Source of the DNA: CBDCVA01 sp965222935 [NCBI: Candidatus Latescibacterota bacterium]
GTDB taxonomy: Bacteria; Latescibacterota; CBDCVA01
Reading direction: 5' to 3'
DNA length: 64,000 nt
Assembly (NCBI GenBank): GCA_965222935.1
Contig: CBDCVA010000002.1
Location: 2,046,001-2,110,000 of the forward strand
How positions within the stretch are numbered: position 1 is the first letter of the stretch; every line of letters begins with the position of its first letter. The notes under the pieces are model-generated. The model did no database searches, was not told the origin of the DNA, and saw only the letters and a list, made by a program, of their open reading frames with translations. The position numbers and the translations under genes were made by a program. This document shows positions 1 through 64,000 of the stretch, one piece after another.

Positions 1-42
1 GTCGACAAAGCCCCGGTGCACTGGGAGTTCGTGCGCCTTTGA
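1..42 (+). CDS. C-terminal tail of an unidentified protein (partial)
   Basis: The first 13 codons of the window read in frame to a TGA at 40-42, with a protein end of ...APVHWEFVRL. A 125-nt gap to dapA follows. Only the tail is visible, so the product cannot be named. The call rests on the open frame and on the same strand as the next genes. Confidence 0.4.
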   Translation, partial: VDKAPVHWEFVRL

Positions 43-167
43 GTTCAGGCGGGCCTCGACGCGACCGGGGGGGGTGCGCATCCCGCCTGCGGATGCGCGT
101 TGCCGTGCCCGGAGGCTCGATGCCATACCGACGCGCGGGATGGGGAGCGCACGGGAGGTAGGTTGTC

Positions 168-1064
168 ATGTTGAACCTTCGCGGATCGTTCGTGGCGCTG
201 GTCACGCCCTTTGACGGGGGGAGGGTGAGCAGGGCCAAGCTGCGTGATCTGGTGGAGTTCCACATCGAGCACGGCACCGACGGCATCGTGCCCACCGGAA
301 CGACGGGCGAATCGGCCACGCTCTCGCACGAGGAGCACGGGGAGGTGGTCGAGGTGGTCGTCGAGGCGGTCGGCGGCAGAATCGGCGTGCTGGCGGGGAC
401 GGGCTCCAACAGCACGGCCGAGGCGATCGCACTGACCCAGCACGCCAAGAGCATCGGGGCGGATGGTGCGCTGTTGGTCACGCCGTACTACAACAAGCCG
501 ACCCAGGAGGGGCTCTACCAGCACTTCCTCCGCATCGCCGAGGCGACGGACTTCCCGTTGGTGCCGTACAACGTCCCTTCGCGCACGAGCGTCAATCTTC
601 TGCCCGAGACCGTGGGCCGGTTGGCGAAGCTGCCTCAGATCGTCGGAATCAAGGAAGCCTCGGGCGACATCTCCCAGATCACCGAGGTGGCGATGGCGGC
701 GCGAGGGCAGGGCGTCGCCATCATGTCGGGCAACGATGATCAGACGCTGCCGATTCTGGCGGTCGGCGGCGCGGGCGTGATCAGCGTGACCGCGAACATA
801 GCGCCCGGGCCATGCGCGGAGATCGTCTCTCTCTGGGAGGCGGGCAAGCGTGCTGAGGCGCTGGCGGCGCATCTGGCGCTGTATCGACTGCACAAGGCGA
901 TGTTCGTGGAGACGAACCCCGGGCCCGTCAAGGCCGCCTGCAACCTCCTGGGCCTCGGGGTGGGCGAGCCCCGGTTGCCCCTGGTGGCGCCTTCGCCCCA
1001 GAACATGACGAAGGTCCGCGATGCGATGCAGGCCTCGGGGCTCGAACTGAAGCTGGCGGCATAA
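168..1064 (+). CDS. dapA: 4-hydroxy-tetrahydrodipicolinate synthase (DapA)
   Basis: Condenses pyruvate with aspartate semialdehyde, the first committed step of lysine and meso-diaminopimelate synthesis in the cytoplasm. The 298-residue length is normal for this class I aldolase barrel. The pyruvate-binding segment TGTTGES lies at residues 43-49, the proton-relay Tyr is Tyr134 in VPYNVPSR, and the Schiff-base lysine is Lys162 in GIKEASGD. The ATG is preceded by GGGAGG nine bases upstream, which fixes the start. dapB follows six bases after the stop, so the pair is co-transcribed. Pyruvate-dependent relatives such as N-acetylneuraminate lyase share the fold, but the dapB partner makes DapA the strong choice. 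Confidence 0.95.
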   Translation: MLNLRGSFVALVTPFDGGRVSRAKLRDLVEFHIEHGTDGIVPTGTTGESATLSHEEHGEVVEVVVEAVGGRIGVLAGTGSNSTAEAIALTQHAKSIGADGALLVTPYYNKPTQEGLYQHFLRIAEATDFPLVPYNVPSRTSVNLLPETVGRLAKLPQIVGIKEASGDISQITEVAMAARGQGVAIMSGNDDQTLPILAVGGAGVISVTANIAPGPCAEIVSLWEAGKRAEALAAHLALYRLHKAMFVETNPGPVKAACNLLGLGVGEPRLPLVAPSPQNMTKVRDAMQASGLELKLAA

Positions 1065-1070
1065 GGGCAC

Positions 1071-1886
1071 ATGCTCGACTGCATCGTCGTGGGCGCCACG
1101 GGCCGGATGGGCGGGCGCCTGTGCGCCATGATCGGTGAAGCGGACGACATGCGCCTGGTCGGCGCCGTATCAAGACCGGCCCACGCCGCCATAGGGGCCG
1201 ATATCGGTGAGGTCATCGGCATCGGCCGCCTCGGGGTTCCTCTCTCGGCGGACCTGGGCGCCATCATCCGCCAGGCGGGCGTCGTCATCGAGTTTGTAGC
1301 GAAGCCGACCCTAGAACACGTGAGCGTCACGGCCGAGGCGCGCATCCCGATGGTCATCGGCTCGACGGGCCATTCGCCCGAGCAGGTCGCGGAGATCCTG
1401 GAGTTGGCGCAGAGCTTCCCTTGCGTCCTGGCGCCGAACATGTCCGTGGGGGTCAACCTCCTGTTCAAGCTGGCCGGTGAAGTGGCGAGTGTGCTGGACG
1501 ATGGGTTCGATGTCGAGATCGTCGAGGCTCACCACAGGGGCAAGAAGGACGCGCCCAGCGGCACGGCTCTCAGGTTGGCCGAGGCGGTCGTGGACGCTCG
1601 GGGCCAGGCGCTCAGCGCTGTCCTGCGGCATGGAAGAGAGGGGCTCGTGAGTGAGCGACCCATCGGCGAGATTGGCATTCACGCGATCCGAGGCGGCGAT
1701 CTAGCGGGCGATCACGTCGTGAGCTTCATGGGTCCTGGCGAGGTGGTGGAACTGCGCAACCGCTGTACCTCGCGCGACACATTCGTCGAGGGTGCACTCC
1801 GGGCGGCGCGTTACGCCGTGAATGCACCGCCGGGCCTCTATGACATGCAGGATGTCCTCGGGCTACGGCGGGAACCCGGCGGATGA
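1071..1886 (+). CDS. dapB: 4-hydroxy-tetrahydrodipicolinate reductase (DapB)
   Basis: NAD(P)H-dependent reductase acting directly after DapA in lysine and cell-wall diaminopimelate synthesis. The N-terminal Rossmann motif GATGRMGG is at residues 8-15. The catalytic signature EAHHRGKKDAPSGTA, with the histidine pair and the substrate-binding lysine, lies in the C-terminal half. The 271-residue length is typical. The start is six bases after the dapA stop. The gene converges with the amidase gene, and only about 23 bases separate the two stops, leaving little room for an independent terminator. Confidence 0.95.
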   Translation: MLDCIVVGATGRMGGRLCAMIGEADDMRLVGAVSRPAHAAIGADIGEVIGIGRLGVPLSADLGAIIRQAGVVIEFVAKPTLEHVSVTAEARIPMVIGSTGHSPEQVAEILELAQSFPCVLAPNMSVGVNLLFKLAGEVASVLDDGFDVEIVEAHHRGKKDAPSGTALRLAEAVVDARGQALSAVLRHGREGLVSERPIGEIGIHAIRGGDLAGDHVVSFMGPGEVVELRNRCTSRDTFVEGALRAARYAVNAPPGLYDMQDVLGLRREPGG

Positions 1887-1909
1887 ACCTTCCTGCGTTG
1901 CGCGGGAGG

Positions 1910-4336
1910 CTATCGGGGCGGTTCTAACGCGCCGGGTTCCTCAGGGCGCACCCTCCGCACCGCCGTCTGGCCCAGCACTAGATCGCGCGTCACCGTCTTC
2001 CCTTCGCCCACCCCAACGCTCACGACGCTTCGTTCGCCCCTGTAGCCCGTGAGGGCCAGCGCGTGCTCGCCCGGTCTGATGTACCGGAGAGAGTAGCGCC
2101 CTTCTTCATCCGTCTGCACGCTCAGGTAGCCATCGAGGGTCACGAGCGCGCCTGCGGCAGGCCGGCCTCTCTCGTCGCGCACCCGTCCCCGGATGGCGCC
2201 CGAGCCATCGCCTTCGAAGTGACGCAGGAAGGCGCAGTACAAGGCGTAGGCGATCTTCCGCCGACGCGCGGATGAGAGCAGCGCCGTCTCCTCGGCTGGG
2301 TGCGTGATCATGACGGGTCGGACGAGCACAGCCGGGCAGGGCGTCTGCTGGAGGACGAAGCGGGCGTCCTCGACGAGGCCCAGGTTCTTCAGACCCAGTT
2401 CGTCCAGAAGTTCCTCCTGCACCAGGCGCGCCAGGGGCTCGCCGATGATGCTCCCAGGGTAGTGCGCGCTCCGCGTGCCGTTGTGCCCGGGGCGGTCGGC
2501 GTCGGCCCCGAGCTCGATCTGCAGGAAGCGCTCGGCTTCTGCGGCAGCGGTGCGCCGGACGCGCGCCAGGGGTGTGGCGTCCTCGTCGTGGGCGCGGGTC
2601 AGGGTCACGATGGCTCCTGCAGCCCGCAGGTAGCCGGCTAGATGCTCGGCGATGCGCAGTGTCACGTCCGCCGCGCGCAGGCCCAATCGCCCGACGGGCC
2701 CAGCGTCCTTGCCGCCGTAGGCGGGGTCGAGTACCAGGCGGCGACCCCTCAGCGCTCCTTGTGCCACGGGATGGAGGGCGACGTCGAGATGCGTCCCTGT
2801 CGAGCCGGGGATGGTGACCTCATCGTTGTGGGGCACATAACCGGGCCGCGCAATCCGTAGCGCCTCACGGACCGAGTCTTCGCCGCCGGACAGAAGCGCG
2901 TAGCCGGCGGCGTCCGTGTGGACTGGTGCTGCGTCGCCCCACAGGACCATCGCATCCGCGACCGGACGACCAGTGAACCCATCGGTAACGAGCAGCGAGA
3001 GCCGGCCGTGACCGACCGAACTGATCGGCGTCCGGGAGCTGTTCGTCGCCGCGCCTGCAAGGGCGATGACCTTGAGGGCCTCCGCGCCGGATCGGGGCCG
3101 GACGATAGCATGGGCCGCGCCGCCGAGCGTCAGCCGCTCCACCTTCGTGCTGTCGGCACCGGTGATGAGGAAGATGACCGAGGTCGAGTCCGCGACGGAG
3201 CGCCCTAGCGCATCTTTGACGGTCGCCGTGATTCGCGCCAGGAGTTGCCCCCCGGCGGGGATGGGCGAGGGTTCGACCATAATGGCGACATGAGCGGGCG
3301 GCAGGGCGACCGTGAAGGTGCGGATCAGCCCGCGCGCAGCATTGCCGCCGAGGTTGCGGGCGCGGACCTCGGCGCGGTGGGGACCGTTGGCAAGCGGCTC
3401 CGCCGGCCGCCAGAGCACCTTGTGGGTCGCGGGGTCGTGTACTGCTTCAACGCGCCGACCGTCCACGAAGAGCGACACCGCCTGGGGGTCGATGGCTGCC
3501 TGACGGTCGGGCAGCACGCGAGCGCTCACGGTGGGACGGGCATCGGCAACGCGCGTGCCGGCGGGCTGGAAATTCTCGATGCGCGGGACGCCCCGGGCGA
3601 AGTAGTCCAGGATACCCAGAAAGTACGCCTCCGCCTCGAGGCGATGCTTGGCTGGCTCACGAAGGCGTTTCTCCATGCGGGGATTGGAGATGTGGCTGGG
3701 TTCGCCCAAGAGTGCGGGGACGGTCGTGTTGCGCAGGATGTAGTAGTTACCCGGGAGCAGTGCGTTCGGCGCGATGGATAGGTTCTCGACGAGATGGCGG
3801 TGGACGAGGCGTGCGACGTCCAGCGATGGGCCGCCGTCGCCGAGCCTGTAGAAGGTGTAGGTGGCGTTCTCGCCGCGATCGCCTCCGGCGTCGGCGTTGT
3901 GATGCAGCGAGATGAAAAGATCGGCCCTCAGACTCTCGGCCAGGGCGACGCGCGCGGCCAGGTCGGCCACCAGCGAGGGCTTCGTTCCGGTCTCGGGAGC
4001 CAAATCGCGATCCTCGGTTCGGGTCAGGTGGACGCGAGCGCCCGCGCTCCCCAGAAGTGACGCAAGTTCTCTCGCGACGGCGAGATTGATGGTCTTCTCG
4101 GCCGTGCCCCGTTTACCGACAGCGCCATCGAAGCGGCCCCCGTGGCCGGGATCAAGCACGATGACGCGGCCGCGCAGAGGGTGGGTGTCGAGGCCCTCGA
4201 TAGGCTCGCGCAGCTCCCGGTACCAGTCTCGCCCGGCGCAGCCCGACGCAAGGATGAAGGCGGCCGGGACGAGCCACGGCATGACGCGAAGAACGCCCCT
4301 GCGGGGCCTCCATGCGCACGATCTCTTGTGTCCCAT
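1910..4336 (-). CDS. Lipoprotein N-acetylmuramoyl-L-alanine amidase with a second, degenerate amidase domain
   Basis: An 808-residue cell-envelope protein. A hydrophobic signal ends in the lipobox LASGC (Cys33). Amidase_3 domain 1 (about 55-245) is intact: DPGHGG with zinc His65, Glu80, SLHHNAD with His145, and Glu212. A linker of beta-rich domains follows (about 260-525), including a carboxypeptidase-regulatory-like segment at 445-520. A second amidase-like domain (about 530-705) has DPAYGG (Tyr540 where zinc His belongs), no Glu80 equivalent, QIELGAD instead of SIHANA, and Arg673 at the catalytic Glu position, so it is probably non-catalytic. Residues about 712-795 form another carboxypeptidase-regulatory-like domain. 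Domain 1 should cleave the stem peptide from MurNAc. The dead copy may bind glycan or regulate, which is inference. A start at residue 19 (Met) would also keep the signal peptide. Confidence 0.88.
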   Translation of the reverse strand: MGHKRSCAWRPRRGVLRVMPWLVPAAFILASGCAGRDWYRELREPIEGLDTHPLRGRVIVLDPGHGGRFDGAVGKRGTAEKTINLAVARELASLLGSAGARVHLTRTEDRDLAPETGTKPSLVADLAARVALAESLRADLFISLHHNADAGGDRGENATYTFYRLGDGGPSLDVARLVHRHLVENLSIAPNALLPGNYYILRNTTVPALLGEPSHISNPRMEKRLREPAKHRLEAEAYFLGILDYFARGVPRIENFQPAGTRVADARPTVSARVLPDRQAAIDPQAVSLFVDGRRVEAVHDPATHKVLWRPAEPLANGPHRAEVRARNLGGNAARGLIRTFTVALPPAHVAIMVEPSPIPAGGQLLARITATVKDALGRSVADSTSVIFLITGADSTKVERLTLGGAAHAIVRPRSGAEALKVIALAGAATNSSRTPISSVGHGRLSLLVTDGFTGRPVADAMVLWGDAAPVHTDAAGYALLSGGEDSVREALRIARPGYVPHNDEVTIPGSTGTHLDVALHPVAQGALRGRRLVLDPAYGGKDAGPVGRLGLRAADVTLRIAEHLAGYLRAAGAIVTLTRAHDEDATPLARVRRTAAAEAERFLQIELGADADRPGHNGTRSAHYPGSIIGEPLARLVQEELLDELGLKNLGLVEDARFVLQQTPCPAVLVRPVMITHPAEETALLSSARRRKIAYALYCAFLRHFEGDGSGAIRGRVRDERGRPAAGALVTLDGYLSVQTDEEGRYSLRYIRPGEHALALTGYRGERSVVSVGVGEGKTVTRDLVLGQTAVRRVRPEEPGALEPPR

Positions 4337-4541
4337 AGGCGGTGTGGATATCCTTTTCAGCGTCCGGGCGCGTGGCGGTCATGCCGCCAGCCGTGATCGA
4401 GCGCAAGTCAAGCGGCGGGCCGCGCATCCGCCACCAAGTATAGCGTCCGGCCTTCAAGGGTGCAACGCAGGGCCGCTATCTTGGGCACTTTGGAGGACGA
4501 GCGGTGCCGTTTGATGGCCAACGGCGCGGAAGGATCGGCTC

Positions 4542-5717
4542 ATGAAGCGAACGGCGGAAGCGGTGATCATCGGCGGCGGGTGTTACGGTGCGAGCATCGC
4601 TTACCACCTGGCTCGGCGAGGGATGCGCGACGTGGTCCTGTGCGAGCGGCGGTCGCTCGCCTCGGGGCCGACCGGCAAGTCCTCCGCGATCTTACGGCTG
4701 CACTACCCCCAGCGCGTCTTCGTGCGCTCGGCGCTGGGGGGCCTTCGGATCTTCGAGCGGTTCGATGAGGCGGTGGGCGGTGATGCGGGGTTCGTGCGTT
4801 CGGGCCATCTGGCGGGAGTTGGGTCTGGGGGCGAGGGGGCCTTGCGCGCTGAAGTTGTCATGGAGCGGGAAGAGGGTGTCGCGGTCGAACTCCTGACGCC
4901 TGAAGAGATGGTGCGGCTCCGGCCCGAGCTGAACGTCCGCGATCTCGTCCTGGGGGCCTACTACCCCGAGACCGGTTACGCCGATTCGCAACTGGTCACG
5001 GCCGGTTTCGCCCGTCGCGCGACCGAGTTGGGCGCTCGCATCTGCGAGGGAACGCCCGTTGCTCGGATCGTCGTGCGTGATGAGCGGGTCGCCGGCGTGG
5101 ATACGTCCGAGGGGCACATCGCGGCGCCGCGGGTCGTCGTCGCAGCGGGACCGTGGGGCACAACACTAGTGCGGTCGCACGGGATCGGGCTGCCCGTCAC
5201 TCCCGAACGCCAGGAGCTCTGCCTCGTTCGCCGTCCCGCGGCACTCGCGGACATGCCGCCGATCTACTCCGACCTCGTCACAGAGGCCTACTTCCGGCCG
5301 GATCGCGAGCGCTACATGATCATCGGCGCCGATCTGACCCCCGGGGCAGAGCCCGCCGATCCGGATCACTACGACGAGACGGCCGATCCAGGGACGGTCG
5401 CACGCTGGCTGTCCCGCTACAGGCACCGCGTGCCGGAGGCGGTCGGGAGCAGCTTCCGTGGCGGCTACGCGGCAATCTACGACGTGACGCCGGATGAGGC
5501 CCCCATCCTGGGACCCTTGCCGCCGGTCGAGGGGCTGTATGCCTGCCTGGGCTGGAGCGGCCACGGCTTCAAGCATTCGCCCGTCTTCGGCGACGCGGTG
5601 GCCGAGCTCATCGCCTCAGGCCGGACGACCGAGATGGACCTCGGGCCCTTCCGCGCCGGCCGCTTCGCCGAGGGAGCACCCATCCCCGCGCGAGACCCCG
5701 ACCTGGCCGCCGGGTGA
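4542..5717 (+). CDS. FAD-dependent oxidoreductase, DAO (glycine/sarcosine oxidase-like) family
   Basis: The 391-residue protein begins with the dinucleotide-binding motif VIIGGGCYGASIAYHLARRG (residues 8-27), and the C-terminal YACLGWSGHGFKHSP segment is typical of the DAO fold that binds FAD non-covalently or through a late cysteine. Family members oxidise the C-N bond of amino acids or N-methyl amines. It is the same superfamily as the SoxB-like gene at 51275 but distinct from it, and here it stands without SoxA, SoxD or SoxG partners. AAGGA lies seven bases before the ATG. It is transcribed divergently from the amidase gene across a 205-base gap. The substrate cannot be read from the sequence. 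Confidence 0.85.
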   Translation: MKRTAEAVIIGGGCYGASIAYHLARRGMRDVVLCERRSLASGPTGKSSAILRLHYPQRVFVRSALGGLRIFERFDEAVGGDAGFVRSGHLAGVGSGGEGALRAEVVMEREEGVAVELLTPEEMVRLRPELNVRDLVLGAYYPETGYADSQLVTAGFARRATELGARICEGTPVARIVVRDERVAGVDTSEGHIAAPRVVVAAGPWGTTLVRSHGIGLPVTPERQELCLVRRPAALADMPPIYSDLVTEAYFRPDRERYMIIGADLTPGAEPADPDHYDETADPGTVARWLSRYRHRVPEAVGSSFRGGYAAIYDVTPDEAPILGPLPPVEGLYACLGWSGHGFKHSPVFGDAVAELIASGRTTEMDLGPFRAGRFAEGAPIPARDPDLAAG

Positions 5718-5780
5718 GGTCGGTCGGGTCATCCGATCAAGGCTTGCGGCGGACCGGCCTGGCGCGCACTTTAGGGGGGC

Positions 5781-6086
5781 ATGATTGCGAACGTTCCACA
5801 CGATGGGGGCGGCGGAAGAACCGACCGCCGGGCGCGCGTTCTGATCGTCGTCGCGCGCATCGAACGCGAGCGGGCACGGGTCCTCGCGCGGGCGGCGGAC
5901 CGGGTGTGCGCCTTGATCCTCGCCAGGGACTACCCCGACACAGGTATCGAGATCGAGATCGCGAAGGTTCGCGCGCTGTGCGAAGAGCTTTACCCCGAGA
6001 AGATGGCGCTATTCGAGATGATCTACGGTGCACGCTTTCGGCGGCTGCGAGAGCAGTTCCGGAACGGGGAAACGCCGACGGTCTAG
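5781..6086 (+). CDS. Small hypothetical protein, 101 aa
   Basis: Not recognised. After a short glycine- and arginine-rich N-terminus, residues 18-101 look mainly helical and charged (ARVLARAADRVCALILARDY, then EIEIAKVRALCEELYPEK). There is no signal peptide, membrane segment or metal motif. It sits 63 bases after the FAD oxidoreductase and 18 bases before the ABC transporter gene on the same strand, so it is probably part of that operon. The codon use matches its neighbours, which supports a real gene. Confidence 0.55.
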   Translation: MIANVPHDGGGGRTDRRARVLIVVARIERERARVLARAADRVCALILARDYPDTGIEIEIAKVRALCEELYPEKMALFEMIYGARFRRLREQFRNGETPTV

Positions 6087-6104
6087 GCCGGGAGGAGGAC
6101 GGTC

Positions 6105-7868
6105 TTGCATTTTCTGCGGCGGCTGTGGGACGCGCTGGCCGGCCAGCGCCGTCTGATGGCGGCCTCGATCCTTGTGGGCCTGGCGTTCACGGGCGTGGGG
6201 CTGTTGCCGCCGCTGCTCATCCGCCGGCTCATCCGATGGGCGGCGGGCGCCGGGGGCGATGCGGAGGCGCTGTGGTCCGTTGCACTGCTTCTGGCGGGTG
6301 TCTACGTGCTGCGAGGCCTCTTGCGCTTCGGTTACGGCCTCTTCTCCCACATCTCAGCCTATCGCATGCAGCACAACCTCATCGTCCGCGTCTATACCCA
6401 TCTCCAGCGGCTGCCTCACCGGTTCTATGACAAGCAGCGGACCGGAGCGCTCATGTCCCGCTCGGTCAACGACATCGAGGCCGTCGAGGACTTCGTCGCT
6501 CATGGCATCCCCGAGACGCTTCTGGCCGTCGCCACGCCGCTGGCCATGATGGCCGTTCTATTCACCATCAACTGGAAGCTCGCAGCGGTGACGCTCCTGC
6601 CTCTGCCGCTGGTCGCCTTGCTGGTCTACCTGTTCGTCCACCATGTGCGCAACCTCTGGCACGACGTGCGAAGCCAGCTAGCGGAGGTGGTCGCGCTGGT
6701 GCAGGATTCGATCAGCGGGATTCGCGTCATCAAAGCCTTTGCGCGAGAGCGCGAACAGGCCGAGCGCGTCCGTCGGGTGAGCGCGACGTACTTCGACACG
6801 ATCATTCGCGCCAACGCACTTTCGCTGGTACCGGCCGGAGCGCTGGAGGCGCTCGGGGGGCTCGGGGTGATTCTGGTGGTCTTCTTCGGGGGCGAACTGG
6901 CTCTTGGCGGGCGACTGGACGCGGGCGATCTCTTCGTCTTCGTCGTCTACCTGATCCAGATCTACCAACCCTTCTTGCGCATCGCGGACATGCACGATGT
7001 GCTCCAGCGCGCTGTCGCCAGCATCCAGCGCGTCTGGGAACTTCTGGACAGGCAACCTCAGATCGCCGATGCGCCCGACGCCATGGCGCCCTCGGGGCTG
7101 GTGTGGGGGATCGAGTTCCGCCGCGTCACTTTCGGCTACGAGCCTGATCGGCCGGTTCTGCGCGGGGCGGAGTTCGCCGTGGGCGATGGCGAGGTTGTGG
7201 CGCTGGTGGGCCCGACGGGCGCGGGGAAGACGACGGTCGCCAACCTCGTGCCCCGCTTCTACGACGTCTGGTCGGGAGCGGTGCTCGTCGGCGGCCACGA
7301 CGTGCGTGAGCTTAAGCTGGAATCCTTGCGCCGTCATATCGCGACGGTACTTCAAGACGTCTTTCTCTTTCACGGGACGGTGCGCGAAAATATCCTGTTC
7401 GGCCGGCCCGACGCCTCCGAGGCGGATATTTTCGCCGCGGCTCGTGCAGCGAACGCCGATGAATTCATCCTGGAGCTGCCCGAGGGCTACGACACGATCA
7501 TCGGCGAGCGAGGCGTGCGGCTTTCGGGCGGGCAGAAGCAGCGGCTCTCCATCGCGCGGGCGCTTCTGGGGGATGCGCCGATCCTGGTCCTGGATGAGGC
7601 GACCAGCTCCGTGGACGTTGAGACGGAGGCGCTCATTCAGGGGGCTCTCACGCGCCTGGCGCACGGTCGCACCACGCTGGTGATCGCGCACCGGCTCTCG
7701 ACCATCCGAACGGCGGACCGGATCATCGTGCTCGACGGTGGCGAGCTAGTGGAGATGGGCTCGCACGAGGCGCTCATGGCACAGGGCGGCCAGTACGCCC
7801 GCATGTGCCGGGCGCAATCGCTCGAAAACGAATGGCAATTGCGCGGCGAGATGGCGCCTGCGCGTTGA
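6105..7868 (+). CDS. ABC exporter half-transporter (fused membrane and ATPase domains)
   Basis: A 587-residue MsbA/MdlB-type half-transporter expected to work as a dimer in the inner membrane. Residues about 1-310 carry six transmembrane helices. The nucleotide-binding domain (about 340-580) has Walker A GPTGAGKTTV near residue 368, signature LSGGQKQR near 475, Walker B ILVLDEATSS near 494, and the switch histidine in VIAHRLS. The start is TTG at 6105, after GGGAGGAGGACGG. The stop codon overlaps the likely TTG start of yqeC, implying translational coupling. The substrate is unknown; lipids, peptides or drugs are all possible for this class. Confidence 0.93.
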   Translation: MHFLRRLWDALAGQRRLMAASILVGLAFTGVGLLPPLLIRRLIRWAAGAGGDAEALWSVALLLAGVYVLRGLLRFGYGLFSHISAYRMQHNLIVRVYTHLQRLPHRFYDKQRTGALMSRSVNDIEAVEDFVAHGIPETLLAVATPLAMMAVLFTINWKLAAVTLLPLPLVALLVYLFVHHVRNLWHDVRSQLAEVVALVQDSISGIRVIKAFAREREQAERVRRVSATYFDTIIRANALSLVPAGALEALGGLGVILVVFFGGELALGGRLDAGDLFVFVVYLIQIYQPFLRIADMHDVLQRAVASIQRVWELLDRQPQIADAPDAMAPSGLVWGIEFRRVTFGYEPDRPVLRGAEFAVGDGEVVALVGPTGAGKTTVANLVPRFYDVWSGAVLVGGHDVRELKLESLRRHIATVLQDVFLFHGTVRENILFGRPDASEADIFAAARAANADEFILELPEGYDTIIGERGVRLSGGQKQRLSIARALLGDAPILVLDEATSSVDVETEALIQGALTRLAHGRTTLVIAHRLSTIRTADRIIVLDGGELVEMGSHEALMAQGGQYARMCRAQSLENEWQLRGEMAPAR

Positions 7869-8611
7869 ATCCCCGAGACCCGGCGAGCGACGTCGCTGAG
7901 GTCTTCGGCGTCGAGCGGGGCGATGTCGTCGCCGTTGCGGGTGCGGGGGGGAAGACGACGCTCTGCTTCGGGCTGGCCCATGCCCTCGTCCGGCGCGGCT
8001 GGCGCGTCCTGACCACGACTACGACGAAGATCTGGCCGGATGACGCGGCGCTGACCGAGCGCACGCTCTTGCGCCCCACGCTGCAGGAGCTGCGGGCGGC
8101 CTTCGGTGAGCACCGTCACATCACGGTCGGCTCGGGGATTCTGCCCGACGGTCGGCTTGGGGGCGTCGGCCGCAAGGGCGTGGATGCATGGGCGTGCCAT
8201 GATATCGCCGATGCCGTGATCGTCGAGGCGGACGGTGCGCGCGGCAGACCCTTCAAGGCCCCCGGGGCGGGCGAGCCCGTCCTGCCAGGCTCGACGACGC
8301 TTTTCGTCATCGCGGTTGGGCTGGACGTCCTGGGCCTTCCCCTGACGCCTGAGCACGTCCACCGCGTCGGTCTGGTCGCGACGCTCAGCGGCACCCCGCC
8401 CGGTGCTCCCGTGACCCCCCTGGCCATCGCGCGAGTGCTCCGGTACACCCTCGGCCTCGCGCCTTTCGACCTGCGCAGCGCCATCCTGCTCAACAGAGCC
8501 GATGGGGACCCCTCGCGCGAGGCGGCTGCCCGGGAGATCGCGGGACTGCTGCCCGGCGTCGCCTGCATCTTGGGCGAGGCGCGAGCGGGATGGTTCGTCT
8601 CCCTGAGTTGA
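7865..8611 (+). CDS. yqeC: YqeC-type selenium-dependent hydroxylase accessory protein
   Basis: A P-loop protein with VAGAGGKTT at about residues 23-31 of the chosen start, followed by the conserved VLTTTTTKIW and the EADGARGRPFKAP segment that mark the YqeC family. Members are linked to maturation of selenium-dependent molybdenum hydroxylases, although the reaction is not established. The TTG at 7865 overlaps the ABC transporter stop and gives 248 residues, the usual family length. An upstream in-frame ATG at 7805 would add 20 residues inside the ABC gene. No molybdenum hydroxylase, selD or mocA is visible nearby, so the partner must be elsewhere. Confidence 0.82.
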   Translation: MNPRDPASDVAEVFGVERGDVVAVAGAGGKTTLCFGLAHALVRRGWRVLTTTTTKIWPDDAALTERTLLRPTLQELRAAFGEHRHITVGSGILPDGRLGGVGRKGVDAWACHDIADAVIVEADGARGRPFKAPGAGEPVLPGSTTLFVIAVGLDVLGLPLTPEHVHRVGLVATLSGTPPGAPVTPLAIARVLRYTLGLAPFDLRSAILLNRADGDPSREAAAREIAGLLPGVACILGEARAGWFVSLS

Positions 8612-8635
8612 AGGGGCCGTCCGTCATGAGAGCTG

Positions 8636-8664
8636 TTGATGGGTTCGTGCCCTGTCGCTATCTT
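8636..8664 (+). promoter_or_regulatory. Sigma-70-type promoter for the 8790 dehydrogenase
   Basis: TTGATG at 8636-8641, a 17-base spacer, and TATCTT at 8659-8664. The same -10 hexamer occurs in the valS promoter. It lies in the 178-base gap after yqeC and would give a leader of about 120 bases. This is a motif match only. Confidence 0.42.
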
Positions 8665-8789
8665 GCCAGGGACAATCGTGCGATGGCGGGTGCATCCTTC
8701 GAGGGGCGCAGCCCCGGCTTCTCGGAGGCCAAGGGCTGTGAGGATGGCAAAAAGCCTGGGATGTTGACGGCCTCTTCCGACGCAAAGCC

Positions 8790-9818
8790 ATGAAAGCGAA
8801 CGTCTTCGACCAGTACGGCGGACCCGAGGTCCTACGTTACACCGATGCCCCCGATCCGGAGGTCGGCCCGGGGGACGTTCTGGTGCGCGTGCGTGCCTGT
8901 GCGATCAACCACCTTGATCTGTGGGTGCGCCAGGGGCTCCCGCGTACGCCGGGGGTGATGCCGCACATCCTCGGCGCCGATGCGGCGGGTGATGTCGCTT
9001 CCGTGGGGGCCGAGGTGACTGACTTTGCCGTCGGCGACCGCGTTTTCATCGCGCCGGGCATGGGCTGCGGCGTCTGCCGTGTGTGCCGCTCCGGGTCCGA
9101 CAACGCCTGCGCCGAGTACACCATCCTGGGCTTTCAGCCCCAGGGCGGCTATGCGGAGCTCTGTGCGGTCCCTGAGCGCCGCGTCCATCCTATCCCCACG
9201 GGCCTTTCCTTCGAGGGGGCGGCGGCCTTCCCGCTGACGTTCGTGACCGCGTGGCACATGCTGGTCACGCGCGCGAAGGTGCGCCCCGGCGAGCGTGTGC
9301 TGGTTCAGGCTGCGGCGAGCGGCGTGGGCGTCGCGGCGGTACAGATTGCCAAGCTGGCCGGGGCCTGGGTGATCGCCTCGGCGGGGAGCGATGCCAAGCT
9401 CGAAAGGGCGAGAAGACTGGGCGCCGATGTTACCGTGAACTACGAGACCGAGCCTCTCGACGAGCGCGTGCGCGCCCTCACGGGCGGCGAGGGGGTTGAT
9501 ATCGTGATCGACCACACGGGCGCCGCGCTCTGGCCCAAGGCGCTCAGGTGTCTGGCCCGGCGGGGGCGCCTGGTGACCTGCGGGGCGACTTCCGGCGTCG
9601 AGGCGATGACGAATCTGGCTTTGCTCTTCCTCTCCAACCACACGATCATGGGGACGTTCATGGGCACGCAGGCGGACCTGGCGGCTGTCTCACGCCTGGT
9701 GGGCGAGGGGCGGCTCCGGGCCGTCATCGACCGCGAATTTCCTCTATCCGAAGCGGACGAGGCCCACCGCTACGTCGCCGACCGGCGGCAGTTCGGCAAG
9801 GTCCTGCTCCGCCCGTAA
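8790..9818 (+). CDS. Zinc-type medium-chain alcohol dehydrogenase / quinone oxidoreductase
   Basis: A 342-residue MDR enzyme. The N-terminal GroES-like domain has INHLDLWVRQG where true alcohol dehydrogenases place the catalytic cysteine, so it looks like the quinone-oxidoreductase branch. The structural zinc lobe is nevertheless present (GCGVCRVCRSGSDNAC, four cysteines). The nucleotide-binding motif is ASGVGVAAVQIA. NAD(P)H-dependent reduction of an aldehyde, enone or quinone is expected, but the substrate is unknown. It has its own likely promoter upstream and a hairpin downstream, so it is probably monocistronic. Confidence 0.88.
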   Translation: MKANVFDQYGGPEVLRYTDAPDPEVGPGDVLVRVRACAINHLDLWVRQGLPRTPGVMPHILGADAAGDVASVGAEVTDFAVGDRVFIAPGMGCGVCRVCRSGSDNACAEYTILGFQPQGGYAELCAVPERRVHPIPTGLSFEGAAAFPLTFVTAWHMLVTRAKVRPGERVLVQAAASGVGVAAVQIAKLAGAWVIASAGSDAKLERARRLGADVTVNYETEPLDERVRALTGGEGVDIVIDHTGAALWPKALRCLARRGRLVTCGATSGVEAMTNLALLFLSNHTIMGTFMGTQADLAAVSRLVGEGRLRAVIDREFPLSEADEAHRYVADRRQFGKVLLRP

Positions 9819-9843
9819 GCGGCGCCGGGAGGTGGGCTGCCTG

Positions 9844-9859
9844 CGGGACGTGCGTCCCG
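9844..9859 (+). terminator. Possible intrinsic terminator after the 8790 gene
   Basis: A six-base-pair stem, CGGGAC/GTCCCG, around a four-base GTGC loop, followed by GCGTTTC. The U-tract is weak, so this is tentative. The position, 26 bases past the stop codon, is right. Confidence 0.33.
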
Positions 9860-9869
9860 GCGTTTCATG

Positions 9870-10541
9870 TCACGCAGGATTTCGAGTTATAAAATCTCGT
9901 ATGCTGGCAGCGAACAAGCTTACTTGTTCCTTGGTGTATTCGGAATAATTGCCGTGCGCGGCATTGTTTCGTAGCCCGAGCCACGCGGTAATATTTTTTT
10001 GATCAAGCTTGGTGTATGCCCCCTTTTTCTGGAGGTCTGCATTTAGTAGATAAGAGCTTTTAGGCTTTTCATTTGATGTGATCTCAACACTATAGTTATC
10101 GCATAATTTCTTCATGTGAACTTCAAGGGTGCTACCTGCCAACACGGCAGCCGGGTCCTTATATCCATTTTCCAAGAGATGGTCAGCCATTTCCAAGAAA
10201 TCGCCAAAAATATCACCGTGTATTAACTCTTCGAAGGATTTCATATAGTTATTATGAATGTCGTAAAGCAACGCTTTCGCCACACCAATTTGTCCAGCTA
10301 CGTGACCGTATATATGATCTATTTCTTTGCTTATTTCCATGACCTTTCTATAGTATGTAGAACTTGATCCAGTCGCTCTTTCAATTGCCGTAGTACATCG
10401 CGTTTGTAAGTCCGTAATTTGGGTAAGGGTAAACACGTCAGACGCATCAGTATGAGCTGATCGCGAAAGAGCTGATTCATACTCAGTAATGATTGCGCCT
10501 AACTGCTCCTTGAACGTGTCGGTCATTGGCTTGTACTTCAT
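9870..10541 (-). CDS. HEPN-like (DUF4145-type) protein in an AT-rich island
   Basis: A 223-residue mostly helical protein with no signal peptide. The N-terminal half (1-115) is a helical, possibly coiled-coil segment. The C-terminal half carries the AAVLAGSTLEVHMKKLCD helix and then LRNNAAHGNYSEYT, an R-x4-H motif typical of HEPN folds, including ribonuclease toxins and many defence-associated proteins. Base composition is markedly more AT-rich than all neighbours and codon use differs, suggesting horizontal transfer. No nucleotidyltransferase (MNT) partner is visible beside it, so it is not an obvious HEPN-MNT pair. RNase activity is inference from the motif only. Confidence 0.75.
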   Translation of the reverse strand: MKYKPMTDTFKEQLGAIITEYESALSRSAHTDASDVFTLTQITDLQTRCTTAIERATGSSSTYYRKVMEISKEIDHIYGHVAGQIGVAKALLYDIHNNYMKSFEELIHGDIFGDFLEMADHLLENGYKDPAAVLAGSTLEVHMKKLCDNYSVEITSNEKPKSSYLLNADLQKKGAYTKLDQKNITAWLGLRNNAAHGNYSEYTKEQVSLFAASIRDFITRNPA

Positions 10542-10606
10542 TGTATCGAAACATCTCGGGCCGTAGCCCAGCGGTTTGATCTAGCCATCTATAATAATGC
10601 TACTGA

Positions 10607-10699
10607 CATCGCCTCCGCAATGACTTTCCCGACCGGTTCCGCCGCCTCGACAAGATGTCCGTCGGCGAGGTGGGTGCAGCCCGCCGCCTGGAGGCCTAA
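10607..10699 (+). pseudogene. Orphan C-terminal coding tail next to the AT-rich island
   Basis: On the plus strand, a frame opens after a TGA at 10604-10606. It reads RLRNDFPDRFRRLDKMSV, continues through about a dozen more protein-like residues, and stops at TAA 10697-10699. It is GC-rich with normal codon use, unlike the adjoining AT-rich DNA, and has no upstream coding part. It looks like the last 30 codons of a gene whose 5' part was removed when the HEPN-like segment arrived. The parent family is not recognised. Confidence 0.4.
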
Positions 10700-11961
10700 G
10701 TGCCGGAATCCCAGGAGTTCAGGTAGGTTTGCTGTTCGGCGGTCAGGCTGTCGATCTCGACGCCCATCGCTTCGAGCTGGAGGCGCGCGACCTGGCTGTC
10801 GATCTCATGAGGGAGCTGGTACACCTTGGGTTCCAGTTCATCGCGGTGCTTGACGCCCCACTCCATGCCCAGAGCCTGATCGCAGAAGCTGAGCGCCATA
10901 ACGGCCGAGGGATGGCCCTCGGCGCAGGCGAGGTTGACCAGGCGGCCCTCGCCGCAGACGAAGAGCACCTTGCCACCAAAGCCGTACTCGTGGAAGAGCG
11001 GGCGGATCTCGCGGACGTTCTCCCCGGCGATCTTGTGCAGGGCCTCCATGTCCAGTTCGATGTCGAAGTGGCCCGCGTTGGCCAGAATCGCCCCGTCGGG
11101 CATGGCGCGCATGTGGCGTTCGACGATGACGTCGCGGTCACCCGTCGCGGTGATAAAGATGTCGCCCAGAGGCGCGGCGTCGTCCATCTTCATCACCCGG
11201 TGGCCGTCCATCTTCGCCTGTAGCGCCCGAAAAGCGTCCACTTCGGTCACGATCACGTTTGCGCCCATGCCCCCCGCGCGCATGGCGACGCCCTTGCCGC
11301 AGTTGCCGTAGCCCGCGACGACGACGGTCTTGCCGCTCAGCAGGATGTTGGAGGCGCGGATGATGCCGTCGAGCGCCGATTGGCCCGTGCCGTAGTAGTT
11401 GTCCATCAGGTGTTTCGTCAGGCAGTCGTCCACGGCGATCATGGGGTACTGGAGCGCGCCATCCCGCTCCATCGCCAGAAGCCGGATGACGCCTGTCCGC
11501 GTCTCCTCGCAGCCGCAGACGATTTCGGGAATCTGCTCGGTGTGATGGGTGTGAATTTCGCTGACCAGGTCGCAGCCGTCGTCGACCGTGATGTGCGGCC
11601 TGAAGCTCACCACCTCGCGGAGATAGCGGTAGTACTCATCGCGGGATTCGCCCTTGTAACCGTAGACGTTCACGCCGCTATCGGCCAGGGCGGCGGCCGC
11701 GTCATCCTGAGTCGTGAGCGGGTTGCAGCTCGTGATGGCGACCTCGGCCCCGCCTGCGATGAGGGTCTTGACCAGGACGGCGGTCTCCTTGGTGATGTGA
11801 AGCGCCATGCCCACGCGCAGACCCGCCAGGGGCTTCTCTCTGGCGAAGCGCTCGCGCACGCGCAATAGTGCGCCCATCTGCACCTCCGCCCACTCGATGT
11901 TGCGGTAGCCCTGGTCGGCGAGGTTGATGTCCTTGATATCGTGTGAAATAAGCTGAGACAT
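10696..11961 (-). CDS. ahcY: Adenosylhomocysteinase
   Basis: Hydrolyses S-adenosylhomocysteine to adenosine and homocysteine, relieving product inhibition of methyltransferases. The 421-residue length is the short form without the roughly 40-residue insertion of many bacterial and eukaryotic enzymes. The NAD-binding site is VVAGYGNCGKGVA, preceded by the substrate segments DDCLTKHLMDNYYGTGQS and NPLTTQDD. The start ATG has AAAGGAG upstream. It follows metK by 18 bases, so the S-adenosylmethionine cycle genes form one transcription unit here. Confidence 0.95.
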   Translation of the reverse strand: MSQLISHDIKDINLADQGYRNIEWAEVQMGALLRVRERFAREKPLAGLRVGMALHITKETAVLVKTLIAGGAEVAITSCNPLTTQDDAAAALADSGVNVYGYKGESRDEYYRYLREVVSFRPHITVDDGCDLVSEIHTHHTEQIPEIVCGCEETRTGVIRLLAMERDGALQYPMIAVDDCLTKHLMDNYYGTGQSALDGIIRASNILLSGKTVVVAGYGNCGKGVAMRAGGMGANVIVTEVDAFRALQAKMDGHRVMKMDDAAPLGDIFITATGDRDVIVERHMRAMPDGAILANAGHFDIELDMEALHKIAGENVREIRPLFHEYGFGGKVLFVCGEGRLVNLACAEGHPSAVMALSFCDQALGMEWGVKHRDELEPKVYQLPHEIDSQVARLQLEAMGVEIDSLTAEQQTYLNSWDSGT

Positions 11962-11979
11962 GAAGGCTCCTTTCTTGCG

Positions 11980-13161
11980 TTACGCCCTGCTGTCGAATCC
12001 GGCGGCGGCACGCAGTTCGGCGGCGCGGTCGGTCGCTTCCCAGCGAAACTCGGGCTCGGCGCGGCCGAAGTGGCCGAAGGCGGCGGTCTTCCTGTAGATG
12101 GGGCGTTTGAGGTCGAGCGTCTGGACAATCGCCCCGGGCCGCAGGTCGAAGGTCTCTTTGACGAGACGCCGGATCGACGTTTCGTCGAGCTTTCCGGTGC
12201 CGAAGGTGTCCACGTCCACCATGACGGGCTCGGAGATGCCGATGGCGTAGGCGAGCTGGATCTCGACCTCGTCGGCCAGCCCGGCCGCGACGACGTTCTT
12301 GGCGACGTAGCGAGCGCCGTAGTTGGCGCTGCGATCCACCTTCGAGGGGTCCTTCCCGCTGAAGGCGCCGCCTCCGTGGCGGCAGACGCCGCCGTAGGTG
12401 TCCACGATGATCTTGCGTCCCGTCAGACCCGTATCGCCCTCGGGGCCGCCAATCTCGAACGAGCCCGTGGGATTGAACAGGTAGCGGGTCTGACTATCGA
12501 CGAACTCGGGCGGGACCACCTGGGGGATGAGCTGGGCCATGAGGTCATCTTGGATGCGCGCCTGAGTCGTGCCCGGATCATGCTGCGCGGAGACGACGAT
12601 GGTATGAACCCTGCGCGGGACGCGGCCCTCGTATTCGACGGTGACCTGGCACTTGCCGTCGGGACGCAAATAGGGCAGCGCGCCGCTCCGACGCAGTTCG
12701 GCCAGGCGGATCATCATCTTGTGCGCCAGTGAGATCGGGAGCGGCATGAATTCGGGGGTTTCGCTATTGGCGTAACCGAACATCATGCCCTGATCGCCCG
12801 CGCCCTGTCCCTTCTCCGAGGCGGGGTCCACGTCCACGCCGCGCGCGATATCGGGCGATTGCTTGCTGATCGAGGTGTAGACTTTACAAGTATCGGCGCA
12901 GAAGCCGTGGGCGTCGTTGTTGTAGCCGATATTACGGACGGTGTCGCGCAGGACGCGCTCGACATCCACCGTGCCGCGCGCTGTGATCTCCCCCGCAACC
13001 AGCGCCAGCCCCTTGGCGAAGACGGTCTCGCAGGCGACGCGTGCGTCGGGGTCCTCGGCAAGGTAAGCGTCCAGAATGGCGTCGGAGGCCTGATCGGCCA
13101 TCTTATCAGGGTGCCCGATGGCGACGGATTCCGACGTGAACAGGTGCAAGCGCGGCTTCAT
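11980..13161 (-). CDS. metK: S-adenosylmethionine synthetase
   Basis: Makes S-adenosylmethionine from methionine and ATP. The 393-residue sequence opens with [17 protein letters not shown], the expected N-terminal ATP-contact segment, and has the family signatures [12 protein letters not shown] and [24 protein letters not shown] is six to seven bases before the ATG. It lies 53 bases downstream of ptsI and 18 bases upstream of ahcY. The gap above is too short for a SAM riboswitch, so control is probably from the operon promoter. Confidence 0.96.
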
Positions 13162-13214
13162 GAGAAGCTCCTTTCCGCCTTCAGTGAGCGGTCGGGCGAA
13201 GGACTAAGCGCCCT

Positions 13215-14936
13215 TCAATCATTGGGTTCCATGTCCGCTGTAATGGAGGGAGCCGTGGCGTCGCGGAGGTAGGCCTCCACACGCGTGCGGATCTCGCGCG
13301 CCGTATCCAGGGCGAACACCTCGTCGGTGAGCCGGCGCGCTTCGTCGTAGCGGATGGAGCGGAACAGCCGCTTGATGCGCGGGATCATCTGCGGCGTCAT
13401 GCTGAATTCGTCCAGGCCCATGCCCAAAAGCAGGACCGCGAACCCGAATTGCTCGCACGTCTCACCGCATGTGCTCACGTGCAGCCCGTGAGCCTGGCCG
13501 GTTTCGATGACGTTCCGCACCAGACGCAAGAAGCCCAGATGCATGGGGTCGTAGTAGCGGGCGATGCGCGCGTTATCGCGGTCAACGGCCAACGTGTACT
13601 GGATAAGGTCATTCGTCCCCAGCGAGAGGAAGGCCACTTTTCCCGCCATCCGGTCGATGGTGACGGCCGCGGAGGGCACTTCGACCATGATCCCCACCGG
13701 AAGCTCGGGATCGAAGGGCACGCGGGCGCGTCGGAGCTGGTCTCTGGCACCCTCCAGCAAGGTGAGCGCATCGTTCAACTCCTCCAGTCCGGCGACCATC
13801 GGCAGCATGAGGCGGACGGGTCCGATAGCGCTGGCGCGAAGAATGGCTCGCAGATGCGCGCCGAACAGGTCGGGCTGGTCCAGGCAGAAGCGGATAGCAC
13901 GCCAGCCGAGGAATGGATTCGCCTCGTCGATGTGCTCGGAGCGAAGCGCCTTGTCGCCGCCGACATCGAGCGTACGGATGGTGATCGGCCTGGGCGCCAT
14001 GTCCCGCACGATCCGCGCGAAAGCCTCGAACTGCTCGTCTTCGGAAGGGGGCCGGTCGCCGAGGAGGTGGAGGAACTCGGTGCGGTAGAGTCCGATGCCC
14101 TCGGCACCGTAGTCGAGGGCGAGGGCAATCTCCTCGGGAATCTCGATGTTCGCCAGAAGCCCCACTCGCCTGCCGTCCAGCGTCTCACACGGTAGCTCAC
14201 GCAACTCGCGCAGCTTCTGCTTGGTCGCCGCGTCCTCGGCCTGTCTAATCCGGGTTTGCGCGATGAGCGGCTCATCCGGCTCGCGATAGACCACCCCCGC
14301 GGAGCCGTCCACGATGAGGTGCTCCCCCGGCTCGATGAGCTCGGAGGCGCGTTTGGCTCCCACGACGGCGGGGACATCCAGGGATCGGGCAACGATGGCG
14401 GCGTGGCTGGTGGGACCCCCCAGATCAGTGACGAAGGCGCGGATGCCTATCGACGACAGTTGCGCCGCGTCGGCGGGGCCGAGGGTGCGCGCAACGATGA
14501 TGGCGTTGGCGTCCGCGGGGCGGGGCGCGGGCGGCTCGCGGTTGGCCAACAGGTGAAAGACGCGGCGGCCGACGGCGCGAACCTCGCCCGCCCGCTCGCG
14601 CAGGTAGTCGTCTTTGGCCGCCCGCAGCGCCTTGATCAGGCCGCGCAGTGTGCGGAAGAAGGCGAAATCGGCCGCCACCTGCTCGGTGCGGATGCGGGCG
14701 ATGGTCTGCTCGATAGCGACGGGGTCTTCGAGGATCATCACGTGCGCTTCGAGCACGTGGCGGCCCTCGGCGGCCAGTTCGGTGGCGAGCCTGGCCTGGG
14801 TCTCTTCGAGGTCGTCGCGCGCGCGTTCGATGGCCGCGAGGAAACGTTCGATCTCCGTCTCGACCTCGTCGGGCGCGATAGCGCGCTCTTCGATCCAGAG
14901 GTCCTGAGGATCGTAGATGAAGGCTCGGCCGACCAC
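13215..14936 (-). CDS. ptsI: Phosphoenolpyruvate-protein phosphotransferase (enzyme I of the PTS)
   Basis: Transfers phosphate from PEP to HPr. The active-site histidine lies in GGPTSHAAIVAR. The PEP-binding barrel carries TIRTLDVGGDK, LMLPMV and the catalytic cysteine in HVSTCGE. The GTG at 14934-14936 gives 573 residues. However, the conserved enzyme I N-terminus (GVAGSPGIVVGRA) continues upstream of it, with no ATG, GTG or TTG before an in-frame TGA at 14988-14990. An ATC at 14973-14975, seven bases after AGAGG, is the best-placed true start, adding 13 residues. No EII, HPr kinase or nitrogen-PTS gene is visible. Confidence 0.92.
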   Translation of the reverse strand: MVGRAFIYDPQDLWIEERAIAPDEVETEIERFLAAIERARDDLEETQARLATELAAEGRHVLEAHVMILEDPVAIEQTIARIRTEQVAADFAFFRTLRGLIKALRAAKDDYLRERAGEVRAVGRRVFHLLANREPPAPRPADANAIIVARTLGPADAAQLSSIGIRAFVTDLGGPTSHAAIVARSLDVPAVVGAKRASELIEPGEHLIVDGSAGVVYREPDEPLIAQTRIRQAEDAATKQKLRELRELPCETLDGRRVGLLANIEIPEEIALALDYGAEGIGLYRTEFLHLLGDRPPSEDEQFEAFARIVRDMAPRPITIRTLDVGGDKALRSEHIDEANPFLGWRAIRFCLDQPDLFGAHLRAILRASAIGPVRLMLPMVAGLEELNDALTLLEGARDQLRRARVPFDPELPVGIMVEVPSAAVTIDRMAGKVAFLSLGTNDLIQYTLAVDRDNARIARYYDPMHLGFLRLVRNVIETGQAHGLHVSTCGETCEQFGFAVLLLGMGLDEFSMTPQMIPRIKRLFRSIRYDEARRLTDEVFALDTAREIRTRVEAYLRDATAPSITADMEPND

Positions 14937-15058
14937 GATGCCGGGCGAACCCGCGACGCCTTTGAGCGTATCGATGGACGGACCTCTTCAGGCTTCAGAG
15001 GGTCGAGTGAGCCTGGCCACTGGGGATTTGCCAGGGGCGCCCGCCGGGCCCCGGGAGA

Positions 15059-15334
15059 TCATATCTCGCCGAAATTCTGTGCGACGACCTCGGCGAGCTC
15101 GCGGGCGGCTTCCTGTTCATCGGGCCCTTCGGCACGAATGGAGACGATGCTGCCCTGCTCGGCGGCCAGCATCATCACGCCGATGATGCTTTTGCCGTCC
15201 ACCTCCAGGCCGTCCTTGGCCAGCAAGATGTGCGATTGGTAACGCGACGCTACCTGGACGATCAGGGCGGCCGGTCGTGCGTGCAGGCCGTATTTGTGTT
15301 GGACGCGAGAGCAGGTCTCGACCACGGTCGCCAC
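15059..15334 (-). CDS. ptsH: Phosphocarrier protein HPr
   Basis: A 91-residue PTS phosphocarrier. The phosphorylated histidine is His18 in YGLHARPAA. Ser49 in DGKSIIGVMML matches the regulatory serine phosphorylated by HPr kinase in many bacteria, so kinase control is possible. The start is GTG at 15334, six bases after the valS stop. ptsI follows after 83-124 bases, depending on its start. The gap holds a GC-rich inverted repeat near 15040-15058 that may modulate ptsI expression. With no EII nearby, a regulatory role is as likely as sugar uptake. Confidence 0.93.
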   Translation of the reverse strand: MATVVETCSRVQHKYGLHARPAALIVQVASRYQSHILLAKDGLEVDGKSIIGVMMLAAEQGSIVSIRAEGPDEQEAARELAEVVAQNFGEI

Positions 15335-15340
15335 GCACCT

Positions 15341-17989
15341 TCAAGCGCTCGCCGCAAGCTCGGCGAGGTGCCTGCGCACCTTCTCCAGGGCCTGTCGCCG
15401 GGTCTCGGCCACCCGGCGTTCGCGCTCGACCACGTCGGTCGGCGCGCGTTCCTGGAACTGGGGATTGGCGAGCTTACGTTCGGCGGATTCGAGCGTCCGC
15501 TCCAGCTTGATCTCTTCGCGCCCGAGCCGAGCCCGCTCCGTCTCCACGTCAATCAGCCCTGCCAGGGGCACGTAGACTTCCATCAACTCGACGACCCGAG
15601 AAGCCGCGCCCGGAGGCTTGATCACGTCGGGACGAGCATCGAACGCCTCCAGTCTGGCCAGCCCGCGGACGTAGGCGCTGTGGTCGGTGAGAACCCGCGC
15701 CTCTTCGCCGGAGCACCGCACGAGAGCCTGAGCGTATGCACCGGGGGGGATACGCATCTCCGCGCGGATGTTGCGGATGGCCGTGACGACCTCCTGGAGG
15801 GTCTGCATGGCAGCCAGCGCCCCGGGGTCGTTCGCCGCCGTTTCGGCGTTCGGCCAACGGGCTATCACGATACTGGGAGCGTCCTCGTCTCCGATGTGCG
15901 GTGCGGCGCGCTGCCAGATCTCCTCGGTGAGGAACGGCATGAAGGGGTGCAGGAGCTTCATGCTCGTTGTGAGCACCTCGAGGAGCGTACGCCTCGCGGT
16001 CTGAGCATTGGGCGAGTTCTCGGCAACGCGTGGCTTGGCCAACTCGATGTACCAATCGCAGAAGTCGCGCCGGATGAAGTGATAGACGGTGCGGGCGGCA
16101 TCACCCAGGCGGAAAGCATCGAGGGCGTCGGTAACCTCCCGGATCGTCCGCGTCAAGCGAGCGCGGATCCAGCGGTCGGCCAACTCGCCCTCCGCGTCCT
16201 CGCCCTCCGGATCGAAGCCTTCCGCAGCGCTCAAGACGAAACGCGCGGCGTTCCAAACCTTGTTGGCGAAGTTGCGCCCGGCGTCGAAGGAATCCAGCGA
16301 GAGATACACATCCTGACCCTGGGAGGTGTCGCCGATGGTGGAAAAGCGCAGGCTGTCGGCGCCGACGTCCTCGACGACCTCCATGGGATCGAACCCGTTG
16401 CCGAGGGATTTGGAGAACTTACGGCCCAGCGTATCGCGTACGGTGCCGTGGAGCAGGACGTCGCCGAAGGGCACCCTCCCCATGAACTCGCAGCCGAGCA
16501 TCACCATGCGCGCCACCCACAAGAAGATGATCTCGGGCGCGGTCACCAGGGTGTTCGTCGGGTAGAAGTAGCGCAGTTCGGGTGTGTCGTCGGGCCAGCC
16601 GAAGGTCGAAAAGGGCCAGAGCCCCGACGAAAACCACGTGTCGAGGACGTCCTCATCCTGTCGCAGGCGGGGGCTCTTGCATTGGGTGCAGCGATCGGGC
16701 GGCTCGACGGCGACGATCACCTCGCCGCATTCGTCGCAGTACCAGATCGGGATGCGGTGGCCCCACCAGAGCTGGCGCGACAGACACCAGGGGCGGATGT
16801 TCTCGAGCCACTGAAGGTAGACCTTTGTCCACCGCTCGGGATGGAAGCGTAGGGTTCCCTCGCCCACGGCAGCGATGGCCGGCCCCGCGAGCGATTTCTG
16901 ATCGCAGAACCACTGCTCGGAGAGGTAGGGCTCGACGATGGTCTTGCAGCGATCGCAGTGGCCCACGGTGTGCTGGTGCGGCTCGATTCTTTCGAGAAGG
17001 CCGTCGGCGCGCAGCCGTGCGACAAGCTTCTCTCGCGCCTCGAAACGGTCCAAGCTGGCGTAGTCGGGGCCGGCGTTCTCATTCATGCGGCCCATCTCGT
17101 CCATGACGAGGACGGGTTCAAGCTTGCACCGCTCTCCGATCTCGAAGTCGTTCGGGTCGTGGGCGGGGGTGACCTTGACGGCACCGGTGCCGAACTCGGG
17201 GTCCACGAACGCGTCTGTGATGACTGGGATGCGGCGGCCGAGGACCGGCAGGATGGCCGTACGACCGACCAGGGACTGATGGCGCTCATCGGCGGGGTTC
17301 ACCGCCACGGCGACGTCGCCCAGGATGGTCTCGGGCCTCGTTGTAGCGACGGCGATGTGGCCGCCGCCTTCAAGGGGGTAGCGCACGTACCAGAGCGAGC
17401 CCTCGTGCTCCCTGTGGACGACTTCCTCGTCGGAGAGGCCGGTCGTGCAGCGAGGGCACCAATTGACGATGCGGTTGCCGCGGTATATGAGCCCTTTCCG
17501 GTACAGGCGGACGAAAGCCTCCAGGACTGCGCGGCTGAGGCCGGGGTCCATCGTGTAGCGCTCGCGAGCCCAGTCGCACGAGCAGCCGATCCCTCTGAGC
17601 TGCCCGATGATGCGGCTGCCGTGCTTTTCCTTCCAGGCTTGAGCCTCGGCGACGAAGGCATCGCGGCCCAGGTCGTGGCGCGTCAGGCCCCGCCCGGCCA
17701 GCTCGCGCTCGACGACGTTCTGGGTGGCGATGCCCGCATGGTCGACCCCAGGCAGCCACTCGGCCTCGAAGCCCTGCATACGCCGCCAGCGGATGATGAC
17801 ATCCTGGATGGTGCTGTTCAGCCCTTGTCCCATGTGCAGAGCGGCGGTAACGTTTGGGGGCGGGATGACGATGGTATACGGCTTGCGCTCGGAGTCGGGT
17901 TCGGCGTGGAAGTAATCCGCCGCCTCCCACACACGCGTCCAGTGGGCCTCCACGGGTGCCGGATCGTACCGTTTCGCCATCGCCTGCAT
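15341..17989 (-). CDS. valS: Valyl-tRNA synthetase
   Basis: An 882-residue class I aminoacyl-tRNA synthetase. The ATP-binding HIGH element appears as ALHMGQGLN after PPPNVT, the editing domain spans roughly residues 200-350, the KMSKS element is GRKFSKSLGNG, and the C-terminal coiled coil (about 815-880) includes LGREEIKLERTLESAERKL. WWGHRIPIWYC is the catalytic-core signature. Zinc-type CxxC pairs (CDEC, CTQC) sit before the KMSKS loop. The start may be Met1 or Met4. It heads the operon valS-ptsH-ptsI-metK-ahcY. Confidence 0.95.
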   Translation of the reverse strand: MQAMAKRYDPAPVEAHWTRVWEAADYFHAEPDSERKPYTIVIPPPNVTAALHMGQGLNSTIQDVIIRWRRMQGFEAEWLPGVDHAGIATQNVVERELAGRGLTRHDLGRDAFVAEAQAWKEKHGSRIIGQLRGIGCSCDWARERYTMDPGLSRAVLEAFVRLYRKGLIYRGNRIVNWCPRCTTGLSDEEVVHREHEGSLWYVRYPLEGGGHIAVATTRPETILGDVAVAVNPADERHQSLVGRTAILPVLGRRIPVITDAFVDPEFGTGAVKVTPAHDPNDFEIGERCKLEPVLVMDEMGRMNENAGPDYASLDRFEAREKLVARLRADGLLERIEPHQHTVGHCDRCKTIVEPYLSEQWFCDQKSLAGPAIAAVGEGTLRFHPERWTKVYLQWLENIRPWCLSRQLWWGHRIPIWYCDECGEVIVAVEPPDRCTQCKSPRLRQDEDVLDTWFSSGLWPFSTFGWPDDTPELRYFYPTNTLVTAPEIIFLWVARMVMLGCEFMGRVPFGDVLLHGTVRDTLGRKFSKSLGNGFDPMEVVEDVGADSLRFSTIGDTSQGQDVYLSLDSFDAGRNFANKVWNAARFVLSAAEGFDPEGEDAEGELADRWIRARLTRTIREVTDALDAFRLGDAARTVYHFIRRDFCDWYIELAKPRVAENSPNAQTARRTLLEVLTTSMKLLHPFMPFLTEEIWQRAAPHIGDEDAPSIVIARWPNAETAANDPGALAAMQTLQEVVTAIRNIRAEMRIPPGAYAQALVRCSGEEARVLTDHSAYVRGLARLEAFDARPDVIKPPGAASRVVELMEVYVPLAGLIDVETERARLGREEIKLERTLESAERKLANPQFQERAPTDVVERERRVAETRRQALEKVRRHLAELAASA

Positions 17990-18058
17990 GGTGAACGTCC
18001 GGAGTTACGAAATCGCCTATAGGTCCTGACTGGGGGCAGGAATCGAGCCAAGTATTTG

Positions 18059-18087
18059 AAGATACTCGCCGCCGTGGGGGCTGTCAA
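18059..18087 (-). promoter_or_regulatory. Strong sigma-70-type promoter of the valS operon
   Basis: On the minus strand, TTGACA at 18087-18082, a 17-base spacer, and TATCTT at 18064-18059. The -35 is perfect and the spacing ideal. Transcription would start near 18052, about 60 bases before valS. I see no T-box motif (no GGTGGNACCGCG-like sequence) in the leader. Confidence 0.6.
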
Positions 18088-18154
18088 TTATGCCGCCGTG
18101 AGCGGTACCCCCCTGCCCACGCTCATCTCTCCATCCGGCAACCGTGGAGAGCCG

Positions 18155-18173
18155 CCCTTCGACGGGCTCAGGG
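18155..18173. repeat. Dispersed palindromic intergenic repeat, copy 1
   Basis: CCCTTCGACGGGCTCAGGG, a member of the CTTCGACnnGCTCAGG type of dispersed intergenic element seen in many bacteria. It lies between the 3' end of the first DUF6785 gene and the valS promoter. A related copy in the opposite orientation is at 63047-63067. Confidence 0.5.
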
Positions 18174-18217
18174 AAGCACTGGGTTACCGATCTGCGCGCG
18201 CGGATACGCTTCCGCCT

Positions 18218-20215
18218 CTAGAAGTAAACCTGATGCCCCTGTTGCGGAAACCAGATCGCATCTAGCACCAGGGAGATGCCGCACAGAACGACGCCACCGA
18301 TCAAGACACCGTAGAAGAAGGGCTTGGCGCGCGTGTAGAGATCAGCGCCGCCGAGCTTGATGATGACGAACTTGAGGAGCCAGCCGACGAAGATGGCCCC
18401 GAAGGACAGTTGCGTGGCCCTGGCATAGGCCGACGTGTAACCGATGGGGTGGAGGGGCCACCATGCGAAGCGGTAGCGCAGGTAGGTCATAAGCGACATC
18501 AGGCCTGCGCCGATGCCCATGAAGCCCAGCCGCTGCCAGTCGGTTCCGCGAGGGTTGTTGATCTTGGAGGCGGAATAATCGAAGGCGACGCCGGGCGCGC
18601 CGCTGAGGAGCCAGACGTTGAAGTTGTAACCGCCGTTGCGGTAACCGATGGCGAGCGTATACCAGACCGAGGCCACGATGGCCACCGCGACCGATACGAG
18701 ACAGGCCCAGGCGATGGTGCGCTTGTGGACGCGGACCCAGTCGGCGAGCCTGGCCGCCTGAGCGACGGCGGGCATGAAGATGGACCACACGTCGGCGATC
18801 CACCCCCAACTGAAGGCGAGCGCGGTGTAGCTGGCGGGGCCGATGTTGGCCGAGCCCAGAGTGTGTACTGCGAAAGGCTGGGGGATGGTGGGCGATTTCG
18901 TCAGCGTGAGCCCGCCTTCAATGACGACGCGCGTGATCCCGATGTAGATGACGACTGTGGCGAACAAAAACAGCGCCAGCACGTCGAACGACATGCCGCT
19001 GGCGTGGAGCCAGACGACCATGTAGGCCAAGGCCAGAAGCCCGCCCCAGACCGCGACGCGGTACGATAAGATCTCGCCCGAATCATCTATAGTCGGGTCG
19101 TTCCACCATGCCTTGCGCCAGACGGTGCGGAGATGCCCTCGCGCCATCCACAGGCCCCAGAGCACCATGACGCAGAATGCCCCCCAGCTTTGCCAGCCGA
19201 TGGTGGCGTAGCTCGAGGAGAAGACGTCCGCCTTGCCGATGGCAAGGCCCACGTGGTTGTAGATGCCGACCTGGATGATGGCTAACAGGTGGAAGAACCA
19301 AAAGCTGAAGGTGACCTCCAAGGGGGCCAAGAAGCAGACGGCCATGATCGGGACGGAGACGTGCGTGTCGATCGGCGGGAACAGGCGGCTGATCCGGTGC
19401 GAGGTGCTGTAGAGCCTGCCGAGGGGGTTATCGGGCAAGGCGGGAAAGAAGTGGCCGGCGATGGTCCAGGCGTAGATAAAGGTGGAGAGGGCGAAACCCA
19501 TCCAGAAGAGGCGATTGTGAAGCATCGAGGGCAGACGTTGTGCCGGGGTGTCCGCGTTGCGCACGAGCTCGATGGGCACCTCGGTGAGAGGGAAGAGCAA
19601 TCGCTCGTGCTCGACCCACTGCTTGCGCAGGACCGCCACGATGGCGACGCAGACGAAGGTTTTCGCCAGAAGGAAGCTGAGCCACCAGACCATCGGCACG
19701 ATCCAGACTGCCCAAGGGATCTGGGCGCCGGCGGGCAGCCCCTCGTAGAACCACGTCACGGCGTTGCCGACGGGCTCGGGGCAGATCCAGGCGGGGATGT
19801 GGTCGAAGAAGATCTCGGCGTACCGATTCTCGGGGGTCGCGTAGTAGTAGGGCACGGAGAGGGCGGCGATCAGGTAGGTGGCGAGCCCGACGGTGGGCAC
19901 GGACGTGGCCGCCAGGCACATGGTGAACAGGACGAGCAGTTCCGCCCCCGTCAACGCGCGCCTGGGGGCAAGCGTCTTGAGCAGCGCGTTGATCCCGGCC
20001 GTGAAGACGAAGAGGATGAGCAGGACGATCAGCGGCAGGTAGCCGAAGTCGATCCGGGAGGCTCGAATGATTATGAGGGAGTAGATCGAGAGCACCGACA
20101 CGCCCGCGCTCGCGGCGATGCCCAGAAGCCAGACGCGCAGGGTTGCACCGCCTATCTCACGGCGGCGAATCGCGGGGGACCCAGCGGGGGCTTCGATGAG
20201 GGCGTCGGCAGACAT
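18218..20215 (-). CDS. DUF6785/DUF6784-type polytopic membrane protein, copy A
   Basis: A 665-residue integral membrane protein with roughly 14 hydrophobic spans and no signal peptide beyond the first helix. I recognise the family from the segment after the second helix (PRRALTGAELLVLFTM), the periplasmic-like ENRYAEIFFDHIPAWICPEP and FYEGLPAGAQIPW. Function is not established; the multi-span architecture suggests transport. This is the last of three tandem copies on the minus strand and the most divergent at its C-terminus (WFPQQGHQVYF). The next copy upstream ends 22 bases away, so the three are almost certainly one transcript. Confidence 0.8.
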   Translation of the reverse strand: MSADALIEAPAGSPAIRRREIGGATLRVWLLGIAASAGVSVLSIYSLIIIRASRIDFGYLPLIVLLILFVFTAGINALLKTLAPRRALTGAELLVLFTMCLAATSVPTVGLATYLIAALSVPYYYATPENRYAEIFFDHIPAWICPEPVGNAVTWFYEGLPAGAQIPWAVWIVPMVWWLSFLLAKTFVCVAIVAVLRKQWVEHERLLFPLTEVPIELVRNADTPAQRLPSMLHNRLFWMGFALSTFIYAWTIAGHFFPALPDNPLGRLYSTSHRISRLFPPIDTHVSVPIMAVCFLAPLEVTFSFWFFHLLAIIQVGIYNHVGLAIGKADVFSSSYATIGWQSWGAFCVMVLWGLWMARGHLRTVWRKAWWNDPTIDDSGEILSYRVAVWGGLLALAYMVVWLHASGMSFDVLALFLFATVVIYIGITRVVIEGGLTLTKSPTIPQPFAVHTLGSANIGPASYTALAFSWGWIADVWSIFMPAVAQAARLADWVRVHKRTIAWACLVSVAVAIVASVWYTLAIGYRNGGYNFNVWLLSGAPGVAFDYSASKINNPRGTDWQRLGFMGIGAGLMSLMTYLRYRFAWWPLHPIGYTSAYARATQLSFGAIFVGWLLKFVIIKLGGADLYTRAKPFFYGVLIGGVVLCGISLVLDAIWFPQQGHQVYF

Positions 20216-20237
20216 GGCGGGTGGGCGTCGCTCTCTC

Positions 20238-22235
20238 CTAGAAGTAGATCAGATGCCCTTCCAGTGGGAACCAGATGGCGTCGATGACGAGCGAGATCCC
20301 GCAGAGCGTCACGCCGCCGATCAGGACGCCGTAGAAGAGGGGCTTGGCGCGCATGTACAGGGCGCCGCCGCCCAGCTTGACGATGATGAACTTGAGGATC
20401 CAGCCCGTGAAGATGGCTCCGAAGGACATCTGCACGGCCATCGAGTAGCAGGAGGTGTAGCCGATGGGATGCAACTGCCACCATGCGAAGCGGTAGCGCA
20501 TATACGTCAGGGCCGACATCAGGACTACGCCCGAGGCCATGAAGGCGAGCCGGTGCCAGTCGGGTCCGCGCGGGTTGTTGATCTTGGTTGCGACGTTGTC
20601 GAAGGCGACGCCGGGCAGGCCCTTGAAGATCCAGACGGTATAGTTGTAGGCCCCGTCGCGGTAGCCGATGGCCAGCGTATACCAGACCGAAACCGGGATG
20701 GCGACCGCGACGGACACGAGGCACGCCCAGGCGATGGTGCGTTTGTTGACGCGCACCCAGTCGGACAGCCTAGCCGCCTGGGCGACCGCGGGCATGAAGA
20801 TGGACCACACGTCGCAGATCCAGCCGAAGCTGAAGGCCAGGGCGGTGTAGCTGGCGGGGCTGATGTTCGCGGCGCCCAGGGTGTACATCGTGAAGGGCTG
20901 GGGGATCATCGGCGATTTGGTCAGCGTCAACCCGCCTTCGACGACGACGCGCGTTATCCCGATGTAGATGACGAACGTGGAGCCCAGGAAGAGCGCCAGC
21001 ACCGTCGGGGACATGCCGCTGGTATGGAGCCAGCCCACCATGTAGGCCAACGCCAGAAGCCCGCCCCAGACCGCGATGCGGTAGGGGAGGATCTCGCCGG
21101 AATCGTCCACGGTGGGGTCGTTGCGCCACGCCTTGCGCCAGACGGCCCCCAAGTGGCCGCGCGCCATCCACAGGCCCCAGAGGACGAAGACCCCGAACGC
21201 GCCCCACGTCTGCCAGCCCATTTCGGCGCGGTAGGAGGCGAAGGAATCAGCGATGCCGATGGCGAAGCCCAGCTTGTTGTAGATCCCGACCTGGATCATG
21301 GCGAAAAGGTGGAAAACCCAGAAGCTCATGGTGACCTGAAGAGGGGCCAGGAAACAGACGGCCATGATCGGCAGGGAGATGTGCATGCTGACCGGTGGGA
21401 AATGGCGGCTGATCTGGAGCCGGTTGCCTCCGAGATCCCCGAGGGGTATCCGGGGCCAGGAGGGCTCGAAGTGGTGGACGATCTGCCAGCCGTAAAGGAT
21501 CGCGGCGGCCGCGAAGCCCGCCCAGAAGACGCGGCTGTGCAGGACCCGGGGCACGCGCCGCGTCGGCGCGTCCGCGTCGCGCACGAGCTCGATGGGCATC
21601 TCGGTGAGAGGGAAGAGCAGCCGTTCGTGATCGACCCACTGCTTGCGCAGGACCGCCACGATGGCGATGCAGACGAAGGTTTTTGCCAGAAGGAAGCTCA
21701 ACCACCAGACCATCGGCATGATCCAGACCGCCCAAGGGATCTGGGCGCCGGCGGGCAGCCCCTCGTAAAACCACGTCATGGCGTTGCCGACGGGCTCGGG
21801 GCAGATCCAGGCGGGGATGTGGTCGAAGAAGATCTCGGCGTACCGATTCTCGGGGGTCGCGTAGTAGTAGGGCACGGAGAGCGTACCGGTCAGGTAGGTC
21901 GTGAGCCCGACGGTGGGCACCGAGGTGGCCGCGAGGCACATCGTGAACAGGATGACCAGTTCGGCGGCGCTCAATGTCCTCCGGGGTGCGAACGTCTTGA
22001 ACAGCGTGTTGATCCCGGCCGTAAAGACGAACGTGATGAGCAGCACGATCAGCGGCAGGTAGCCGAAGTCGATCCGGGAGGCGTGGACGATCTGGAGAGA
22101 GTAAATGGAGAGCACCGACACGCCCGCGCTCGCGGCGATCCCCAGAAGCCAGGCGCGTAGCGGGACACCCCCAAGCTCGCGGCGCCCAATCGCGGGAGGC
22201 CCGGCGGGGGCTTCGATGAGGGCGTCGGCGGACAT
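20238..22235 (-). CDS. DUF6785/DUF6784-type polytopic membrane protein, copy B
   Basis: Same length as copy A (665 residues) and closely similar throughout, including the N-terminal MSADALIEAPAG, the ENRYAEIFFDHIPAWICPEP loop and VVEGGLTLTKSP. The C-terminus WFPLEGHLIYF is closer to copy C. Differences concentrate in the loops at about residues 225-290, the kind of variation expected if the copies differ in substrate. The 22-base gaps on either side have nearly the same sequence, consistent with duplication of a gene-plus-spacer unit. Confidence 0.8.
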   Translation of the reverse strand: MSADALIEAPAGPPAIGRRELGGVPLRAWLLGIAASAGVSVLSIYSLQIVHASRIDFGYLPLIVLLITFVFTAGINTLFKTFAPRRTLSAAELVILFTMCLAATSVPTVGLTTYLTGTLSVPYYYATPENRYAEIFFDHIPAWICPEPVGNAMTWFYEGLPAGAQIPWAVWIMPMVWWLSFLLAKTFVCIAIVAVLRKQWVDHERLLFPLTEMPIELVRDADAPTRRVPRVLHSRVFWAGFAAAAILYGWQIVHHFEPSWPRIPLGDLGGNRLQISRHFPPVSMHISLPIMAVCFLAPLQVTMSFWVFHLFAMIQVGIYNKLGFAIGIADSFASYRAEMGWQTWGAFGVFVLWGLWMARGHLGAVWRKAWRNDPTVDDSGEILPYRIAVWGGLLALAYMVGWLHTSGMSPTVLALFLGSTFVIYIGITRVVVEGGLTLTKSPMIPQPFTMYTLGAANISPASYTALAFSFGWICDVWSIFMPAVAQAARLSDWVRVNKRTIAWACLVSVAVAIPVSVWYTLAIGYRDGAYNYTVWIFKGLPGVAFDNVATKINNPRGPDWHRLAFMASGVVLMSALTYMRYRFAWWQLHPIGYTSCYSMAVQMSFGAIFTGWILKFIIVKLGGGALYMRAKPLFYGVLIGGVTLCGISLVIDAIWFPLEGHLIYF

Positions 22236-22257
22236 GGCGGATGGGTGTCATTCTCTC

Positions 22258-24261
22258 CTAGAAGTAGATCTGATGCCCTTCCAGTGGGAACCAGATGGCG
22301 TCAAGCACGAGGGAGATGCCGCAGAGCGTCACGCCGCCGATCAGGACGCCGTAGAAGAAGGGTTTGGCGCGCAGATAAAACGCGCCGCCGCCCAGCTTGA
22401 CGATGAGAAACTTGAGAAGCCACGCGAAGAAGATGGTGCCGACCGACATCTGCACGGCCATGGAATTGGCCGACGTATAGCCGATAGGGTGAAGCTGCCA
22501 CCAGGAGAATCGGTAGCGCATGTAGGTCAGAAGCGACATCAGAGCGGCGCCCCCGGCCATGAAGGCCAGCCTGTGCCAATCGGGTCCGCGAGCGTTATTG
22601 ATCTTCGCGGCGACGTTGTCGAAGGCGACACCGCGCAGGCCGTGGAAGGTCCAGGCGTCGTAGTTGTAGGCGCCATCACGGTAGCCGATGGCCAGCGTGT
22701 AACAAGCCGAGACCGGGATGGCCACCGCGACGGACAGGAGGCAGGCCCAGGCGATGGTGCGCTTGTGGACGTTCACCCAGTCGGCCAGTCGGGCGGCATG
22801 GGCGATGGCGGGCATGGAGATGGCCCACACATCGCAAATCCAGCCGTAGCTGAAGGCGAGTGCGGTGAAGCTGGTGTGGCTGATGTGGGTTGCACCCAGG
22901 GTGTACATCGTGAACGGCTGGGGGATGATGGGCGATTTGGTCAGCGTCAGCCCCCCTTCGATGACGACGCGGGTGATCCCGATGTAGATGACGAACGTGG
23001 CGAAGAGAAACAGCGCCAGCACGTCGGCTGACATGCCGCTGGCATGCAGCCAGGTGGCAACATAGACGAAAGCCACAAGCCCGCCCCAGACCGCGACGCG
23101 GTAGGGCAGGATCTCATCCGAATCGTCCACGGTCGGGTCGTTGCGCCACGCCTTGCGCCAGACGGTCCGCAGGTGCCCCCGCGCCATCCACAGGCCCCAG
23201 AGGACGAAGACGCAGAACGCTCCCCAGGTCTGCCAGCCGATCGTGGCGTGGTAAGAGCTGAAGGGGTCCGCCGGGCCGATGGCGAAGCCCAACTGGTTGT
23301 AGACGCCGACCTGACCTATAGCGAAGAGGTGGAAAACCCAGAAGCTCATGAGGACCTGGAGGGGGGCCAGGAAACAGACGGCCATGATCGGCAGGGAGAT
23401 GTGCATGCTGATGGGCGGGAAATGACGGCTGATCTGGAAAGCATTGCCGCGGAGCTCCCCGACGGGAATCTTGGGCCAGGCGGGCTCGAAGTGGTTGACG
23501 ATGTTCCACCCGTAGATGAGCGCGGCAGCGGCGAAGCCCACCCAGAAGACGCGGCTGTGCAGCATGGAGGGCGCGCGCCGCGATGGGGTGTCCGCGTCGT
23601 GCACGAGCTCGATGGGCACTTCGGTGAGGGGAAAGAGCAACCGCTCGTGCTCCACCCACTGCTTGCGCAGGACCGTAACGATGGCGATGCATACGAAGGT
23701 GACCGCCATGACCAGGCTGAACCACCAGGCAATCGGAACGATCCAGACCTCCCAGGGAATCCGTGCGCCCGCGGGGAGGCCCTCGTAGAACCAGACCATC
23801 GCGTTGCTGCCTGGCTGGGGGCAGATCCAGGCCGGTATGTGGTCGAAGAAGAGCTCCCCGTAGCGATTCTCCGGGGTCGCGAAGTAGTAGGGCGTGGAGA
23901 GGGTCGGGATCAGGTAGCTGGTGAGGCCGGCGGTGGCAACGGTCGTGGACGCCAGGCTCATGGTGAACAGGACGACGAGCTCCGTTTTGCTCAACGCACG
24001 CCGGGGCGTCAAGGTCTTGAACAGCGCGTTGATGCCGGCCGTGAAGATGAAGGTGATGAGCAAGACGATCAGAGGCAGGTAGCCAAAGTCGATCCTGGAG
24101 GCACCGATGATCTGGGTGGAGTAGATCGAAATCACGGGCACGCCCACGCTTGCGGCGATGCCCAGGAACCAGGCGCGTAGCGGGACACCGCCTAGCTGGC
24201 GGCGGCGAATCGGGGCCTGTGGCGCTGGGGCGGCGGCTTCGGCGGGGACGTCAGCGGACAT
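22258..24261 (-). CDS. DUF6785/DUF6784-type polytopic membrane protein, copy C
   Basis: A 667-residue first copy of the tandem array. Its N-terminus is slightly different (MSADVPAEAAAPAPQAP) and the conserved loop reads ENRYGELFFDHIPAWICPQP, so Pro-Glu and Tyr-Ala positions have changed. All transmembrane spans are retained. A TTGACA at 24318-24313 on the minus strand lies upstream but lacks a convincing -10 element. As the promoter-proximal gene it is probably expressed most strongly. Confidence 0.8.
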   Translation of the reverse strand: MSADVPAEAAAPAPQAPIRRRQLGGVPLRAWFLGIAASVGVPVISIYSTQIIGASRIDFGYLPLIVLLITFIFTAGINALFKTLTPRRALSKTELVVLFTMSLASTTVATAGLTSYLIPTLSTPYYFATPENRYGELFFDHIPAWICPQPGSNAMVWFYEGLPAGARIPWEVWIVPIAWWFSLVMAVTFVCIAIVTVLRKQWVEHERLLFPLTEVPIELVHDADTPSRRAPSMLHSRVFWVGFAAAALIYGWNIVNHFEPAWPKIPVGELRGNAFQISRHFPPISMHISLPIMAVCFLAPLQVLMSFWVFHLFAIGQVGVYNQLGFAIGPADPFSSYHATIGWQTWGAFCVFVLWGLWMARGHLRTVWRKAWRNDPTVDDSDEILPYRVAVWGGLVAFVYVATWLHASGMSADVLALFLFATFVIYIGITRVVIEGGLTLTKSPIIPQPFTMYTLGATHISHTSFTALAFSYGWICDVWAISMPAIAHAARLADWVNVHKRTIAWACLLSVAVAIPVSACYTLAIGYRDGAYNYDAWTFHGLRGVAFDNVAAKINNARGPDWHRLAFMAGGAALMSLLTYMRYRFSWWQLHPIGYTSANSMAVQMSVGTIFFAWLLKFLIVKLGGGAFYLRAKPFFYGVLIGGVTLCGISLVLDAIWFPLEGHQIYF

Positions 24262-24491
24262 GGGGGGTGGGATTCTCTGCCATGATCATTTCAAGGGAAG
24301 CGCTAAAGGCGCGGCATGTCAAGGTGCAGGTGGAACCGCCGCCATCCTCGATCATGACGGCTGATCCCCGCCTTCGGGCGCGGCGAGGCTCAGAGATGTC
24401 AGCGCCGGTCGCCGCGCCGCTGTAGCCGGGGAAACGCCCGCTCAGGCCGCACGATACACTGCCCTCGCTCAGGGCAGCAAGGCTTCCACCC

Positions 24492-25127
24492 TCAATCGTT
24501 CTCGACTATCCGCCAGATGAGGCCGGTCCCCGCATCGGGGAACCAGAGTTCGCCTTCGACGACCGTCAGCCCGTGCAGTTCCGCCTTGTCGCCTACCTCG
24601 ATGGTGTTCCTGATGTCGCCCGTCTCCGGATCGAGCGCGTAGATCTTCCTGTGATTCGTCTCAGCGCACCACAGAAGCCCGTCGCGCCAACCCAGGCCGT
24701 GGATGCGGTGGCCGGGGGCGGGGATACGGCCGAGCTCTTCGCCATTCTCGGGATTATATCGGACAACCGCTCCCTCCTCTGAGGCCGCCGCCCAGATCTC
24801 GCCGTCGCGCCACTCCAAATCGTGCGCATTGCAAGGGAAGCGACTCAGTGTGCTTCCACTGGCGGGATGCACCTCCAGAACCTCGTGATCTCCGCTGGAG
24901 GAGACCCAGATGCTCTGGTCATGCCCGCTACTGGCAGGACCGATGATCAGGCCGCCGGCGTGATGGGCTTCCATGGTAACATGGTACAAGACTGCACCGC
25001 CCGGCGGGCGCACCTGAAAGAGGTTGCAGGGCGGCTGGGTCTGGTCGAGAATCCACAGGGACCCCCGGTAGTAGGCGAGGCCGTTGGGCTGGACGCCGGG
25101 CGCGACGAAGCAGCGTTCGAGCTTCAT
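24492..25127 (-). CDS. Beta-propeller protein (YncE/Vgb-like), copy 1
   Basis: A 211-residue protein built of repeating strands with the recurring pattern xHGLxWRDGLLWCAxTxxxKIYALDPETG. Similar units recur about every 40 residues, giving roughly five blades. This resembles NHL/SMP-30-type or glutaminyl-cyclase-like propellers. No signal peptide is present, so it is probably cytoplasmic. GGGAGG precedes the ATG. It is a paralogue of the neighbouring gene at 25195 and follows it on the same strand after 67 bases. No catalytic residues can be assigned, and its function is unknown. Confidence 0.7.
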   Translation of the reverse strand: MKLERCFVAPGVQPNGLAYYRGSLWILDQTQPPCNLFQVRPPGGAVLYHVTMEAHHAGGLIIGPASSGHDQSIWVSSSGDHEVLEVHPASGSTLSRFPCNAHDLEWRDGEIWAAASEEGAVVRYNPENGEELGRIPAPGHRIHGLGWRDGLLWCAETNHRKIYALDPETGDIRNTIEVGDKAELHGLTVVEGELWFPDAGTGLIWRIVEND

Positions 25128-25194
25128 GAGGTCCTCCCTCGTTCACACAGGATGGGTGCGTTAAGGCACGCCGGGCAAGAATCCTTGGAGCGGA

Positions 25195-25836
25195 TCAATC
25201 GTCCTCGACGAGCCGCCAGATGAGGCCCCCGTTCGCATCGCAGAACCAGAAGACGTTACCCACGACCGTCATGCCGTGCGGTTCTTCATCACCGGGCAAC
25301 TCGATGGCCCGCCGGACCTCGCCCGTCTCAGGGTCGAAAGCGTAGAGCGTTCGCTGAGTGGTGTCAGGGCACCAGAGAAGCCCGTCGCGCCAGGCCAGTC
25401 CGTGGGGCCGACCCCCAGGAAAGGGGATACGGGACACCTCCTCCTCCGTCTCGAGGTCGAACCGGATGATGGCCGTTTCTCGCGGGATCGCCGCCCAAAG
25501 CTCGTCATCGCGGCACTCGAGGCCGTGCGCACGATGGGATCGCGGGAAGACATGCGCCGTCTCCCCGCTGGCGGGGTTCACCTCGATGATCTCATCGGTG
25601 AAGCTGGAGGCGATCCAGGCGCGCGGGTAGCCCACCGTCATGTTCTTTTTGAGGGTTATACCGCCGGCGCGGTCGGCGGCGGTCGGACACTCGTGCAGCA
25701 CCGTCCCGTCCGTGATCCGCACCTGGAAGAGGCGCGAAGGCGGCTCGGTCTGGTCGATAATCCACAGGGCCCCGCGGTACCACTGGAGGCCGTTGGGCTG
25801 GATGCCCGGGGAGGTGAAGCAATGCTCGATCTTCAT
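25195..25836 (-). CDS. Beta-propeller protein (YncE/Vgb-like), copy 2
   Basis: A 213-residue paralogue of the 24492 gene, sharing the N-terminal FTSPGIQPNGLQWYRGALWI pattern, the HGLAWRDGLLWCPDT blade and the C-terminal GLIWRLVEDD. It also has about five propeller blades and lacks a signal peptide. The pair probably arose by local duplication and may act together or on related ligands. A ribosome-binding GGAGG lies just before the ATG (AAGGAGGGAAC). Function unknown. Confidence 0.7.
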   Translation of the reverse strand: MKIEHCFTSPGIQPNGLQWYRGALWIIDQTEPPSRLFQVRITDGTVLHECPTAADRAGGITLKKNMTVGYPRAWIASSFTDEIIEVNPASGETAHVFPRSHRAHGLECRDDELWAAIPRETAIIRFDLETEEEVSRIPFPGGRPHGLAWRDGLLWCPDTTQRTLYAFDPETGEVRRAIELPGDEEPHGMTVVGNVFWFCDANGGLIWRLVEDD

Positions 25837-25920
25837 GTTCCCTCCTTGAGGGGGCTCATGCGCGCGCGGCGATCCGCAGGGATTGGACTTCGATCGGCGG
25901 CCTGACGCGCACTTTTTCGT

Positions 25921-26364
25921 TCACGTCAGGCGCTCCCAGACCAAAGTGCCCGTGATCTGGCCGCCGACCTGCATGGGGGCTGTGCCGAGGGTCAGCCGAT
26001 TACCGGTAAACTTGAAGAACCGTTTTTGATCTGCACCTATCCAGTTCGGGAACAGGCCTCCTTCCACATGGTGGATGACGGTGGCTTCGTCGTCGTTTAC
26101 CTCGTACGTGCCATAGTAGGCTTGATAGCCTTCCAGAGCGGTCTTGATCTCATCGGGTGTGCCCCCGAGTATGTCACCGGTGGCGAAAGGCGGCCGGTCA
26201 CGGCCCATCACTTGCGCAGCCATGTAGCCGTTCGTGTCATACATCAGCCTGCCGGCCGGGTTCTTCCCGCGCGGATAAACCTCCTGGCCGTCAGCGCGTC
26301 GGAACTCGGACGAGGAGAGGGCCCACGTGCCGACGAATCGCTCTTTGGGGTTCGCTCCCGACAT
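25921..26364 (-). CDS. Lipocalin-like domain protein
   Basis: A 147-residue protein when started at the ATG at 26364, which has GGAG seven bases upstream; an upstream ATG at 26427 lacks this. The sequence begins with FVGTWALSSSEFR and has YDTNGYMAAQVM, GTYEVNDDEATVIHHVEGG and LTLGTAP, the strand pattern of the lipocalin-like family found in secondary-metabolism and stress clusters. It probably binds a small hydrophobic ligand in a beta-barrel. No signal peptide with this start. It stands alone on the minus strand. Confidence 0.72.
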   Translation of the reverse strand: MSGANPKERFVGTWALSSSEFRRADGQEVYPRGKNPAGRLMYDTNGYMAAQVMGRDRPPFATGDILGGTPDEIKTALEGYQAYYGTYEVNDDEATVIHHVEGGLFPNWIGADQKRFFKFTGNRLTLGTAPMQVGGQITGTLVWERLT

Positions 26365-26776
26365 GCTCCACTCCTTGCTGGTTGGGGTGTTGATGATCAA
26401 CGGCTTCGTAGAGTATGAGCATATCACAGATCCTTTAATCCTTCGTCAGGCTTAGCCCGTCTGTTTCGAGAAGCTTCGGGTGGCAGCGTGAATATCCAGA
26501 TGACGGGGTCCAGATCAAAGCGAACGGTCTCTATCTCAATTGTGTCACGATGATGGAAAGGAACGCGTGCAGGAGAGGACTGTCAACGGGCGCATCGCCC
26601 CGTGGCATCGGTCCCATGCACCGATCGACCCTGTTTGGCGCCATCTCAATGCGTTGCCTGGAGACCCCGAGTCTCCCGTGCTGCGGATCAAGACGAGACC
26701 GAGGAGCGATGTGTGGTTGCCCTGTGCGGTTATGCTGTCCGGGTGGGAGCTATGGGCCCTTACGGTTTTGCGGGCC
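26365..26776. other. Gene-poor gap with one copy of a 25-bp repeat
   Basis: This 412-base stretch between the lipocalin-like and lipoprotein genes contains no convincing coding frame. It holds the first copy of the 25-bp direct repeat (26446-26470), a TATGCT preceded by TG on the minus strand near 26419-26424 that could serve as an extended -10 for the lipocalin-like gene, and a small GGGCGCATCGCCC hairpin near 26590. Nothing else stands out. Confidence 0.5.
26446..26470 (+). repeat. 25-bp direct repeat, left copy
   Basis: TCAGGCTTAGCCCGTC followed by TGTTTCGAG. It matches the copy at 27328-27352 at 24 of 25 positions (C versus T at position 13). The two copies bracket the lipoprotein gene at 26777-27247. 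The core CAGGC-TTA-GCCYG is an imperfect palindrome. Confidence 0.7.
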
Positions 26777-27247
26777 TCAGCGGAGGGGATACGGAAAACC
26801 CTCGGGCCCGGTGCGAGGCACGTCCTTGGGCCACTTCACTTCGGGGCAGTGGTTCTTGGGGGTCATGACGAAGTCCCAATGGTTCTCGCCCGGCTGAGGC
26901 ACCACGTCGTCGCAGTCCTCGTATGTCTCCGGGTCCGCCGCCACACGGTGGAGGACATCGTTCACGTATCGGTACGCCCTGTCCCCCTTGCGGTAGGTGA
27001 AGCCTTCCAGGGTGAAGTGGCCCTGCATGTCCGTCGTTGTGCTGAGTGTCAGGCCGTTGTACGTGATCGTCACCTCGGTGTTCCAGGCCGGCGACGTATA
27101 ATAGGCGTAGCTCCCGTGTCCCTCGAAGTCAACGGGAATCGACCCGTCGGGGCGAATGCGGTAATGCGGCGTGCACGCCAGCGCTATCAGTACCACCATG
27201 GCCCAGATCGGGCCCAGGCGACAACTTACCCTACGGCGTTGCTTCAT
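26777..27247 (-). CDS. Putative lipoprotein with carboxypeptidase-regulatory-like fold
   Basis: A 156-residue protein from the ATG at 27247; a longer frame starts at 27328 inside the repeat but puts the signal peptide internally. After the basic KQRRR, the hydrophobic stretch GPIWAMVVLIALAC ends in a plausible lipobox with the lipidated cysteine followed by TPHY. The mature part has a beta-rich segment with NTEVTITYNGLTLSTTTDMQ and GHFTLEGFTYRKG, reminiscent of transthyretin-like regulatory domains. Two further cysteines could form a disulfide. It is flanked by the 25-bp direct repeats. Function unknown. Confidence 0.6.
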   Translation of the reverse strand: MKQRRRVSCRLGPIWAMVVLIALACTPHYRIRPDGSIPVDFEGHGSYAYYTSPAWNTEVTITYNGLTLSTTTDMQGHFTLEGFTYRKGDRAYRYVNDVLHRVAADPETYEDCDDVVPQPGENHWDFVMTPKNHCPEVKWPKDVPRTGPEGFPYPLR

Positions 27248-27327
27248 CGGCCATGATGGGTCGAACGCATCGCATGCGAGAGTCGTCTTTCGGCCCGATT
27301 TTTGCCAGAGTCCCCCGAAGTCGGGCA

Positions 27328-27352
27328 TCAGGCTTAGCCTGTCTGTTTCGAG
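27328..27352 (+). repeat. 25-bp direct repeat, right copy
   Basis: TCAGGCTTAGCCTGTC followed by TGTTTCGAG, one mismatch from the left copy at 26446-26470. In this copy the CAGGC/GCCTG arms pair perfectly around TTA. Confidence 0.7.
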
Positions 27353-27619
27353 CGGACGGCGCAGCGTCTACGGTAAGCCCCGCCCCGACGCTTAAGAAAT
27401 ATCGGATGGTGGCTGTAGGGCAAGTGCTATGATCGGGCGTACGAGGGCTTTGGTGGGATGCCTTCGAGGGGTTCCGGATGCCCGACACCGTTTTGCGAAA
27501 GATCCGGCCTTACTCCTGATAGGAAAGAGGATCATCACCGCTGATGCACTCGGTCAGATCTGCGGTGTGGCTTCCGCCCAGGCCGAGCGCGGTGCCCGTG
27601 CCCCTGAAGAACACGCGGA

Positions 27620-27648
27620 TTGACGGTTTTCCATCCCCCCTGTACTTT
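27620..27648 (+). promoter_or_regulatory. Promoter-like pair that would give a leaderless btuF-type mRNA
   Basis: TTGACG at 27620-27625, a 17-base spacer ending in TG, and TACTTT at 27643-27648. The predicted start is around 27655-27657, at or beside the ATG (27657). No Shine-Dalgarno sequence precedes that ATG, so a leaderless transcript is plausible. The -10 is weak. Confidence 0.35.
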
Positions 27649-27656
27649 TTCCGGCT

Positions 27657-28601
27657 ATGTGGTCTCGCGTTTTCCGCTCGTGGTTGGCGTTGAGCATCTC
27701 GCTCGCAGCGGGTCCGCTCACCCACGCTGAACCCATCGCGCGGCCGGAGCGCATCATCTCTCTGGCGCCGAGCGTCACCGAGATGCTTTTCGCCATCGGG
27801 TGCGATTCGGCCATCGTCGGCGTCACCACGTACTGCGATTACCCGCCCGCCGCACAGTTGCTGCCGAAGGTGGGCGGCTTCACCAGCCCGAACCTCGAGG
27901 CGATCCTCGCACTGGAGCCCGATCTCATCGTCGCCTCCCGCGGCAACCCATGGGAGCCCCTCGACCGTCTGGAGCGACTGGGCATCCGGGTTGTGGCCGT
28001 CCAGCCCCAGACGCTGGATGAGATCTCCGAGACGATGCGCCTTCTGGGCCGAGAGACGGGCCGCGATGTGAGCGCCGAAGCCGCCGTTAGGGCACTTGAT
28101 GCCCGCATCGATGCTGTGGTGGAGAAGCTGTCGGCCGTCGGGTCGGACGCCTGCCCGCGCGTTTTCTGGGGCGGATGGACCGATCCCATCTTCACGGCGG
28201 GTCCGGGCAGTTTCATTCACGACGTTGTGGAGCGCGCAGGAGCTGTCAACATCGCGGAGGGGGCAGAACACACTTGGCCACAGCTTAGCTTGGAGTACGT
28301 CATCGCGCGCGACCCCCAGGTGCTGCTGATGAGCATCGGCATGGGAGGCGTCGAGACGTCCGAGGAGGCGCTCGCCATCCTGCGGACCCGCAGCGGCTGG
28401 CGGGAGCTTTCCGCGGTGCGCGATGGCCGCGTCATTCTGCTGGATGGCAGCGCGCTTCTGCGGCCGGGTCCGCGTCTGGTGGATGTCCTGGAGACGCTGG
28501 CGCGCGAGCTGCATCCGGGGCTTTTCGAGGGAGAGGGTCTCAAAGCCGGAGATGGAGCACCGCACGGCGAACGCGTTGGGGGACGCGAGGGAAAACCATG
28601 A
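27657..28601 (+). CDS. Periplasmic cobalamin/iron-chelate-type binding protein (BtuF-like)
   Basis: A 314-residue substrate-binding protein of the cluster that delivers vitamin B12, haem or iron chelates to an ABC importer. A Sec signal peptide covers about residues 1-25 (FRSWLALSISLAAG, cleaved near THA-EP). The mature domain starts RIISLAPSVTEMLFAIG, has YCDYPP, and the helical-linker architecture LEAILALEPDLIVAS. Cobalamin is favoured by the YCDYPP motif. The BtuC and BtuD partners are not in this window. Its stop overlaps the ankyrin gene start (ATGA), implying coupled translation. Confidence 0.87.
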   Translation: MWSRVFRSWLALSISLAAGPLTHAEPIARPERIISLAPSVTEMLFAIGCDSAIVGVTTYCDYPPAAQLLPKVGGFTSPNLEAILALEPDLIVASRGNPWEPLDRLERLGIRVVAVQPQTLDEISETMRLLGRETGRDVSAEAAVRALDARIDAVVEKLSAVGSDACPRVFWGGWTDPIFTAGPGSFIHDVVERAGAVNIAEGAEHTWPQLSLEYVIARDPQVLLMSIGMGGVETSEEALAILRTRSGWRELSAVRDGRVILLDGSALLRPGPRLVDVLETLARELHPGLFEGEGLKAGDGAPHGERVGGREGKP

Positions 28602-30169
28602 GCACGATTGATGCAGTCATCGAGGCGGCGAAGATGGGCGACGTGGACACTCTCAAGAGGCTCCTGGCGGACGATCACACGCTCGCGAGTAGCAAGAAAG
28701 ACGACTATCCGCCGCTCTGGTGGGCAGCCGTGTACGGCTATAGCGGCCGTACCCAGAAAAACGAGGCCGCTGTGAACCTGCTCCTGGAGCGTGGGGCGGA
28801 CTTCGACATCTTTGCCGCGGCCTATCTCGCCAGACCAGACCGCGCCGCGCAGCTCCTGGAGGCCGACCCCTCTCTCGTCGGCGCCAGGGACCCCAACGGG
28901 ATGACGCCGCTCCACCACGCGGCAGAGCGTGGGACGACCGAAGTGGCGCAACTCCTGATCAGGTACGGGGCCGAAGTGGATGCAACAGACGAGCGCGGTC
29001 AGACGCCGTTGGACTACGCTTCCCACCCCGGACCCTGGAAACCCTCCGCGGCCGTGGAGATTAGCGAACTCCTAGCCGCAGCGGGTGCACAGATCGACAT
29101 CTTCTTGGCCTCGTCGCTCGGCGATTCGGAGAGGGTGGCGGAACTGCTTCAACAAGATATGTCCCTGGCAAACGCAACGACGGAGGACGGCACGACACCG
29201 CTTTTCAGCGCATCGCGCAATCTGCACCTGGGCGTTATTAACCTGCTGCTGACACATAACGCTGACGTGGACGCCCGCTGCGACGACGGGCAGACACCCA
29301 TTAGTACCGCGGTCGGTCACATGTGGGACCAAGGTGGGACCGAAGTGATCAACCGGCTGCTCGAAGCGGGCGCCGTCCTGGATATCTACGAGGCCAGCAC
29401 GCTGGGCAAGAGCGAACGCGTTGCCGAAATCTTGCGGGCTGATCCATCCCAGGTAAACGAGGGTCGCTGGGGTACGACCCCCATCGAGGCCGCGGCTGAT
29501 GCAGGCCAAGTAGAACCTGGCAGGATGCTTGCGGAGGCCGGGGCCGAGGTGGACATCTTCTCCGCATCCAGCTTCGGCCTGCAAGGTAAAGTCGAACAAC
29601 TCTTAAAGGACAATCCCTCCCTGGTCAATACCAGGCGCCGGATGGGCGAGTATCAACCGCTCCACTGTGCAGCGGAGTGCGGCCATCCGGAAATCGTCCA
29701 GCTACTCATCGCATCGGGCGCGGAGGTCGACGGTCAGAACGCATGGGGGTTCACCCCTCTGCATCTGGGCGCCCTGTCCGCACGTAGCCGTCCACCGACG
29801 GAATCTCATCTGGCGGCCTGCAAGGTCCTGATCGAGCATGGGGCCGATGTCAACGCGAGGGACGATCACGACCGCAGCATTCTGGACATTGCGCAAATCG
29901 GTACAACGAAGCCGGGAGCGATTTCCGGCATCGTCGAATTGCTTTCGCGGCACGTACAAAGGGGTCAAACTGAAAAAAGCCTGAAGACCCAGGGGACCCT
30001 GGCTCGATTGTCCCCATACCTAAGGCATGGCCTGACGGCTCTCATGCTCTTGACCTGCATCGCACTTCGCGTTAGCATGGCGCCACGCGGGGCGTTTTGC
30101 CCCTTCTGCGACCGTCATCGCTCGAAAGGACCCCGTCATGGATGTCACCAGCTTCGAGCTCGCCTTTGA
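28598..30169 (+). CDS. Ankyrin-repeat protein
   Basis: A 523-residue protein of about 13 ankyrin repeats, without a signal peptide. A larger module recurs: a DIF/DIY-x-A-S-x-LG half-repeat at about residues 69, 167, 262 and 319, each followed by LLxxDPSLVN and a canonical GxTPLxxAA repeat. This indicates growth by duplication of paired repeats. The last 60 residues (from about 463) leave the ankyrin pattern, include a hydrophobic LTALMLLTCIALRVS, and overlap the next gene by 32 bases, so a frame error near the end is possible. Ankyrin proteins mediate protein binding; the partner is unknown. The start overlaps the btuF-like stop by four bases. Confidence 0.85.
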   Translation: MSTIDAVIEAAKMGDVDTLKRLLADDHTLASSKKDDYPPLWWAAVYGYSGRTQKNEAAVNLLLERGADFDIFAAAYLARPDRAAQLLEADPSLVGARDPNGMTPLHHAAERGTTEVAQLLIRYGAEVDATDERGQTPLDYASHPGPWKPSAAVEISELLAAAGAQIDIFLASSLGDSERVAELLQQDMSLANATTEDGTTPLFSASRNLHLGVINLLLTHNADVDARCDDGQTPISTAVGHMWDQGGTEVINRLLEAGAVLDIYEASTLGKSERVAEILRADPSQVNEGRWGTTPIEAAADAGQVEPGRMLAEAGAEVDIFSASSFGLQGKVEQLLKDNPSLVNTRRRMGEYQPLHCAAECGHPEIVQLLIASGAEVDGQNAWGFTPLHLGALSARSRPPTESHLAACKVLIEHGADVNARDDHDRSILDIAQIGTTKPGAISGIVELLSRHVQRGQTEKSLKTQGTLARLSPYLRHGLTALMLLTCIALRVSMAPRGAFCPFCDRHRSKGPRHGCHQLRARL

Positions 30170-31025
30170 CGAGCTTCCGGTCCCCGGTGTGGAGATCGAG
30201 CAGCTTGCTACGGGCTTCAAGTTTACCGAGGGACCCGTTTGGCACGGCCGCGGCGGCTTCGCGCTGTTCAGCGATATGCCCGGTGACGTCATGCGCCGCT
30301 GGGTGCCGGGCGAGGGCATCACGGTTGTGCGCTACCCGGCGAACAAGTCGAACGGGAATACCTTCGATCCCCAGGGGAGGCTTGTCACGTGCGAGCACGC
30401 CCTTCAGCGCGTGACGCGGACGGAGGTGGACGGGCGCATCGTGCCGATCGCCACCCACTACGACGAGAAGCGCCTCAACGGGCCGAACGACATCGTGACG
30501 CGGGCGGACGGCAGCGTCTACTTCAGCGATCCGCCCTACGGCTTGCATCCGATCTTCGGCGCCGTGCGGGCGAAGGAGCTCGATTTCCACGGCGTCTACC
30601 GCGTGACCGCGCCCAACGAATTGACGCTATTGGTGGACGACTTCGCCGTCCCCAACGGCTTGTGCTTCTCGCCGGACGAATCGAAGTTGTATATCAACGA
30701 CACGGAGCGGGCTCACATCCGCGTCTTCAACGTCGGGGGCGACGGCACGATCACGGGCGGAGAGGTCTTCGGCGAGGTCAAAGGGGAGGGCGAAGGCGGC
30801 GCCGATGGGATGAAGTGCGACGGGGCGGGCCGCGTATACTGCACGGGGTCCGGCGGCATCTGGGTCTTCGCGCCGGAAGGGGAGCCGCTAGGGATCATCC
30901 ACATCCCCGAGCGTACGGCCAACTTCTGCTTCGGCGACACGGACTGGTCGTCCCTTTACATCACGGCTTCCACCTCGCTCTATCGCCTTCGCTGGGGTGC
31001 GCCGGGCGTGCCCAGTCGGGTCTAG
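30138..31025 (+). CDS. SMP-30/gluconolactonase family protein
   Basis: A 295-residue six-bladed propeller of the SMP-30/gluconolactonase/LRE type, expected to hydrolyse a sugar or other lactone in a metal-dependent way. The metal and substrate loop signatures FTEGPVWHG, the NGPNDIVTRADGSVYFSDPP loop and PNGLCFSPDESKLYINDT are present. There is no signal peptide. GAAAGGACC precedes the ATG. It overlaps the last 32 bases of the ankyrin frame. The neighbours (TenA, cupins) do not reveal the substrate. Confidence 0.88.
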   Translation: MDVTSFELAFDELPVPGVEIEQLATGFKFTEGPVWHGRGGFALFSDMPGDVMRRWVPGEGITVVRYPANKSNGNTFDPQGRLVTCEHALQRVTRTEVDGRIVPIATHYDEKRLNGPNDIVTRADGSVYFSDPPYGLHPIFGAVRAKELDFHGVYRVTAPNELTLLVDDFAVPNGLCFSPDESKLYINDTERAHIRVFNVGGDGTITGGEVFGEVKGEGEGGADGMKCDGAGRVYCTGSGGIWVFAPEGEPLGIIHIPERTANFCFGDTDWSSLYITASTSLYRLRWGAPGVPSRV

Positions 31026-31085
31026 GTGCGCCTGGGCGGCCACTCCTTGATCCTGCGACAAGCGCATGGTGGGTGAGGCGTCGAG

Positions 31086-31760
31086 ATGGAGAAACGCTTC
31101 AGGGATCGTCTGCGGGAAAGCGCGGACCCGATCTGGCGAGACATTTTCGCCCATCCGTTCATCCAGGATCTGGGCGAAGGGACGCTTTCGCGCGAGCGTT
31201 TCCGGTTCTTCGTCGAGCAGGACTATCTCTACCTGAACGTCTTCGCCAAAGTGCTGCTCCTGGTTGGCGCCAAGGCCGAGGACATCGATACCCTAGCGAT
31301 GTTCGCCGACCACGCCTCGGGCGTCGCGCGGGTCGAGCACACGTTGCACGAGCGATACGCTGAGTTGTTGGGCGTGGCGCCGGATGACCTCAAGCGCGTA
31401 CGCAAGGCGCGCGTCACCCGGGAGTATACGGGCCACCTCCTCGAAGTCGCCAGTACGGGGAATTTGGCGGAGGGCGTTGCCTCCGTTTTGCCCTGCTACT
31501 GGATTTACCGGGAGGTGGGGTTGATGCTCGGGGGCCAGGCCGGCACGGCCGCCGATCCGGGCGGGAACTTCTACGCGGACTGGGTCGCCGCATACGCGAG
31601 CGAGCGCTTCGCCCGGAGCACCAGCCAGCAACTGGAGCTCGCCGACCGGCTGGGGCGCGAGGCCTCCGAGCCCGTGCGGCGCCGGATGCGCGGCCACTTC
31701 GTGGCGAGCAGCCGCTACGAGCACGCCTTCTGGGACCAGGCGTACAGGCTGGCCCGCTAG
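31086..31760 (+). CDS. tenA: TenA-family thiaminase II / aminopyrimidine aminohydrolase
   Basis: A 224-residue all-helical TenA protein. The catalytic cysteine lies in the strongly conserved LPCYWIYREVG, and the N-terminal FRDRLRESADPIW and FRFFVEQDYLYL helices match the family. Such enzymes salvage thiamine breakdown products by hydrolysing aminopyrimidines. No thi genes are adjacent. GTGAGG lies about six bases before the ATG. It converges with the bicupin gene. Confidence 0.9.
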   Translation: MEKRFRDRLRESADPIWRDIFAHPFIQDLGEGTLSRERFRFFVEQDYLYLNVFAKVLLLVGAKAEDIDTLAMFADHASGVARVEHTLHERYAELLGVAPDDLKRVRKARVTREYTGHLLEVASTGNLAEGVASVLPCYWIYREVGLMLGGQAGTAADPGGNFYADWVAAYASERFARSTSQQLELADRLGREASEPVRRRMRGHFVASSRYEHAFWDQAYRLAR

Positions 31761-31812
31761 GGCGGATGTTGGCCCCATTCCCCCAAACCTCCTACGCCTT
31801 GTCCGACGGGCT

Positions 31813-32559
31813 TCAGTCGCTGAAGTGGGAAAAGTAGAAGCACATCAAGGGCTCCGTGGTGTGGTTGATCAGGGAATGGCCCGGGTCGGACGGACAGACG
31901 GACACGGCCGTGCCCGCCGTCTGAACGATGACCTCCTTGTCGACCACATGGATTCCCTGACCCTTCCACATGTAGAAGACCTCGTCCGTGTCGGCGGGGT
32001 GGCCGTGCGTGTCGCCGGTCCGCATGGGTTCGATCCGCACGATGGTCACGACGTGGAGCTGCACGAGGCCGTCGTCCGGCGGGAAGGCGGCGTGTGACAT
32101 GAAGACGCGGCGCCACAGGTAGTTCCAGTGAGCCACCCCCAACTCGCTCTGGGTGTAATTGCGGATGAGAGCCGACTTGTTCTTGATTTCGGCGCCTTCT
32201 GGGACGGATTCCACGAGGATCAAAAGTTCCAGGGGCTCATCCCCCTCGTTGTGGAGGGTGTGCTCGACGCCGGGAGGTATCAGAATGCCGTCGCCCTCGC
32301 GGATGCCCTGCTTCTGGCGTCCGCAGACAAGAGTCCCCGCGCCATTGGCGACGAAGAACATCTCCTGGATACCCTCGTTGATGTGGGGCACGGACGAGAT
32401 GCCCGGTTCAAGGTAGGCGCGGCTGAAGCTGTCGATGCAATTGAGGATCGCTCCGTCCGGGTCCGGGTTTTCGGAGCCTTTCTTGGTGAAGATGACCCGC
32501 TGGATGATGTTACCGTGCGTGAGGGAGCTCGGGCATTGCTGCCAATGTCGGGCGTCCAT
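31813..32559 (-). CDS. Bicupin protein
   Basis: A 248-residue protein with two cupin barrels. The first (about 45-115) has VPHINEGIQEMFFVANGAGTL and IPPGVEHTLHNEGDEPLEL. The second (about 165-245) has DTHGHPADTDEVFYMWKG and VCPSDPGHSLINHT. Both keep histidine and glutamate or aspartate positions suitable for a metal, so an enzyme such as a dioxygenase or isomerase is likely, though a sensory role is possible. GGGAGGACCTGCG precedes the ATG. It stands alone on the minus strand. Confidence 0.78.
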   Translation of the reverse strand: MDARHWQQCPSSLTHGNIIQRVIFTKKGSENPDPDGAILNCIDSFSRAYLEPGISSVPHINEGIQEMFFVANGAGTLVCGRQKQGIREGDGILIPPGVEHTLHNEGDEPLELLILVESVPEGAEIKNKSALIRNYTQSELGVAHWNYLWRRVFMSHAAFPPDDGLVQLHVVTIVRIEPMRTGDTHGHPADTDEVFYMWKGQGIHVVDKEVIVQTAGTAVSVCPSDPGHSLINHTTEPLMCFYFSHFSD

Positions 32560-32815
32560 CGCAGGTCCTCCCGCTCAGAGGGTCTCGGAGAATCGAGTTA
32601 TCCGCCGGTGGGGATCAGGGCATGCGTCCGGCGGGGGGTGCGTCAAGGGGCGACCCTATCGTCACCCGACAAACATTGGGAGCTGACCGATGCTTACGGG
32701 CGGGTCAACCTCTCGAACCGATGTTCGCGGCTTCAGTCCGAAAAATCTCTCCTATCCTTGCTGCCGTGGCCGGACGACGCTGGACGGACACTCATGATAC
32801 AACCCGGGTGAGGGG

Positions 32816-33166
32816 CTACTCGAAATGGGTCACTTCATCCAGGCCCGCGTACACCCATGCCATGCGCCAGGGCCGACCCGAGTCGTTGTGGAATTTGTGG
32901 GACACACCCGAGGGCACCAGCATGGCATCACCCGCTGCTAGCTCGAATGCTTCGTCGCCAAGCCAGACCGTGCCGCTTCCTTCGAAGACGTAGAACGCCT
33001 CCTGCTCATCGTGATGATGTCTTGGTACCACGGCACCGGGTTCGAACACCAGGTCGCCCAACGTCATCAGCTCCGACATGGCTTTTGCGTCCACGAGCAC
33101 GCGCTCTCCATAGCCCTGGAAACCGTGGTTGATGGTGTCCACGTCCTTGGAGCGTACGACTGGCAT
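32816..33166 (-). CDS. Single-domain cupin protein
   Basis: A 116-residue cupin from the ATG at 33166, which has AAAGGAGGGG just upstream; the longer frame from 33193 places that ribosome-binding site inside the gene. Motif 1 reads VVPRHHHDEQEAFYVFEG (three histidines and a glutamate) and motif 2 reads VPSGVSHKFHNDSG, so all metal ligands are present. The substrate is unknown. It shares the strand and direction of the bicupin gene, but the two are 257 bases apart. Confidence 0.8.
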   Translation of the reverse strand: MPVVRSKDVDTINHGFQGYGERVLVDAKAMSELMTLGDLVFEPGAVVPRHHHDEQEAFYVFEGSGTVWLGDEAFELAAGDAMLVPSGVSHKFHNDSGRPWRMAWVYAGLDEVTHFE

Positions 33167-33407
33167 TGGGCCCCTCCTTTGGGTTGGACGCATACAGTGA
33201 AGAGAACGATCCTTGGGCCTCTATGACCGTTTCGACCCTCATAGCGACTAATCCAAGATAACAACCCCTGATGTCGAGGAGAAATCCCCTTCTCGCGAGG
33301 GTGGCCGGGATGGACCTGGATAGGCTCTGAGGCGGGCGGAGGCTATCACCCATAGGGGAACATGGCACGGTGCGTGCGTTCTCTTGAGCCCGTGAGGAGA
33401 ATGGAGA

Positions 33408-35090
33408 ATGATCTCGGAAGAGGCTGTGTGGGAACATCTGAAGGAACTCAAGGACACCATGTTCGGCGAGCCCTTGAGTGTTGTGGATGCGGGACTGGTC
33501 TACGAGATCGAGGTCAGCGGCAGCGCCGTGTATGTAGCCATCATCATGTTCAACCGGGGTCGCGTCTACATGGATGCCGCCGCCTCGCCCATCCGACAGC
33601 ATCTCCTTCGGATGGAAGGCGTGGATGAGGTCACTGTCGAATGCCTCTGGGAAAGAGAATGGACGCCCGACCGGCTGTCCCAGACCGCCCGAGATGCCCT
33701 CGGCTTTGCGGTGGACGACCCGGTCGAAGGGCGGATGCACGTGCGTTCCAGGAAGAAAGCCAGGCCGGACGCTGAACCGGTCGACGAACGGAGGCTTGAA
33801 CGGAAGCGGTTTAGTCTGGGTCGCGCTGCGCGAGACGTAACCGACTTACCCCGCGAGACATTCGGCCGGTGGTGGGGCGGATGGCGATTCTTCAAGCGCT
33901 TCGGGGTGGAGGAGAACGCCGGTCTGCCTCGACGGAGCGAACCCGTCCATCTGGACGTAGTCTTCGCGGCGGATCAGGTGAGCGACATGGCGCGGGAGGT
34001 CCGCCTGGTGGACGAAGCCACGGCCGAGGAAATCCCCTGCCAGGTCTACGGTCAGGCGACGGATGGTGTTACAAAGAGATGTTCCATAGTCTTTCTGGCC
34101 AATATCGAGGCCGGCCGGCGGAAGGGCTATCTGCTCCTGCACGGCAATGCTTCTCCGGCCTGCTGGCCCCCGTTCTACCCGACCGATCTCGCGACGCGGG
34201 GAGAAGGTTACGCCCTCCAGATCGAGAATAGCTTCTATGGCGCGCGACTGTCGCCGGTGATGGGGCAGTTACGCAATCTGATTTTCAAGCGGTGGGGCCG
34301 GACCGGGTTGGGCTGGGAGGCTCCGAGCCCTATCAACCGCATCGACGCGGCCAACGATCCAAAGAGCAAACTGGACCTTGCCTGGCACGGGGAGGACCGC
34401 TGCATCCACTGGAACCCGGACTTTCGGAACCAACTGCGTTATCGTATGACCAACTGGCCGGAGGTGCCCCACTGTCGGGTGGTGGAAGGGCCGATCTGCA
34501 CGGCGGTTGAGCGATGGGGCTATCCGGTGTGTCCGACGCATCCGGCGCGGGCGCAACGAGCGGTGCGGCTGGAGGTGACCTATGCTTTCTACCGGGGATT
34601 GCCTTATTTCACGATGGAATCGCGGCTTCGGGTGGAGGCGGAAGCCGATGTCCTGGTGGTGCGCAACGACGAGTGGCTTTTCCGTCAGGCCTTTACCCAT
34701 TCGCTCAGGATGGCGGAGGGAGAAGAAGTGATGGAAGCGCCCGCTGGCGAAGCAGTCCCTTTCGAGCAAAATCCCGTGCTGGTGGGCTTCTTCAACGAGG
34801 GGAGCGGGGATGCCTTCGCCTCTTTGCGGTTGGCCTTCGATGCTCGGGGATTTCCTGGAGCCTACGATCCCAGGCATCTCTCTCTGGGCACGACGGCCTA
34901 CGGCAACCAACTCTGGAGCCGGGATGTATTCCACGCCGGGGAAACGGATGCGGCGATCCAGCCGGGCGCCTCGGTCGGCGAGTACAACGCCTACCTTTGT
35001 TACAACCTGAGGGAAGGGGGAAGGCATCGGCAGGCAGCGGACTGGTACGAGTTGCTGCGCCGGCCCCTGAGCGTTTCGACGGACGAATAG
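33408..35090 (+). CDS. MIP18-domain protein fused to a large uncharacterised domain
   Basis: A 560-residue protein. Residues about 1-95 match the MIP18/DUF59 fold of iron-sulfur-cluster carrier and assembly proteins (VWEHLKELKDTMFGEPLSVV, then VEVSGSAVYVAIIMFNRG-like strands and MEGVDEVTVECLWEREWTPDR). The usual cluster cysteine is at VECLWE. Residues about 150-560 are not recognised: beta-rich, tryptophan- and aromatic-rich, with GKRW-type loops and no membrane segment. A linker of basic residues (about 115-145) joins the two. I know no standard family with this pairing. GAGGAGAATGGAG precedes the ATG. Confidence 0.7.
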   Translation: MISEEAVWEHLKELKDTMFGEPLSVVDAGLVYEIEVSGSAVYVAIIMFNRGRVYMDAAASPIRQHLLRMEGVDEVTVECLWEREWTPDRLSQTARDALGFAVDDPVEGRMHVRSRKKARPDAEPVDERRLERKRFSLGRAARDVTDLPRETFGRWWGGWRFFKRFGVEENAGLPRRSEPVHLDVVFAADQVSDMAREVRLVDEATAEEIPCQVYGQATDGVTKRCSIVFLANIEAGRRKGYLLLHGNASPACWPPFYPTDLATRGEGYALQIENSFYGARLSPVMGQLRNLIFKRWGRTGLGWEAPSPINRIDAANDPKSKLDLAWHGEDRCIHWNPDFRNQLRYRMTNWPEVPHCRVVEGPICTAVERWGYPVCPTHPARAQRAVRLEVTYAFYRGLPYFTMESRLRVEAEADVLVVRNDEWLFRQAFTHSLRMAEGEEVMEAPAGEAVPFEQNPVLVGFFNEGSGDAFASLRLAFDARGFPGAYDPRHLSLGTTAYGNQLWSRDVFHAGETDAAIQPGASVGEYNAYLCYNLREGGRHRQAADWYELLRRPLSVSTDE

Positions 35091-35426
35091 CCGCGCCGCT
35101 CAGGGTGGCGGCATCTCGAAATTCTGGGACTGCGGTGGGAGGATAGAAACCTGGAAAGACGCCCCATCACCCTCCACGCAAGCAAGAGGGAGAAGAGCGG
35201 GCGACCCCCGCATCAAGGAACTTGACCGAGGCGCTCCGAGCCATCAAGTTAGTGGCGCCAACAGGGGCGGTGTTCAGTAGGGCAGAGAGCCATGACGCAG
35301 GATCGTGCGAACTGCGTCCATCGCCGTCTGTCGGCGCGCGGCGATTGAGGCACGGGGCGTGCAGGTGGGCACCATCACCGAAATCAGCAATTGCATGATG
35401 AACATAAAGCCTTGCACTGCAGTCAT
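35091..35426. other. Non-coding gap before the tRNA pair
   Basis: This 336-base stretch shows no supported gene. Frames on the minus strand that cross it run antisense to the tRNA genes and look like the familiar spurious type. I see no clear promoter; a TTGCAT near 35391 has no matching -10. Confidence 0.4.
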
Positions 35427-35500
35427 GCCCCCGTAGCTCAGGTGGATAGAGCACAGGATTCCTAATCCTGGTGTCGCGCGTTCGAGTCGCGCCGGGGGTA
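35427..35500 (+). tRNA. tRNA-Arg (anticodon CCT)
   Basis: A 74-base cloverleaf: acceptor GCCCCCG with CGGGGGT (one G-T pair), D-arm GCTC/GAGC, anticodon stem CAGGA/TCCTG with loop TTCCTAA, T-arm GCGCG-TTCGAGT-CGCGC and discriminator A. CCA is not encoded. Confidence 0.95.
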
Positions 35501-35531
35501 CTGATAGGCGTATCCGACCGACGGATTTGGT

Positions 35532-35604
35532 GTCCCCATCGTCCAGCGGCCTAGGACTCAGGGTTTTCGACCCTGCAACGGGGGTTCGACTCCCCCTGGG
35601 GACA
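35532..35604 (+). tRNA. tRNA-Glu (anticodon TTC)
   Basis: A 73-base cloverleaf: acceptor GTCCCCA with TGGGGAC, anticodon stem CAGGG/CCCTG with loop TTTTCGA, T-arm GGGGG-TTCGACT-CCCCC and discriminator A. CCA is not encoded. It lies 31 bases after tRNA-Arg, so the two are probably co-transcribed. Confidence 0.95.
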
Positions 35605-35709
35605 CTCACTCAACACCTTACTCGCTCCATTGGCCAGCAGCCCCTCAGGGGCGAGCTCGACGAGGGGCGATCCACCCAGCATGGCCCCATTGTCGTGCCT
35701 GGGGACGCC

Positions 35710-36189
35710 ATGAGTGACGCGACCGGAAAAGGGAAGCCAGGTCCTGCCCTCGCAAGGCCCGCCGGTCCCTATTGGGAAGATCCCGTGTATCGTTACGTTT
35801 CCCGCCGGCACCGCTCGGCCGTGGCCGCCGGGGACGGTCCCGATGCCGCGCGTCTCGACGGGATCATGCAGGAGCTTGTCAACGGGTCGATGCCAGACGA
35901 ACGTTATTGGCAGCTTGACGCCGAAGCGAAGGCGGACCGAAGCAGGCGACGATGGGCACGCGAGCGGCGGCGAAAACCACCGCCGGCACGCGATTCGATG
36001 GTCGAGCGAGGGCCGTCAGTCAATGTCGCTGATTTGAAGAAGCGAATCTTCAATCATCAGGTCTCGCGCGAAAACATCATCAGGGCTCTGGAGGCCTTGC
36101 CGTCGGCCGAAAGAAGGGCCACCATTGCCATCCTGCCTCCGGGCCTGAGACGAAAGCTGGGGAACTATCTCAAGGGCAGAGGGACCTGA
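35710..36189 (+). CDS. Hypothetical basic protein, 159 aa
   Basis: Not recognised. The frame is open from inside tRNA-Glu, so the ATG at 35710 (MSDATGKGKPG) is the realistic start. The protein is arginine- and lysine-rich, with a very basic stretch RSRRRWARERRRKPPP near residues 85-100. Its C-terminal third has an amphipathic helix, LKKRIFNHQVSRENIIRALE, and ends LPPGLRRKLGNYLKGRGT. This could be a nucleic-acid-binding protein, by composition only. The HIT-family gene follows within about 30 bases on the same strand. Confidence 0.55.
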   Translation: MSDATGKGKPGPALARPAGPYWEDPVYRYVSRRHRSAVAAGDGPDAARLDGIMQELVNGSMPDERYWQLDAEAKADRSRRRWARERRRKPPPARDSMVERGPSVNVADLKKRIFNHQVSRENIIRALEALPSAERRATIAILPPGLRRKLGNYLKGRGT

Positions 36190-36219
36190 CATTGTATGCC
36201 GCTGAGGGCGGATACGATC

Positions 36220-36669
36220 ATGCACGAATGTATTTTTTGCAAGATTGTTCGGGGCGATAGTCCGGCAAGCGTGTTCTACGAGGATGACATGGTGCTCGGG
36301 CTGATGACGATCGGACCCGTCACAACTGGGCACGCGATGGTGATCCCGAAGAGACACGCCGCTTACTTGGGCGATATGGACGAAGCGACTGGGCGGCACC
36401 TATGGACGGTCACGCAACGTACTGCCGCAGCCATCCGAGAGTCGGGTGTCCGGTGCGAAGGGACGAACCTTTTCCTCGCCGATGGAGAAGCCGCTTTTCA
36501 AGAGGTTTTCCACGTCCACATGCACATTTTCCCTCGCTACGAAGGCGACTCCTTTAAGCTGGTGAGCGACTGGGATGTGAAGCCACCTCGTGAGGAGCTA
36601 GACCGAGTGGCGCAGCAAATCAGGGGTGCCTATGAGCGGTTGTGGACCAAGGGCGCGGAAAGCGGCTGA
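36220..36669 (+). CDS. HIT-family hydrolase
   Basis: A small nucleotide-binding hydrolase of the Hint/HIT type, 149 residues from the ATG at 36220 (MHECIFCKIVRGD); the upstream ATG at 36196 would add eight residues. The zinc-type CIFCKI and the catalytic triad motif HVHMHIFPR are present, though the spacing before the histidines (EAAFQEVF) is typical of bacterial HIT proteins. Members cleave nucleoside phosphoramidates or dinucleoside polyphosphates. It is probably co-transcribed with the basic protein upstream. Confidence 0.9.
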   Translation: MHECIFCKIVRGDSPASVFYEDDMVLGLMTIGPVTTGHAMVIPKRHAAYLGDMDEATGRHLWTVTQRTAAAIRESGVRCEGTNLFLADGEAAFQEVFHVHMHIFPRYEGDSFKLVSDWDVKPPREELDRVAQQIRGAYERLWTKGAESG

Positions 36670-36737
36670 TAGCGACAGGTTGCAAGCAGATGCGCAGCGG
36701 GTTGCGTCGCTATGCTCAAACGTGCAAGGAGCATCGT

Positions 36738-36854
36738 TTGCCAGAGTGCCCGGACATTACCGTCTATATCGAGCGCCTTTTTTCATTGGTACTCAGGAAA
36801 ACTGGGAAGGAGCGCCCCCCTTTTGGGGTGTCGTTATCTATGAGTGCCCTCTAA
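36738..36854 (+). pseudogene. Truncated start of a formamidopyrimidine-DNA glycosylase (Fpg/Nei)
   Basis: A TTG at 36738 with AAGGAG six bases upstream begins MPECPDITVYIERL, the Fpg/Nei N-terminus with the catalytic Pro2-Glu3 pair. After about 15 codons the similarity ends, and the frame stops at 36854 after an unrelated tail. A full Fpg has about 270 residues with a C-terminal zinc finger, and nothing of that follows. It is a remnant of a once functional gene, cut off by deletion or insertion near 36780. Confidence 0.5.
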
Positions 36855-36943
36855 ACAAAACAGATTCTCAGGTCCGAGAGCATGAATACCTTTTGGGGCG
36901 TCATGATCGACGAAGTCGATCCATATCCCTAAACCGCATGACG

Positions 36944-37687
36944 CTATGAACTTTTTTCATCTTTTTCGGCGGCATACGAATGGCCGCCGAAGATCGCTTT
37001 GACCTCAGCCGCGGTCTTGGCCTTTTGCAATAGGTTGATCCTGGTTTCCTCTTCTTTTTGGAGCGCTCTAACGTTGGCAAGAACGGCCTCGAGTTTGTCG
37101 GGCGGAAACTTGCAGGCACCGTTTTCGTCCATGTGGATCATCTCGCCCGGACACACGTCCATGCCTGCCACCGTGACGGGCACGTTCACCGCATGGACGG
37201 CCATGGCTCCGTGTCCTGCCGTGACGCCGCTCAGCATGTACTGAAATTTCATCGGGCGTATTTCGTCCACGTCTCTCGAGGGGCCATTGGATATGGCTCC
37301 TACGCAGCCCAGGGCTTTCATGGCGGACGTCATATTCCCGCCGGCCAGCCCCACCTTCCCGGCTATCTCAGGTGGGAATTTCTGCTGAAAGACCAGAATC
37401 GAAGGTCTCTTTGATGCTTCCAATGCGTCGATGACATCCATGAAGGACAAGCGTGTGTATTCTGGATCGGGCAATCCATAGACACAGGTGACGGCATAAC
37501 CAACGGTCCTGCCTAATTCGGGAAATATGCATCGGATGGATTGGTCCGTGTACCAATTCTCCGTCCAGGGGTTGTATAGCCCGAGGCAAAGGGGGTCTTT
37601 CGGGTAAGTGGCAACGACGTTAGTGATGGATGGTGTGTCGTAGTCTCGCAACGCTTCCAGCATTTCCCGTTCAGTTGATCTTGCCAT
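36944..37687 (-). CDS. RraA-family (HMG aldolase/demethylmenaquinone methyltransferase-like) protein
   Basis: A 247-residue protein of the RraA/HMG-oxaloacetate aldolase superfamily. The characteristic AGGNMTSAMKALGCVGAISNGPSRD region gives the G-x3-RD active-site arginine and aspartate, preceded by TPSITNV near the N-terminus. The fold supports either class II aldolase or decarboxylase activity or RNase E inhibition; the longer length and the neighbourhood of catabolic genes favour an aldolase role. AAGGAG lies eight bases before the ATG. Confidence 0.85.
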   Translation of the reverse strand: MARSTEREMLEALRDYDTPSITNVVATYPKDPLCLGLYNPWTENWYTDQSIRCIFPELGRTVGYAVTCVYGLPDPEYTRLSFMDVIDALEASKRPSILVFQQKFPPEIAGKVGLAGGNMTSAMKALGCVGAISNGPSRDVDEIRPMKFQYMLSGVTAGHGAMAVHAVNVPVTVAGMDVCPGEMIHMDENGACKFPPDKLEAVLANVRALQKEEETRINLLQKAKTAAEVKAIFGGHSYAAEKDEKSS

Positions 37688-37889
37688 CGGCTATCTCCTT
37701 ACGGATGCTAAGACTGTTGATGAGGGCTCGGAGTGCAGCAATAAGGGGCGCAGTGGTAGCGGCGTCAACCCTGGATGCCGTCGATCACCGGTCCATCCGT
37801 GATGTGGGTCGGGCGGCAGTGAAGAGCATGAGGAGGAGGCTGCACCCTATGGATTAGCCATCGGAAATTGTCCAACGGCTGGAGGCGGA

Positions 37890-38552
37890 TCAGCCGCACC
37901 GTCCCTTCTGAGCAAAGATGAATGGGTGACGCTCCTCGGGTGTGTCGTGAGTCTTTTGATACCCATGCCCGATGGAACCGGTCGCCAGGATATGGAAGCC
38001 GACTGCATCCAGCATCGCTTCGTACTCTCCCAACCCGTAGTTGCTCCAGTACATCGTTACGCCGAAGAAGTCCTCTTCGGTATAAGGTGCTTCGCTCTGT
38101 TCCGAAACCGTGGCCAGGAAGTAGCCTTCAGCCTTGAGCCAGCGGTGGATACGATGGAAGAGCGCGTCGTGCTCCTCGCGGGGGAGGTGAAAGATCGAAT
38201 AGAAAGCCACCGCCGCATCGAAATGCGCGCTGGGCAGGTCAACGGATAGGATGTCCCCGTGGATGAAAGCGCCGGTCGGTACGTTTCGGTTTGCGCGTCT
38301 AATCATCTCTCTCGACGCATCAACCCCGGTGACTTCAAACCGCTGAGCCAGTGCTCTCGCGGTTGGAACACCGGCGCCACACCCGACATCAAGGACTTTC
38401 GCGCCGTCACTCAGCTTACCCGTCAGAAGCTCCAACTCAGGTTCCGTCTCCTTCTGACGAGACGCTTCGTAGACTGCTGAACAACGGTCATAGCCTCGCT
38501 GTACTAGGTGCCTGTAGTCTACGGTCGGGTCATTCGCCGGCTTCAACGTCAT
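37890..38552 (-). CDS. Class I SAM-dependent methyltransferase
   Basis: A 220-residue methyltransferase with motif I VLDVGCGAGVPTARALA (about residues 55-71) and the post-I acidic turn VTGVDASREMI. The sequence has the YDRCSAVYE and AVAFYSIFHLPREEHDALF segments seen in ubiquinone/menaquinone-type or small-molecule methyltransferases. The substrate is not identifiable. No signal or membrane segment. It lies on the same strand as the PhyH gene upstream, 101 bases apart. Confidence 0.85.
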   Translation of the reverse strand: MTLKPANDPTVDYRHLVQRGYDRCSAVYEASRQKETEPELELLTGKLSDGAKVLDVGCGAGVPTARALAQRFEVTGVDASREMIRRANRNVPTGAFIHGDILSVDLPSAHFDAAVAFYSIFHLPREEHDALFHRIHRWLKAEGYFLATVSEQSEAPYTEEDFFGVTMYWSNYGLGEYEAMLDAVGFHILATGSIGHGYQKTHDTPEERHPFIFAQKGRCG

Positions 38553-38653
38553 GCCTCACTCATCTTCACGGCAGGGTGGCGCGGCCCATCGGAGACGTTT
38601 TTGCCGTCACCGAATCCGCTGGCGGCGGTTTGGGCGGGGCGAATCGAAGTCGG

Positions 38654-39466
38654 CTAGGGTCTGGGGCGACCGAAGATGATCGGGCATCGAGAGGGATCGT
38701 CGATGAACTGGGTCAGGCCCTCTCTGCGATCCTCGACCGGCCGGGATTTTTCCGTGCGCAGGTGGATAGCAAGGCTCCGCCGCGGCCCTTCCGACGAGTT
38801 GGAGTTGCTGCCGTGCAAGGTCAAGTTATGGTGGAAACTGGCGCCGCCGGGGGGCAGGATGGCGGCAACTTCCTCCCACCGTTCGCCCGTCGGCGGCTGG
38901 ATGTCCTGGCGCTGCGCTTCGAGGTCCTGCTCGTAGAAACCACCCTTGTCGACTAGCCCCCACCGATGCGATCCCCGGACGAACCTCATGGGCCCCGCAT
39001 CCCGGGTGACATCGCTGAGGGCCACCCAGGCGGTGAATAGCTCACTCCCCTCTTCCCAGGCTCGCCAGTAGTGGCGGTCCTGGTGCCAGCCGATATTGAC
39101 GTTCTGCCGCTCACCTGGCTCGCCGACGGGTTTGTAGAGCAATTGCACCCACCAGACCTGGACCGTTCGCGCACCCGCGACTCCGGCGGCCCATGCTCCC
39201 AGGTCCCGATGGCTGACAAGGTCCATGATGGCGCGGCTGGCGAATTGAGGCATCTCGATCTTGCAGAGTTCGTTGGGGTCGTCTCCGGGGTTCCAGTGCG
39301 ATGGCTGCGGCGGCACACCCGTATCGTACTCGTCTCTCCTGATCGCATCCATGCCCTCGACTGCGCGTGCCACCACGTCCTGGGGCAGGATCGGCTCCGC
39401 CGCGATAGCGAAACCATCAGATCGATATTGCCCGCGTGCGTCAGTAGGCGTCGTGGTTTGCATCAA
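38654..39466 (-). CDS. Phytanoyl-CoA dioxygenase family protein (HxD type)
   Basis: A 270-residue Fe(II)/2-oxoglutarate oxygenase. The facial triad is complete: His128 and Asp130 in GWHQDRHYW and the distal His218 in FHHNLTLHGS, followed by arginine residues (GPRRS) for the oxoglutarate carboxylate. PhyH relatives hydroxylate fatty-acid CoA esters, ectoine and other small molecules; the substrate here is unknown. It contrasts with the HxG-type family member at 50240. Confidence 0.86.
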   Translation of the reverse strand: MMQTTTPTDARGQYRSDGFAIAAEPILPQDVVARAVEGMDAIRRDEYDTGVPPQPSHWNPGDDPNELCKIEMPQFASRAIMDLVSHRDLGAWAAGVAGARTVQVWWVQLLYKPVGEPGERQNVNIGWHQDRHYWRAWEEGSELFTAWVALSDVTRDAGPMRFVRGSHRWGLVDKGGFYEQDLEAQRQDIQPPTGERWEEVAAILPPGGASFHHNLTLHGSNSNSSEGPRRSLAIHLRTEKSRPVEDRREGLTQFIDDPSRCPIIFGRPRP

Positions 39467-39603
39467 GTCTCCGCCGTGAACCGCCTCGGATGAAGCGAGC
39501 CCCCTTCCCCCTCGCTCCAGGGACCTCCCGCTTACCGCTGATGAGTGCGAGTCGGGTGGTCCCCTATCGGCCCTTTGGTCTCTCGATGAGGGGGCGATGC
39601 GGG

Positions 39604-40812
39604 TCAGTTCGTAAGAACGGCTTGCCTTTCGAACACTTCGGCCAGCCTTGCGATGCCCTCGCCCATCTCGTCCGGTCTATTGAAGCCGAAGCACAGCCTG
39701 ACGCAGTTGCGGCCCGAGACCCCGTCGGTCGCCGTGTTCGGGCCGGGTGTGTAGACCACATCGGCTTCAAGCGCCTCGCCGTGGGCGGCTGATGTGTCGA
39801 CGCCTTCGGGCATCTGGAGCCAGATAAAGAGCCCTCCTGTTGGCCGGGTCCAAGTAGCCGTTGAGCCGAAATTGTCCTCCAGCGCTCGAAGCATGGCGTC
39901 GCGCTTGATGCGAAGAACGTGCCTGGCGTTGTCGATGTGCTGCTTCAAGTGGGCTATCGAATACCTGTGGACGGCGAAGGCCGTGAACTGGTTGACGCCG
40001 CCGCCGCTCTTGATGGCCGCCACCCTGTCCAGGACCTGAGGTGACGCCGTCAGGTAGCCGATTCGCATGCCCGGACCGATGATCTTGGAGAACGAAGCGA
40101 CGTAGATCGTTCGTCCGGTTTCGTCCAGAGAGCGTATGGATGTGACCGGCTCACCGTCATACCGAAGATCGACGTAGCAGTCGTCCTCCCAGATGGGCAC
40201 GTCGTATCGCTGCGACAGCCTCACCAGTGCCTGCCTGCGCTCCAGCGTCATGACAAATCCAAGGGGGTTCTGGAAGGTAGGTATCGTGTAGATGGCCTTC
40301 ACCCGCTTGCCCTGGGCGTTCGCTTCCCTGATCGCATCCTCCACCGCGCCTGGGAGCATGCCTTCATCGTCGCACGATACGCCACGGATGTCGGCGCGAA
40401 AGCGGTGCAGGATGTGGAGCGTCCCGGCGTACGTGAACGCTTCGGTGAGCACCACGTCGCCCGGGTTGATCAGTGCCTCGGCGATCATGTGATTGGGCTG
40501 GCTGGAGCCGTCGCCCAGGAAAATGTCGTCGGCTGAAACCCGGATGTTTCGCTCCTCGGCGATCTTGCCCGCGACGAACTCCCTCAGAGGAGGATACCCT
40601 TGGAGATGCGGATAGACCGCCAGGTCTCTTCCCTCTTCGCGGAGTGCTTCTTTAAGCGATTCCGCCAACTCGTCCAGGGGCAGCGAGTCGGGATCGGGAT
40701 AGGCGACTCCGAAATCGTATCTGGGCCGCCTATGGGCTTGCCTGGACCCCGGCTCAGAAGGGATGGTCCTCGAGAAGAGTCCACTGAAGTCGAACAGTTG
40801 GCCATCTGACAT
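39604..40812 (-). CDS. PLP-dependent aminotransferase, LysN/MocR-like class
   Basis: A 402-residue fold-type I aminotransferase from the ATG at 40812, preceded by AGGAG eight bases upstream; the longer start at 40839 is less likely. The Schiff-base lysine is in YVASFSKIIGPGMRIGYL, and YTIPTFQNPLGFVMT and IWEDDCYVDLRY are typical of 2-aminoadipate/aromatic aminotransferases. No HTH domain precedes it, so it is the stand-alone enzyme, not a MocR regulator. It is transcribed divergently from the thiolase gene. Confidence 0.88.
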   Translation of the reverse strand: MSDGQLFDFSGLFSRTIPSEPGSRQAHRRPRYDFGVAYPDPDSLPLDELAESLKEALREEGRDLAVYPHLQGYPPLREFVAGKIAEERNIRVSADDIFLGDGSSQPNHMIAEALINPGDVVLTEAFTYAGTLHILHRFRADIRGVSCDDEGMLPGAVEDAIREANAQGKRVKAIYTIPTFQNPLGFVMTLERRQALVRLSQRYDVPIWEDDCYVDLRYDGEPVTSIRSLDETGRTIYVASFSKIIGPGMRIGYLTASPQVLDRVAAIKSGGGVNQFTAFAVHRYSIAHLKQHIDNARHVLRIKRDAMLRALEDNFGSTATWTRPTGGLFIWLQMPEGVDTSAAHGEALEADVVYTPGPNTATDGVSGRNCVRLCFGFNRPDEMGEGIARLAEVFERQAVLTN

Positions 40813-41128
40813 CGGGCTTTCTCCTGGCTTTCTCGCCATGAATGGGGATCGGATAGTATAATATAGCTAACTGAACCGACCTGAGGTAATAAGCGGTGTG
40901 TCCGATGGCAATCGCAAGCTTGACAACGACCCCAGCGAGGAGGCATGAAGCGTGCCCACGGACAGGCCTTACATGTCCCGAGCGCATGGAGAACGGGGGC
41001 CGGCAAATCCCCTCGGGCTCTCCGAATCCTTTATATTTGGGTGACGGTCGGTGTTTCCGTCGGCGCGGCAAAGCTCCGAAGATGACGAAAGAGTTGCTCC
41101 TGGGTTGATCGCGAAAGGACGGTCTGGC

Positions 41129-42286
41129 ATGCGCCCTGTGGCTATCATTGGCGTCGGTTCCACACCTTTTGGACGGCTTGAAGGGCAGGACATCGTCAAC
41201 ATCGCCGTCGCTGCGTGCCGCGAGGCCCTGGACGACGGCGGGATGTCTCGTGAACGCATCCAGGCTTTCTACCTGGGCAACTTCGTGGGCGAGCAACTGG
41301 CCAGGCAGGGGGCGCTGGCTCCTGTGGTCGCCGGGCGCCTGGGGATGACCGGTATCCCGTGTACCAAAGTGGAGGGCGCCTGCGCCTCCGGGGGGCTTGC
41401 CCTCCGCCACGGCTACCTCACCGTGGCCCTGGGTCTCTACGACTTTGTCCTGGTGGCGGGCGTCGAGAAGATGACGAATATGTCCACCGCTGAGGTCACC
41501 GAGGCGTTGTGCACTGCGGGAGATGAGGGCGCCGAGATGCACACCGGCCTCACCTTTCCCGGCGCCTTCGCCATGTTGATGGAAGAACATATGGCCCGCT
41601 ACGGCACCACCCGCGAGCAACTCGCTCTCGTCTCCGTCAAGAACCATGACAACGGTATGACCAATCCCAAGGCCCTGTTTCGTAAGCGCACGAGCGTGGG
41701 GGAGGCCATCGATTCCCGACCTGTTGCCGAACCCATCCGGCTGTTCGACTGTCCTCCGATCAGCGATGGCGCTGCGGCTGCGGTGATCTGCCCGGCGGAG
41801 ATGGCCGGCGGGTTCACATCAACCCCGGTCCGAATTCTCGGTTCCGGACACGCCACGGGCGCAGTTGCCCTGACGGACATGGAGGACCTGACCGGCTTTC
41901 CCGCCGCCCGCTGTGCCGCCCGGGAGGCCTACGCGATGGCTGGCCTTGGCCCCGCAGACATCGACGTCGCTGAGGTGCACGATTGCTTCACGGTGGCGGA
42001 AATCATGGCCACCGAAGACATGGGCTTTTTCCCCAAGGGCGAAGGCGGCCCGGCGGTGGATGCGGGCGTGACGCGGCTTGATGGGCGTCTCCCCGTCAAC
42101 CCCAGCGGAGGTCTCATTGCCAAAGGCCATCCCGTCGGAGCCACCGGGATGGGCCAGATTTACGAGTTGGTGCACCAGCTTCGGGGCACGGCCGCCAACC
42201 AGGTGACAGGCCCGCAGGCTGCCTTGGCCCATAATCTTGGAGGCACCGGAGCGGTGGCCGCAGTCCACATCCTGGGGAAGGGCTGA
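41129..42286 (+). CDS. Thiolase-family acetyl-CoA acetyltransferase (SCP-x type)
   Basis: A 385-residue protein from the ATG at 41129 (MRPVAIIGVGSTPFG), with AAAGGAC upstream; a longer in-frame start at 41051 exists. The nucleophile cysteine is in VEGACASGGLAL and the C-terminal catalytic part has NPSGGLIAKGHPVGATGMGQ. It lacks the second standard thiolase cysteine motif, as in the non-specific lipid-transfer-type thiolases. A DUF35 zinc-ribbon/OB protein follows seven bases later, the pairing known from archaeal and some bacterial thiolases. Confidence 0.9.
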   Translation: MRPVAIIGVGSTPFGRLEGQDIVNIAVAACREALDDGGMSRERIQAFYLGNFVGEQLARQGALAPVVAGRLGMTGIPCTKVEGACASGGLALRHGYLTVALGLYDFVLVAGVEKMTNMSTAEVTEALCTAGDEGAEMHTGLTFPGAFAMLMEEHMARYGTTREQLALVSVKNHDNGMTNPKALFRKRTSVGEAIDSRPVAEPIRLFDCPPISDGAAAAVICPAEMAGGFTSTPVRILGSGHATGAVALTDMEDLTGFPAARCAAREAYAMAGLGPADIDVAEVHDCFTVAEIMATEDMGFFPKGEGGPAVDAGVTRLDGRLPVNPSGGLIAKGHPVGATGMGQIYELVHQLRGTAANQVTGPQAALAHNLGGTGAVAAVHILGKG

Positions 42287-42292
42287 GGGGCC

Positions 42293-42613
42293 GTGAACAC
42301 CTTGACCGGATACCGATGTGATAGCTGCGGCGGTCTCTTCCTCCCACCTCGGAACCATTGCCCCCGATGCGGAAGCGACCGGAAGCGAGAGACCCCGCTC
42401 AGGGGTCGAGGCCGCATCCGCGCCTGGACCGCCATTCATGTGGCGCCGACGCGCTATCAGGAAGAGGTGCCCTACACCGTTGTGCTCGTTGAACTGGAAG
42501 AGGGCGTGCGAGTCATGGGCCGCCTAGCGGAGGGCCGGCGGGCGGAACGGGGTAGGGCGATCCTCCTCCACGACGTAGACCCCGAGCGGGGCCCCGTATT
42601 CCGCCTGGCCTGA
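42293..42613 (+). CDS. DUF35 OB-fold zinc-ribbon protein (thiolase partner)
   Basis: A 106-residue protein starting with GTG. An N-terminal rubredoxin-like zinc ribbon (YRCDSCGGLFLPP and HCPRCGS, four cysteines) precedes the OB-fold strands RGRIRAWTAIHVAP and YTVVLVELEEGVRVMG. In archaea DUF35 proteins bridge acetoacetyl-CoA thiolase and HMG-CoA synthase. The adjacency to the thiolase gene, seven bases apart, supports a shared complex. Confidence 0.88.
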   Translation: MNTLTGYRCDSCGGLFLPPRNHCPRCGSDRKRETPLRGRGRIRAWTAIHVAPTRYQEEVPYTVVLVELEEGVRVMGRLAEGRRAERGRAILLHDVDPERGPVFRLA

Positions 42614-42740
42614 GACCGCTCTCGTAACGCTCGACTTCCTCGCCACCGGCATTGGGACGCCGCCTAGGGCGGGCCGTGAAGGTGCGACCGCCATTCCGAT
42701 AGCGTTCCTGTTTCTCGGGGACCGGCCGCTTTCGCCCTCA

Positions 42741-43574
42741 TCATGGCTTCTCGCCTCTTTTCAGGCGGTCTTCTATCCGGGAGACAACATTCGTCACGTC
42801 CGCGATGGATTCTACAACGTAGTGCGCCCCCGCCGTAAGCAGGGCTTTCTCGGCTTCCGCGATCTTGCTGCGTGCGACTTCATCCGGAAGAACCGCCAAC
42901 TCCTCCTCGCTCAGCCCGACTTCGTTGCCCGTCCTGGAGAGCCCAATCGTCCACACCCCCGCGTTCAGCCCTTCTTTGATGCCCGGCTTGGTGTCATCGA
43001 CCTTGACGACGGCTGCGGGCGGAAAGATGCGCAACTGCTGCATATTGCTGAGCACCATCCAGGGTTCCGGCCGTCCCGCCGGAACATCGCTTGCACAGGC
43101 GTTCGCATCGGGGGCATAACCTTGCTTCTCGGCCTCGCGATGGCAGATCTCCATGGCACCGGTGAAGTATCCGCTCGTCGACCCGATTCGGATGCCTCTC
43201 TCTCGCAGCGCGTTGACGGCTTCCACGGTGCCCGGGATCAGCTTCGTATAGTCGCCGATACATCCGATTTGTAAAGGGACGAAATCTTCCTCGAACATGT
43301 CACTCACATCCTCTTCATGACATTCCCCACCATGCACGTTCTCCCAGAGCTGAGCGACTTCGCTCTGTTGGGCGATCGCGCGTATGTGGTCCAGTTTCCT
43401 GAGCCCCATCGGCCTTCGGGCCTGTTCCATGGTGATGTCAATACCCCGCCGCCTGAAGACCTCGATGAACACCACCGCCGGGGCATAGCATCCATAATCC
43501 AGGGTCGTGCCGGCCCAGTCGAAGATGACGAGCTTGATCGGTCCTCGGTATTGCATCGGGTAGGTGGCGTCCAT
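42741..43574 (-). CDS. phnX: Phosphonoacetaldehyde hydrolase (phosphonatase)
   Basis: A 277-residue HAD-superfamily enzyme splitting phosphonoacetaldehyde to acetaldehyde and phosphate. The catalytic aspartates are in VIFDWAGTTLDYG, the Schiff-base lysine is in the MGLRKLDHIRA cap motif that separates phosphonatases from other HAD proteins, and VVKVDDTKPGIKEG is the C-terminal motif. The cognate 2-aminoethylphosphonate aminotransferase (phnW) is not adjacent; the aminotransferase at 39604 is of another class. Confidence 0.92.
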   Translation of the reverse strand: MDATYPMQYRGPIKLVIFDWAGTTLDYGCYAPAVVFIEVFRRRGIDITMEQARRPMGLRKLDHIRAIAQQSEVAQLWENVHGGECHEEDVSDMFEEDFVPLQIGCIGDYTKLIPGTVEAVNALRERGIRIGSTSGYFTGAMEICHREAEKQGYAPDANACASDVPAGRPEPWMVLSNMQQLRIFPPAAVVKVDDTKPGIKEGLNAGVWTIGLSRTGNEVGLSEEELAVLPDEVARSKIAEAEKALLTAGAHYVVESIADVTNVVSRIEDRLKRGEKP

Positions 43575-43703
43575 GGGCTAGCCCCTTTTCGTGAGATTCT
43601 TTAGGATTCGTTTACCTCAACTACGATGCCGTCAGTGACTTTTCGATAATTTGCTATCTGGCAGGAAGGCTGGAGGTTCTCCACAAGCTCATCGCTCTTC
43701 GCA

Positions 43704-44591
43704 TCATACGTGCGGGGCTCTCGCTGCTTTGGCGGGAGCTTCTTGGGCCTGGTGGCACGCTCGTCTTTCAAAGGATGCGTCGACGCCTCCGAGGAGATTG
43801 GGAGCATCGAGCCCTAGTTTGCGGCTGATCTCCCGCTCGAAGGCCGAGTTGATTTCGTACCCAACGGATAGTCGCCCCTCCATCCCAGCGGCTAGACAGG
43901 TGGTTCCACTCCCCAGGAACGGGTCCAGAATAGTCTCGCCATAGTAACTGTACATTTTGATGAGACGTTTTGGAATCTCGACCGGAAACATGGCCGCATG
44001 TTCGTCCTGGCGGGCCGGTTGTATCTCCCAAACGCCTCGAAACCATTCGCTCCGTTGCTGTTTGGTCAGCCGGCTCTTCTCTTTCTGCTCGTCCGTTGGC
44101 CTGGGCCACTGTCCGCGCTTCCTGAGCAGGATGATGTACTCGTGCTCGTAGGTGACGTGTCCGTCCCTGGGGTGGTAGATCGAGCCCATCCACTGGCCGC
44201 CGCCCGTCGTGTTCGTGGTCGAGACCTTCCTCCAGATGATGCTTCCCATATAGTCGAATCCGATCTCCTGCCCCATGAGGATGATATCGGCCGGGATCGG
44301 CTGCACGCGGTATCTCCCGTGCTCCGAAGCCCGCAAGTACTGATCCCCGATGTTGATCGCTGCTCGGCATCCACGATGCAGCACCCTATGGCATTCGCTC
44401 AGCACCTTGCGGAGGTCGGACAGGTAGTCTCCGTACGCCTGGCTGTATCCGATCTGGTCGGGATGGGTGTAGTCCTTGATGCACCAGTACGGCGGGGAAG
44501 TCACGATCAGATGGACGGACCGGTCCGCGAGTTCGATCATGTGCCGACTGTCACCGAAGATGACGCGATGTCTGTTCATCGGTTTCGTCAT
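43704..44591 (-). CDS. Site-specific DNA methyltransferase, beta class (probable 3' frameshift)
   Basis: A 295-residue N6-adenine or N4-cytosine methyltransferase. The catalytic motif TSPPYW is at residues 31-36, and the AdoMet-binding motif follows it near the C-terminus (DPFLGSGTTC), an order of the beta class. After GYEINSAFEREISRKLGLD the frame turns into a basic, improbable tail (ERRACHQAQEAPAKAARAPHV). A second frame (43601-43807) that overlaps here carries a protein-like continuation, PPKQREPRTYDAKSDELVEN, suggesting a one-base frame change near 43790-43807. No restriction endonuclease is adjacent, so it is an orphan. Confidence 0.82.
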   Translation of the reverse strand: MTKPMNRHRVIFGDSRHMIELADRSVHLIVTSPPYWCIKDYTHPDQIGYSQAYGDYLSDLRKVLSECHRVLHRGCRAAINIGDQYLRASEHGRYRVQPIPADIILMGQEIGFDYMGSIIWRKVSTTNTTGGGQWMGSIYHPRDGHVTYEHEYIILLRKRGQWPRPTDEQKEKSRLTKQQRSEWFRGVWEIQPARQDEHAAMFPVEIPKRLIKMYSYYGETILDPFLGSGTTCLAAGMEGRLSVGYEINSAFEREISRKLGLDAPNLLGGVDASFERRACHQAQEAPAKAARAPHV

Positions 44592-44610
44592 GGGCTCTCC
44601 CGGTCACCCT

Positions 44611-44639
44611 ACACTATGGCGCGTGGCGGGATTTGACAA
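44611..44639 (-). promoter_or_regulatory. Possible promoter of the DNA methyltransferase
   Basis: On the minus strand, TTGTCA at 44639-44634, a 17-base spacer, and TAGTGT at 44616-44611. The leader would be about 12 bases and hold the GGGAGAG ribosome-binding site. It is weaker than the valS promoter. Confidence 0.33.
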
Positions 44640-44738
44640 CATCCGGCTCGCAGTTCGACCGGTTGTCCCTCCATCCGACCCCATGCCCGTGACCGGTGCG
44701 TGACCGCGACTACGGATCACCTCGATTCGCAAGCCGCC

Positions 44739-44767
44739 TTGACGCTTCTCGCTCGGAGAGCCATACT
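44739..44767 (+). promoter_or_regulatory. Promoter of the amidohydrolase gene
   Basis: TTGACG at 44739-44744, a 17-base spacer, and CATACT at 44762-44767. Start of transcription would be near 44774, about 90 bases before the ATG at 44866. Confidence 0.45.
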
Positions 44768-44865
44768 ATCAACCGAGCAGCGGGCTACAGCCTATCACGG
44801 TCCATGGTGGTTTGTCTTACGCTGCTGTTGTCCACACCACTATCGCAGCGAAGGGAGGTGTCGTG

Positions 44866-45978
44866 ATGGCACAGACGGTTGCTCCCGCACCGGTCGGCCG
44901 AGCGCAGACGCATGACCGCACCGCCGTATCTCTCATCGACAGCGACACCCACAATTATGTGAGCGGAATCGAGGACCTTTTGCCCTACCTGTCCGACCGA
45001 TGGCGGGCTTACGTCAAGCAGTCGGGCTTCAAGGGTCCCTCGGTTTCCCACTATCCCAAGGGGTTCGAGTTTGCAGCGCGCCGGGATGCCTGGCCTCCGA
45101 ACGGCAAAAAACCGGGCGGCGACCCGGCGTTCGCACGCGAGCAGCTATTGGACGCCTGTAGGGTTGACTACGCCATCCTGAACCCGCTCGTTGCCGCGTC
45201 GTCCGTCCACAACCTCGACCTCGCCAACGAAGTGATGCGTGCGGTCAACGACTGGACCGCCGACGTCTGGTTGGATTCGGACGAGCGCTGGCGCGGATCG
45301 ATCGTGGTCAACGTGCACGATCCCGAAGCGACCGCTCGTGAGATCCAGCGCGCCGCCAGAGATCCACGGTTCGTCCAGGTGCTGCTCCTGGTGCGCTCTC
45401 ATGCGCCGTACGGCCGCCGCGAATTCGGGCCGATCTTCAAGGCGGCCTGCGACGTGGGCCTTCCGGTCGGCATCCACTTCGGCGGCGGCGGCGAGTACCC
45501 CATCACCGCGTGCGGATGGCCGTCGTATTACATCGAAGACCACACCGGCATGTCACAGGCTTTCCAGGCGCAGGTCGTTAGCCTGGTCTGCGAAGGGGTG
45601 TTCGAGAGGTTCCCCCAGACTCGCGTCGCCCTCATCGAAGGGGGATTCGCGTGGCTTCCTCCTCTGATGTGGCGGCTCGATAAGAACTACAAGAGCTTGC
45701 GAAGCGAGGTCCCGTGGCTCACCAGGCCGCCCAGTGAGTACATCCTGGATCACTGCCGCGCCACCACCCAGCCCATGGAGGAACCGCCGAACCCGAAATA
45801 TCTGCTGGACATCATGGACATGATCGGCCGCGACGATTTCCTGATGTTCGCGACCGACTACCCCCACTGGGATTTCGACGCGCCCGATCGCGCCCTTCGG
45901 TTGGGCGTTCCCGACGATCTGCGCCAGCGCATCATGGCGGCTAACGCGGCGGATTTTTACGATTTCACGCGCGCATGA
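44866..45978 (+). CDS. Amidohydrolase 2-family metal-dependent hydrolase/decarboxylase
   Basis: A 370-residue TIM-barrel protein from the ATG at 44866, with AGGGAGG seven to nine bases upstream. The N-terminal metal-binding motif appears as DSDTHNY, a barrel histidine lies in IHFGGGGEYP, and the C-terminal metal ligand in FATDYPHWDFD. Amidohydrolase-2 members hydrolyse or decarboxylate aromatic and short-chain acids (ACMSD, OMCHDH-like). A Rieske-type protein follows in an overlapping frame, so an oxygenase-linked catabolic step is possible but unproven. Confidence 0.86.
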   Translation: MAQTVAPAPVGRAQTHDRTAVSLIDSDTHNYVSGIEDLLPYLSDRWRAYVKQSGFKGPSVSHYPKGFEFAARRDAWPPNGKKPGGDPAFAREQLLDACRVDYAILNPLVAASSVHNLDLANEVMRAVNDWTADVWLDSDERWRGSIVVNVHDPEATAREIQRAARDPRFVQVLLLVRSHAPYGRREFGPIFKAACDVGLPVGIHFGGGGEYPITACGWPSYYIEDHTGMSQAFQAQVVSLVCEGVFERFPQTRVALIEGGFAWLPPLMWRLDKNYKSLRSEVPWLTRPPSEYILDHCRATTQPMEEPPNPKYLLDIMDMIGRDDFLMFATDYPHWDFDAPDRALRLGVPDDLRQRIMAANAADFYDFTRA

Positions 45979-46045
45979 CATCGGCACCCTGACGGACTTC
46001 GACTCCGGCAGGCCTTACCGCATCGAAGTTGACGGTCGGGCGCTG

Positions 46046-46324
46046 GTGCTTGTGCGGCGGGGCCAGGATTTCTTCGCTCTGCGCGATATCTGTCCTCATC
46101 AGGGTGCTCGATTGTCCGATGGGCGTGTGGGCGGTACGGCGCTTGCCTGTATGCCCGGCGAGGCCATTCCGTATGGCCGCGTCGGCGAGATTCTGGCGTG
46201 TCCGTGGCATGGGTGGGAATACGACCTCTCGAGCGGGCGGTCGCTGACAAGCCCGGACCGCGTTCGCGTGCGTACGTATCCGGTGCACGTCGAAGGCGGT
46301 CGCGTCCTCATCGATCTTCCCTGA
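46046..46324 (+). CDS. Rieske-type [2Fe-2S] ferredoxin (start unclear)
   Basis: A 92-residue Rieske protein from a GTG at 46046, with cluster ligands in DICPHQG and ACPWHGWEYDL (Cys-His, Cys-His) and a strand-rich remainder. The conserved N-terminal strand of this family (RIEVDGRALVLVRRG) is coded further upstream, back to at least 46022, with no ATG or GTG in frame. The frame stays open past the amidohydrolase stop at 45976-45978. A CTG at 45989 or an unusual start is therefore possible. It may carry electrons to a mono- or dioxygenase. Confidence 0.75.
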   Translation: MLVRRGQDFFALRDICPHQGARLSDGRVGGTALACMPGEAIPYGRVGEILACPWHGWEYDLSSGRSLTSPDRVRVRTYPVHVEGGRVLIDLP

Positions 46325-46385
46325 ACCGCCAACCAGAACCGGGCAGCGCTTCGCAGTCATAGCGCGGCCCTCGCCGGACTGCAGG

Positions 46386-46415
46386 TTGACCTCTGCAGGC
46401 TTCCTCAGCTATGTT
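46386..46415 (+). promoter_or_regulatory. Promoter of the split glutamate-synthase-like operon
   Basis: TTGACC at 46386-46391, an 18-base spacer, and TATGTT at 46410-46415. It would start transcription near 46422, about 80 bases before the GATase gene. Confidence 0.4.
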
Positions 46416-46502
46416 AGCGTGATGGTGGGCAGGTCAGCCCCAGTCCTTTCCGGCTGAAGGAGCCAGCTTTCTGCCGGTTGTGGTGTATTGGAGAGACTGA
46501 GC

Positions 46503-47411
46503 ATGTGTGGCATCGTTGGTTTTCTGGACAGGACTGAGAATGCCTCAGCAGTCGTGGGGCGAACCCTCCTCCAGATGATGGACGCCCTTGAATGTCGGGG
46601 TCCCGATTCGGCGGGTGTGGCTCTCTATGGCCCACGTCACGAGGGGCACATGGTGCTCAAAATCAAGCTTGGTCACAAAAGCGACGGTGACGAAGACGGC
46701 GTGCGGGTCGCCGAACGGGTACGGGAGCTGGGTCCGGTGCACGAGGCATCGACGACCGCCGAGTACCTGCGCCTTGTGATGGACTACCAGGGGGGTCTCG
46801 ATGAGCTAGAGCGCCTGATCGAATCCGTGGACGAAGGCATCGAGGTCGTGAGCATGGGGCGCCGACTCGAAATCGTCAAGCAGGTAGGCTCCCCCCAGGA
46901 CATCGACGCGACCTACGGCATCTCGAACTTCGCCGGCACCCACGGCATCGGGCACACCAGGCTCTCCACCGAATCCCGCGTGGACTTGAGCCATTCACAG
47001 CCCTTCTGGTCGCACGGCTGTCCCGACCTTGCGATCGTACACAACGGGCACATCACCAACTACCACAAGCTACGGCGCCTCTACGAGCAGCGCGACGTCA
47101 GATTCTACACCGAAAACGACTCCGAAATCATTGGCATCTATCTCGCCGAGCGGTTGAGCGATGGGATGACGCTCAAAGAGGCCTTGGAGGCCTCGCTGGT
47201 GGACCTGGATGGGGCGTTCAGCTACCTTGCGGCGACCTCTGACGCCATCGGGTTCGCGAGAGACCCCTTCGGCTTCAAGCCGCTGCTCTTCACCGAAACC
47301 GAGTCCTTCATCGCCGCGGCCACGGAAGAGATCGCGATCCGCTCCGCCTTCGAGGGGGCGTACGAGGTGCGCGAGGCACAGGCAAAGGACGTGCGCGTAT
47401 GGCAGAGATAA
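46503..47411 (+). CDS. glxB: Class II glutamine amidotransferase subunit (GlxB / N-methylglutamate synthase-type)
   Basis: A 302-residue stand-alone class II amidotransferase. Processing of Met1 exposes the N-terminal nucleophile Cys2 (MCGIVGFLD), and HGIGHTRLSTESRVD and VHNGHITNYHKL are the glutamine-binding loops. It equals the N-terminal domain of glutamate synthase split off as a gene. The order GATase, GXGXG, FMN is that of glxBCD and of N-methylglutamate synthase. The next gene overlaps it by 13 bases. Transferring nitrogen to a glutamate-type acceptor is expected; the methylamine context is inferred from the genes downstream. Confidence 0.88.
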   Translation: MCGIVGFLDRTENASAVVGRTLLQMMDALECRGPDSAGVALYGPRHEGHMVLKIKLGHKSDGDEDGVRVAERVRELGPVHEASTTAEYLRLVMDYQGGLDELERLIESVDEGIEVVSMGRRLEIVKQVGSPQDIDATYGISNFAGTHGIGHTRLSTESRVDLSHSQPFWSHGCPDLAIVHNGHITNYHKLRRLYEQRDVRFYTENDSEIIGIYLAERLSDGMTLKEALEASLVDLDGAFSYLAATSDAIGFARDPFGFKPLLFTETESFIAAATEEIAIRSAFEGAYEVREAQAKDVRVWQR

Positions 47412-48100
47412 GCTGCGGCGGCAAGACGGTACGCGACATCAACGCCGAGATCAAACGCCTCATCGCCGGAGGGGAGACCGACATCCTCGTCAAAGGCCCC
47501 CATGCCCGGCACAATCTCGGGGTAGCTATTCTGGAGCCCGCCCGCATCACGTTCGATGGCAGCGTCGGCTACTATTGCGTCGGGATGATCGACGGTCCCA
47601 CCGTGGAAGTTCAAGGCAGCGCGGGCTGGGGACTGGCCGAGTCGATGATGAACGGTACGGTGATCGTCGGTGGAAATGCCGGCAACGGCGCGGCGGCTTC
47701 GATCCGGGGCGGGACAGTCGTCATCGGGGGCGATGCTTCGGCACGTCTGGGCGTCTCGATGAAGGGCGGGCTCATCCTCGTCGCGGGAGACTGCGGCTAC
47801 ATGGCGGGCTTCATGGCGCAGAGGGGAACGCTGATCGTCTGCGGGGATGCGGGCGAGGCGTTCGCCGACTCGATGTATGAGGCCGTCGGCTTCGTTGGCG
47901 GCAAGATCGCGGAGCTCGGCAACGACGCCGTCATCGAAGACCCGACGGACGAAGACCGATCTTTCCTGGAATCCGCTCTCACCCGCTATCTGCCGGGCGC
48001 GGCTCACCGCGTAGCCGGAGAGTTCAAAAAGGTCATCTCGGGTCGCAAGCTGTGGAACTTTGATAAGCAAGAGCGGGCGGTCTGGCGGGAGGCCCTTTAG
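47399..48100 (+). CDS. glxC: GXGXG-domain glutamate synthase subunit (GlxC-type)
   Basis: A 233-residue protein made of the beta-helical GXGXG domain that forms the C-terminal part of glutamate synthase. Repeated GGxxxxGGxA turns run through the centre (VQGSAGWGLAESMMNGTVIV, then GGNAGNGAAASIRGG, and similar). This subunit is structural and probably shields the ammonia path between the amidotransferase and the FMN site. It starts inside the GATase stop region and is followed by the FMN subunit 49 bases later. Confidence 0.87.
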   Translation: MAEISCGGKTVRDINAEIKRLIAGGETDILVKGPHARHNLGVAILEPARITFDGSVGYYCVGMIDGPTVEVQGSAGWGLAESMMNGTVIVGGNAGNGAAASIRGGTVVIGGDASARLGVSMKGGLILVAGDCGYMAGFMAQRGTLIVCGDAGEAFADSMYEAVGFVGGKIAELGNDAVIEDPTDEDRSFLESALTRYLPGAAHRVAGEFKKVISGRKLWNFDKQERAVWREAL

Positions 48101-48149
48101 GAGAGCGCAGCAGCCGAGCGATACCCACGTTCCGCAGGAGACAGCCACC

Positions 48150-49505
48150 GTGCCCGAACGTCTCATTCAGGACCACAACCCCCCGCAACGCAGCGGAACC
48201 TTCACGCCCGCGGTCATCGAGGACATCCAGGTCAAGGCGGAGTTGGGGCGCTATCGCATCCGTGGCTTCGGGACGCTGCGGGAGCGGCGCTGGGCGACGT
48301 TCGACGACCTGACCTTCATCCCCTGCACCCTGACACGTGTACCGCTCGAAGGCTACCGTGAACGCTGCTCGACCAGGACGGTTCTCGGGGCGCGCTTCGC
48401 CGAAAAGCCGATCGAGCTCGATATCCCCATCATGATCACAGGCATGAGCTGGGGCGCGCTCTCTTACAACGCGAAGGTCGCTCTGGCCAAGGGCGCGAAA
48501 ACGGTCGGTTCGTCGAACACGACCGGCGATGGCGGGATGCTCCCCGCCGAACGGGAGCACAGCGAGGCCCTGATCTATGAAGTGCTGCCGTCCCGCTATG
48601 GCATCAACGTCCATCATCTGCGTATGGCGGACGGGATCGAGTTGACGATCGGCCAGGGCGCGAAGCCGGGGACGGGTGGGCTCTTGCTCGGCTCCAAGGT
48701 GCTGGATACGATCGCCGAGCAGCGCGATCTGCCCCTCGGGGTGGACCAGCGCAGCCCGGCTCGGCATCCCGATTTCCTAGGTCCCGACGATATGATCATC
48801 AAGATCGAAGAACTGCGGGAAGCGACCGACTGGCAGGTGCCGATCTTCGTGAAGATGGGCGCGACGCGCGTGTTTGACGACGTGCGGTTGGCAGTGAAGG
48901 CAGGCGCGGATGTCGTGGTCGTGGACGGCATGGAAGGCGGCACCGCCGCATCGGCCGAAATTTGCCAGGAGCACACGGGCATTCCCACGCTTTCCGCCGT
49001 GTGCGAGGCTCGCGCGGCGCTCGAAGACATCGGGATGTACGGCGAGGTGCAGCTCATCATCGCGGGCGGCATCCGTAACGGCGTAGACGCGGCAAAGGCC
49101 CTGGCGCTCGGCGCGGACGCAGTCTACATTGGCACGGCAGCGCTCATCGCGCTCAACTGCAACAGGCCGCTCCACGTCGAAGACTACCGCGCGCTCGGAA
49201 CCGAGCCCTATCACTGCCACCACTGCCACACCGGCCGCTGCCCCGTGGGCGTCACGACGCAGGACCCCGAGTTGATGGCACGCCTGGACATTGACGAAGC
49301 GGCGGAGCGCGTCGCCAACCTGCTTCAGGCCATGACGTCGGAGATTCAGATCCTCGCTCGCTCCTGCGGCAAGGCCGACGTGCACGACCTCGAGCCCGAG
49401 GATCTGCGCGCCCTGAGCCTGGAAGCCTCGATGACGTGCGGAATCCCACTCGCCGGGACCAATAGAGTGTTCGGCGGAGGGCCGGGCTGGAAGGAGCGCG
49501 AGTGA
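48150..49505 (+). CDS. glxD: FMN-binding glutamate synthase central subunit (GlxD-type)
   Basis: A 451-residue protein from a GTG at 48150, preceded by AGGAG nine bases upstream; a longer frame from 48060 would overlap glxC. It is the central FMN domain of glutamate synthase: MSWGALSYNAKVALAKGA near the N-terminus, then VVVDGMEGGTAASAEI, IAGGIRNGVDAAKALALGAD (FMN phosphate loop) and the [3Fe-4S] cysteines in CHHCHTGRCPVG. Ammonia from the GATase would meet the 2-oxoglutarate-type acceptor here. With glxB and glxC this is a full three-subunit set. Confidence 0.9.
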   Translation: MPERLIQDHNPPQRSGTFTPAVIEDIQVKAELGRYRIRGFGTLRERRWATFDDLTFIPCTLTRVPLEGYRERCSTRTVLGARFAEKPIELDIPIMITGMSWGALSYNAKVALAKGAKTVGSSNTTGDGGMLPAEREHSEALIYEVLPSRYGINVHHLRMADGIELTIGQGAKPGTGGLLLGSKVLDTIAEQRDLPLGVDQRSPARHPDFLGPDDMIIKIEELREATDWQVPIFVKMGATRVFDDVRLAVKAGADVVVVDGMEGGTAASAEICQEHTGIPTLSAVCEARAALEDIGMYGEVQLIIAGGIRNGVDAAKALALGADAVYIGTAALIALNCNRPLHVEDYRALGTEPYHCHHCHTGRCPVGVTTQDPELMARLDIDEAAERVANLLQAMTSEIQILARSCGKADVHDLEPEDLRALSLEASMTCGIPLAGTNRVFGGGPGWKERE

Positions 49506-49633
49506 ACGGCTTCATTCCGTTTGTTTGGACGGCTCGGTGAAGTCCTACGGGTTGCGCGCGGCGAAGCTTCGCCCGGCGCTCGGCTTGGCCGCTGGCTGGA
49601 TCGACGCGATCGTTGGGAGGAGAGGGGGATAGC

Positions 49634-50062
49634 TTGGGACGTTGGAGAGAGCATCTTCAGAGCTTCGGGCTTCTGTGGCTGAGGGTCCTGATGGGCTTGG
49701 GGATCGCGACGCACGGTTTCGGAAAAGTGTTCGGTGGGGGTATTGAGGGTCTCGCCGCGGGCGTGGCGAAGATGGGCTTTCCGCTGCCGGAGTTCTTCGC
49801 CTGGATGGCGGCGCTTTCCGAGTTCGCGGGAGGCATTCTTATCGCCTTGGGCCTTGGGACGCGCGTGGTGGCGGGTCTTGTTTTCCTTACGATGACCGTA
49901 GCGGCTTTCATCGTACATGGCCCTGATCCATTCAGTCAGAAAGAAAAAGCCCTAGCCTACTGGACTATGGCGTCGGCGCTGATCCTTACGGGCCCCGGGC
50001 CCCTGTCGCTTGATGCGCTGCTGTGCCGGTGGCGCTCCAATAGAAGCAGGAAAGGGGCTTGA
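49634..50062 (+). CDS. DoxX-family membrane protein
   Basis: A 142-residue integral membrane protein of four helices, from TTG at 49634 preceded by GGAGGAGAGGG. The pattern WLRVLMGLGIATHGFGKVF, FPLPEFFAWMAALSEFAGG and GLVFLTMTVAAFIVHG is that of DoxX. The family is linked to thiosulfate oxidation or redox stress, but many members have no known role. It lies between the split glutamate synthase and the HxG PhyH gene on the same strand. Confidence 0.85.
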   Translation: MGRWREHLQSFGLLWLRVLMGLGIATHGFGKVFGGGIEGLAAGVAKMGFPLPEFFAWMAALSEFAGGILIALGLGTRVVAGLVFLTMTVAAFIVHGPDPFSQKEKALAYWTMASALILTGPGPLSLDALLCRWRSNRSRKGA

Positions 50063-50239
50063 CGGGTTGTCGGCGGGGTTCGGCGCCACCGAGCCAAACC
50101 CACGCCCGACTGAAGAGCACGATGTCCACATCACTGCCTTGGACCGCATCGAAGAAGTCGTAGTCGTAAGTGAACGAGGCGCGAAGGAGACTATACGGGA
50201 AGTGGGGCGTAAAGTCGAAACCAAGGGGGAAGGATCAAC

Positions 50240-51055
50240 ATGGAGCCTGATACAGAAGCGACCGCGGCGCTGAGCCCCGCACAACGCTATTTCTACGATG
50301 TGAACGGCTACGTTCTGCTGAAAGGCGTATTTAGCGCGGGGGAATGCCAGCGCTTCATCGATCTCGCCGACCGAATGGACGCCGACGATAGCTGCCCGTA
50401 CAAGCACGACGGCTATCCGAAGTCCCCCACGCAGACCGCACTTTCCCGTTGCGCCTGGTATGATCCACATCTGCTCAAGACGGCGCTGCACGAGACGCTC
50501 TTGCCGATCATCGAGGATACGGTCGGTGGTGAGGTGCGCCTGGAGGAGCACCAGTTCATCATCAACTATCCGGACCCGGCGGGAGCCGCGGATTCTGACG
50601 GGTCGCCCACCCCCGAGGACGTGGGCTGGCACCGGGGCATCGCCCCCAATTTCGGCAGTTTCCAGGCTGACGGCCATTACCACTGCCTGTTTACCAAAGC
50701 CTTCATTTACCTGACCGACAATGGCCCGGGGAGGGGCACCTGGGTAGTGCCCGGCAGCCATCGGATGGATTTGCCTGTAGAGACGTTGCGAGCGTTCATC
50801 GATGAGAGCCTGGTCCGGCAACTGGAATCCCGCGCCGGAGATGTACTGATCCTGAACGAAACCCTGGTCCACGCTGGCCCCAGGCTCACGTCCAGGCCGG
50901 CGCGGTACTCGCTGGTCTATGGGTACACGGCGCCGTTCATGCAGACCTGGAAGCGTTACGATCCACCGGCCGATCTCCTCGGACGCGTCACTCCACGGCA
51001 ACGGCGGCTGCTTTCGGGGATGGTCCGTTATGGCTTTCGCAGGGGTCAGTTCTGA
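50240..51055 (+). CDS. Phytanoyl-CoA dioxygenase family protein with HxG in place of HxD
   Basis: A 271-residue member of the PhyH family. His131 is followed by Arg132 and Gly133 (GWHRGIAPN), so the usual iron-binding carboxylate is missing. The distal His211 (ETLVHAGPRL) and the arginine following it are kept. This HxG arrangement occurs in a subset of bacterial PhyH proteins and in Fe(II)/oxoglutarate halogenases, where halide takes the open site. GGGAAGGATC precedes the ATG. It lies inside the amine-metabolism block, but I cannot say what it acts on. Confidence 0.82.
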   Translation: MEPDTEATAALSPAQRYFYDVNGYVLLKGVFSAGECQRFIDLADRMDADDSCPYKHDGYPKSPTQTALSRCAWYDPHLLKTALHETLLPIIEDTVGGEVRLEEHQFIINYPDPAGAADSDGSPTPEDVGWHRGIAPNFGSFQADGHYHCLFTKAFIYLTDNGPGRGTWVVPGSHRMDLPVETLRAFIDESLVRQLESRAGDVLILNETLVHAGPRLTSRPARYSLVYGYTAPFMQTWKRYDPPADLLGRVTPRQRRLLSGMVRYGFRRGQF

Positions 51056-51274
51056 CGGCCATCTCATCGACGACCGGCCTCGGCGCCTTAGCAAGATAGC
51101 AGCTATATTTCAATCCAATTTTCAATAGAATCCATCAAGAATGGCCTCGCTCGTGGATGCCAATATGCGCTTGGAAAGAAGAACGGGTCCGAGTTAGAAA
51201 ACATGAGACGATCATGCGGTGTGGAAGCCCTGAGAAGCCGTTGTAACGATTTCCTTTAGAGGCACAAGAAATAC

Positions 51275-52513
51275 ATGTCCATCAAGCTCATCCGACAGGC
51301 CCTCGACGGCGACCGACCGCCCCCTCGGATGTGGCGAGACCATGAGCTCAGGGATCGCTACGACGTAGTGATCATCGGCGGCGGCGCGCACGGGCTTGCC
51401 TGTGCCTATTACCTGGCCAAAGAGCACGGCATCACCGACGTCGCGGTGCTGGAAAAGAGCTACATCGGCTCCGGCGGCAGCGGACGCAACACCGCTATCA
51501 TCCGCAGTAACTACCTTACCCCTGAGGGCGTACATTTTTATGATCAGAGCGTCAAGCTCTACGAACGGATGGCGGGCGAACTCGATTTTAACGTGATGTT
51601 CAGCCAGCGCGGTCACCTGACCCTCGCCCATACCGATGGCGCCATCCGCACCATGCGCCGCCGGGCCGAGGTCAACCGCCTCGGGGACGTAGATTCGCGT
51701 CTGATCTGGCCGGATGAGATCGCCCGCCTCTGCCCCCATCTCGACCTGAGTGACCACCCCCGTTACCCCATTCTGGCGGCGCTGTACCATCCGCCCGGAG
51801 GCATCGTCCGCCACGACGCCGTCGTCTGGGGCTACGCCCATCAAGCAGATGCCCGGGGCGTCCACATCCACCAGAAGACGGAGGTGACCGGGATCGAGGT
51901 GCGGGCGGGAAAAGTCACGGGCGTGGTGACGCCCCGGGGCCGCATCGCAACCCCGACCGTCCTCAACGCCACCGCCGGCTGGGGTTCGCTCATCGCTCGG
52001 ATGGCTGGGGTCAAGCTCCCCCTGGTCACTTTCCCTCTTCAGGCCTGCGTGACGGAGCCCCTCAAACCCTTCCTGGACGTCGTTGTGGTCAGTGGAAGCC
52101 TGCACCTCTACGTCAGCCAGTCCGACCGGGGCGAACTGGTCATGGGAGCCAGCGTCGATCCCTTCGCGTCCTATTCGATGGATTCCTCCCTCTCGTTCAT
52201 CGAAGGCATTGCGGGAGACCTGCTCGAACTCTTTCCGTTCTTGAGCCAGGTCCGCGTCTTGCGCCAGTGGGCCGGTCTCTGTGATATGACCCCCGACTTC
52301 AGTCCGATCATGGGCCTCACGCTAGTCGAAGGCTTTCTGGTAGACGTCGGTTGGGGCACCTACGGCTTCAAGGCTTCGCCCATCTGCGGGGTGACGCTGG
52401 CGGAGCTCATCGCCACGGGCCGCACTCCCGAACTCATCGCTCCCTTCCGCCTATCACGCTTCGAGGAGCGCGAGCTCGTTGGGGAGAAGGGCGCGGCGTC
52501 GGTGGGGCATTAG
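51275..52513 (+). CDS. soxB: Sarcosine oxidase beta-like / N-methylglutamate dehydrogenase A-like flavoprotein
   Basis: A 412-residue DAO-type flavoprotein. The FAD motif is VVIIGGGAHGLACAYYLAKE (about residues 29-48), and GSGGSGRNTAIIRSNYLTPE and GGIVRHDAVVWGYAHQ match the beta subunit of heterotetrameric sarcosine oxidase, whose covalent FMN is on a histidine in this second segment. It oxidises the N-methyl C-N bond, passing the methyl group to folate with the A subunit. The neighbours D, A and G make the complete set. A 219-base AT-richer gap lies upstream. Confidence 0.88.
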   Translation: MSIKLIRQALDGDRPPPRMWRDHELRDRYDVVIIGGGAHGLACAYYLAKEHGITDVAVLEKSYIGSGGSGRNTAIIRSNYLTPEGVHFYDQSVKLYERMAGELDFNVMFSQRGHLTLAHTDGAIRTMRRRAEVNRLGDVDSRLIWPDEIARLCPHLDLSDHPRYPILAALYHPPGGIVRHDAVVWGYAHQADARGVHIHQKTEVTGIEVRAGKVTGVVTPRGRIATPTVLNATAGWGSLIARMAGVKLPLVTFPLQACVTEPLKPFLDVVVVSGSLHLYVSQSDRGELVMGASVDPFASYSMDSSLSFIEGIAGDLLELFPFLSQVRVLRQWAGLCDMTPDFSPIMGLTLVEGFLVDVGWGTYGFKASPICGVTLAELIATGRTPELIAPFRLSRFEERELVGEKGAASVGH

Positions 52514-52522
52514 GAGCGGTCC

Positions 52523-52801
52523 ATGCTCATCTTGACGTGCCCGAATTGCGGGCCTCGGAACGTCGGCGAATTCTCCTTTGGCGGGGAGTACAACCCGCGT
52601 CCCGGAGGCTCGCAGGCGTCGGGCGATGCCGAATGGGTCCGCTATCTCTATCTCCGTGATAACATCATGGGTGCGCAAACGGAGTGGTGGTATCACAAGG
52701 CTGGCTGCGGCCTCTGGTTTTTGGCTGAGCGGCACACGCGGACGAACGAGGTGATGAAGACCTACCTGTGGCGGCCAAGCCCGGTGACGGGAGAAGCCTA
52801 G
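52523..52801 (+). CDS. soxD: Sarcosine oxidase delta-like zinc-binding subunit
   Basis: A 92-residue protein. TCPNCGPRNVGEFSFGGEY and the HKAGCGLWFLAERHTR segment supply the zinc ligands (two cysteines, histidine, cysteine) of the delta subunit of heterotetrameric sarcosine oxidase. Structural, with no known catalysis of its own. It lies nine bases after the beta-like gene and one base before the alpha-like gene. Confidence 0.9.
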   Translation: MLILTCPNCGPRNVGEFSFGGEYNPRPGGSQASGDAEWVRYLYLRDNIMGAQTEWWYHKAGCGLWFLAERHTRTNEVMKTYLWRPSPVTGEA

Positions 52802-52802
52802 C

Positions 52803-55748
52803 TTGCAAACCACGGGTGTCCTTTCGACCGTTCCCAGCGAAAAGACGGGGCCGAGGCGTCTCCCCCCTCAAAAAGGCGAGGTGATCGACCGCTCGACGGC
52901 TTTCACGCTCTCCTTCAATGGCACGGCAGTGACCGCTTACCCGGGCGATACCATCGCCTCGGCCCTGGCCGCTGCGGATGTCAAGGCCCTCAGCCGTTCG
53001 TTCAAGTATCACCGTCCGCGCGGGCTTCTCTGTTGCGCGGGGTACTGCCCCAATTGCCTGGTGCAGGTGGGCGGCGAACCGAACGTGCGCGCCTGCCAGC
53101 GAGGGGCCGAACCGGGCATGGAGGTCCGATCCCAGAACGCTTGGCCGTCGCTCGATCATGACTTGCTTTCCCTGACCCAACTGGGGGCCCGCTTCATGCC
53201 GGTCGGCTTCTACTACAAGACCTTCATTCGCCCCCAGGCGCTCTGGCCGCTCTACGAGCGCGTGCTGCGCCATGCCGCTGGCCTCGGAGAGGTCAATCCC
53301 CATGCGCCGCACGGCATGTTCGACAAGCAGCATCTTCATGCCGATGTCGCCGTGATGGGAGGCGGACCCGCCGGGATCAGCGCGGCGTTGGCCGCTGCCG
53401 AACGGGGCGCACGGGTTCTCCTCTTCGACGAGAATCCGGCCCTTGGCGGCCACCTGCGTTTCACCTCTTCGGCTCGGGATGAGGCCGTCTCTTCCTATCT
53501 GCCCGATCTCCTGTCAGCTATCGAGGGGGAGCCGAATGTCGCGGTCTTCACCGGCACCGCCGTACTCGGTTGGTACCAGGACAACTGGCTTGCGGCCGTC
53601 AGGGGTTCGCGTCTGTTCAAGGTCCGGGCGCGGTCGCTGGTCGTCGCGACCGGAGCCTACGAGACGCCGCTCGTCTTCGATGACAACGACCTTCCGGGCG
53701 TGATGTTGGGGAGCGGCGTGCAGCGTCTCATCCACCTCTACGGCGTCGCACCCGGCGAGCGGGCTGTCGTCGTGACGGGGAACGATGATGGCTGGGCGGT
53801 AGCCGCCGATCTTCATGCTGCGGGCGTGGCCATAGCGGCCATTGCGGACGAGCGCGGCGACCGCTCCACTCCACAGGCCGATGAGTTGGCTCGAGCTGGG
53901 GTTCCGATCTTCTACGGGCATACTGTTGTTGCGGCGCGCGGCTCGGGGTCGGTGAGCGGCGCGGTGATCGCTCCCCTGGACGCTAGCGGCGGAATCAACC
54001 TGGCGGCGACGCAATCACTCGAATGCGATCTCATCGCGATTAGCATGGGTTGGACGCCCGCCACGGATCTGTTCACCATGGCGGGGGGCAAATCGGAGTA
54101 CGACGCGGAGCGGGCTGAGTTCCTTCCCGTGACGTCGCCGCCGGGCCTCTACGCGGCGGGGAGGGCGGCGGGCACGCACGGCGTCGAGGCGCAGACCGCT
54201 GAAGGTCGGATGGCCGGCGCGAACGCAGCCGCGTTCATCGGACTGGGGAACGGGCCGCATCCGGAAGGTGCCTTCGCTCTGCCCCGCCAGAAAGCCCTCG
54301 AACCGCGCCGTACGTCCGCGCGCGTGAGCGTGCCCGGCGAGCGCAAGCGGTTTGTCTGCTTGTGTGAGGATGTCACCGATACCGACCTGGAAACGGCGAT
54401 CGGCGAGGGCTACGACAGTATCGAGCTGCTTAAGCGTTACAGCACCATCTCGATGGGACCGTGCCAGGGCAAGATGTGCTCGATGAACGCCATCGGCATC
54501 TGCGCCCGCGCCATCGGACGGACCGTGGGCGAGACCGGCAGGACGACTTCACGGCCTCCCGTCACGCCTGTGACGCTGGGGGCATTGGCCGGACAGAAGA
54601 TGGAGCCGGTGCAGGTGACCCCTATCCACGGCTGGCATCTGGACCACGGCGCGACGATGATGGCAGCCGGGCTCTGGATGCGTCCGGAGCACTATGGCGA
54701 CCCCGCGGCCGAGGTGCGGGCCGTGCGCGAGCGGGTCGGCCTGATCGATGTGAGTACGTTGGGCAAGCTGGATCTCACCGGCCCCGGCGTGCCCGATCTG
54801 CTTGAGCGCATCTATGTGAACCAGTGGCGCAAGCTCGCCCGTGGAAGGGTGCGCTACGGCGTCATGTGCAACGACGAAGGCGTGGTGCTGGACGACGGCG
54901 TGTGCGCGCACCTGAGAGACGAACTGTGGTACATGAGCACCACCTCCAGTGGCGCAACTGCTATCTATGAGTGGATGCAGTGGTGGCTGCAATCGGGCTG
55001 GGGCGAAGGCGTCCACGTGACGGACGTGACCGAGGCCTATGGCGCCTTCAACCTGGCCGGTCCCCACGCGCGGGCCGTGCTCCAGAAGTTGACGGATCGT
55101 CGCCTGGACAACGACGCCTTCGGCTACATGCGCGTCCGCTCCGCGGAGGTGGCGGGCGCCCCCTGCCGAATCCTGCGCATCGGCTTTACGGGCGAACTCT
55201 CCTACGAGCTCCACTGTCCGTCGGGTTGCGCTCTCGGCTTATGGGAAGACCTGCTGGACGCCGGACATGAGTTCGGCATCGTACCTTTTGGCATCGAGGC
55301 TCAGCGCATCCTCAGATTGGAAAAAGCCCACATCATCGTCGGGCAGGATACCGACGCCATCTCCGATGCGCTTTCGGCCGATATGGCTTGGGCCGTGAAG
55401 TTGAACAAGCCCGATTTCCTGGGTAAGCGCGAGCTCGTGCGGATTGCCGCCGAAGGACCCAAGCAGCGCCTCGTCGGCTTTGTGATGGCTCGTCGGGACG
55501 TCGTCCCCGATGAGGGAATGCAGATCGTCGCGCTCCGATCGAGGGGAAAGCCCGAAATCATGGGTTGGGTTACCTCCAGCCGGTTCAGCCTCACCCTAAA
55601 GGGGGCGATCGGGCTCTGCTGGCTCCCGGCCGACGTGGCTGCTCGTGAGGGCGCACCCTTCACGATTGACATGAATGGCAGCCTCGAAGAGGCCCGCGTC
55701 CATCATGGGGCCTTCTACGATCCCGAAGGGAAGAGGTTGCGGATGTGA
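52803..55748 (+). CDS. soxA: Sarcosine oxidase alpha-like / N-methylglutamate dehydrogenase subunit with two [2Fe-2S]-type cysteine sets
   Basis: A 981-residue multidomain protein from TTG at 52803. In order: a ferredoxin-like domain (about 28-110) with Cys77, Cys82, Cys85 and Cys98 after SFKYHRPRG; an FAD/NAD domain with VAVMGGGPAGISAALAAAE at about 182-200; a BFD-like domain with Cys519-x-Cys521 (VCLCEDVT) and Cys554-x4-Cys559; and a folate-binding GcvT domain (about 600-980) that should accept the oxidised methyl group. In known sarcosine oxidase alpha subunits the cysteines of both small domains are largely lost, so here they point to two clusters and an acceptor other than oxygen. The subunit overlaps the next gene by four bases. 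Confidence 0.87.
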   Translation: MQTTGVLSTVPSEKTGPRRLPPQKGEVIDRSTAFTLSFNGTAVTAYPGDTIASALAAADVKALSRSFKYHRPRGLLCCAGYCPNCLVQVGGEPNVRACQRGAEPGMEVRSQNAWPSLDHDLLSLTQLGARFMPVGFYYKTFIRPQALWPLYERVLRHAAGLGEVNPHAPHGMFDKQHLHADVAVMGGGPAGISAALAAAERGARVLLFDENPALGGHLRFTSSARDEAVSSYLPDLLSAIEGEPNVAVFTGTAVLGWYQDNWLAAVRGSRLFKVRARSLVVATGAYETPLVFDDNDLPGVMLGSGVQRLIHLYGVAPGERAVVVTGNDDGWAVAADLHAAGVAIAAIADERGDRSTPQADELARAGVPIFYGHTVVAARGSGSVSGAVIAPLDASGGINLAATQSLECDLIAISMGWTPATDLFTMAGGKSEYDAERAEFLPVTSPPGLYAAGRAAGTHGVEAQTAEGRMAGANAAAFIGLGNGPHPEGAFALPRQKALEPRRTSARVSVPGERKRFVCLCEDVTDTDLETAIGEGYDSIELLKRYSTISMGPCQGKMCSMNAIGICARAIGRTVGETGRTTSRPPVTPVTLGALAGQKMEPVQVTPIHGWHLDHGATMMAAGLWMRPEHYGDPAAEVRAVRERVGLIDVSTLGKLDLTGPGVPDLLERIYVNQWRKLARGRVRYGVMCNDEGVVLDDGVCAHLRDELWYMSTTSSGATAIYEWMQWWLQSGWGEGVHVTDVTEAYGAFNLAGPHARAVLQKLTDRRLDNDAFGYMRVRSAEVAGAPCRILRIGFTGELSYELHCPSGCALGLWEDLLDAGHEFGIVPFGIEAQRILRLEKAHIIVGQDTDAISDALSADMAWAVKLNKPDFLGKRELVRIAAEGPKQRLVGFVMARRDVVPDEGMQIVALRSRGKPEIMGWVTSSRFSLTLKGAIGLCWLPADVAAREGAPFTIDMNGSLEEARVHHGAFYDPEGKRLRM

Positions 55749-56476
55749 GTTCGCCTCCGGTGAAGTTGACACCCCTGTGCCCCAGCGCCCAACGGTTGGG
55801 GGCGCACTTCATGGAACGGGAGGGCTGGCAGATCCCGGAGGTCTACACGGCGCAGGATGCCGAGGCCGCCACTGCGCGGGAGAGTGTCGCTCTGGCCGAC
55901 GAGACGCCGAACGGTAAGCTCACGGTCGAGGGCCGCGAGGCGGATATCGTCCTGAGCGCAGCGTTCGACCCGCCTGCGCTCGCCATTGGCGAAGGGAAAG
56001 CGGTCGGCTCGGTTCGCATCTATCGTTTGCGGCGGGACCTCTATTTCATCGGCACTCGGCCGGGTCAGGAGATGACCGCGCGAGAAAGGATCACAGCGGT
56101 GGTCGGGCAATCCGACCGCTTCGTCACGGTCACCGACATCACCCACGGACGGGCGGAGATACGGGTGATTGGACCAAGAGCCCCCGAGCTCCTGAGCAAG
56201 GTGTGTGGCCTGGACTTCCATCCCTCGGCATTCGGTGATGGGGAGGCCAAGCAGACGAGCCTCGCCAGGACGACTCAGTTGGTGATCCGCCGCGACATCG
56301 GCCAGCTAGTGGCATACTCGGTCATTGGAGCGCGCTCGCTGGGAGCCTACCTCTGGGAGACCCTCACCGAGGCTGGGCACGAGTGGGGGATCGCCCCGAT
56401 TGGCCGGGCTGCGCTGCACGCACTGGAGGAGGATGGAGCGGGAACGGAAACGCAAGTGGGCCGCGGCGCCTCATGA
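55745..56476 (+). CDS. soxG: Sarcosine oxidase gamma-like subunit
   Basis: A 243-residue protein, GTG start overlapping the alpha-like stop. The GcvT-related fold of the gamma subunit is seen in VGSVRIYRLRRDLYFIGTRPG, DRFVTVTDITHGRAEIRVIG and GAYLWETLTEAGHEWG. The gamma subunit is smaller and non-catalytic in known sarcosine oxidases. It closes the B-D-A-G set. A 165-base gap follows before the GlnT-type gene. Confidence 0.85.
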   Translation: MSSPPVKLTPLCPSAQRLGAHFMEREGWQIPEVYTAQDAEAATARESVALADETPNGKLTVEGREADIVLSAAFDPPALAIGEGKAVGSVRIYRLRRDLYFIGTRPGQEMTARERITAVVGQSDRFVTVTDITHGRAEIRVIGPRAPELLSKVCGLDFHPSAFGDGEAKQTSLARTTQLVIRRDIGQLVAYSVIGARSLGAYLWETLTEAGHEWGIAPIGRAALHALEEDGAGTETQVGRGAS

Positions 56477-56641
56477 CTTGACATCAGCGCTCACGGAGAC
56501 GGTACGGATGTTCTCAACCCGATTGGAATATCTCTTGGGATTTTCGGCTAGCGCACCCGTGCGAGGATAGCAACGGACCGATTATTGGCACCGCCGCTAG
56601 AGATAAGGTAGCCTTCACTGTCAGCGAGGAGGGGACTGTCA

Positions 56642-57976
56642 ATGACGCTGGATCAGGTCAAAGTGCTCGTCGAGGAGAGAGGCATCGAGTTCTTCCTCTG
56701 TTCCTTCGTGGAGATGGGTGGGTTGCCGAAAGCCAAGCTGGTGCCGGCCACGCACCTCGACGATATGGCGGCGGAAGGAGCCGGTTTCGCCGGGTTTGCG
56801 GCGGGGGAGATGGGTCAGGGACCCCACGACCCGGACATGTTGAGCATCCCCGATTTCGATTCGCTCACGATTCTGCCTTGGCGCAAGGACATGGCATGGG
56901 TGGCGGGCAACATCTTCGTTGAAGATAAGCCATGGGACTACTGCCCGCGCACTATCTTGGGGCGCCAGTTGACGAAGGCGCAGGAGAAGGGCTACGTCTT
57001 CAATGTCGGCGTCGAAGCCGAGTTCATGTTGCTAAGACGCGATGAGTCCGGGAACTACGCGCCGTACGACCCGCTGGACGTCCTCGAAAAGCCCTGCTAC
57101 GACCTGGTGACCCTCCACCGCAATCTCGACGTCATGACGATGCTGATCAGGCACATGCAGGAACTGGGGTGGGCCCCCTATGCCAACGACCATGAAGACG
57201 CCAACTGCCAGTTCGAGATCAACTGGCTCTTTTCCGACGCGCTCACCACGGCGGATCGACACACCTTCTACAGGTGGATGGTCAAGGTCAACGCCGAACA
57301 GCACGGCCTCATGGCGACCTTCATGCCCAAGCCTTTCGCGCACCTGACGGGGTGTGGCGCCCACTATCACATGAGCCTGTGGGATGAGGGAAACGCGACC
57401 AATCTCTTCCTCGATGAAAGCGACGAAAACGGTCTGTCGCAGCAGGCCTACTGGTTCATGGGCGGCATCCTCAGGCACGCCAAGGCTCTCGCGGCCGTCA
57501 CCTCTCCACTCGTCAACAGCTACAAGCGCCTGATCCGAGGCGCGCCGCGCTCAGGGGCCACCTGGGCGCCCGTCTACGTTACCTATGGCGGCTCCAATCG
57601 GACGCAGATGATCCGTATCCCCGGACCGGGCCGCATTGAGAACCGCTGCGTGGACGGCGCGGCCAACGCGTACCTCGCCTGCACGGCTATGCTCGCCGCG
57701 GGGCTGGACGGCATCGAGAAGGAGATGGACCCCGGTACGCGCAACGACGATAACCTCTACGAGGTCGCCGAGGGCGAGTTGGAGCGCCGCGGCATCGAGT
57801 TCTTGCCCTCGACCCTCAAGGATGCCCTCGACCGCCTGGAAGAGGACGAGGTCATCATCGAGGCGCTTGGCCGCGAGTACGCCGAGTACTACATCGAGGT
57901 CAAGCGCGAGGAGTGGCGGAGTTATCACCAGAGCATCAGCCAGTGGGAGCTCGACAGGTACCTTCCGGTGCATTGA
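56642..57976 (+). CDS. glnT: GlnT-type glutamine synthetase, probable gamma-glutamylmethylamide synthetase
   Basis: A 444-residue enzyme of the GlnT/GmaS branch. FNVGVEAEFMLL is the first glutamate/metal segment, HEDANCQFEINW and TFMPKPFAHLTGCGAHYHMS are ATP and glutamate sites, and GGSNRTQMIRIPGPGRIENR is the conserved late motif. Its length equals that of characterised gamma-glutamylmethylamide synthetases. It would ligate methylamine to glutamate. Whether ammonia or methylamine is preferred cannot be told from the sequence; the sarcosine-oxidase and glx sets beside it favour methylamine. AGGAGG lies nine bases before the ATG. Confidence 0.88.
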   Translation: MTLDQVKVLVEERGIEFFLCSFVEMGGLPKAKLVPATHLDDMAAEGAGFAGFAAGEMGQGPHDPDMLSIPDFDSLTILPWRKDMAWVAGNIFVEDKPWDYCPRTILGRQLTKAQEKGYVFNVGVEAEFMLLRRDESGNYAPYDPLDVLEKPCYDLVTLHRNLDVMTMLIRHMQELGWAPYANDHEDANCQFEINWLFSDALTTADRHTFYRWMVKVNAEQHGLMATFMPKPFAHLTGCGAHYHMSLWDEGNATNLFLDESDENGLSQQAYWFMGGILRHAKALAAVTSPLVNSYKRLIRGAPRSGATWAPVYVTYGGSNRTQMIRIPGPGRIENRCVDGAANAYLACTAMLAAGLDGIEKEMDPGTRNDDNLYEVAEGELERRGIEFLPSTLKDALDRLEEDEVIIEALGREYAEYYIEVKREEWRSYHQSISQWELDRYLPVH

Positions 57977-58172
57977 TGGCACGAGCAAAAGGCGGGCGTC
58001 GCAGCGTGGATTGCTGCTCCAGTAGTCCAGCGACTGGATCTGAGAGGGACAGCGAGCCCCGTGCGACGCCAAAGGAGGTCTTTCAAAGGGGAACGATAGC
58101 TGTTCTCACCCTTGTGCCGCTCCTTGATGACATCCAGAGGCTCTTCAGATGGAGCCCGGGAGGTACGCGCGC

Positions 58173-59309
58173 ATGAAGATCACCCAGATCGAGACGATCG
58201 CCCTTCTCGACCCCGGAGTAGCGGGCGAGACCCTCGTCCGCGTGCACACCGACGAGGGGATAACCGGGCTCGGGCAGGCGGAATCCCCGTCGCTCGTGAT
58301 CGAGGCCATCGTCAAGTGTCAGGAGGGCCTGGAGGGGCTCCTCGTGGGGGAGGACCCTCTCGGGGTGGAGCGCCTATGGCAGAAGATGTACGCGGCCACA
58401 GGGCTTTTCGGCCGGCGGGGGGTGACGCTCGCGGCCATTGGTGCGGTAGAGACCGCCTTGTGGGACATCGCCGGCAAAGCGCTCGGAAAGCCCGTGCACG
58501 AACTCATCTGGCGCTCGGTCTGTTCAGTGCGGGGGAGCGCCGATCCGGTGGCCTGCGTGGCGCCATACGCCACCGTCTACGGGCCGGGTGAGACGCCGCA
58601 ACAGATGCGAGAGCGCTTTGGCCGGGCTGTGGCCCGGGGTTTCCGCGCCGTCAAGCTTGAGGAGTGGGCGGGGGGGTTCGGCCAGGGCAACCTTGCGACC
58701 GACGTCGCGGTGGCGGAACTGGTGCGCGAGGTCATCGGCGAGGAGCGCGAGCTCTTGATCGACGTGCAGAACCGCTGGGAGGAGGTGGGCCAGGCCATTG
58801 CCACCATCCGCGCGATCGAGCACTGCCGCCCCTACTTCATCGAGGCGCCGCTGCCAGCCGATAACCTGAAGGCCTATGCGCGTCTGGCGGACACGGTCCA
58901 GACGCGCATCGCTGCGGGCGACTGGGGCTTTTCCACGCGCTTCGAGTTCGATGAGTTGATGACTTGCGGCCGAGTGGATGTTGTGCAGCCCTCTTCGGTT
59001 CGCGCGGGCGGCATCAGTGAGATCGTCAAGATAGCGGAGGCGGCTTATCGCCGCGGCCTCCTCTGCGTCCCTCATGCCTGGTGCCACATGGTGGGCGTGG
59101 CGGCCGAGGTGCACCTGGCGGCTGTGCTGCCCAACATGCCCTATATCGAGTACCCCCTCGCCTTCCCCGATTCGCCTATCATCTCCGAGATCTTGGAGCC
59201 GCCGCTGGCGCCCGATGGAGAGGGCCTGATCGAGGTGCCCCAGAGGCCGGGCCTGGGCGTAACGCTGAACGAGGATGTCGTCGAGCGGTTCCGAGTCGAG
59301 CCCTACTAG
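58173..59309 (+). CDS. Mandelate racemase/muconate lactonizing enzyme-family protein
   Basis: A 378-residue enolase-superfamily enzyme from the ATG at 58173, GGGAGG nine bases upstream; a longer start at 58149 is possible. The barrel shows AVKLEEW, the metal aspartate in DVQNRWEEVG, the glutamate in FIEAPLPADN and the third ligand after AAGDWGFSTRF. The C-terminal PHAWCHMVG carries a histidine. It probably dehydrates an acid sugar; the actual substrate is unknown. The ThDP enzyme follows three bases later, so the two should act in one pathway. Confidence 0.87.
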   Translation: MKITQIETIALLDPGVAGETLVRVHTDEGITGLGQAESPSLVIEAIVKCQEGLEGLLVGEDPLGVERLWQKMYAATGLFGRRGVTLAAIGAVETALWDIAGKALGKPVHELIWRSVCSVRGSADPVACVAPYATVYGPGETPQQMRERFGRAVARGFRAVKLEEWAGGFGQGNLATDVAVAELVREVIGEERELLIDVQNRWEEVGQAIATIRAIEHCRPYFIEAPLPADNLKAYARLADTVQTRIAAGDWGFSTRFEFDELMTCGRVDVVQPSSVRAGGISEIVKIAEAAYRRGLLCVPHAWCHMVGVAAEVHLAAVLPNMPYIEYPLAFPDSPIISEILEPPLAPDGEGLIEVPQRPGLGVTLNEDVVERFRVEPY

Positions 59310-59312
59310 CTC

Positions 59313-60908
59313 TTGACGCAAGATCCGGATGCCATGCCCAGAATGACAGGTGGTCAGGCGTTGGTGAGAACGCTCTATCGAGAGGGCGTGCGGGCGGTGT
59401 TCGGCATCCCCGGCGCAGGGCAGTATGAGGCGATCGATGCGCTTTGGGAGGAGCCCCGCATCCGCTATATCTCGGTCCGCCATGAGCAGGCGACCAGCTA
59501 TATGGCCGATGGCTACGCGCGGGCCAGCGGCGAAATTGCGGCGGCCATCGTCGTCCCCGGACCGGGCCTGTTCAACGCCGCGGCGGGCATGGCCACGGCC
59601 TACGCGGTCTCTTCGCCCGTGCTGATGGTGACGAGTGATCACCACGAACGTATAGGCGAGCGGGACGGCGAGATCGCATCGACGCGGCCGATCACCAAGT
59701 GGGTGGGCCGGGCCCGGAGCCCTGCCGAAGTGCCCCAGATCGTCCACGAGGCCTTCCGACGGATGAAGACGGGCCGCCCGCGCCCCGTAGAGGTCGATAT
59801 CCCACACGCGGTGCTGGCTGCTGAGGCGGAAGTCGAACTCGTCGAACCGGTCATCTGCGAGCGTCCTCCCGGCGGTCCGGAGGCCATCGAGCGCGCGGCG
59901 CGCATCCTCCGAGATGCGGAGCGCCCGGTCATCTGGGTCGGCGGCGGCGTCCACCGCTCGGACGCTTCGGGGGTTCTCTTGGCGCTGGCCGAGCACCTCG
60001 GGGCTGCCGTCGTGACGAGCCGCGAGGGCAAGGGCGCCATCTCGGATCGACACCCTCTTTCCCTGGGCATGGCCGAACTCCGCTACGCCCCGCTCAGAGA
60101 ATGGCTGGAGCGGCGCGACGTGATCCTGGCCGTGGGCACCAGGACTGGCTTTGCGGATCGCCTCGGCGCGCAGACGATCATCCGGATCGATGTGGACGAG
60201 GCCGAGATCGCGCGGGAGGACCACCATACCTTCGGCATCCTCGCCGACGCGCGTTGCGCGTTGGAAGCGCTCCATCGTCTCGTCTCGAAGATGACGCCCG
60301 CACGTCCGAGCTGCGCCGATGAACTGAGCGCCATCAACTCGGAGCGGTTCGCGCCGGCATCTCAACTTGAGCCGCAGCATTCGTTCATGCGCGCCATCCG
60401 CGCGGCCATGCCCGATGACGGGATCCTGGTCGGGGGTATGAACCAGATGGGATACTACAGCCGGAACTACTATCCCGTGTATGCGCCCAGGGCGTACTTC
60501 ACTGCATCGCCCTACGGTACGCTCGGTTACGCTTATCCCGCGGCGCTCGGCGCGAAGGTGGCCCGACCCGATAAAGCCGCCGTGTCGATCTCCGGTGACG
60601 GTGGCTTTCTCTACAACGCCCAGGAGCTGGCGACGGCTGTCCAGTACGGAATCAACGCCGTCGTCGTCGTGTTCAACGACAACGCCTACGGCAACGTGCT
60701 CCGCGCCCAGATCGAGAAGTTTGACGGCCACATCTTGGGGACTCAATTGCACAACCCTGATTTCGTGAAGCTCGCCGAGGCGTACGGCGTTTGCGGCCTG
60801 AGAGCGAATAACGCGGACGAACTGGAAGGGTCACTGCGGCGGGTGCTGGCGACGGATGCGCCGGCTCTCATCGAAGTGCCCGTAGGCAGGATGGACCGTG
60901 TCTATTAG
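59313..60908 (+). CDS. Thiamine-diphosphate-dependent enzyme, acetolactate synthase-like
   Basis: A 531-residue ThDP enzyme from TTG at 59313; ATGs at 59334 and 59343 are alternatives. The catalytic glutamate is in SVRHEQATSYMADGYARASG, the middle domain has VIWVGGGVHRSD, and the ThDP-magnesium motif is GDGGFLYNAQELATAVQYGIN with FNDNAYGN. FAD-binding residues of true acetolactate synthase are not obvious. Benzoylformate decarboxylase, oxalyl-CoA decarboxylase and sulfoacetaldehyde-type enzymes share this layout. It is coupled to the enolase-superfamily gene, suggesting joint breakdown of an acid. Confidence 0.86.
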   Translation: MTQDPDAMPRMTGGQALVRTLYREGVRAVFGIPGAGQYEAIDALWEEPRIRYISVRHEQATSYMADGYARASGEIAAAIVVPGPGLFNAAAGMATAYAVSSPVLMVTSDHHERIGERDGEIASTRPITKWVGRARSPAEVPQIVHEAFRRMKTGRPRPVEVDIPHAVLAAEAEVELVEPVICERPPGGPEAIERAARILRDAERPVIWVGGGVHRSDASGVLLALAEHLGAAVVTSREGKGAISDRHPLSLGMAELRYAPLREWLERRDVILAVGTRTGFADRLGAQTIIRIDVDEAEIAREDHHTFGILADARCALEALHRLVSKMTPARPSCADELSAINSERFAPASQLEPQHSFMRAIRAAMPDDGILVGGMNQMGYYSRNYYPVYAPRAYFTASPYGTLGYAYPAALGAKVARPDKAAVSISGDGGFLYNAQELATAVQYGINAVVVVFNDNAYGNVLRAQIEKFDGHILGTQLHNPDFVKLAEAYGVCGLRANNADELEGSLRRVLATDAPALIEVPVGRMDRVY

Positions 60909-60909
60909 G

Positions 60910-60993
60910 TTACGTCCGGAGACGACGCTTCTTCATGCGTGTGCGCCTGCGGTTCTCGTCATGCGAATTGGGAACGATGTTGGGCGCTTCCAT
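60910..60993 (-). CDS. Possible 27-residue arginine-rich peptide after nrfA
   Basis: A short frame on the minus strand, from ATG 60993 to TAA 60910-60912. It begins MEAPNIVPNSHDENRRR and ends RMKKRRLRT, with strongly basic residues at the end. GCGAGGCGG lies about nine bases before the ATG, 25 bases past the nrfA stop. Too short to place in a family; it could be chance. Confidence 0.22.
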   Translation of the reverse strand: MEAPNIVPNSHDENRRRTRMKKRRLRT

Positions 60994-61018
60994 GAAGCGT
61001 TGCCGCCTCGCTTGAGCG

Positions 61019-62437
61019 CTATCTCCGGGGACGCTCCAGGTCCCTGAGGGCCAACTGCCCCTGCCGGGCCAGGTCGATGGCCTGGGCCAGGATGCGCGCG
61101 GCCTCCTGCGGGGCGTGAAAGCCCATCGAGTTCTCCGCCTCGATGAAGTCCACGTAGAACGCAGCCCGCCGATGGAAGTCCTGAGCGTCGGCCAGTTCGG
61201 CGTCGGTTCTGCCCGCATCGCGAGCGGACCCCAGGTCGCCGATCAGCTCCACGAGCGCGTCGATGGCCCAGTTGCGTAGCTCGAAGGTCGTCTTCTGGAT
61301 GGTTTCCACGCGCGCACGGAGATCGTCCTCGGACCGCCTGTGGCACGTCTGACAGGCTCGGTTGATGTTCAGGACGGGACTGCGCACGTGGTGGTCGCTT
61401 ATCTTGAGCGAACCCTCCCGCACATAGGGCATGTGGCAGTCGGCGCAGGCCACGCCCGAGCGCGCGTGGATACCCTGGCTCCATAGCTCGAACTCCGGGT
61501 GGTTCACCTTGATCACCGGCGTCCCCGCCTCCTCGTGGATGAAGTCTCTGACGCCGGTCTCCTGGTAGTACTGCAGTATGTCGTCCGCTCTGATCCCGTT
61601 GGCCCACGGGTAGACCAGGCGTTTTTCGGGCCCTTTGAAGTAGTACTCGACGTGGCATTGGGCGCAGACGAAGGTGCGCATCTGTTGCCGCGTCGCCATG
61701 GTGTTCGGGTCGTAGCCCTCGATGCCCTCCGACGCCTTGAGCGCGCGGATGCCCTCGATGAACCCCGGTCGCGTGATCCGCAACTGCATCGTCTCGGGGT
61801 CGTGGCAGTCGATGCAGGCGATCGGATGTTCCACTAGCTTGCGAGCTTCGGCGTAGGGCAGTGGGTTGATCTTCTCGAAGCCCCTCATGAGGTCGCCGTC
61901 GCCGGATTCCTTGTACGCTGCGTAGACCGAGGCGTGGCAGTGCAGACACGTGCCGGGCAGCTTGGCGGCGGCCTGCCGATCGGTGAACGTCTGGTCCTTG
62001 AGCATGTACGCGTGGCCCCGGTCCTCCCGGAAGTCCACCGCGAAGGCGTAACCGGCCCACAGAGTCGCTAGCCGCGGATCCTCCTCAAGGCGCGATTGCC
62101 CGACAACCGAGCGTGGGTCCGCCTCGCTCGGCGTCCGTGGCATGGCCTCGCTCCCGCCGAAGCGCGTGCGTACCTGGTCCACCGTCCGCTTGTAGCCGTC
62201 GAACTGCATCGGGAAGTTCTTGCCCCACGTTACCGGGTCCACGGTCTGGTCGGTGAGTTCGACGACCCGGAAGAACGGGTTTTTCGCTTCCTGCTTGCGT
62301 TCGAGGATGTTGACGAGCAGCGCGGCGGATCCCGCCGCCACGGCTGTGGCGACGGCTGCGATCAGCGCTATCAGGCCGATGCGGCTCCCGCGTTGGCGGC
62401 GGCTGCCCGGCGGAGTGTCAAGAGGCGTCTGGGCCAT
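61019..62437 (-). CDS. nrfA: Pentahaem cytochrome c nitrite reductase NrfA, CXXCH type
   Basis: Reduces nitrite to ammonia with six electrons outside the cytoplasmic membrane. Residues about 20-43 form the N-terminal membrane/signal segment. Five haem sites are all CXXCH: CLHCH (164-168), CIDCH (208-212), CAQCH (258-262), CADCH (331-335) and CQTCH (362-366). The first, the catalytic haem, is CXXCK in best-known NrfA but CXXCH in a recognised subgroup. The active-site Tyr lies in CHVEYYFK and HPEFELW supplies the conserved late histidine. It follows nrfH by 41 bases. Confidence 0.93.
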   Translation of the reverse strand: MAQTPLDTPPGSRRQRGSRIGLIALIAAVATAVAAGSAALLVNILERKQEAKNPFFRVVELTDQTVDPVTWGKNFPMQFDGYKRTVDQVRTRFGGSEAMPRTPSEADPRSVVGQSRLEEDPRLATLWAGYAFAVDFREDRGHAYMLKDQTFTDRQAAAKLPGTCLHCHASVYAAYKESGDGDLMRGFEKINPLPYAEARKLVEHPIACIDCHDPETMQLRITRPGFIEGIRALKASEGIEGYDPNTMATRQQMRTFVCAQCHVEYYFKGPEKRLVYPWANGIRADDILQYYQETGVRDFIHEEAGTPVIKVNHPEFELWSQGIHARSGVACADCHMPYVREGSLKISDHHVRSPVLNINRACQTCHRRSEDDLRARVETIQKTTFELRNWAIDALVELIGDLGSARDAGRTDAELADAQDFHRRAAFYVDFIEAENSMGFHAPQEAARILAQAIDLARQGQLALRDLERPRR

Positions 62438-62478
62438 GAGGCTGCCTCACGATGGGCTATGGGTGGGGGCCTGGGCCA

Positions 62479-62931
62479 TCATCGGGGATGCCCAACCGAA
62501 CGATGACAGCGAACGCACGATAGCCGCGTGCCGCCATGATGAGGCGTTTCAATGACGTCCACGACGGACTGATGGCATCGGCGGCATGTGGTTTCGGTGA
62601 TCTCACGGTTGTGCGGCTTGATGCGTATGGGTTCGGCGAAGCGGCCCGAGGTGAATGCGAAAGAGTGCCAGAAGCCGTTCGAGGCCTTGGTCGCGTACTT
62701 CGACAGGTAGCCCGCCGGGGTGTGGCAGTCGTTGCACGCTGCGACCGCGCGGTGGCTTGATCTGATCCAGCCGTCGTATTGCTTGCGCATAATGTGGCAG
62801 TTCACGCAAGCTGCGGGATCGTCGGTCAGATACGAAATGCCCTTCGCATAGATGAAGGTATAGCCGCCGACCCCCAAGGCGAGGCCGATCGCGGCCCCGA
62901 GGAGGATGCCCAAGATGGCGCGCTGCGTCAT
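62479..62931 (-). CDS. nrfH: Tetrahaem quinol dehydrogenase NrfH
   Basis: A 150-residue membrane-anchored NapC/NirT-type cytochrome, the quinol-oxidising partner of NrfA. One N-terminal helix (LGILLGAAIGLALGVGGYTF) is followed by four CXXCH haem sites at 42-46, 66-70, 116-120 and 139-143. The order nrfH then nrfA on the minus strand is the usual operon. The pair allows respiratory ammonification or nitrite detoxification. No regulatory site is evident upstream; the 304-base gap holds a dispersed repeat. Confidence 0.92.
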   Translation of the reverse strand: MTQRAILGILLGAAIGLALGVGGYTFIYAKGISYLTDDPAACVNCHIMRKQYDGWIRSSHRAVAACNDCHTPAGYLSKYATKASNGFWHSFAFTSGRFAEPIRIKPHNREITETTCRRCHQSVVDVIETPHHGGTRLSCVRCHRSVGHPR

Positions 62932-63046
62932 CGAACGGAGCTCTCTAGTTGAGGGACGCGGCGCACCATGGCCTGCGATGGGAAGCTGGCGATGCTCTCA
63001 CACGTCCCGACGTTTCCAGAGTAGTGCTTCATAACCCCACTGTCCG

Positions 63047-63067
63047 CCCTGTGAGCTCGTCGAAGGG
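63047..63067. repeat. Dispersed palindromic intergenic repeat, copy 2
   Basis: CCCTGTGAGCTCGTCGAAGG followed by G. It is the inverse-complement form of the element at 18155-18173, with a two-base insertion after CCCTG and one change. Confidence 0.42.
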
Positions 63068-63153
63068 TGCGCTTCCCCCCTCACGAAGAACGGATCGGGG
63101 AGGTTGCGCAAGGGTGATCCTAGCATGGGCGGCCTTCTCAGAAAAGAAAGGGC

Positions 63154-63180
63154 TTGACGCTCTCGAAGGCGTGATATACT
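63154..63180 (+). promoter_or_regulatory. Promoter of the DUF362 gene
   Basis: TTGACG at 63154-63159 and TATACT at 63175-63180, with a short 15-base spacer; the -10 is preceded by TGA, an extended -10. Transcription would begin about 45-50 bases before the ATG at 63236. Confidence 0.4.
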
Positions 63181-63235
63181 GTAGGCGTCTCTGCGCTTGA
63201 TCACTTTCAACGCTTTTGGACTCCAGGGGGTTTCT

Positions 63236-64000
63236 ATGCGTGCGCTACTTGCACAGTGTGTGGCTATTGCACTCGTGGGCGCTGGCGGCGCGTCCGCGGC
63301 CGAACGCGCCACAGTCGCCGTTATTGCGTCGGACATGCCCGGCCTGGCGGTCCGGGCGCACGCCGACAGTGTCCCCTCCCAGGAGGCCATCAATGAGATG
63401 GTCCGCGAGGCGATGCTGGCTGGCGGCATCCGCGATGTGCTCAGGCCGGACGCCAGGCACGTGCTCCTCAAGCCGTGCATCGTCGTCGCCGTGAGGTCAT
63501 CCTGGCGCAACACCGACCCGCGCGCGGTCAAGGCCGTGGCGCTGGTCGTGCATGAGATCGCGCCCAAAGCCAAGATCACCGTCGGAGAGGGTCCCGGCGC
63601 CTGGATGAAAGAGGCGCGCCCGGAGGTCAAACACTGGGAGCTGACCATCGCCGACGGCTTCGAGACCGAGGGGTACTACGCCGCGTTCGAGGACCCGCGT
63701 CTGGCCGATGCCGAGATCGAGTTCGTGGACCTCAACTTCGCCGAGCCGCGTCTGGTGAAGGTGCCCGGCGGAGGCTGGGCGCGCGACGAGTACTGGATCG
63801 CAGCGCCGGTCCTCGAAGCCGATGTGGCCATCACGGTCCCGCGGATTAAGACGCATGCGGCCAGCCATGGCGGCATCACCGTGGCCATGAAGAACCAGAT
63901 GGGCGTGGCCCCGGGGATGAAGTATGGCTGGCCCAAGAAGACGGGTTACCCCTCTGGCTCGGGCAATCCCGGCATCCCGCACTCACCGGAGATCCTGGGC
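63236..64000 (+). CDS. Secreted DUF362-domain protein (truncated by window end)
   Basis: A frame open from ATG 63236 to the last base, 255 codons with no stop. A Sec signal peptide covers residues 1-22 (QCVAIALVGAGGASA, cut before AERATVAV). The following sequence fits DUF362: VLLKPCIVVAV, KITVGEGPGAWMKE, then ADVAITVPRIKTHAASHGGI and VAMKNQMGVAPG. Members are often iron-sulfur-associated, but the C-terminal cysteines, if any, lie beyond the window. Function unknown. Confidence 0.8.
   Translation, partial: MRALLAQCVAIALVGAGGASAAERATVAVIASDMPGLAVRAHADSVPSQEAINEMVREAMLAGGIRDVLRPDARHVLLKPCIVVAVRSSWRNTDPRAVKAVALVVHEIAPKAKITVGEGPGAWMKEARPEVKHWELTIADGFETEGYYAAFEDPRLADAEIEFVDLNFAEPRLVKVPGGGWARDEYWIAAPVLEADVAITVPRIKTHAASHGGITVAMKNQMGVAPGMKYGWPKKTGYPSGSGNPGIPHSPEILG

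What the first reader, a model, noticed from the sequence alone, without database searches (positions are those of the whole stretch)
46503..57976. Compact parts list for an N-methylglutamate (methylamine) pathway in an apparently non-proteobacterial genome
Seen: a split glutamate-synthase-like set (46503-49505), a complete B-D-A-G sarcosine-oxidase-like set (51275-56476) and a GlnT-type synthetase (56642-57976), all on the plus strand within 11.5 kb. Established: gamma-glutamylmethylamide synthetase, N-methylglutamate synthase and N-methylglutamate dehydrogenase are built from exactly these protein families in methylotrophs. Inference: the block lets the organism take nitrogen, and one-carbon units through folate, from methylamine. 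The gene order (synthase first, dehydrogenase, then synthetase last) and the DoxX and PhyH inserts differ from the orders I recall for Methylobacterium-type clusters. A sarcosine or glycine-betaine route is the main alternative.
Basis: partly seen in the sequence, partly recalled or inferred. Interest (0 to 1): 0.75.

Follow-up and report, generated by a model that had tools for sequence, protein, structure and literature searches.

The report
Iron-sulfur version of methylamine-using pathway
A bacterium from a little-known, uncultured lineage carries a complete gene set for taking nitrogen and one-carbon units from methylamine, in a version whose redox enzymes keep cysteine sites for iron-sulfur clusters that the compared proteobacterial enzymes lack.

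Summary
In detail: mgsABC-like, soxBDAG/mgdABCD-like and GlnT/GmaS-type genes lie on the plus strand at 46503-57976, with DoxX and PhyH genes between. The synthetase is GmaS-like, not GlnA: its best solved relatives are GmaS 7cql and "glutamate-methylamine ligase" 9qur, and the residues that set GmaS apart are present, except Gln175->Ala in the amine pocket. The parts are linked in 34 of 61 related loci. In four loci from close relatives gmaS stands behind a TMAO demethylase, Amt and formate-THF ligase. Methylamine use through N-methylglutamate is the best reading.

Alpha keeps eight cysteines for two [2Fe-2S] clusters in 33 of 33 clade rows, against 0 of 14 comparators. MgsC keeps four cysteines that 8 of 8 plasmid-borne proteobacterial/mycobacterial copies lack. 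The organism is most likely Latescibacterota. Nothing was assayed; the dehydrogenase's substrate is inferred from context.

The parts
46503..47411 (+). mgsA-like: class-II glutamine amidotransferase subunit of N-methylglutamate synthase, N-terminal Met-Cys-Gly kept
   Evidence: Pfam GATase_6/7; MCG start in 45 of 45 rows scored
47399..48100 (+). mgsB-like: GXGXG (glutamate synthase C-terminal type) subunit
   Evidence: Pfam GXGXG; TIGR03122 below cut-off
48060..49505 (+). mgsC-like: FMN-binding glutamate synthase domain subunit (start codon uncertain)
   Evidence: Pfam Glu_synthase 321 bits; 87-90% identical to copies in 11 genomes of the phylum of L001, 84-91% to Poribacteria copies
49158..49241 (+). 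four-cysteine site of MgsC (LNC...CHHC-4-C), where GltB has its three cluster cysteines; absent in the plasmid-borne proteobacterial MgsC compared
49613..50062 (+). DoxX-family membrane protein, inserted between mgs and mgd; role unknown, probably incidental
   Evidence: Pfam DoxX 71.6 bits; not in this place in relatives
50240..51055 (+). PhyH-family protein, inserted; orthologues of 69-72% identity in 6 of 10 Latescibacterota and 4 of 5 Poribacteria genomes, not beside this gene set in the six Latescibacterota (other contig numbers)
   Evidence: Pfam PhyH
51275..52513 (+). soxB/mgdA-like beta subunit: FAD/FMN amine dehydrogenase; Arg77, His180 and Lys366 align with TSOX chain residues 69, 172, 358
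   Evidence: TIGR01373 494.7 bits, below cut-off 529.45
52523..52801 (+). soxD/mgdB-like delta subunit
   Evidence: Pfam SoxD 101 bits; TIGR01374 below cut-off
52803..55748 (+). soxA/mgdC-like alpha subunit: 2Fe-2S domain, pyridine-nucleotide/FAD-type domain, A3/BFD-like domain, GcvT folate domain
53031..53096 (+). first [2Fe-2S] cysteine set of the alpha subunit: C77, C82, C85, C98
54357..54479 (+). second (BFD-type) [2Fe-2S] cysteine set: C519, C521, C554, C559
   Evidence: Fer2_BFD hit
55745..56476 (+). soxG/mgdD-like gamma subunit, divergent
   Evidence: TIGR01375 54.9 bits, below cut-off 143.95
56642..57976 (+). gmaS-like gamma-glutamylmethylamide synthetase with Ala at the RhGmaS Gln175 position

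Best explanation
The block encodes an N-methylglutamate pathway for methylamine in a Latescibacterota-type bacterium, in an iron-sulfur-retaining form. GmaS joins methylamine to glutamate with ATP, giving gamma-glutamylmethylamide. MgsA releases the methylamine and MgsC, on FMN, makes N-methylglutamate. The SoxBDAG-like heterotetramer oxidises the N-methyl group; its GcvT-like domain hands the carbon to tetrahydrofolate and glutamate is regenerated. Electrons leave the flavins through two [2Fe-2S] clusters of the alpha subunit to an unknown carrier rather than to O2, so it should be a dehydrogenase. Shown by sequence: gene content, GmaS residues, linkage, cysteine sets. Inferred: substrate, clusters really bound, electron carrier, folate transfer.
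For: GmaS: best PDB relatives are 7cql and 9qur. Of the RhGmaS residues listed in PMC7948447 the window keeps Lys30, Ala48, Tyr147, Tyr174, Asp177, Glu179, Glu186, Asn188, Trp300 and Arg312; the three GlnA/GS rows have Asp at 48, His at 177 and a gap at 300. GlnA rows fall outside in the tree. Linkage: 34 of 61 loci, from MAGs named Latescibacterota, Poribacteria, Acidobacteriota, Binatia, Anaerolineae, Planctomycetota, Zixiibacteriota and others. Substrate context: in L012-L015 a TMAO demethylase (the L012 copy scores 1247.7 bits, cut-off 1100), flavin reductase, Amt-family transporter and formate-THF ligase stand before a glnT 74% identical to the window's; L023 has the Amt, the reductase and a ligase fragment. 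The genomes of L012-L014 are also the window's nearest by SAH hydrolase (69-71%). Natural swap: L108-L110, and partial L111, pair an Fe-S alpha subunit with mgsABC-gmaS of proteobacterial type, whose GmaS falls in the RhGmaS clade. Fe-S: eight cysteines in 33 of 33 clade alphas, 0 of 14 comparators; invariant in 17 of 17 aligned.
Against: Alpha does not group with proteobacterial MgdC, nor beta with MgdA. The segment round the substrate lysine of beta reads GWGTYGFK, unlike GWCYGGFK in 6 of 6 rows of the MgdA-type clade and GWGTGGFK in TSOX, so specificity cannot be transferred. SoxB, D, A and G all score below the NCBIfam cut-offs, as do alphas of L002 and L097, while those of Aminobacter, R. 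etli and Mesorhizobium terrae pass. Gln175, part of the proposed methylamine pocket, is Ala, and Tyr191, which stacks on ATP, is Phe. Five Latescibacterota mgs-glnT-sox sets have no alpha cysteines, so the clusters are not needed for a pathway of this layout. The AlphaFold model of alpha is poor at both cysteine regions (pLDDT under 50 for 63-99 and most of 513-560) and gives no structural support. No Amt or formate-THF ligase was found in the 64 kb. No whole genome is held.
Confidence: 0.78

Rival explanations
1. The SoxBDAG-like heterotetramer is an Fe-S sarcosine (or dimethylglycine) dehydrogenase for betaine breakdown that merely sits between mgs and gmaS.
For: Neither catalytic subunit groups with MgdA/MgdC; the beta signature near the lysine is nearer to TSOX than to MgdA. 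A DAO-family FAD oxidoreductase at 4542-5717 could also bear on N-methyl amino acids.
Against: Alpha occurs together with glnT in 27 of the 31 genomes that hold either, of 64 examined; it is linked to mgs and glnT in many loci and stays beside a swapped-in proteobacterial-type mgs-gmaS set.
Confidence: 0.13
2. The synthetase and synthase handle another small amine (for example ethylamine or ethanolamine), with Gln175->Ala widening the pocket; the heterotetramer then de-alkylates the N-alkylglutamate.
For: Ala175 is in the window and in 55 of 57 scored genome loci of GmaS type.
Against: The TMAO demethylase-Amt-formate-THF ligase neighbourhood of Ala175 copies points to methylated amines; the GcvT folate domain is kept; Ala175 also occurs in a mycobacterial plasmid copy within a gmaS-mgsABC set.
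Confidence: 0.07
3. An ammonia-assimilating GS-GOGAT-like set plus an unrelated oxidase.
For: TIGR03105 is named type III glutamate-ammonia ligase; mgsABC are split GltB-type domains.
Against: GS ammonia-site Asp and flap are absent; tree; no gltD-like protein among the ten block proteins scanned.
Confidence: 0.02

Closest known systems
N-methylglutamate pathway of Methyloversatilis universalis FAM5 (gmaS-mgsABC-mgdABCD; PMC5023235, passages)
   Same: same eight-gene part list in one cluster
   Different: gene order and DoxX/PhyH insertion; FAM5 sequences were not in hand, so residues and cysteines were not compared with that strain
Proteobacterial glx/glnT/sox clusters (Rhizobium etli L065, Aminobacter L063, Sphingobium L080)
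   Same: glxBCD=mgsABC, glnT and soxBDAG in one neighbourhood
   Different: alpha 34-37% and MgsC 56-58% identical; they lack all eight alpha cysteines and all four MgsC cysteines
Heterotetrameric sarcosine oxidase (PDB 1vrq, 2gag)
   Same: four-subunit architecture, the His, Arg and Lys of the beta site aligned, GcvT folate domain
   Different: 1vrq alpha has no cysteine at the cluster positions that its typed stretch covers (seven of eight); different clade
Pyrococcus PH1363, chain 1y56_A (recalled as alpha subunit of a proline dehydrogenase complex)
   Same: BFD-type cysteine region aligned
   Different: no GcvT domain, other substrate (both recalled)
Indirect glutamate pathway reported in three Binatota genomes (PMC8262859)
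   Same: same pathway in a non-proteobacterial phylum; Binatia loci L020, L021, L024, L026 and L027 belong to this clade
   Different: the passages seen do not mention Fe-S sites or Latescibacterota

Membership tests
GmaS (gamma-glutamylmethylamide synthetase) | catalytic Asp177, Glu186, Arg312, and Trp300/Ala48 in place of the GS flap Glu and Asp50 | tested here: met
   against residues in PMC7948447
GmaS (gamma-glutamylmethylamide synthetase) | Gln175 of the proposed methylamine/ATP pocket | tested here: not met
   Ala in the window and in 55 of 57 scored genome loci of GmaS type; a pocket residue, not one of the three catalytic residues that the paper calls strictly conserved, so membership is kept with this reservation
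GmaS (gamma-glutamylmethylamide synthetase) | groups with GmaS, not with GlnA | tested here: met
GmaS (gamma-glutamylmethylamide synthetase) | methylamine-specific ligase activity | not testable with these tools
   needs assay
N-methylglutamate synthase (MgsABC) | three subunits GATase, GXGXG, FMN Glu_synthase, linked to gmaS | tested here: met
   amidotransferase Cys at position 2
N-methylglutamate synthase (MgsABC) | makes N-methylglutamate | not testable with these tools
   needs assay
N-methylglutamate dehydrogenase (MgdABCD) | four SoxBDAG-like subunits linked to gmaS/mgs | tested here: met
N-methylglutamate dehydrogenase (MgdABCD) | alpha/beta group with MgdC/MgdA of proteobacterial clusters | tested here: not met
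   so it is described as working like MGDH, not filed as a member of the proteobacterial MgdABCD clade
N-methylglutamate dehydrogenase (MgdABCD) | oxidises N-methylglutamate | not testable with these tools
   needs assay
Heterotetrameric sarcosine oxidase (TIGR01372/1373/1374/1375) | scores over the curated cut-offs | tested here: not met
   909.5/1164, 494.7/529.45, 85/116.5, 54.9/143.95 bits
Heterotetrameric sarcosine oxidase (TIGR01372/1373/1374/1375) | N-terminal and A3 domains without cluster cysteines, as in 1vrq | tested here: not met
[2Fe-2S] BFD-type and Fer2_4-type domains | complete cysteine ligand sets | tested here: met
   cluster occupancy itself not testable, AlphaFold uninformative

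The most novel reading that the evidence does not exclude
The Fe-S sites of MgsC and of the dehydrogenase are one electron circuit. MgsC, with its cluster, works like glutamate synthase: gamma-glutamylmethylamide + 2-oxoglutarate + 2 electrons give N-methylglutamate + glutamate. The dehydrogenase gives two electrons back. Net: methylamine + 2-oxoglutarate + THF + ATP give glutamate + methylene-THF, with neither O2 nor free ammonia, an oxygen-independent methylamine assimilation. For: where both proteins were scored, both cysteine sets are present in 31 places (window included) and both absent in 9, many of them close relatives. Against: 3 full loci (L108-L110) and one partial (L111) are mixed, with Fe-S dehydrogenase and cluster-less MgsC, so the circuit is not obligatory.
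Probability: 0.2. Interest if true: 0.78.

Novelty: new variant of a known kind. Interest (0 to 1): 0.6.

Why it matters
The N-methylglutamate pathway is in print for proteobacterial methylotrophs, some mycobacteria (PMC5023230) and a few Binatota (PMC8262859). Here it appears as a conserved gene set in MAGs of many uncultured phyla, with redox subunits that still carry Fe-S ligand sets absent from the proteobacterial enzymes compared. That suggests that the cluster-less sarcosine oxidase/N-methylglutamate dehydrogenase architecture, with its empty ferredoxin-like domain, descends from an Fe-S dehydrogenase (polarity not yet tested with a rooted tree), and that methylamine can be oxidised without O2 as direct acceptor. 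It also warns that gmaS surveys built on proteobacterial sequences may miss a clade only about 42-50% identical to them.

Tried and rejected
Own-genome search was impossible. Placing the organism: valyl-tRNA synthetase was unclear (about 46-56% identity for the best piece in most genomes, highest full-length score in Desulfofundulus). Within the block, Poribacteria copies are about as close as Latescibacterota ones (MgsC 91% against 90%, alpha 71% against 73%, PhyH 72% against 71%), and in the alpha tree the window even sits with three Poribacteria (support 92). Housekeeping proteins decide for Latescibacterota: MetK 57-62% against 55-56%, SAH hydrolase 69-71% in G009-G011 against 51-52% (but 45-49% in five other Latescibacterota, and no match at that threshold in G012 and G015), and PEP-utilising enzyme in 10 of 10 Latescibacterota against 0 of 5 Poribacteria, with PEP-utilising enzyme, MetK and SAH hydrolase adjacent in G009 and G010 as in the window.

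A perfect coupling of cluster status between MgsC and alpha seemed to hold over 39 places, but further loci with divergent MgsC broke it; I keep it only as the novel case. AlphaFold of alpha on 17 sequences (mean pLDDT 68.1) was uninformative at the cysteine regions (earlier collecting searches found it unfinished), so no fold search was run. Glutamine-synthetase reading rejected by residues and tree. DoxX and PhyH as pathway parts rejected for lack of conservation in place.

Literature: searches for N-methylglutamate dehydrogenase with iron-sulfur, sarcosine oxidase alpha subunit with 2Fe-2S and heterotetrameric, N-methylglutamate synthase with glutamate synthase or iron-sulfur (405 papers, 15 listed), sarcosine oxidase with iron-sulfur cluster and hydrogen cyanide synthase (none), gmaS with Acidobacteria MAGs, anaerobic N-methylglutamate, Latescibacteria or Latescibacterota with methylamine or methylotrophy showed nothing on this variant in the titles, abstract starts and passages seen; the library lacks most subscription papers.

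Rows dropped: glnT rows L057, L058 and L061, and alpha rows under 80% or 85% coverage; L070, a GS-like plasmid protein of neither type, is set apart in the residue counts; L029 MgsC was unscorable because its frame is broken there.

Full report
What is there. Pfam and NCBIfam give, in order: class-II amidotransferase, GXGXG protein, FMN glutamate-synthase domain protein, DoxX, PhyH, SoxB, SoxD, SoxA, SoxG/GcvT and type III glutamate-ammonia ligase families. The four Sox-like subunits score below the NCBIfam cut-offs for sarcosine oxidase subunits, the synthetase above that of TIGR03105. Downstream lie an enolase-superfamily and a TPP enzyme, then nrfA-like and nrfH genes on the other strand.

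The synthetase is of GmaS type. The two best PDB matches are 7cql, the Rhodovulum GmaS, and 9qur, named glutamate-methylamine ligase. PMC7948447 (abstract, outline and passages seen) lists the residues. In a 72-row alignment 68 rows are of GmaS type (all but three GlnA/GS rows and the GS-like L070). All 68, the window included, have Ala48, Asp177, Glu179, Glu186, Asn188, Trp300 and Arg312; the three GlnA/GS rows have Asp, His and a gap at 48, 177 and 300. Position 175 is Ala in 57 of the 68 (window, 55 of the 57 genome loci of this type, one mycobacterial plasmid copy) and Gln in 11: the seven other plasmid copies, both GmaS PDB chains and two Peptococcaceae. The GlnA/GS rows have Ala there too. 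Tyr191, an ATP-stacking residue, is Phe in the window. In the tree the GlnA rows are outside, and the window lies in a set of 14 rows (SH-aLRT 97) from Latescibacterota, Handelsmanbacteria, MAGs named Gemmatimonadota and one unnamed bacterium.

The set is a conserved unit. A genome scan with the synthetase gave 61 loci. 34 of 61 hold at least two mgs genes and soxB beside glnT; 7 hold mgs alone, 7 soxB alone, 3 one mgs gene only, and 10 neither; a number of contigs end close to the gene. Order varies: mgsABC-soxBDAG-glnT in L002, L003, L005 and L018; mgsABC-soxDA(G)-soxB-glnT in the Binatia and many Acidobacteriota loci; mgsABC-glnT-soxBDAG in L038 and L053 (Anaerolineae). In four Poribacteria with mgs-glnT only, an alpha subunit 69-71% identical lies outside the fetched stretch; in G020 (L051) and G084 (L034) none was found at E 1e-60. 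Of 64 genomes searched in the phylum of L001 (G001), alpha is in 30, glnT in 28 and MgsC in 26; alpha and glnT together in 27, 3 alpha only, 1 glnT only, 33 neither. These genomes are related, so the Fisher value (1e-13) overstates independence.

Context fixes the substrate best. In L012-L015 the Ala175-type glnT follows a TMAO demethylase (1247.7 bits in the L012 copy, cut-off 1100; the other copies are 73-92% identical), a flavin reductase, an Amt-family transporter and formate-THF ligase; L023 has the last three, the ligase as a fragment. The whole-genome searches show the same four glnT-ligase pairs, 281-864 bp apart, in G009, G010, G011 and G047, not new ones. L051 and L055 also have Amt beside the glnT-mgs set. 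The genomes of L012-L014 are the window's nearest relatives by SAH hydrolase (69-71%).

The dehydrogenase is of its own kind. In the alpha tree of 47 rows the window and 32 loci form one side (SH-aLRT 99), all 14 comparators (TSOX and 13 plasmid proteins, four of them with glnT in the same fetched stretch) the other. The cysteines C77, C82, C85, C98, C519, C521, C554 and C559 are present in 33 of 33 and in 0 of 14 (the TSOX row does not cover C98). L081-L092, L100 and L101 have all eight (some are the same genes as before); L097-L099, L102 and L103, also Latescibacterota, have none. In a second tree the Fe-S rows again form one side of a branch (26 rows, 99), the cluster-less Latescibacterota joining Neorhizobium, Mesorhizobium NZP2077 and Acinetobacter proteins; the state changes once on this unrooted tree. 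The BFD-type set aligns with 1y56_A, a hint that presence is ancestral; polarity was not tested. In the beta tree the comparators form a clade of 13 (98) without the window; the tree was rooted at the midpoint only, and there the comparators branch from among Fe-S-type betas. Beta keeps residues matching TSOX Arg69, His172 and Lys358, which I recall as carboxylate- and FMN-binding. Its neighbourhood of the lysine differs from both MgdA and TSOX, so specificity is open.

MgsC too. Window MgsC has four cysteines where GltB (7mfm) has three. All 8 plasmid copies scored (seven proteobacterial, one mycobacterial) lack them. In glutamate synthase a [3Fe-4S] cluster passes electrons to FMN (PMC8097209, passages). 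Where both proteins were scored, both sets are present in 31 places and absent in 9; L108, L109 and L110 (and partial L111) have the alpha set without the MgsC set. Their glnT has Gln175 and falls in the RhGmaS clade: a swap of the front half, which speaks for the Fe-S heterotetramer acting on the product of a canonical GmaS-Mgs pair.

The organism. No genome is held. MetK, SAH hydrolase and the PEP-utilising enzyme favour Latescibacterota over Poribacteria, whereas genes of the block itself are about equally close to both. The window species is not close to any genome searched.

Comparison with print. FAM5 has gmaS-mgsABC-mgdABCD in that order, and an mgsC mutant loses methylamine use (PMC5023235, passages). 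Mycobacterium genomes carry gma-mgsABC and mgdA-D homologues (PMC5023230, passages). Three Binatota genomes were reported with the pathway (PMC8262859, passages). The one paper opened on Latescibacterota one-carbon metabolism, PMC9874027, has no occurrence of methylamine, trimethylamine, N-methylglutamate or sarcosine in its main text. None of the listings showed the Fe-S variant, within the limits of the library.

Verdict.

Noticed in passing
L051:3748-17947 (Desulfofundulus thermobenzoicus): In an anaerobe: FAD oxidoreductase (DAO family), ETF beta, ETF alpha, mgsABC, gmaS and Amt in a row, a NuoF-like gene further on; suggests an N-methylglutamate pathway that feeds ETF.
   Followed up: partly
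L012-L015, L023: TMAO demethylase (not in L023), flavin reductase, Amt and formate-THF ligase before gmaS; in L012-L015 also an acyl-CoA-dehydrogenase-like protein that, with the reductase, could serve a dimethylamine step.
   Followed up: partly
L100:8494-13134: Directly after soxG a second GS-like protein (31% to window GmaS, below the TIGR03105 cut-off) and a second mgsABC set (39/44/59%), MgsC also with four cysteines: a possible parallel pathway for another amine.
   Followed up: no
L108, L109, L110, L111: Latescibacterota with a proteobacterial-type mgsABC-gmaS set beside an Fe-S-type alpha subunit.
   Followed up: yes
L114:6028-8967 (Peptococcaceae BRH_c8a): SoxA-like protein with only some of the cluster cysteines.
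   Followed up: partly
window 61019-62931, minus strand: nrfA-like (below cut-off) and nrfH (over cut-off) genes: perhaps nitrite ammonification, so the organism may respire without O2.
   Followed up: no
window 18218-24261, minus strand: Three proteins of 665, 665 and 667 aa in tandem; the one scanned in Pfam (18218-20215) is DUF6785/DUF6784, the other two had no NCBIfam match.
   Followed up: no
window 46046-46324: Small Rieske-type ferredoxin gene just upstream of mgsA; no tblastn match at E 1e-8 in the 61 related loci.
   Followed up: partly
window 4542-5717: DAO-family FAD oxidoreductase, kin unknown; could act on amino acids or N-methyl amino acids.
   Followed up: no
window 42741-43574, minus strand: Phosphonoacetaldehyde hydrolase (327 bits, cut-off 220).
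   Followed up: no
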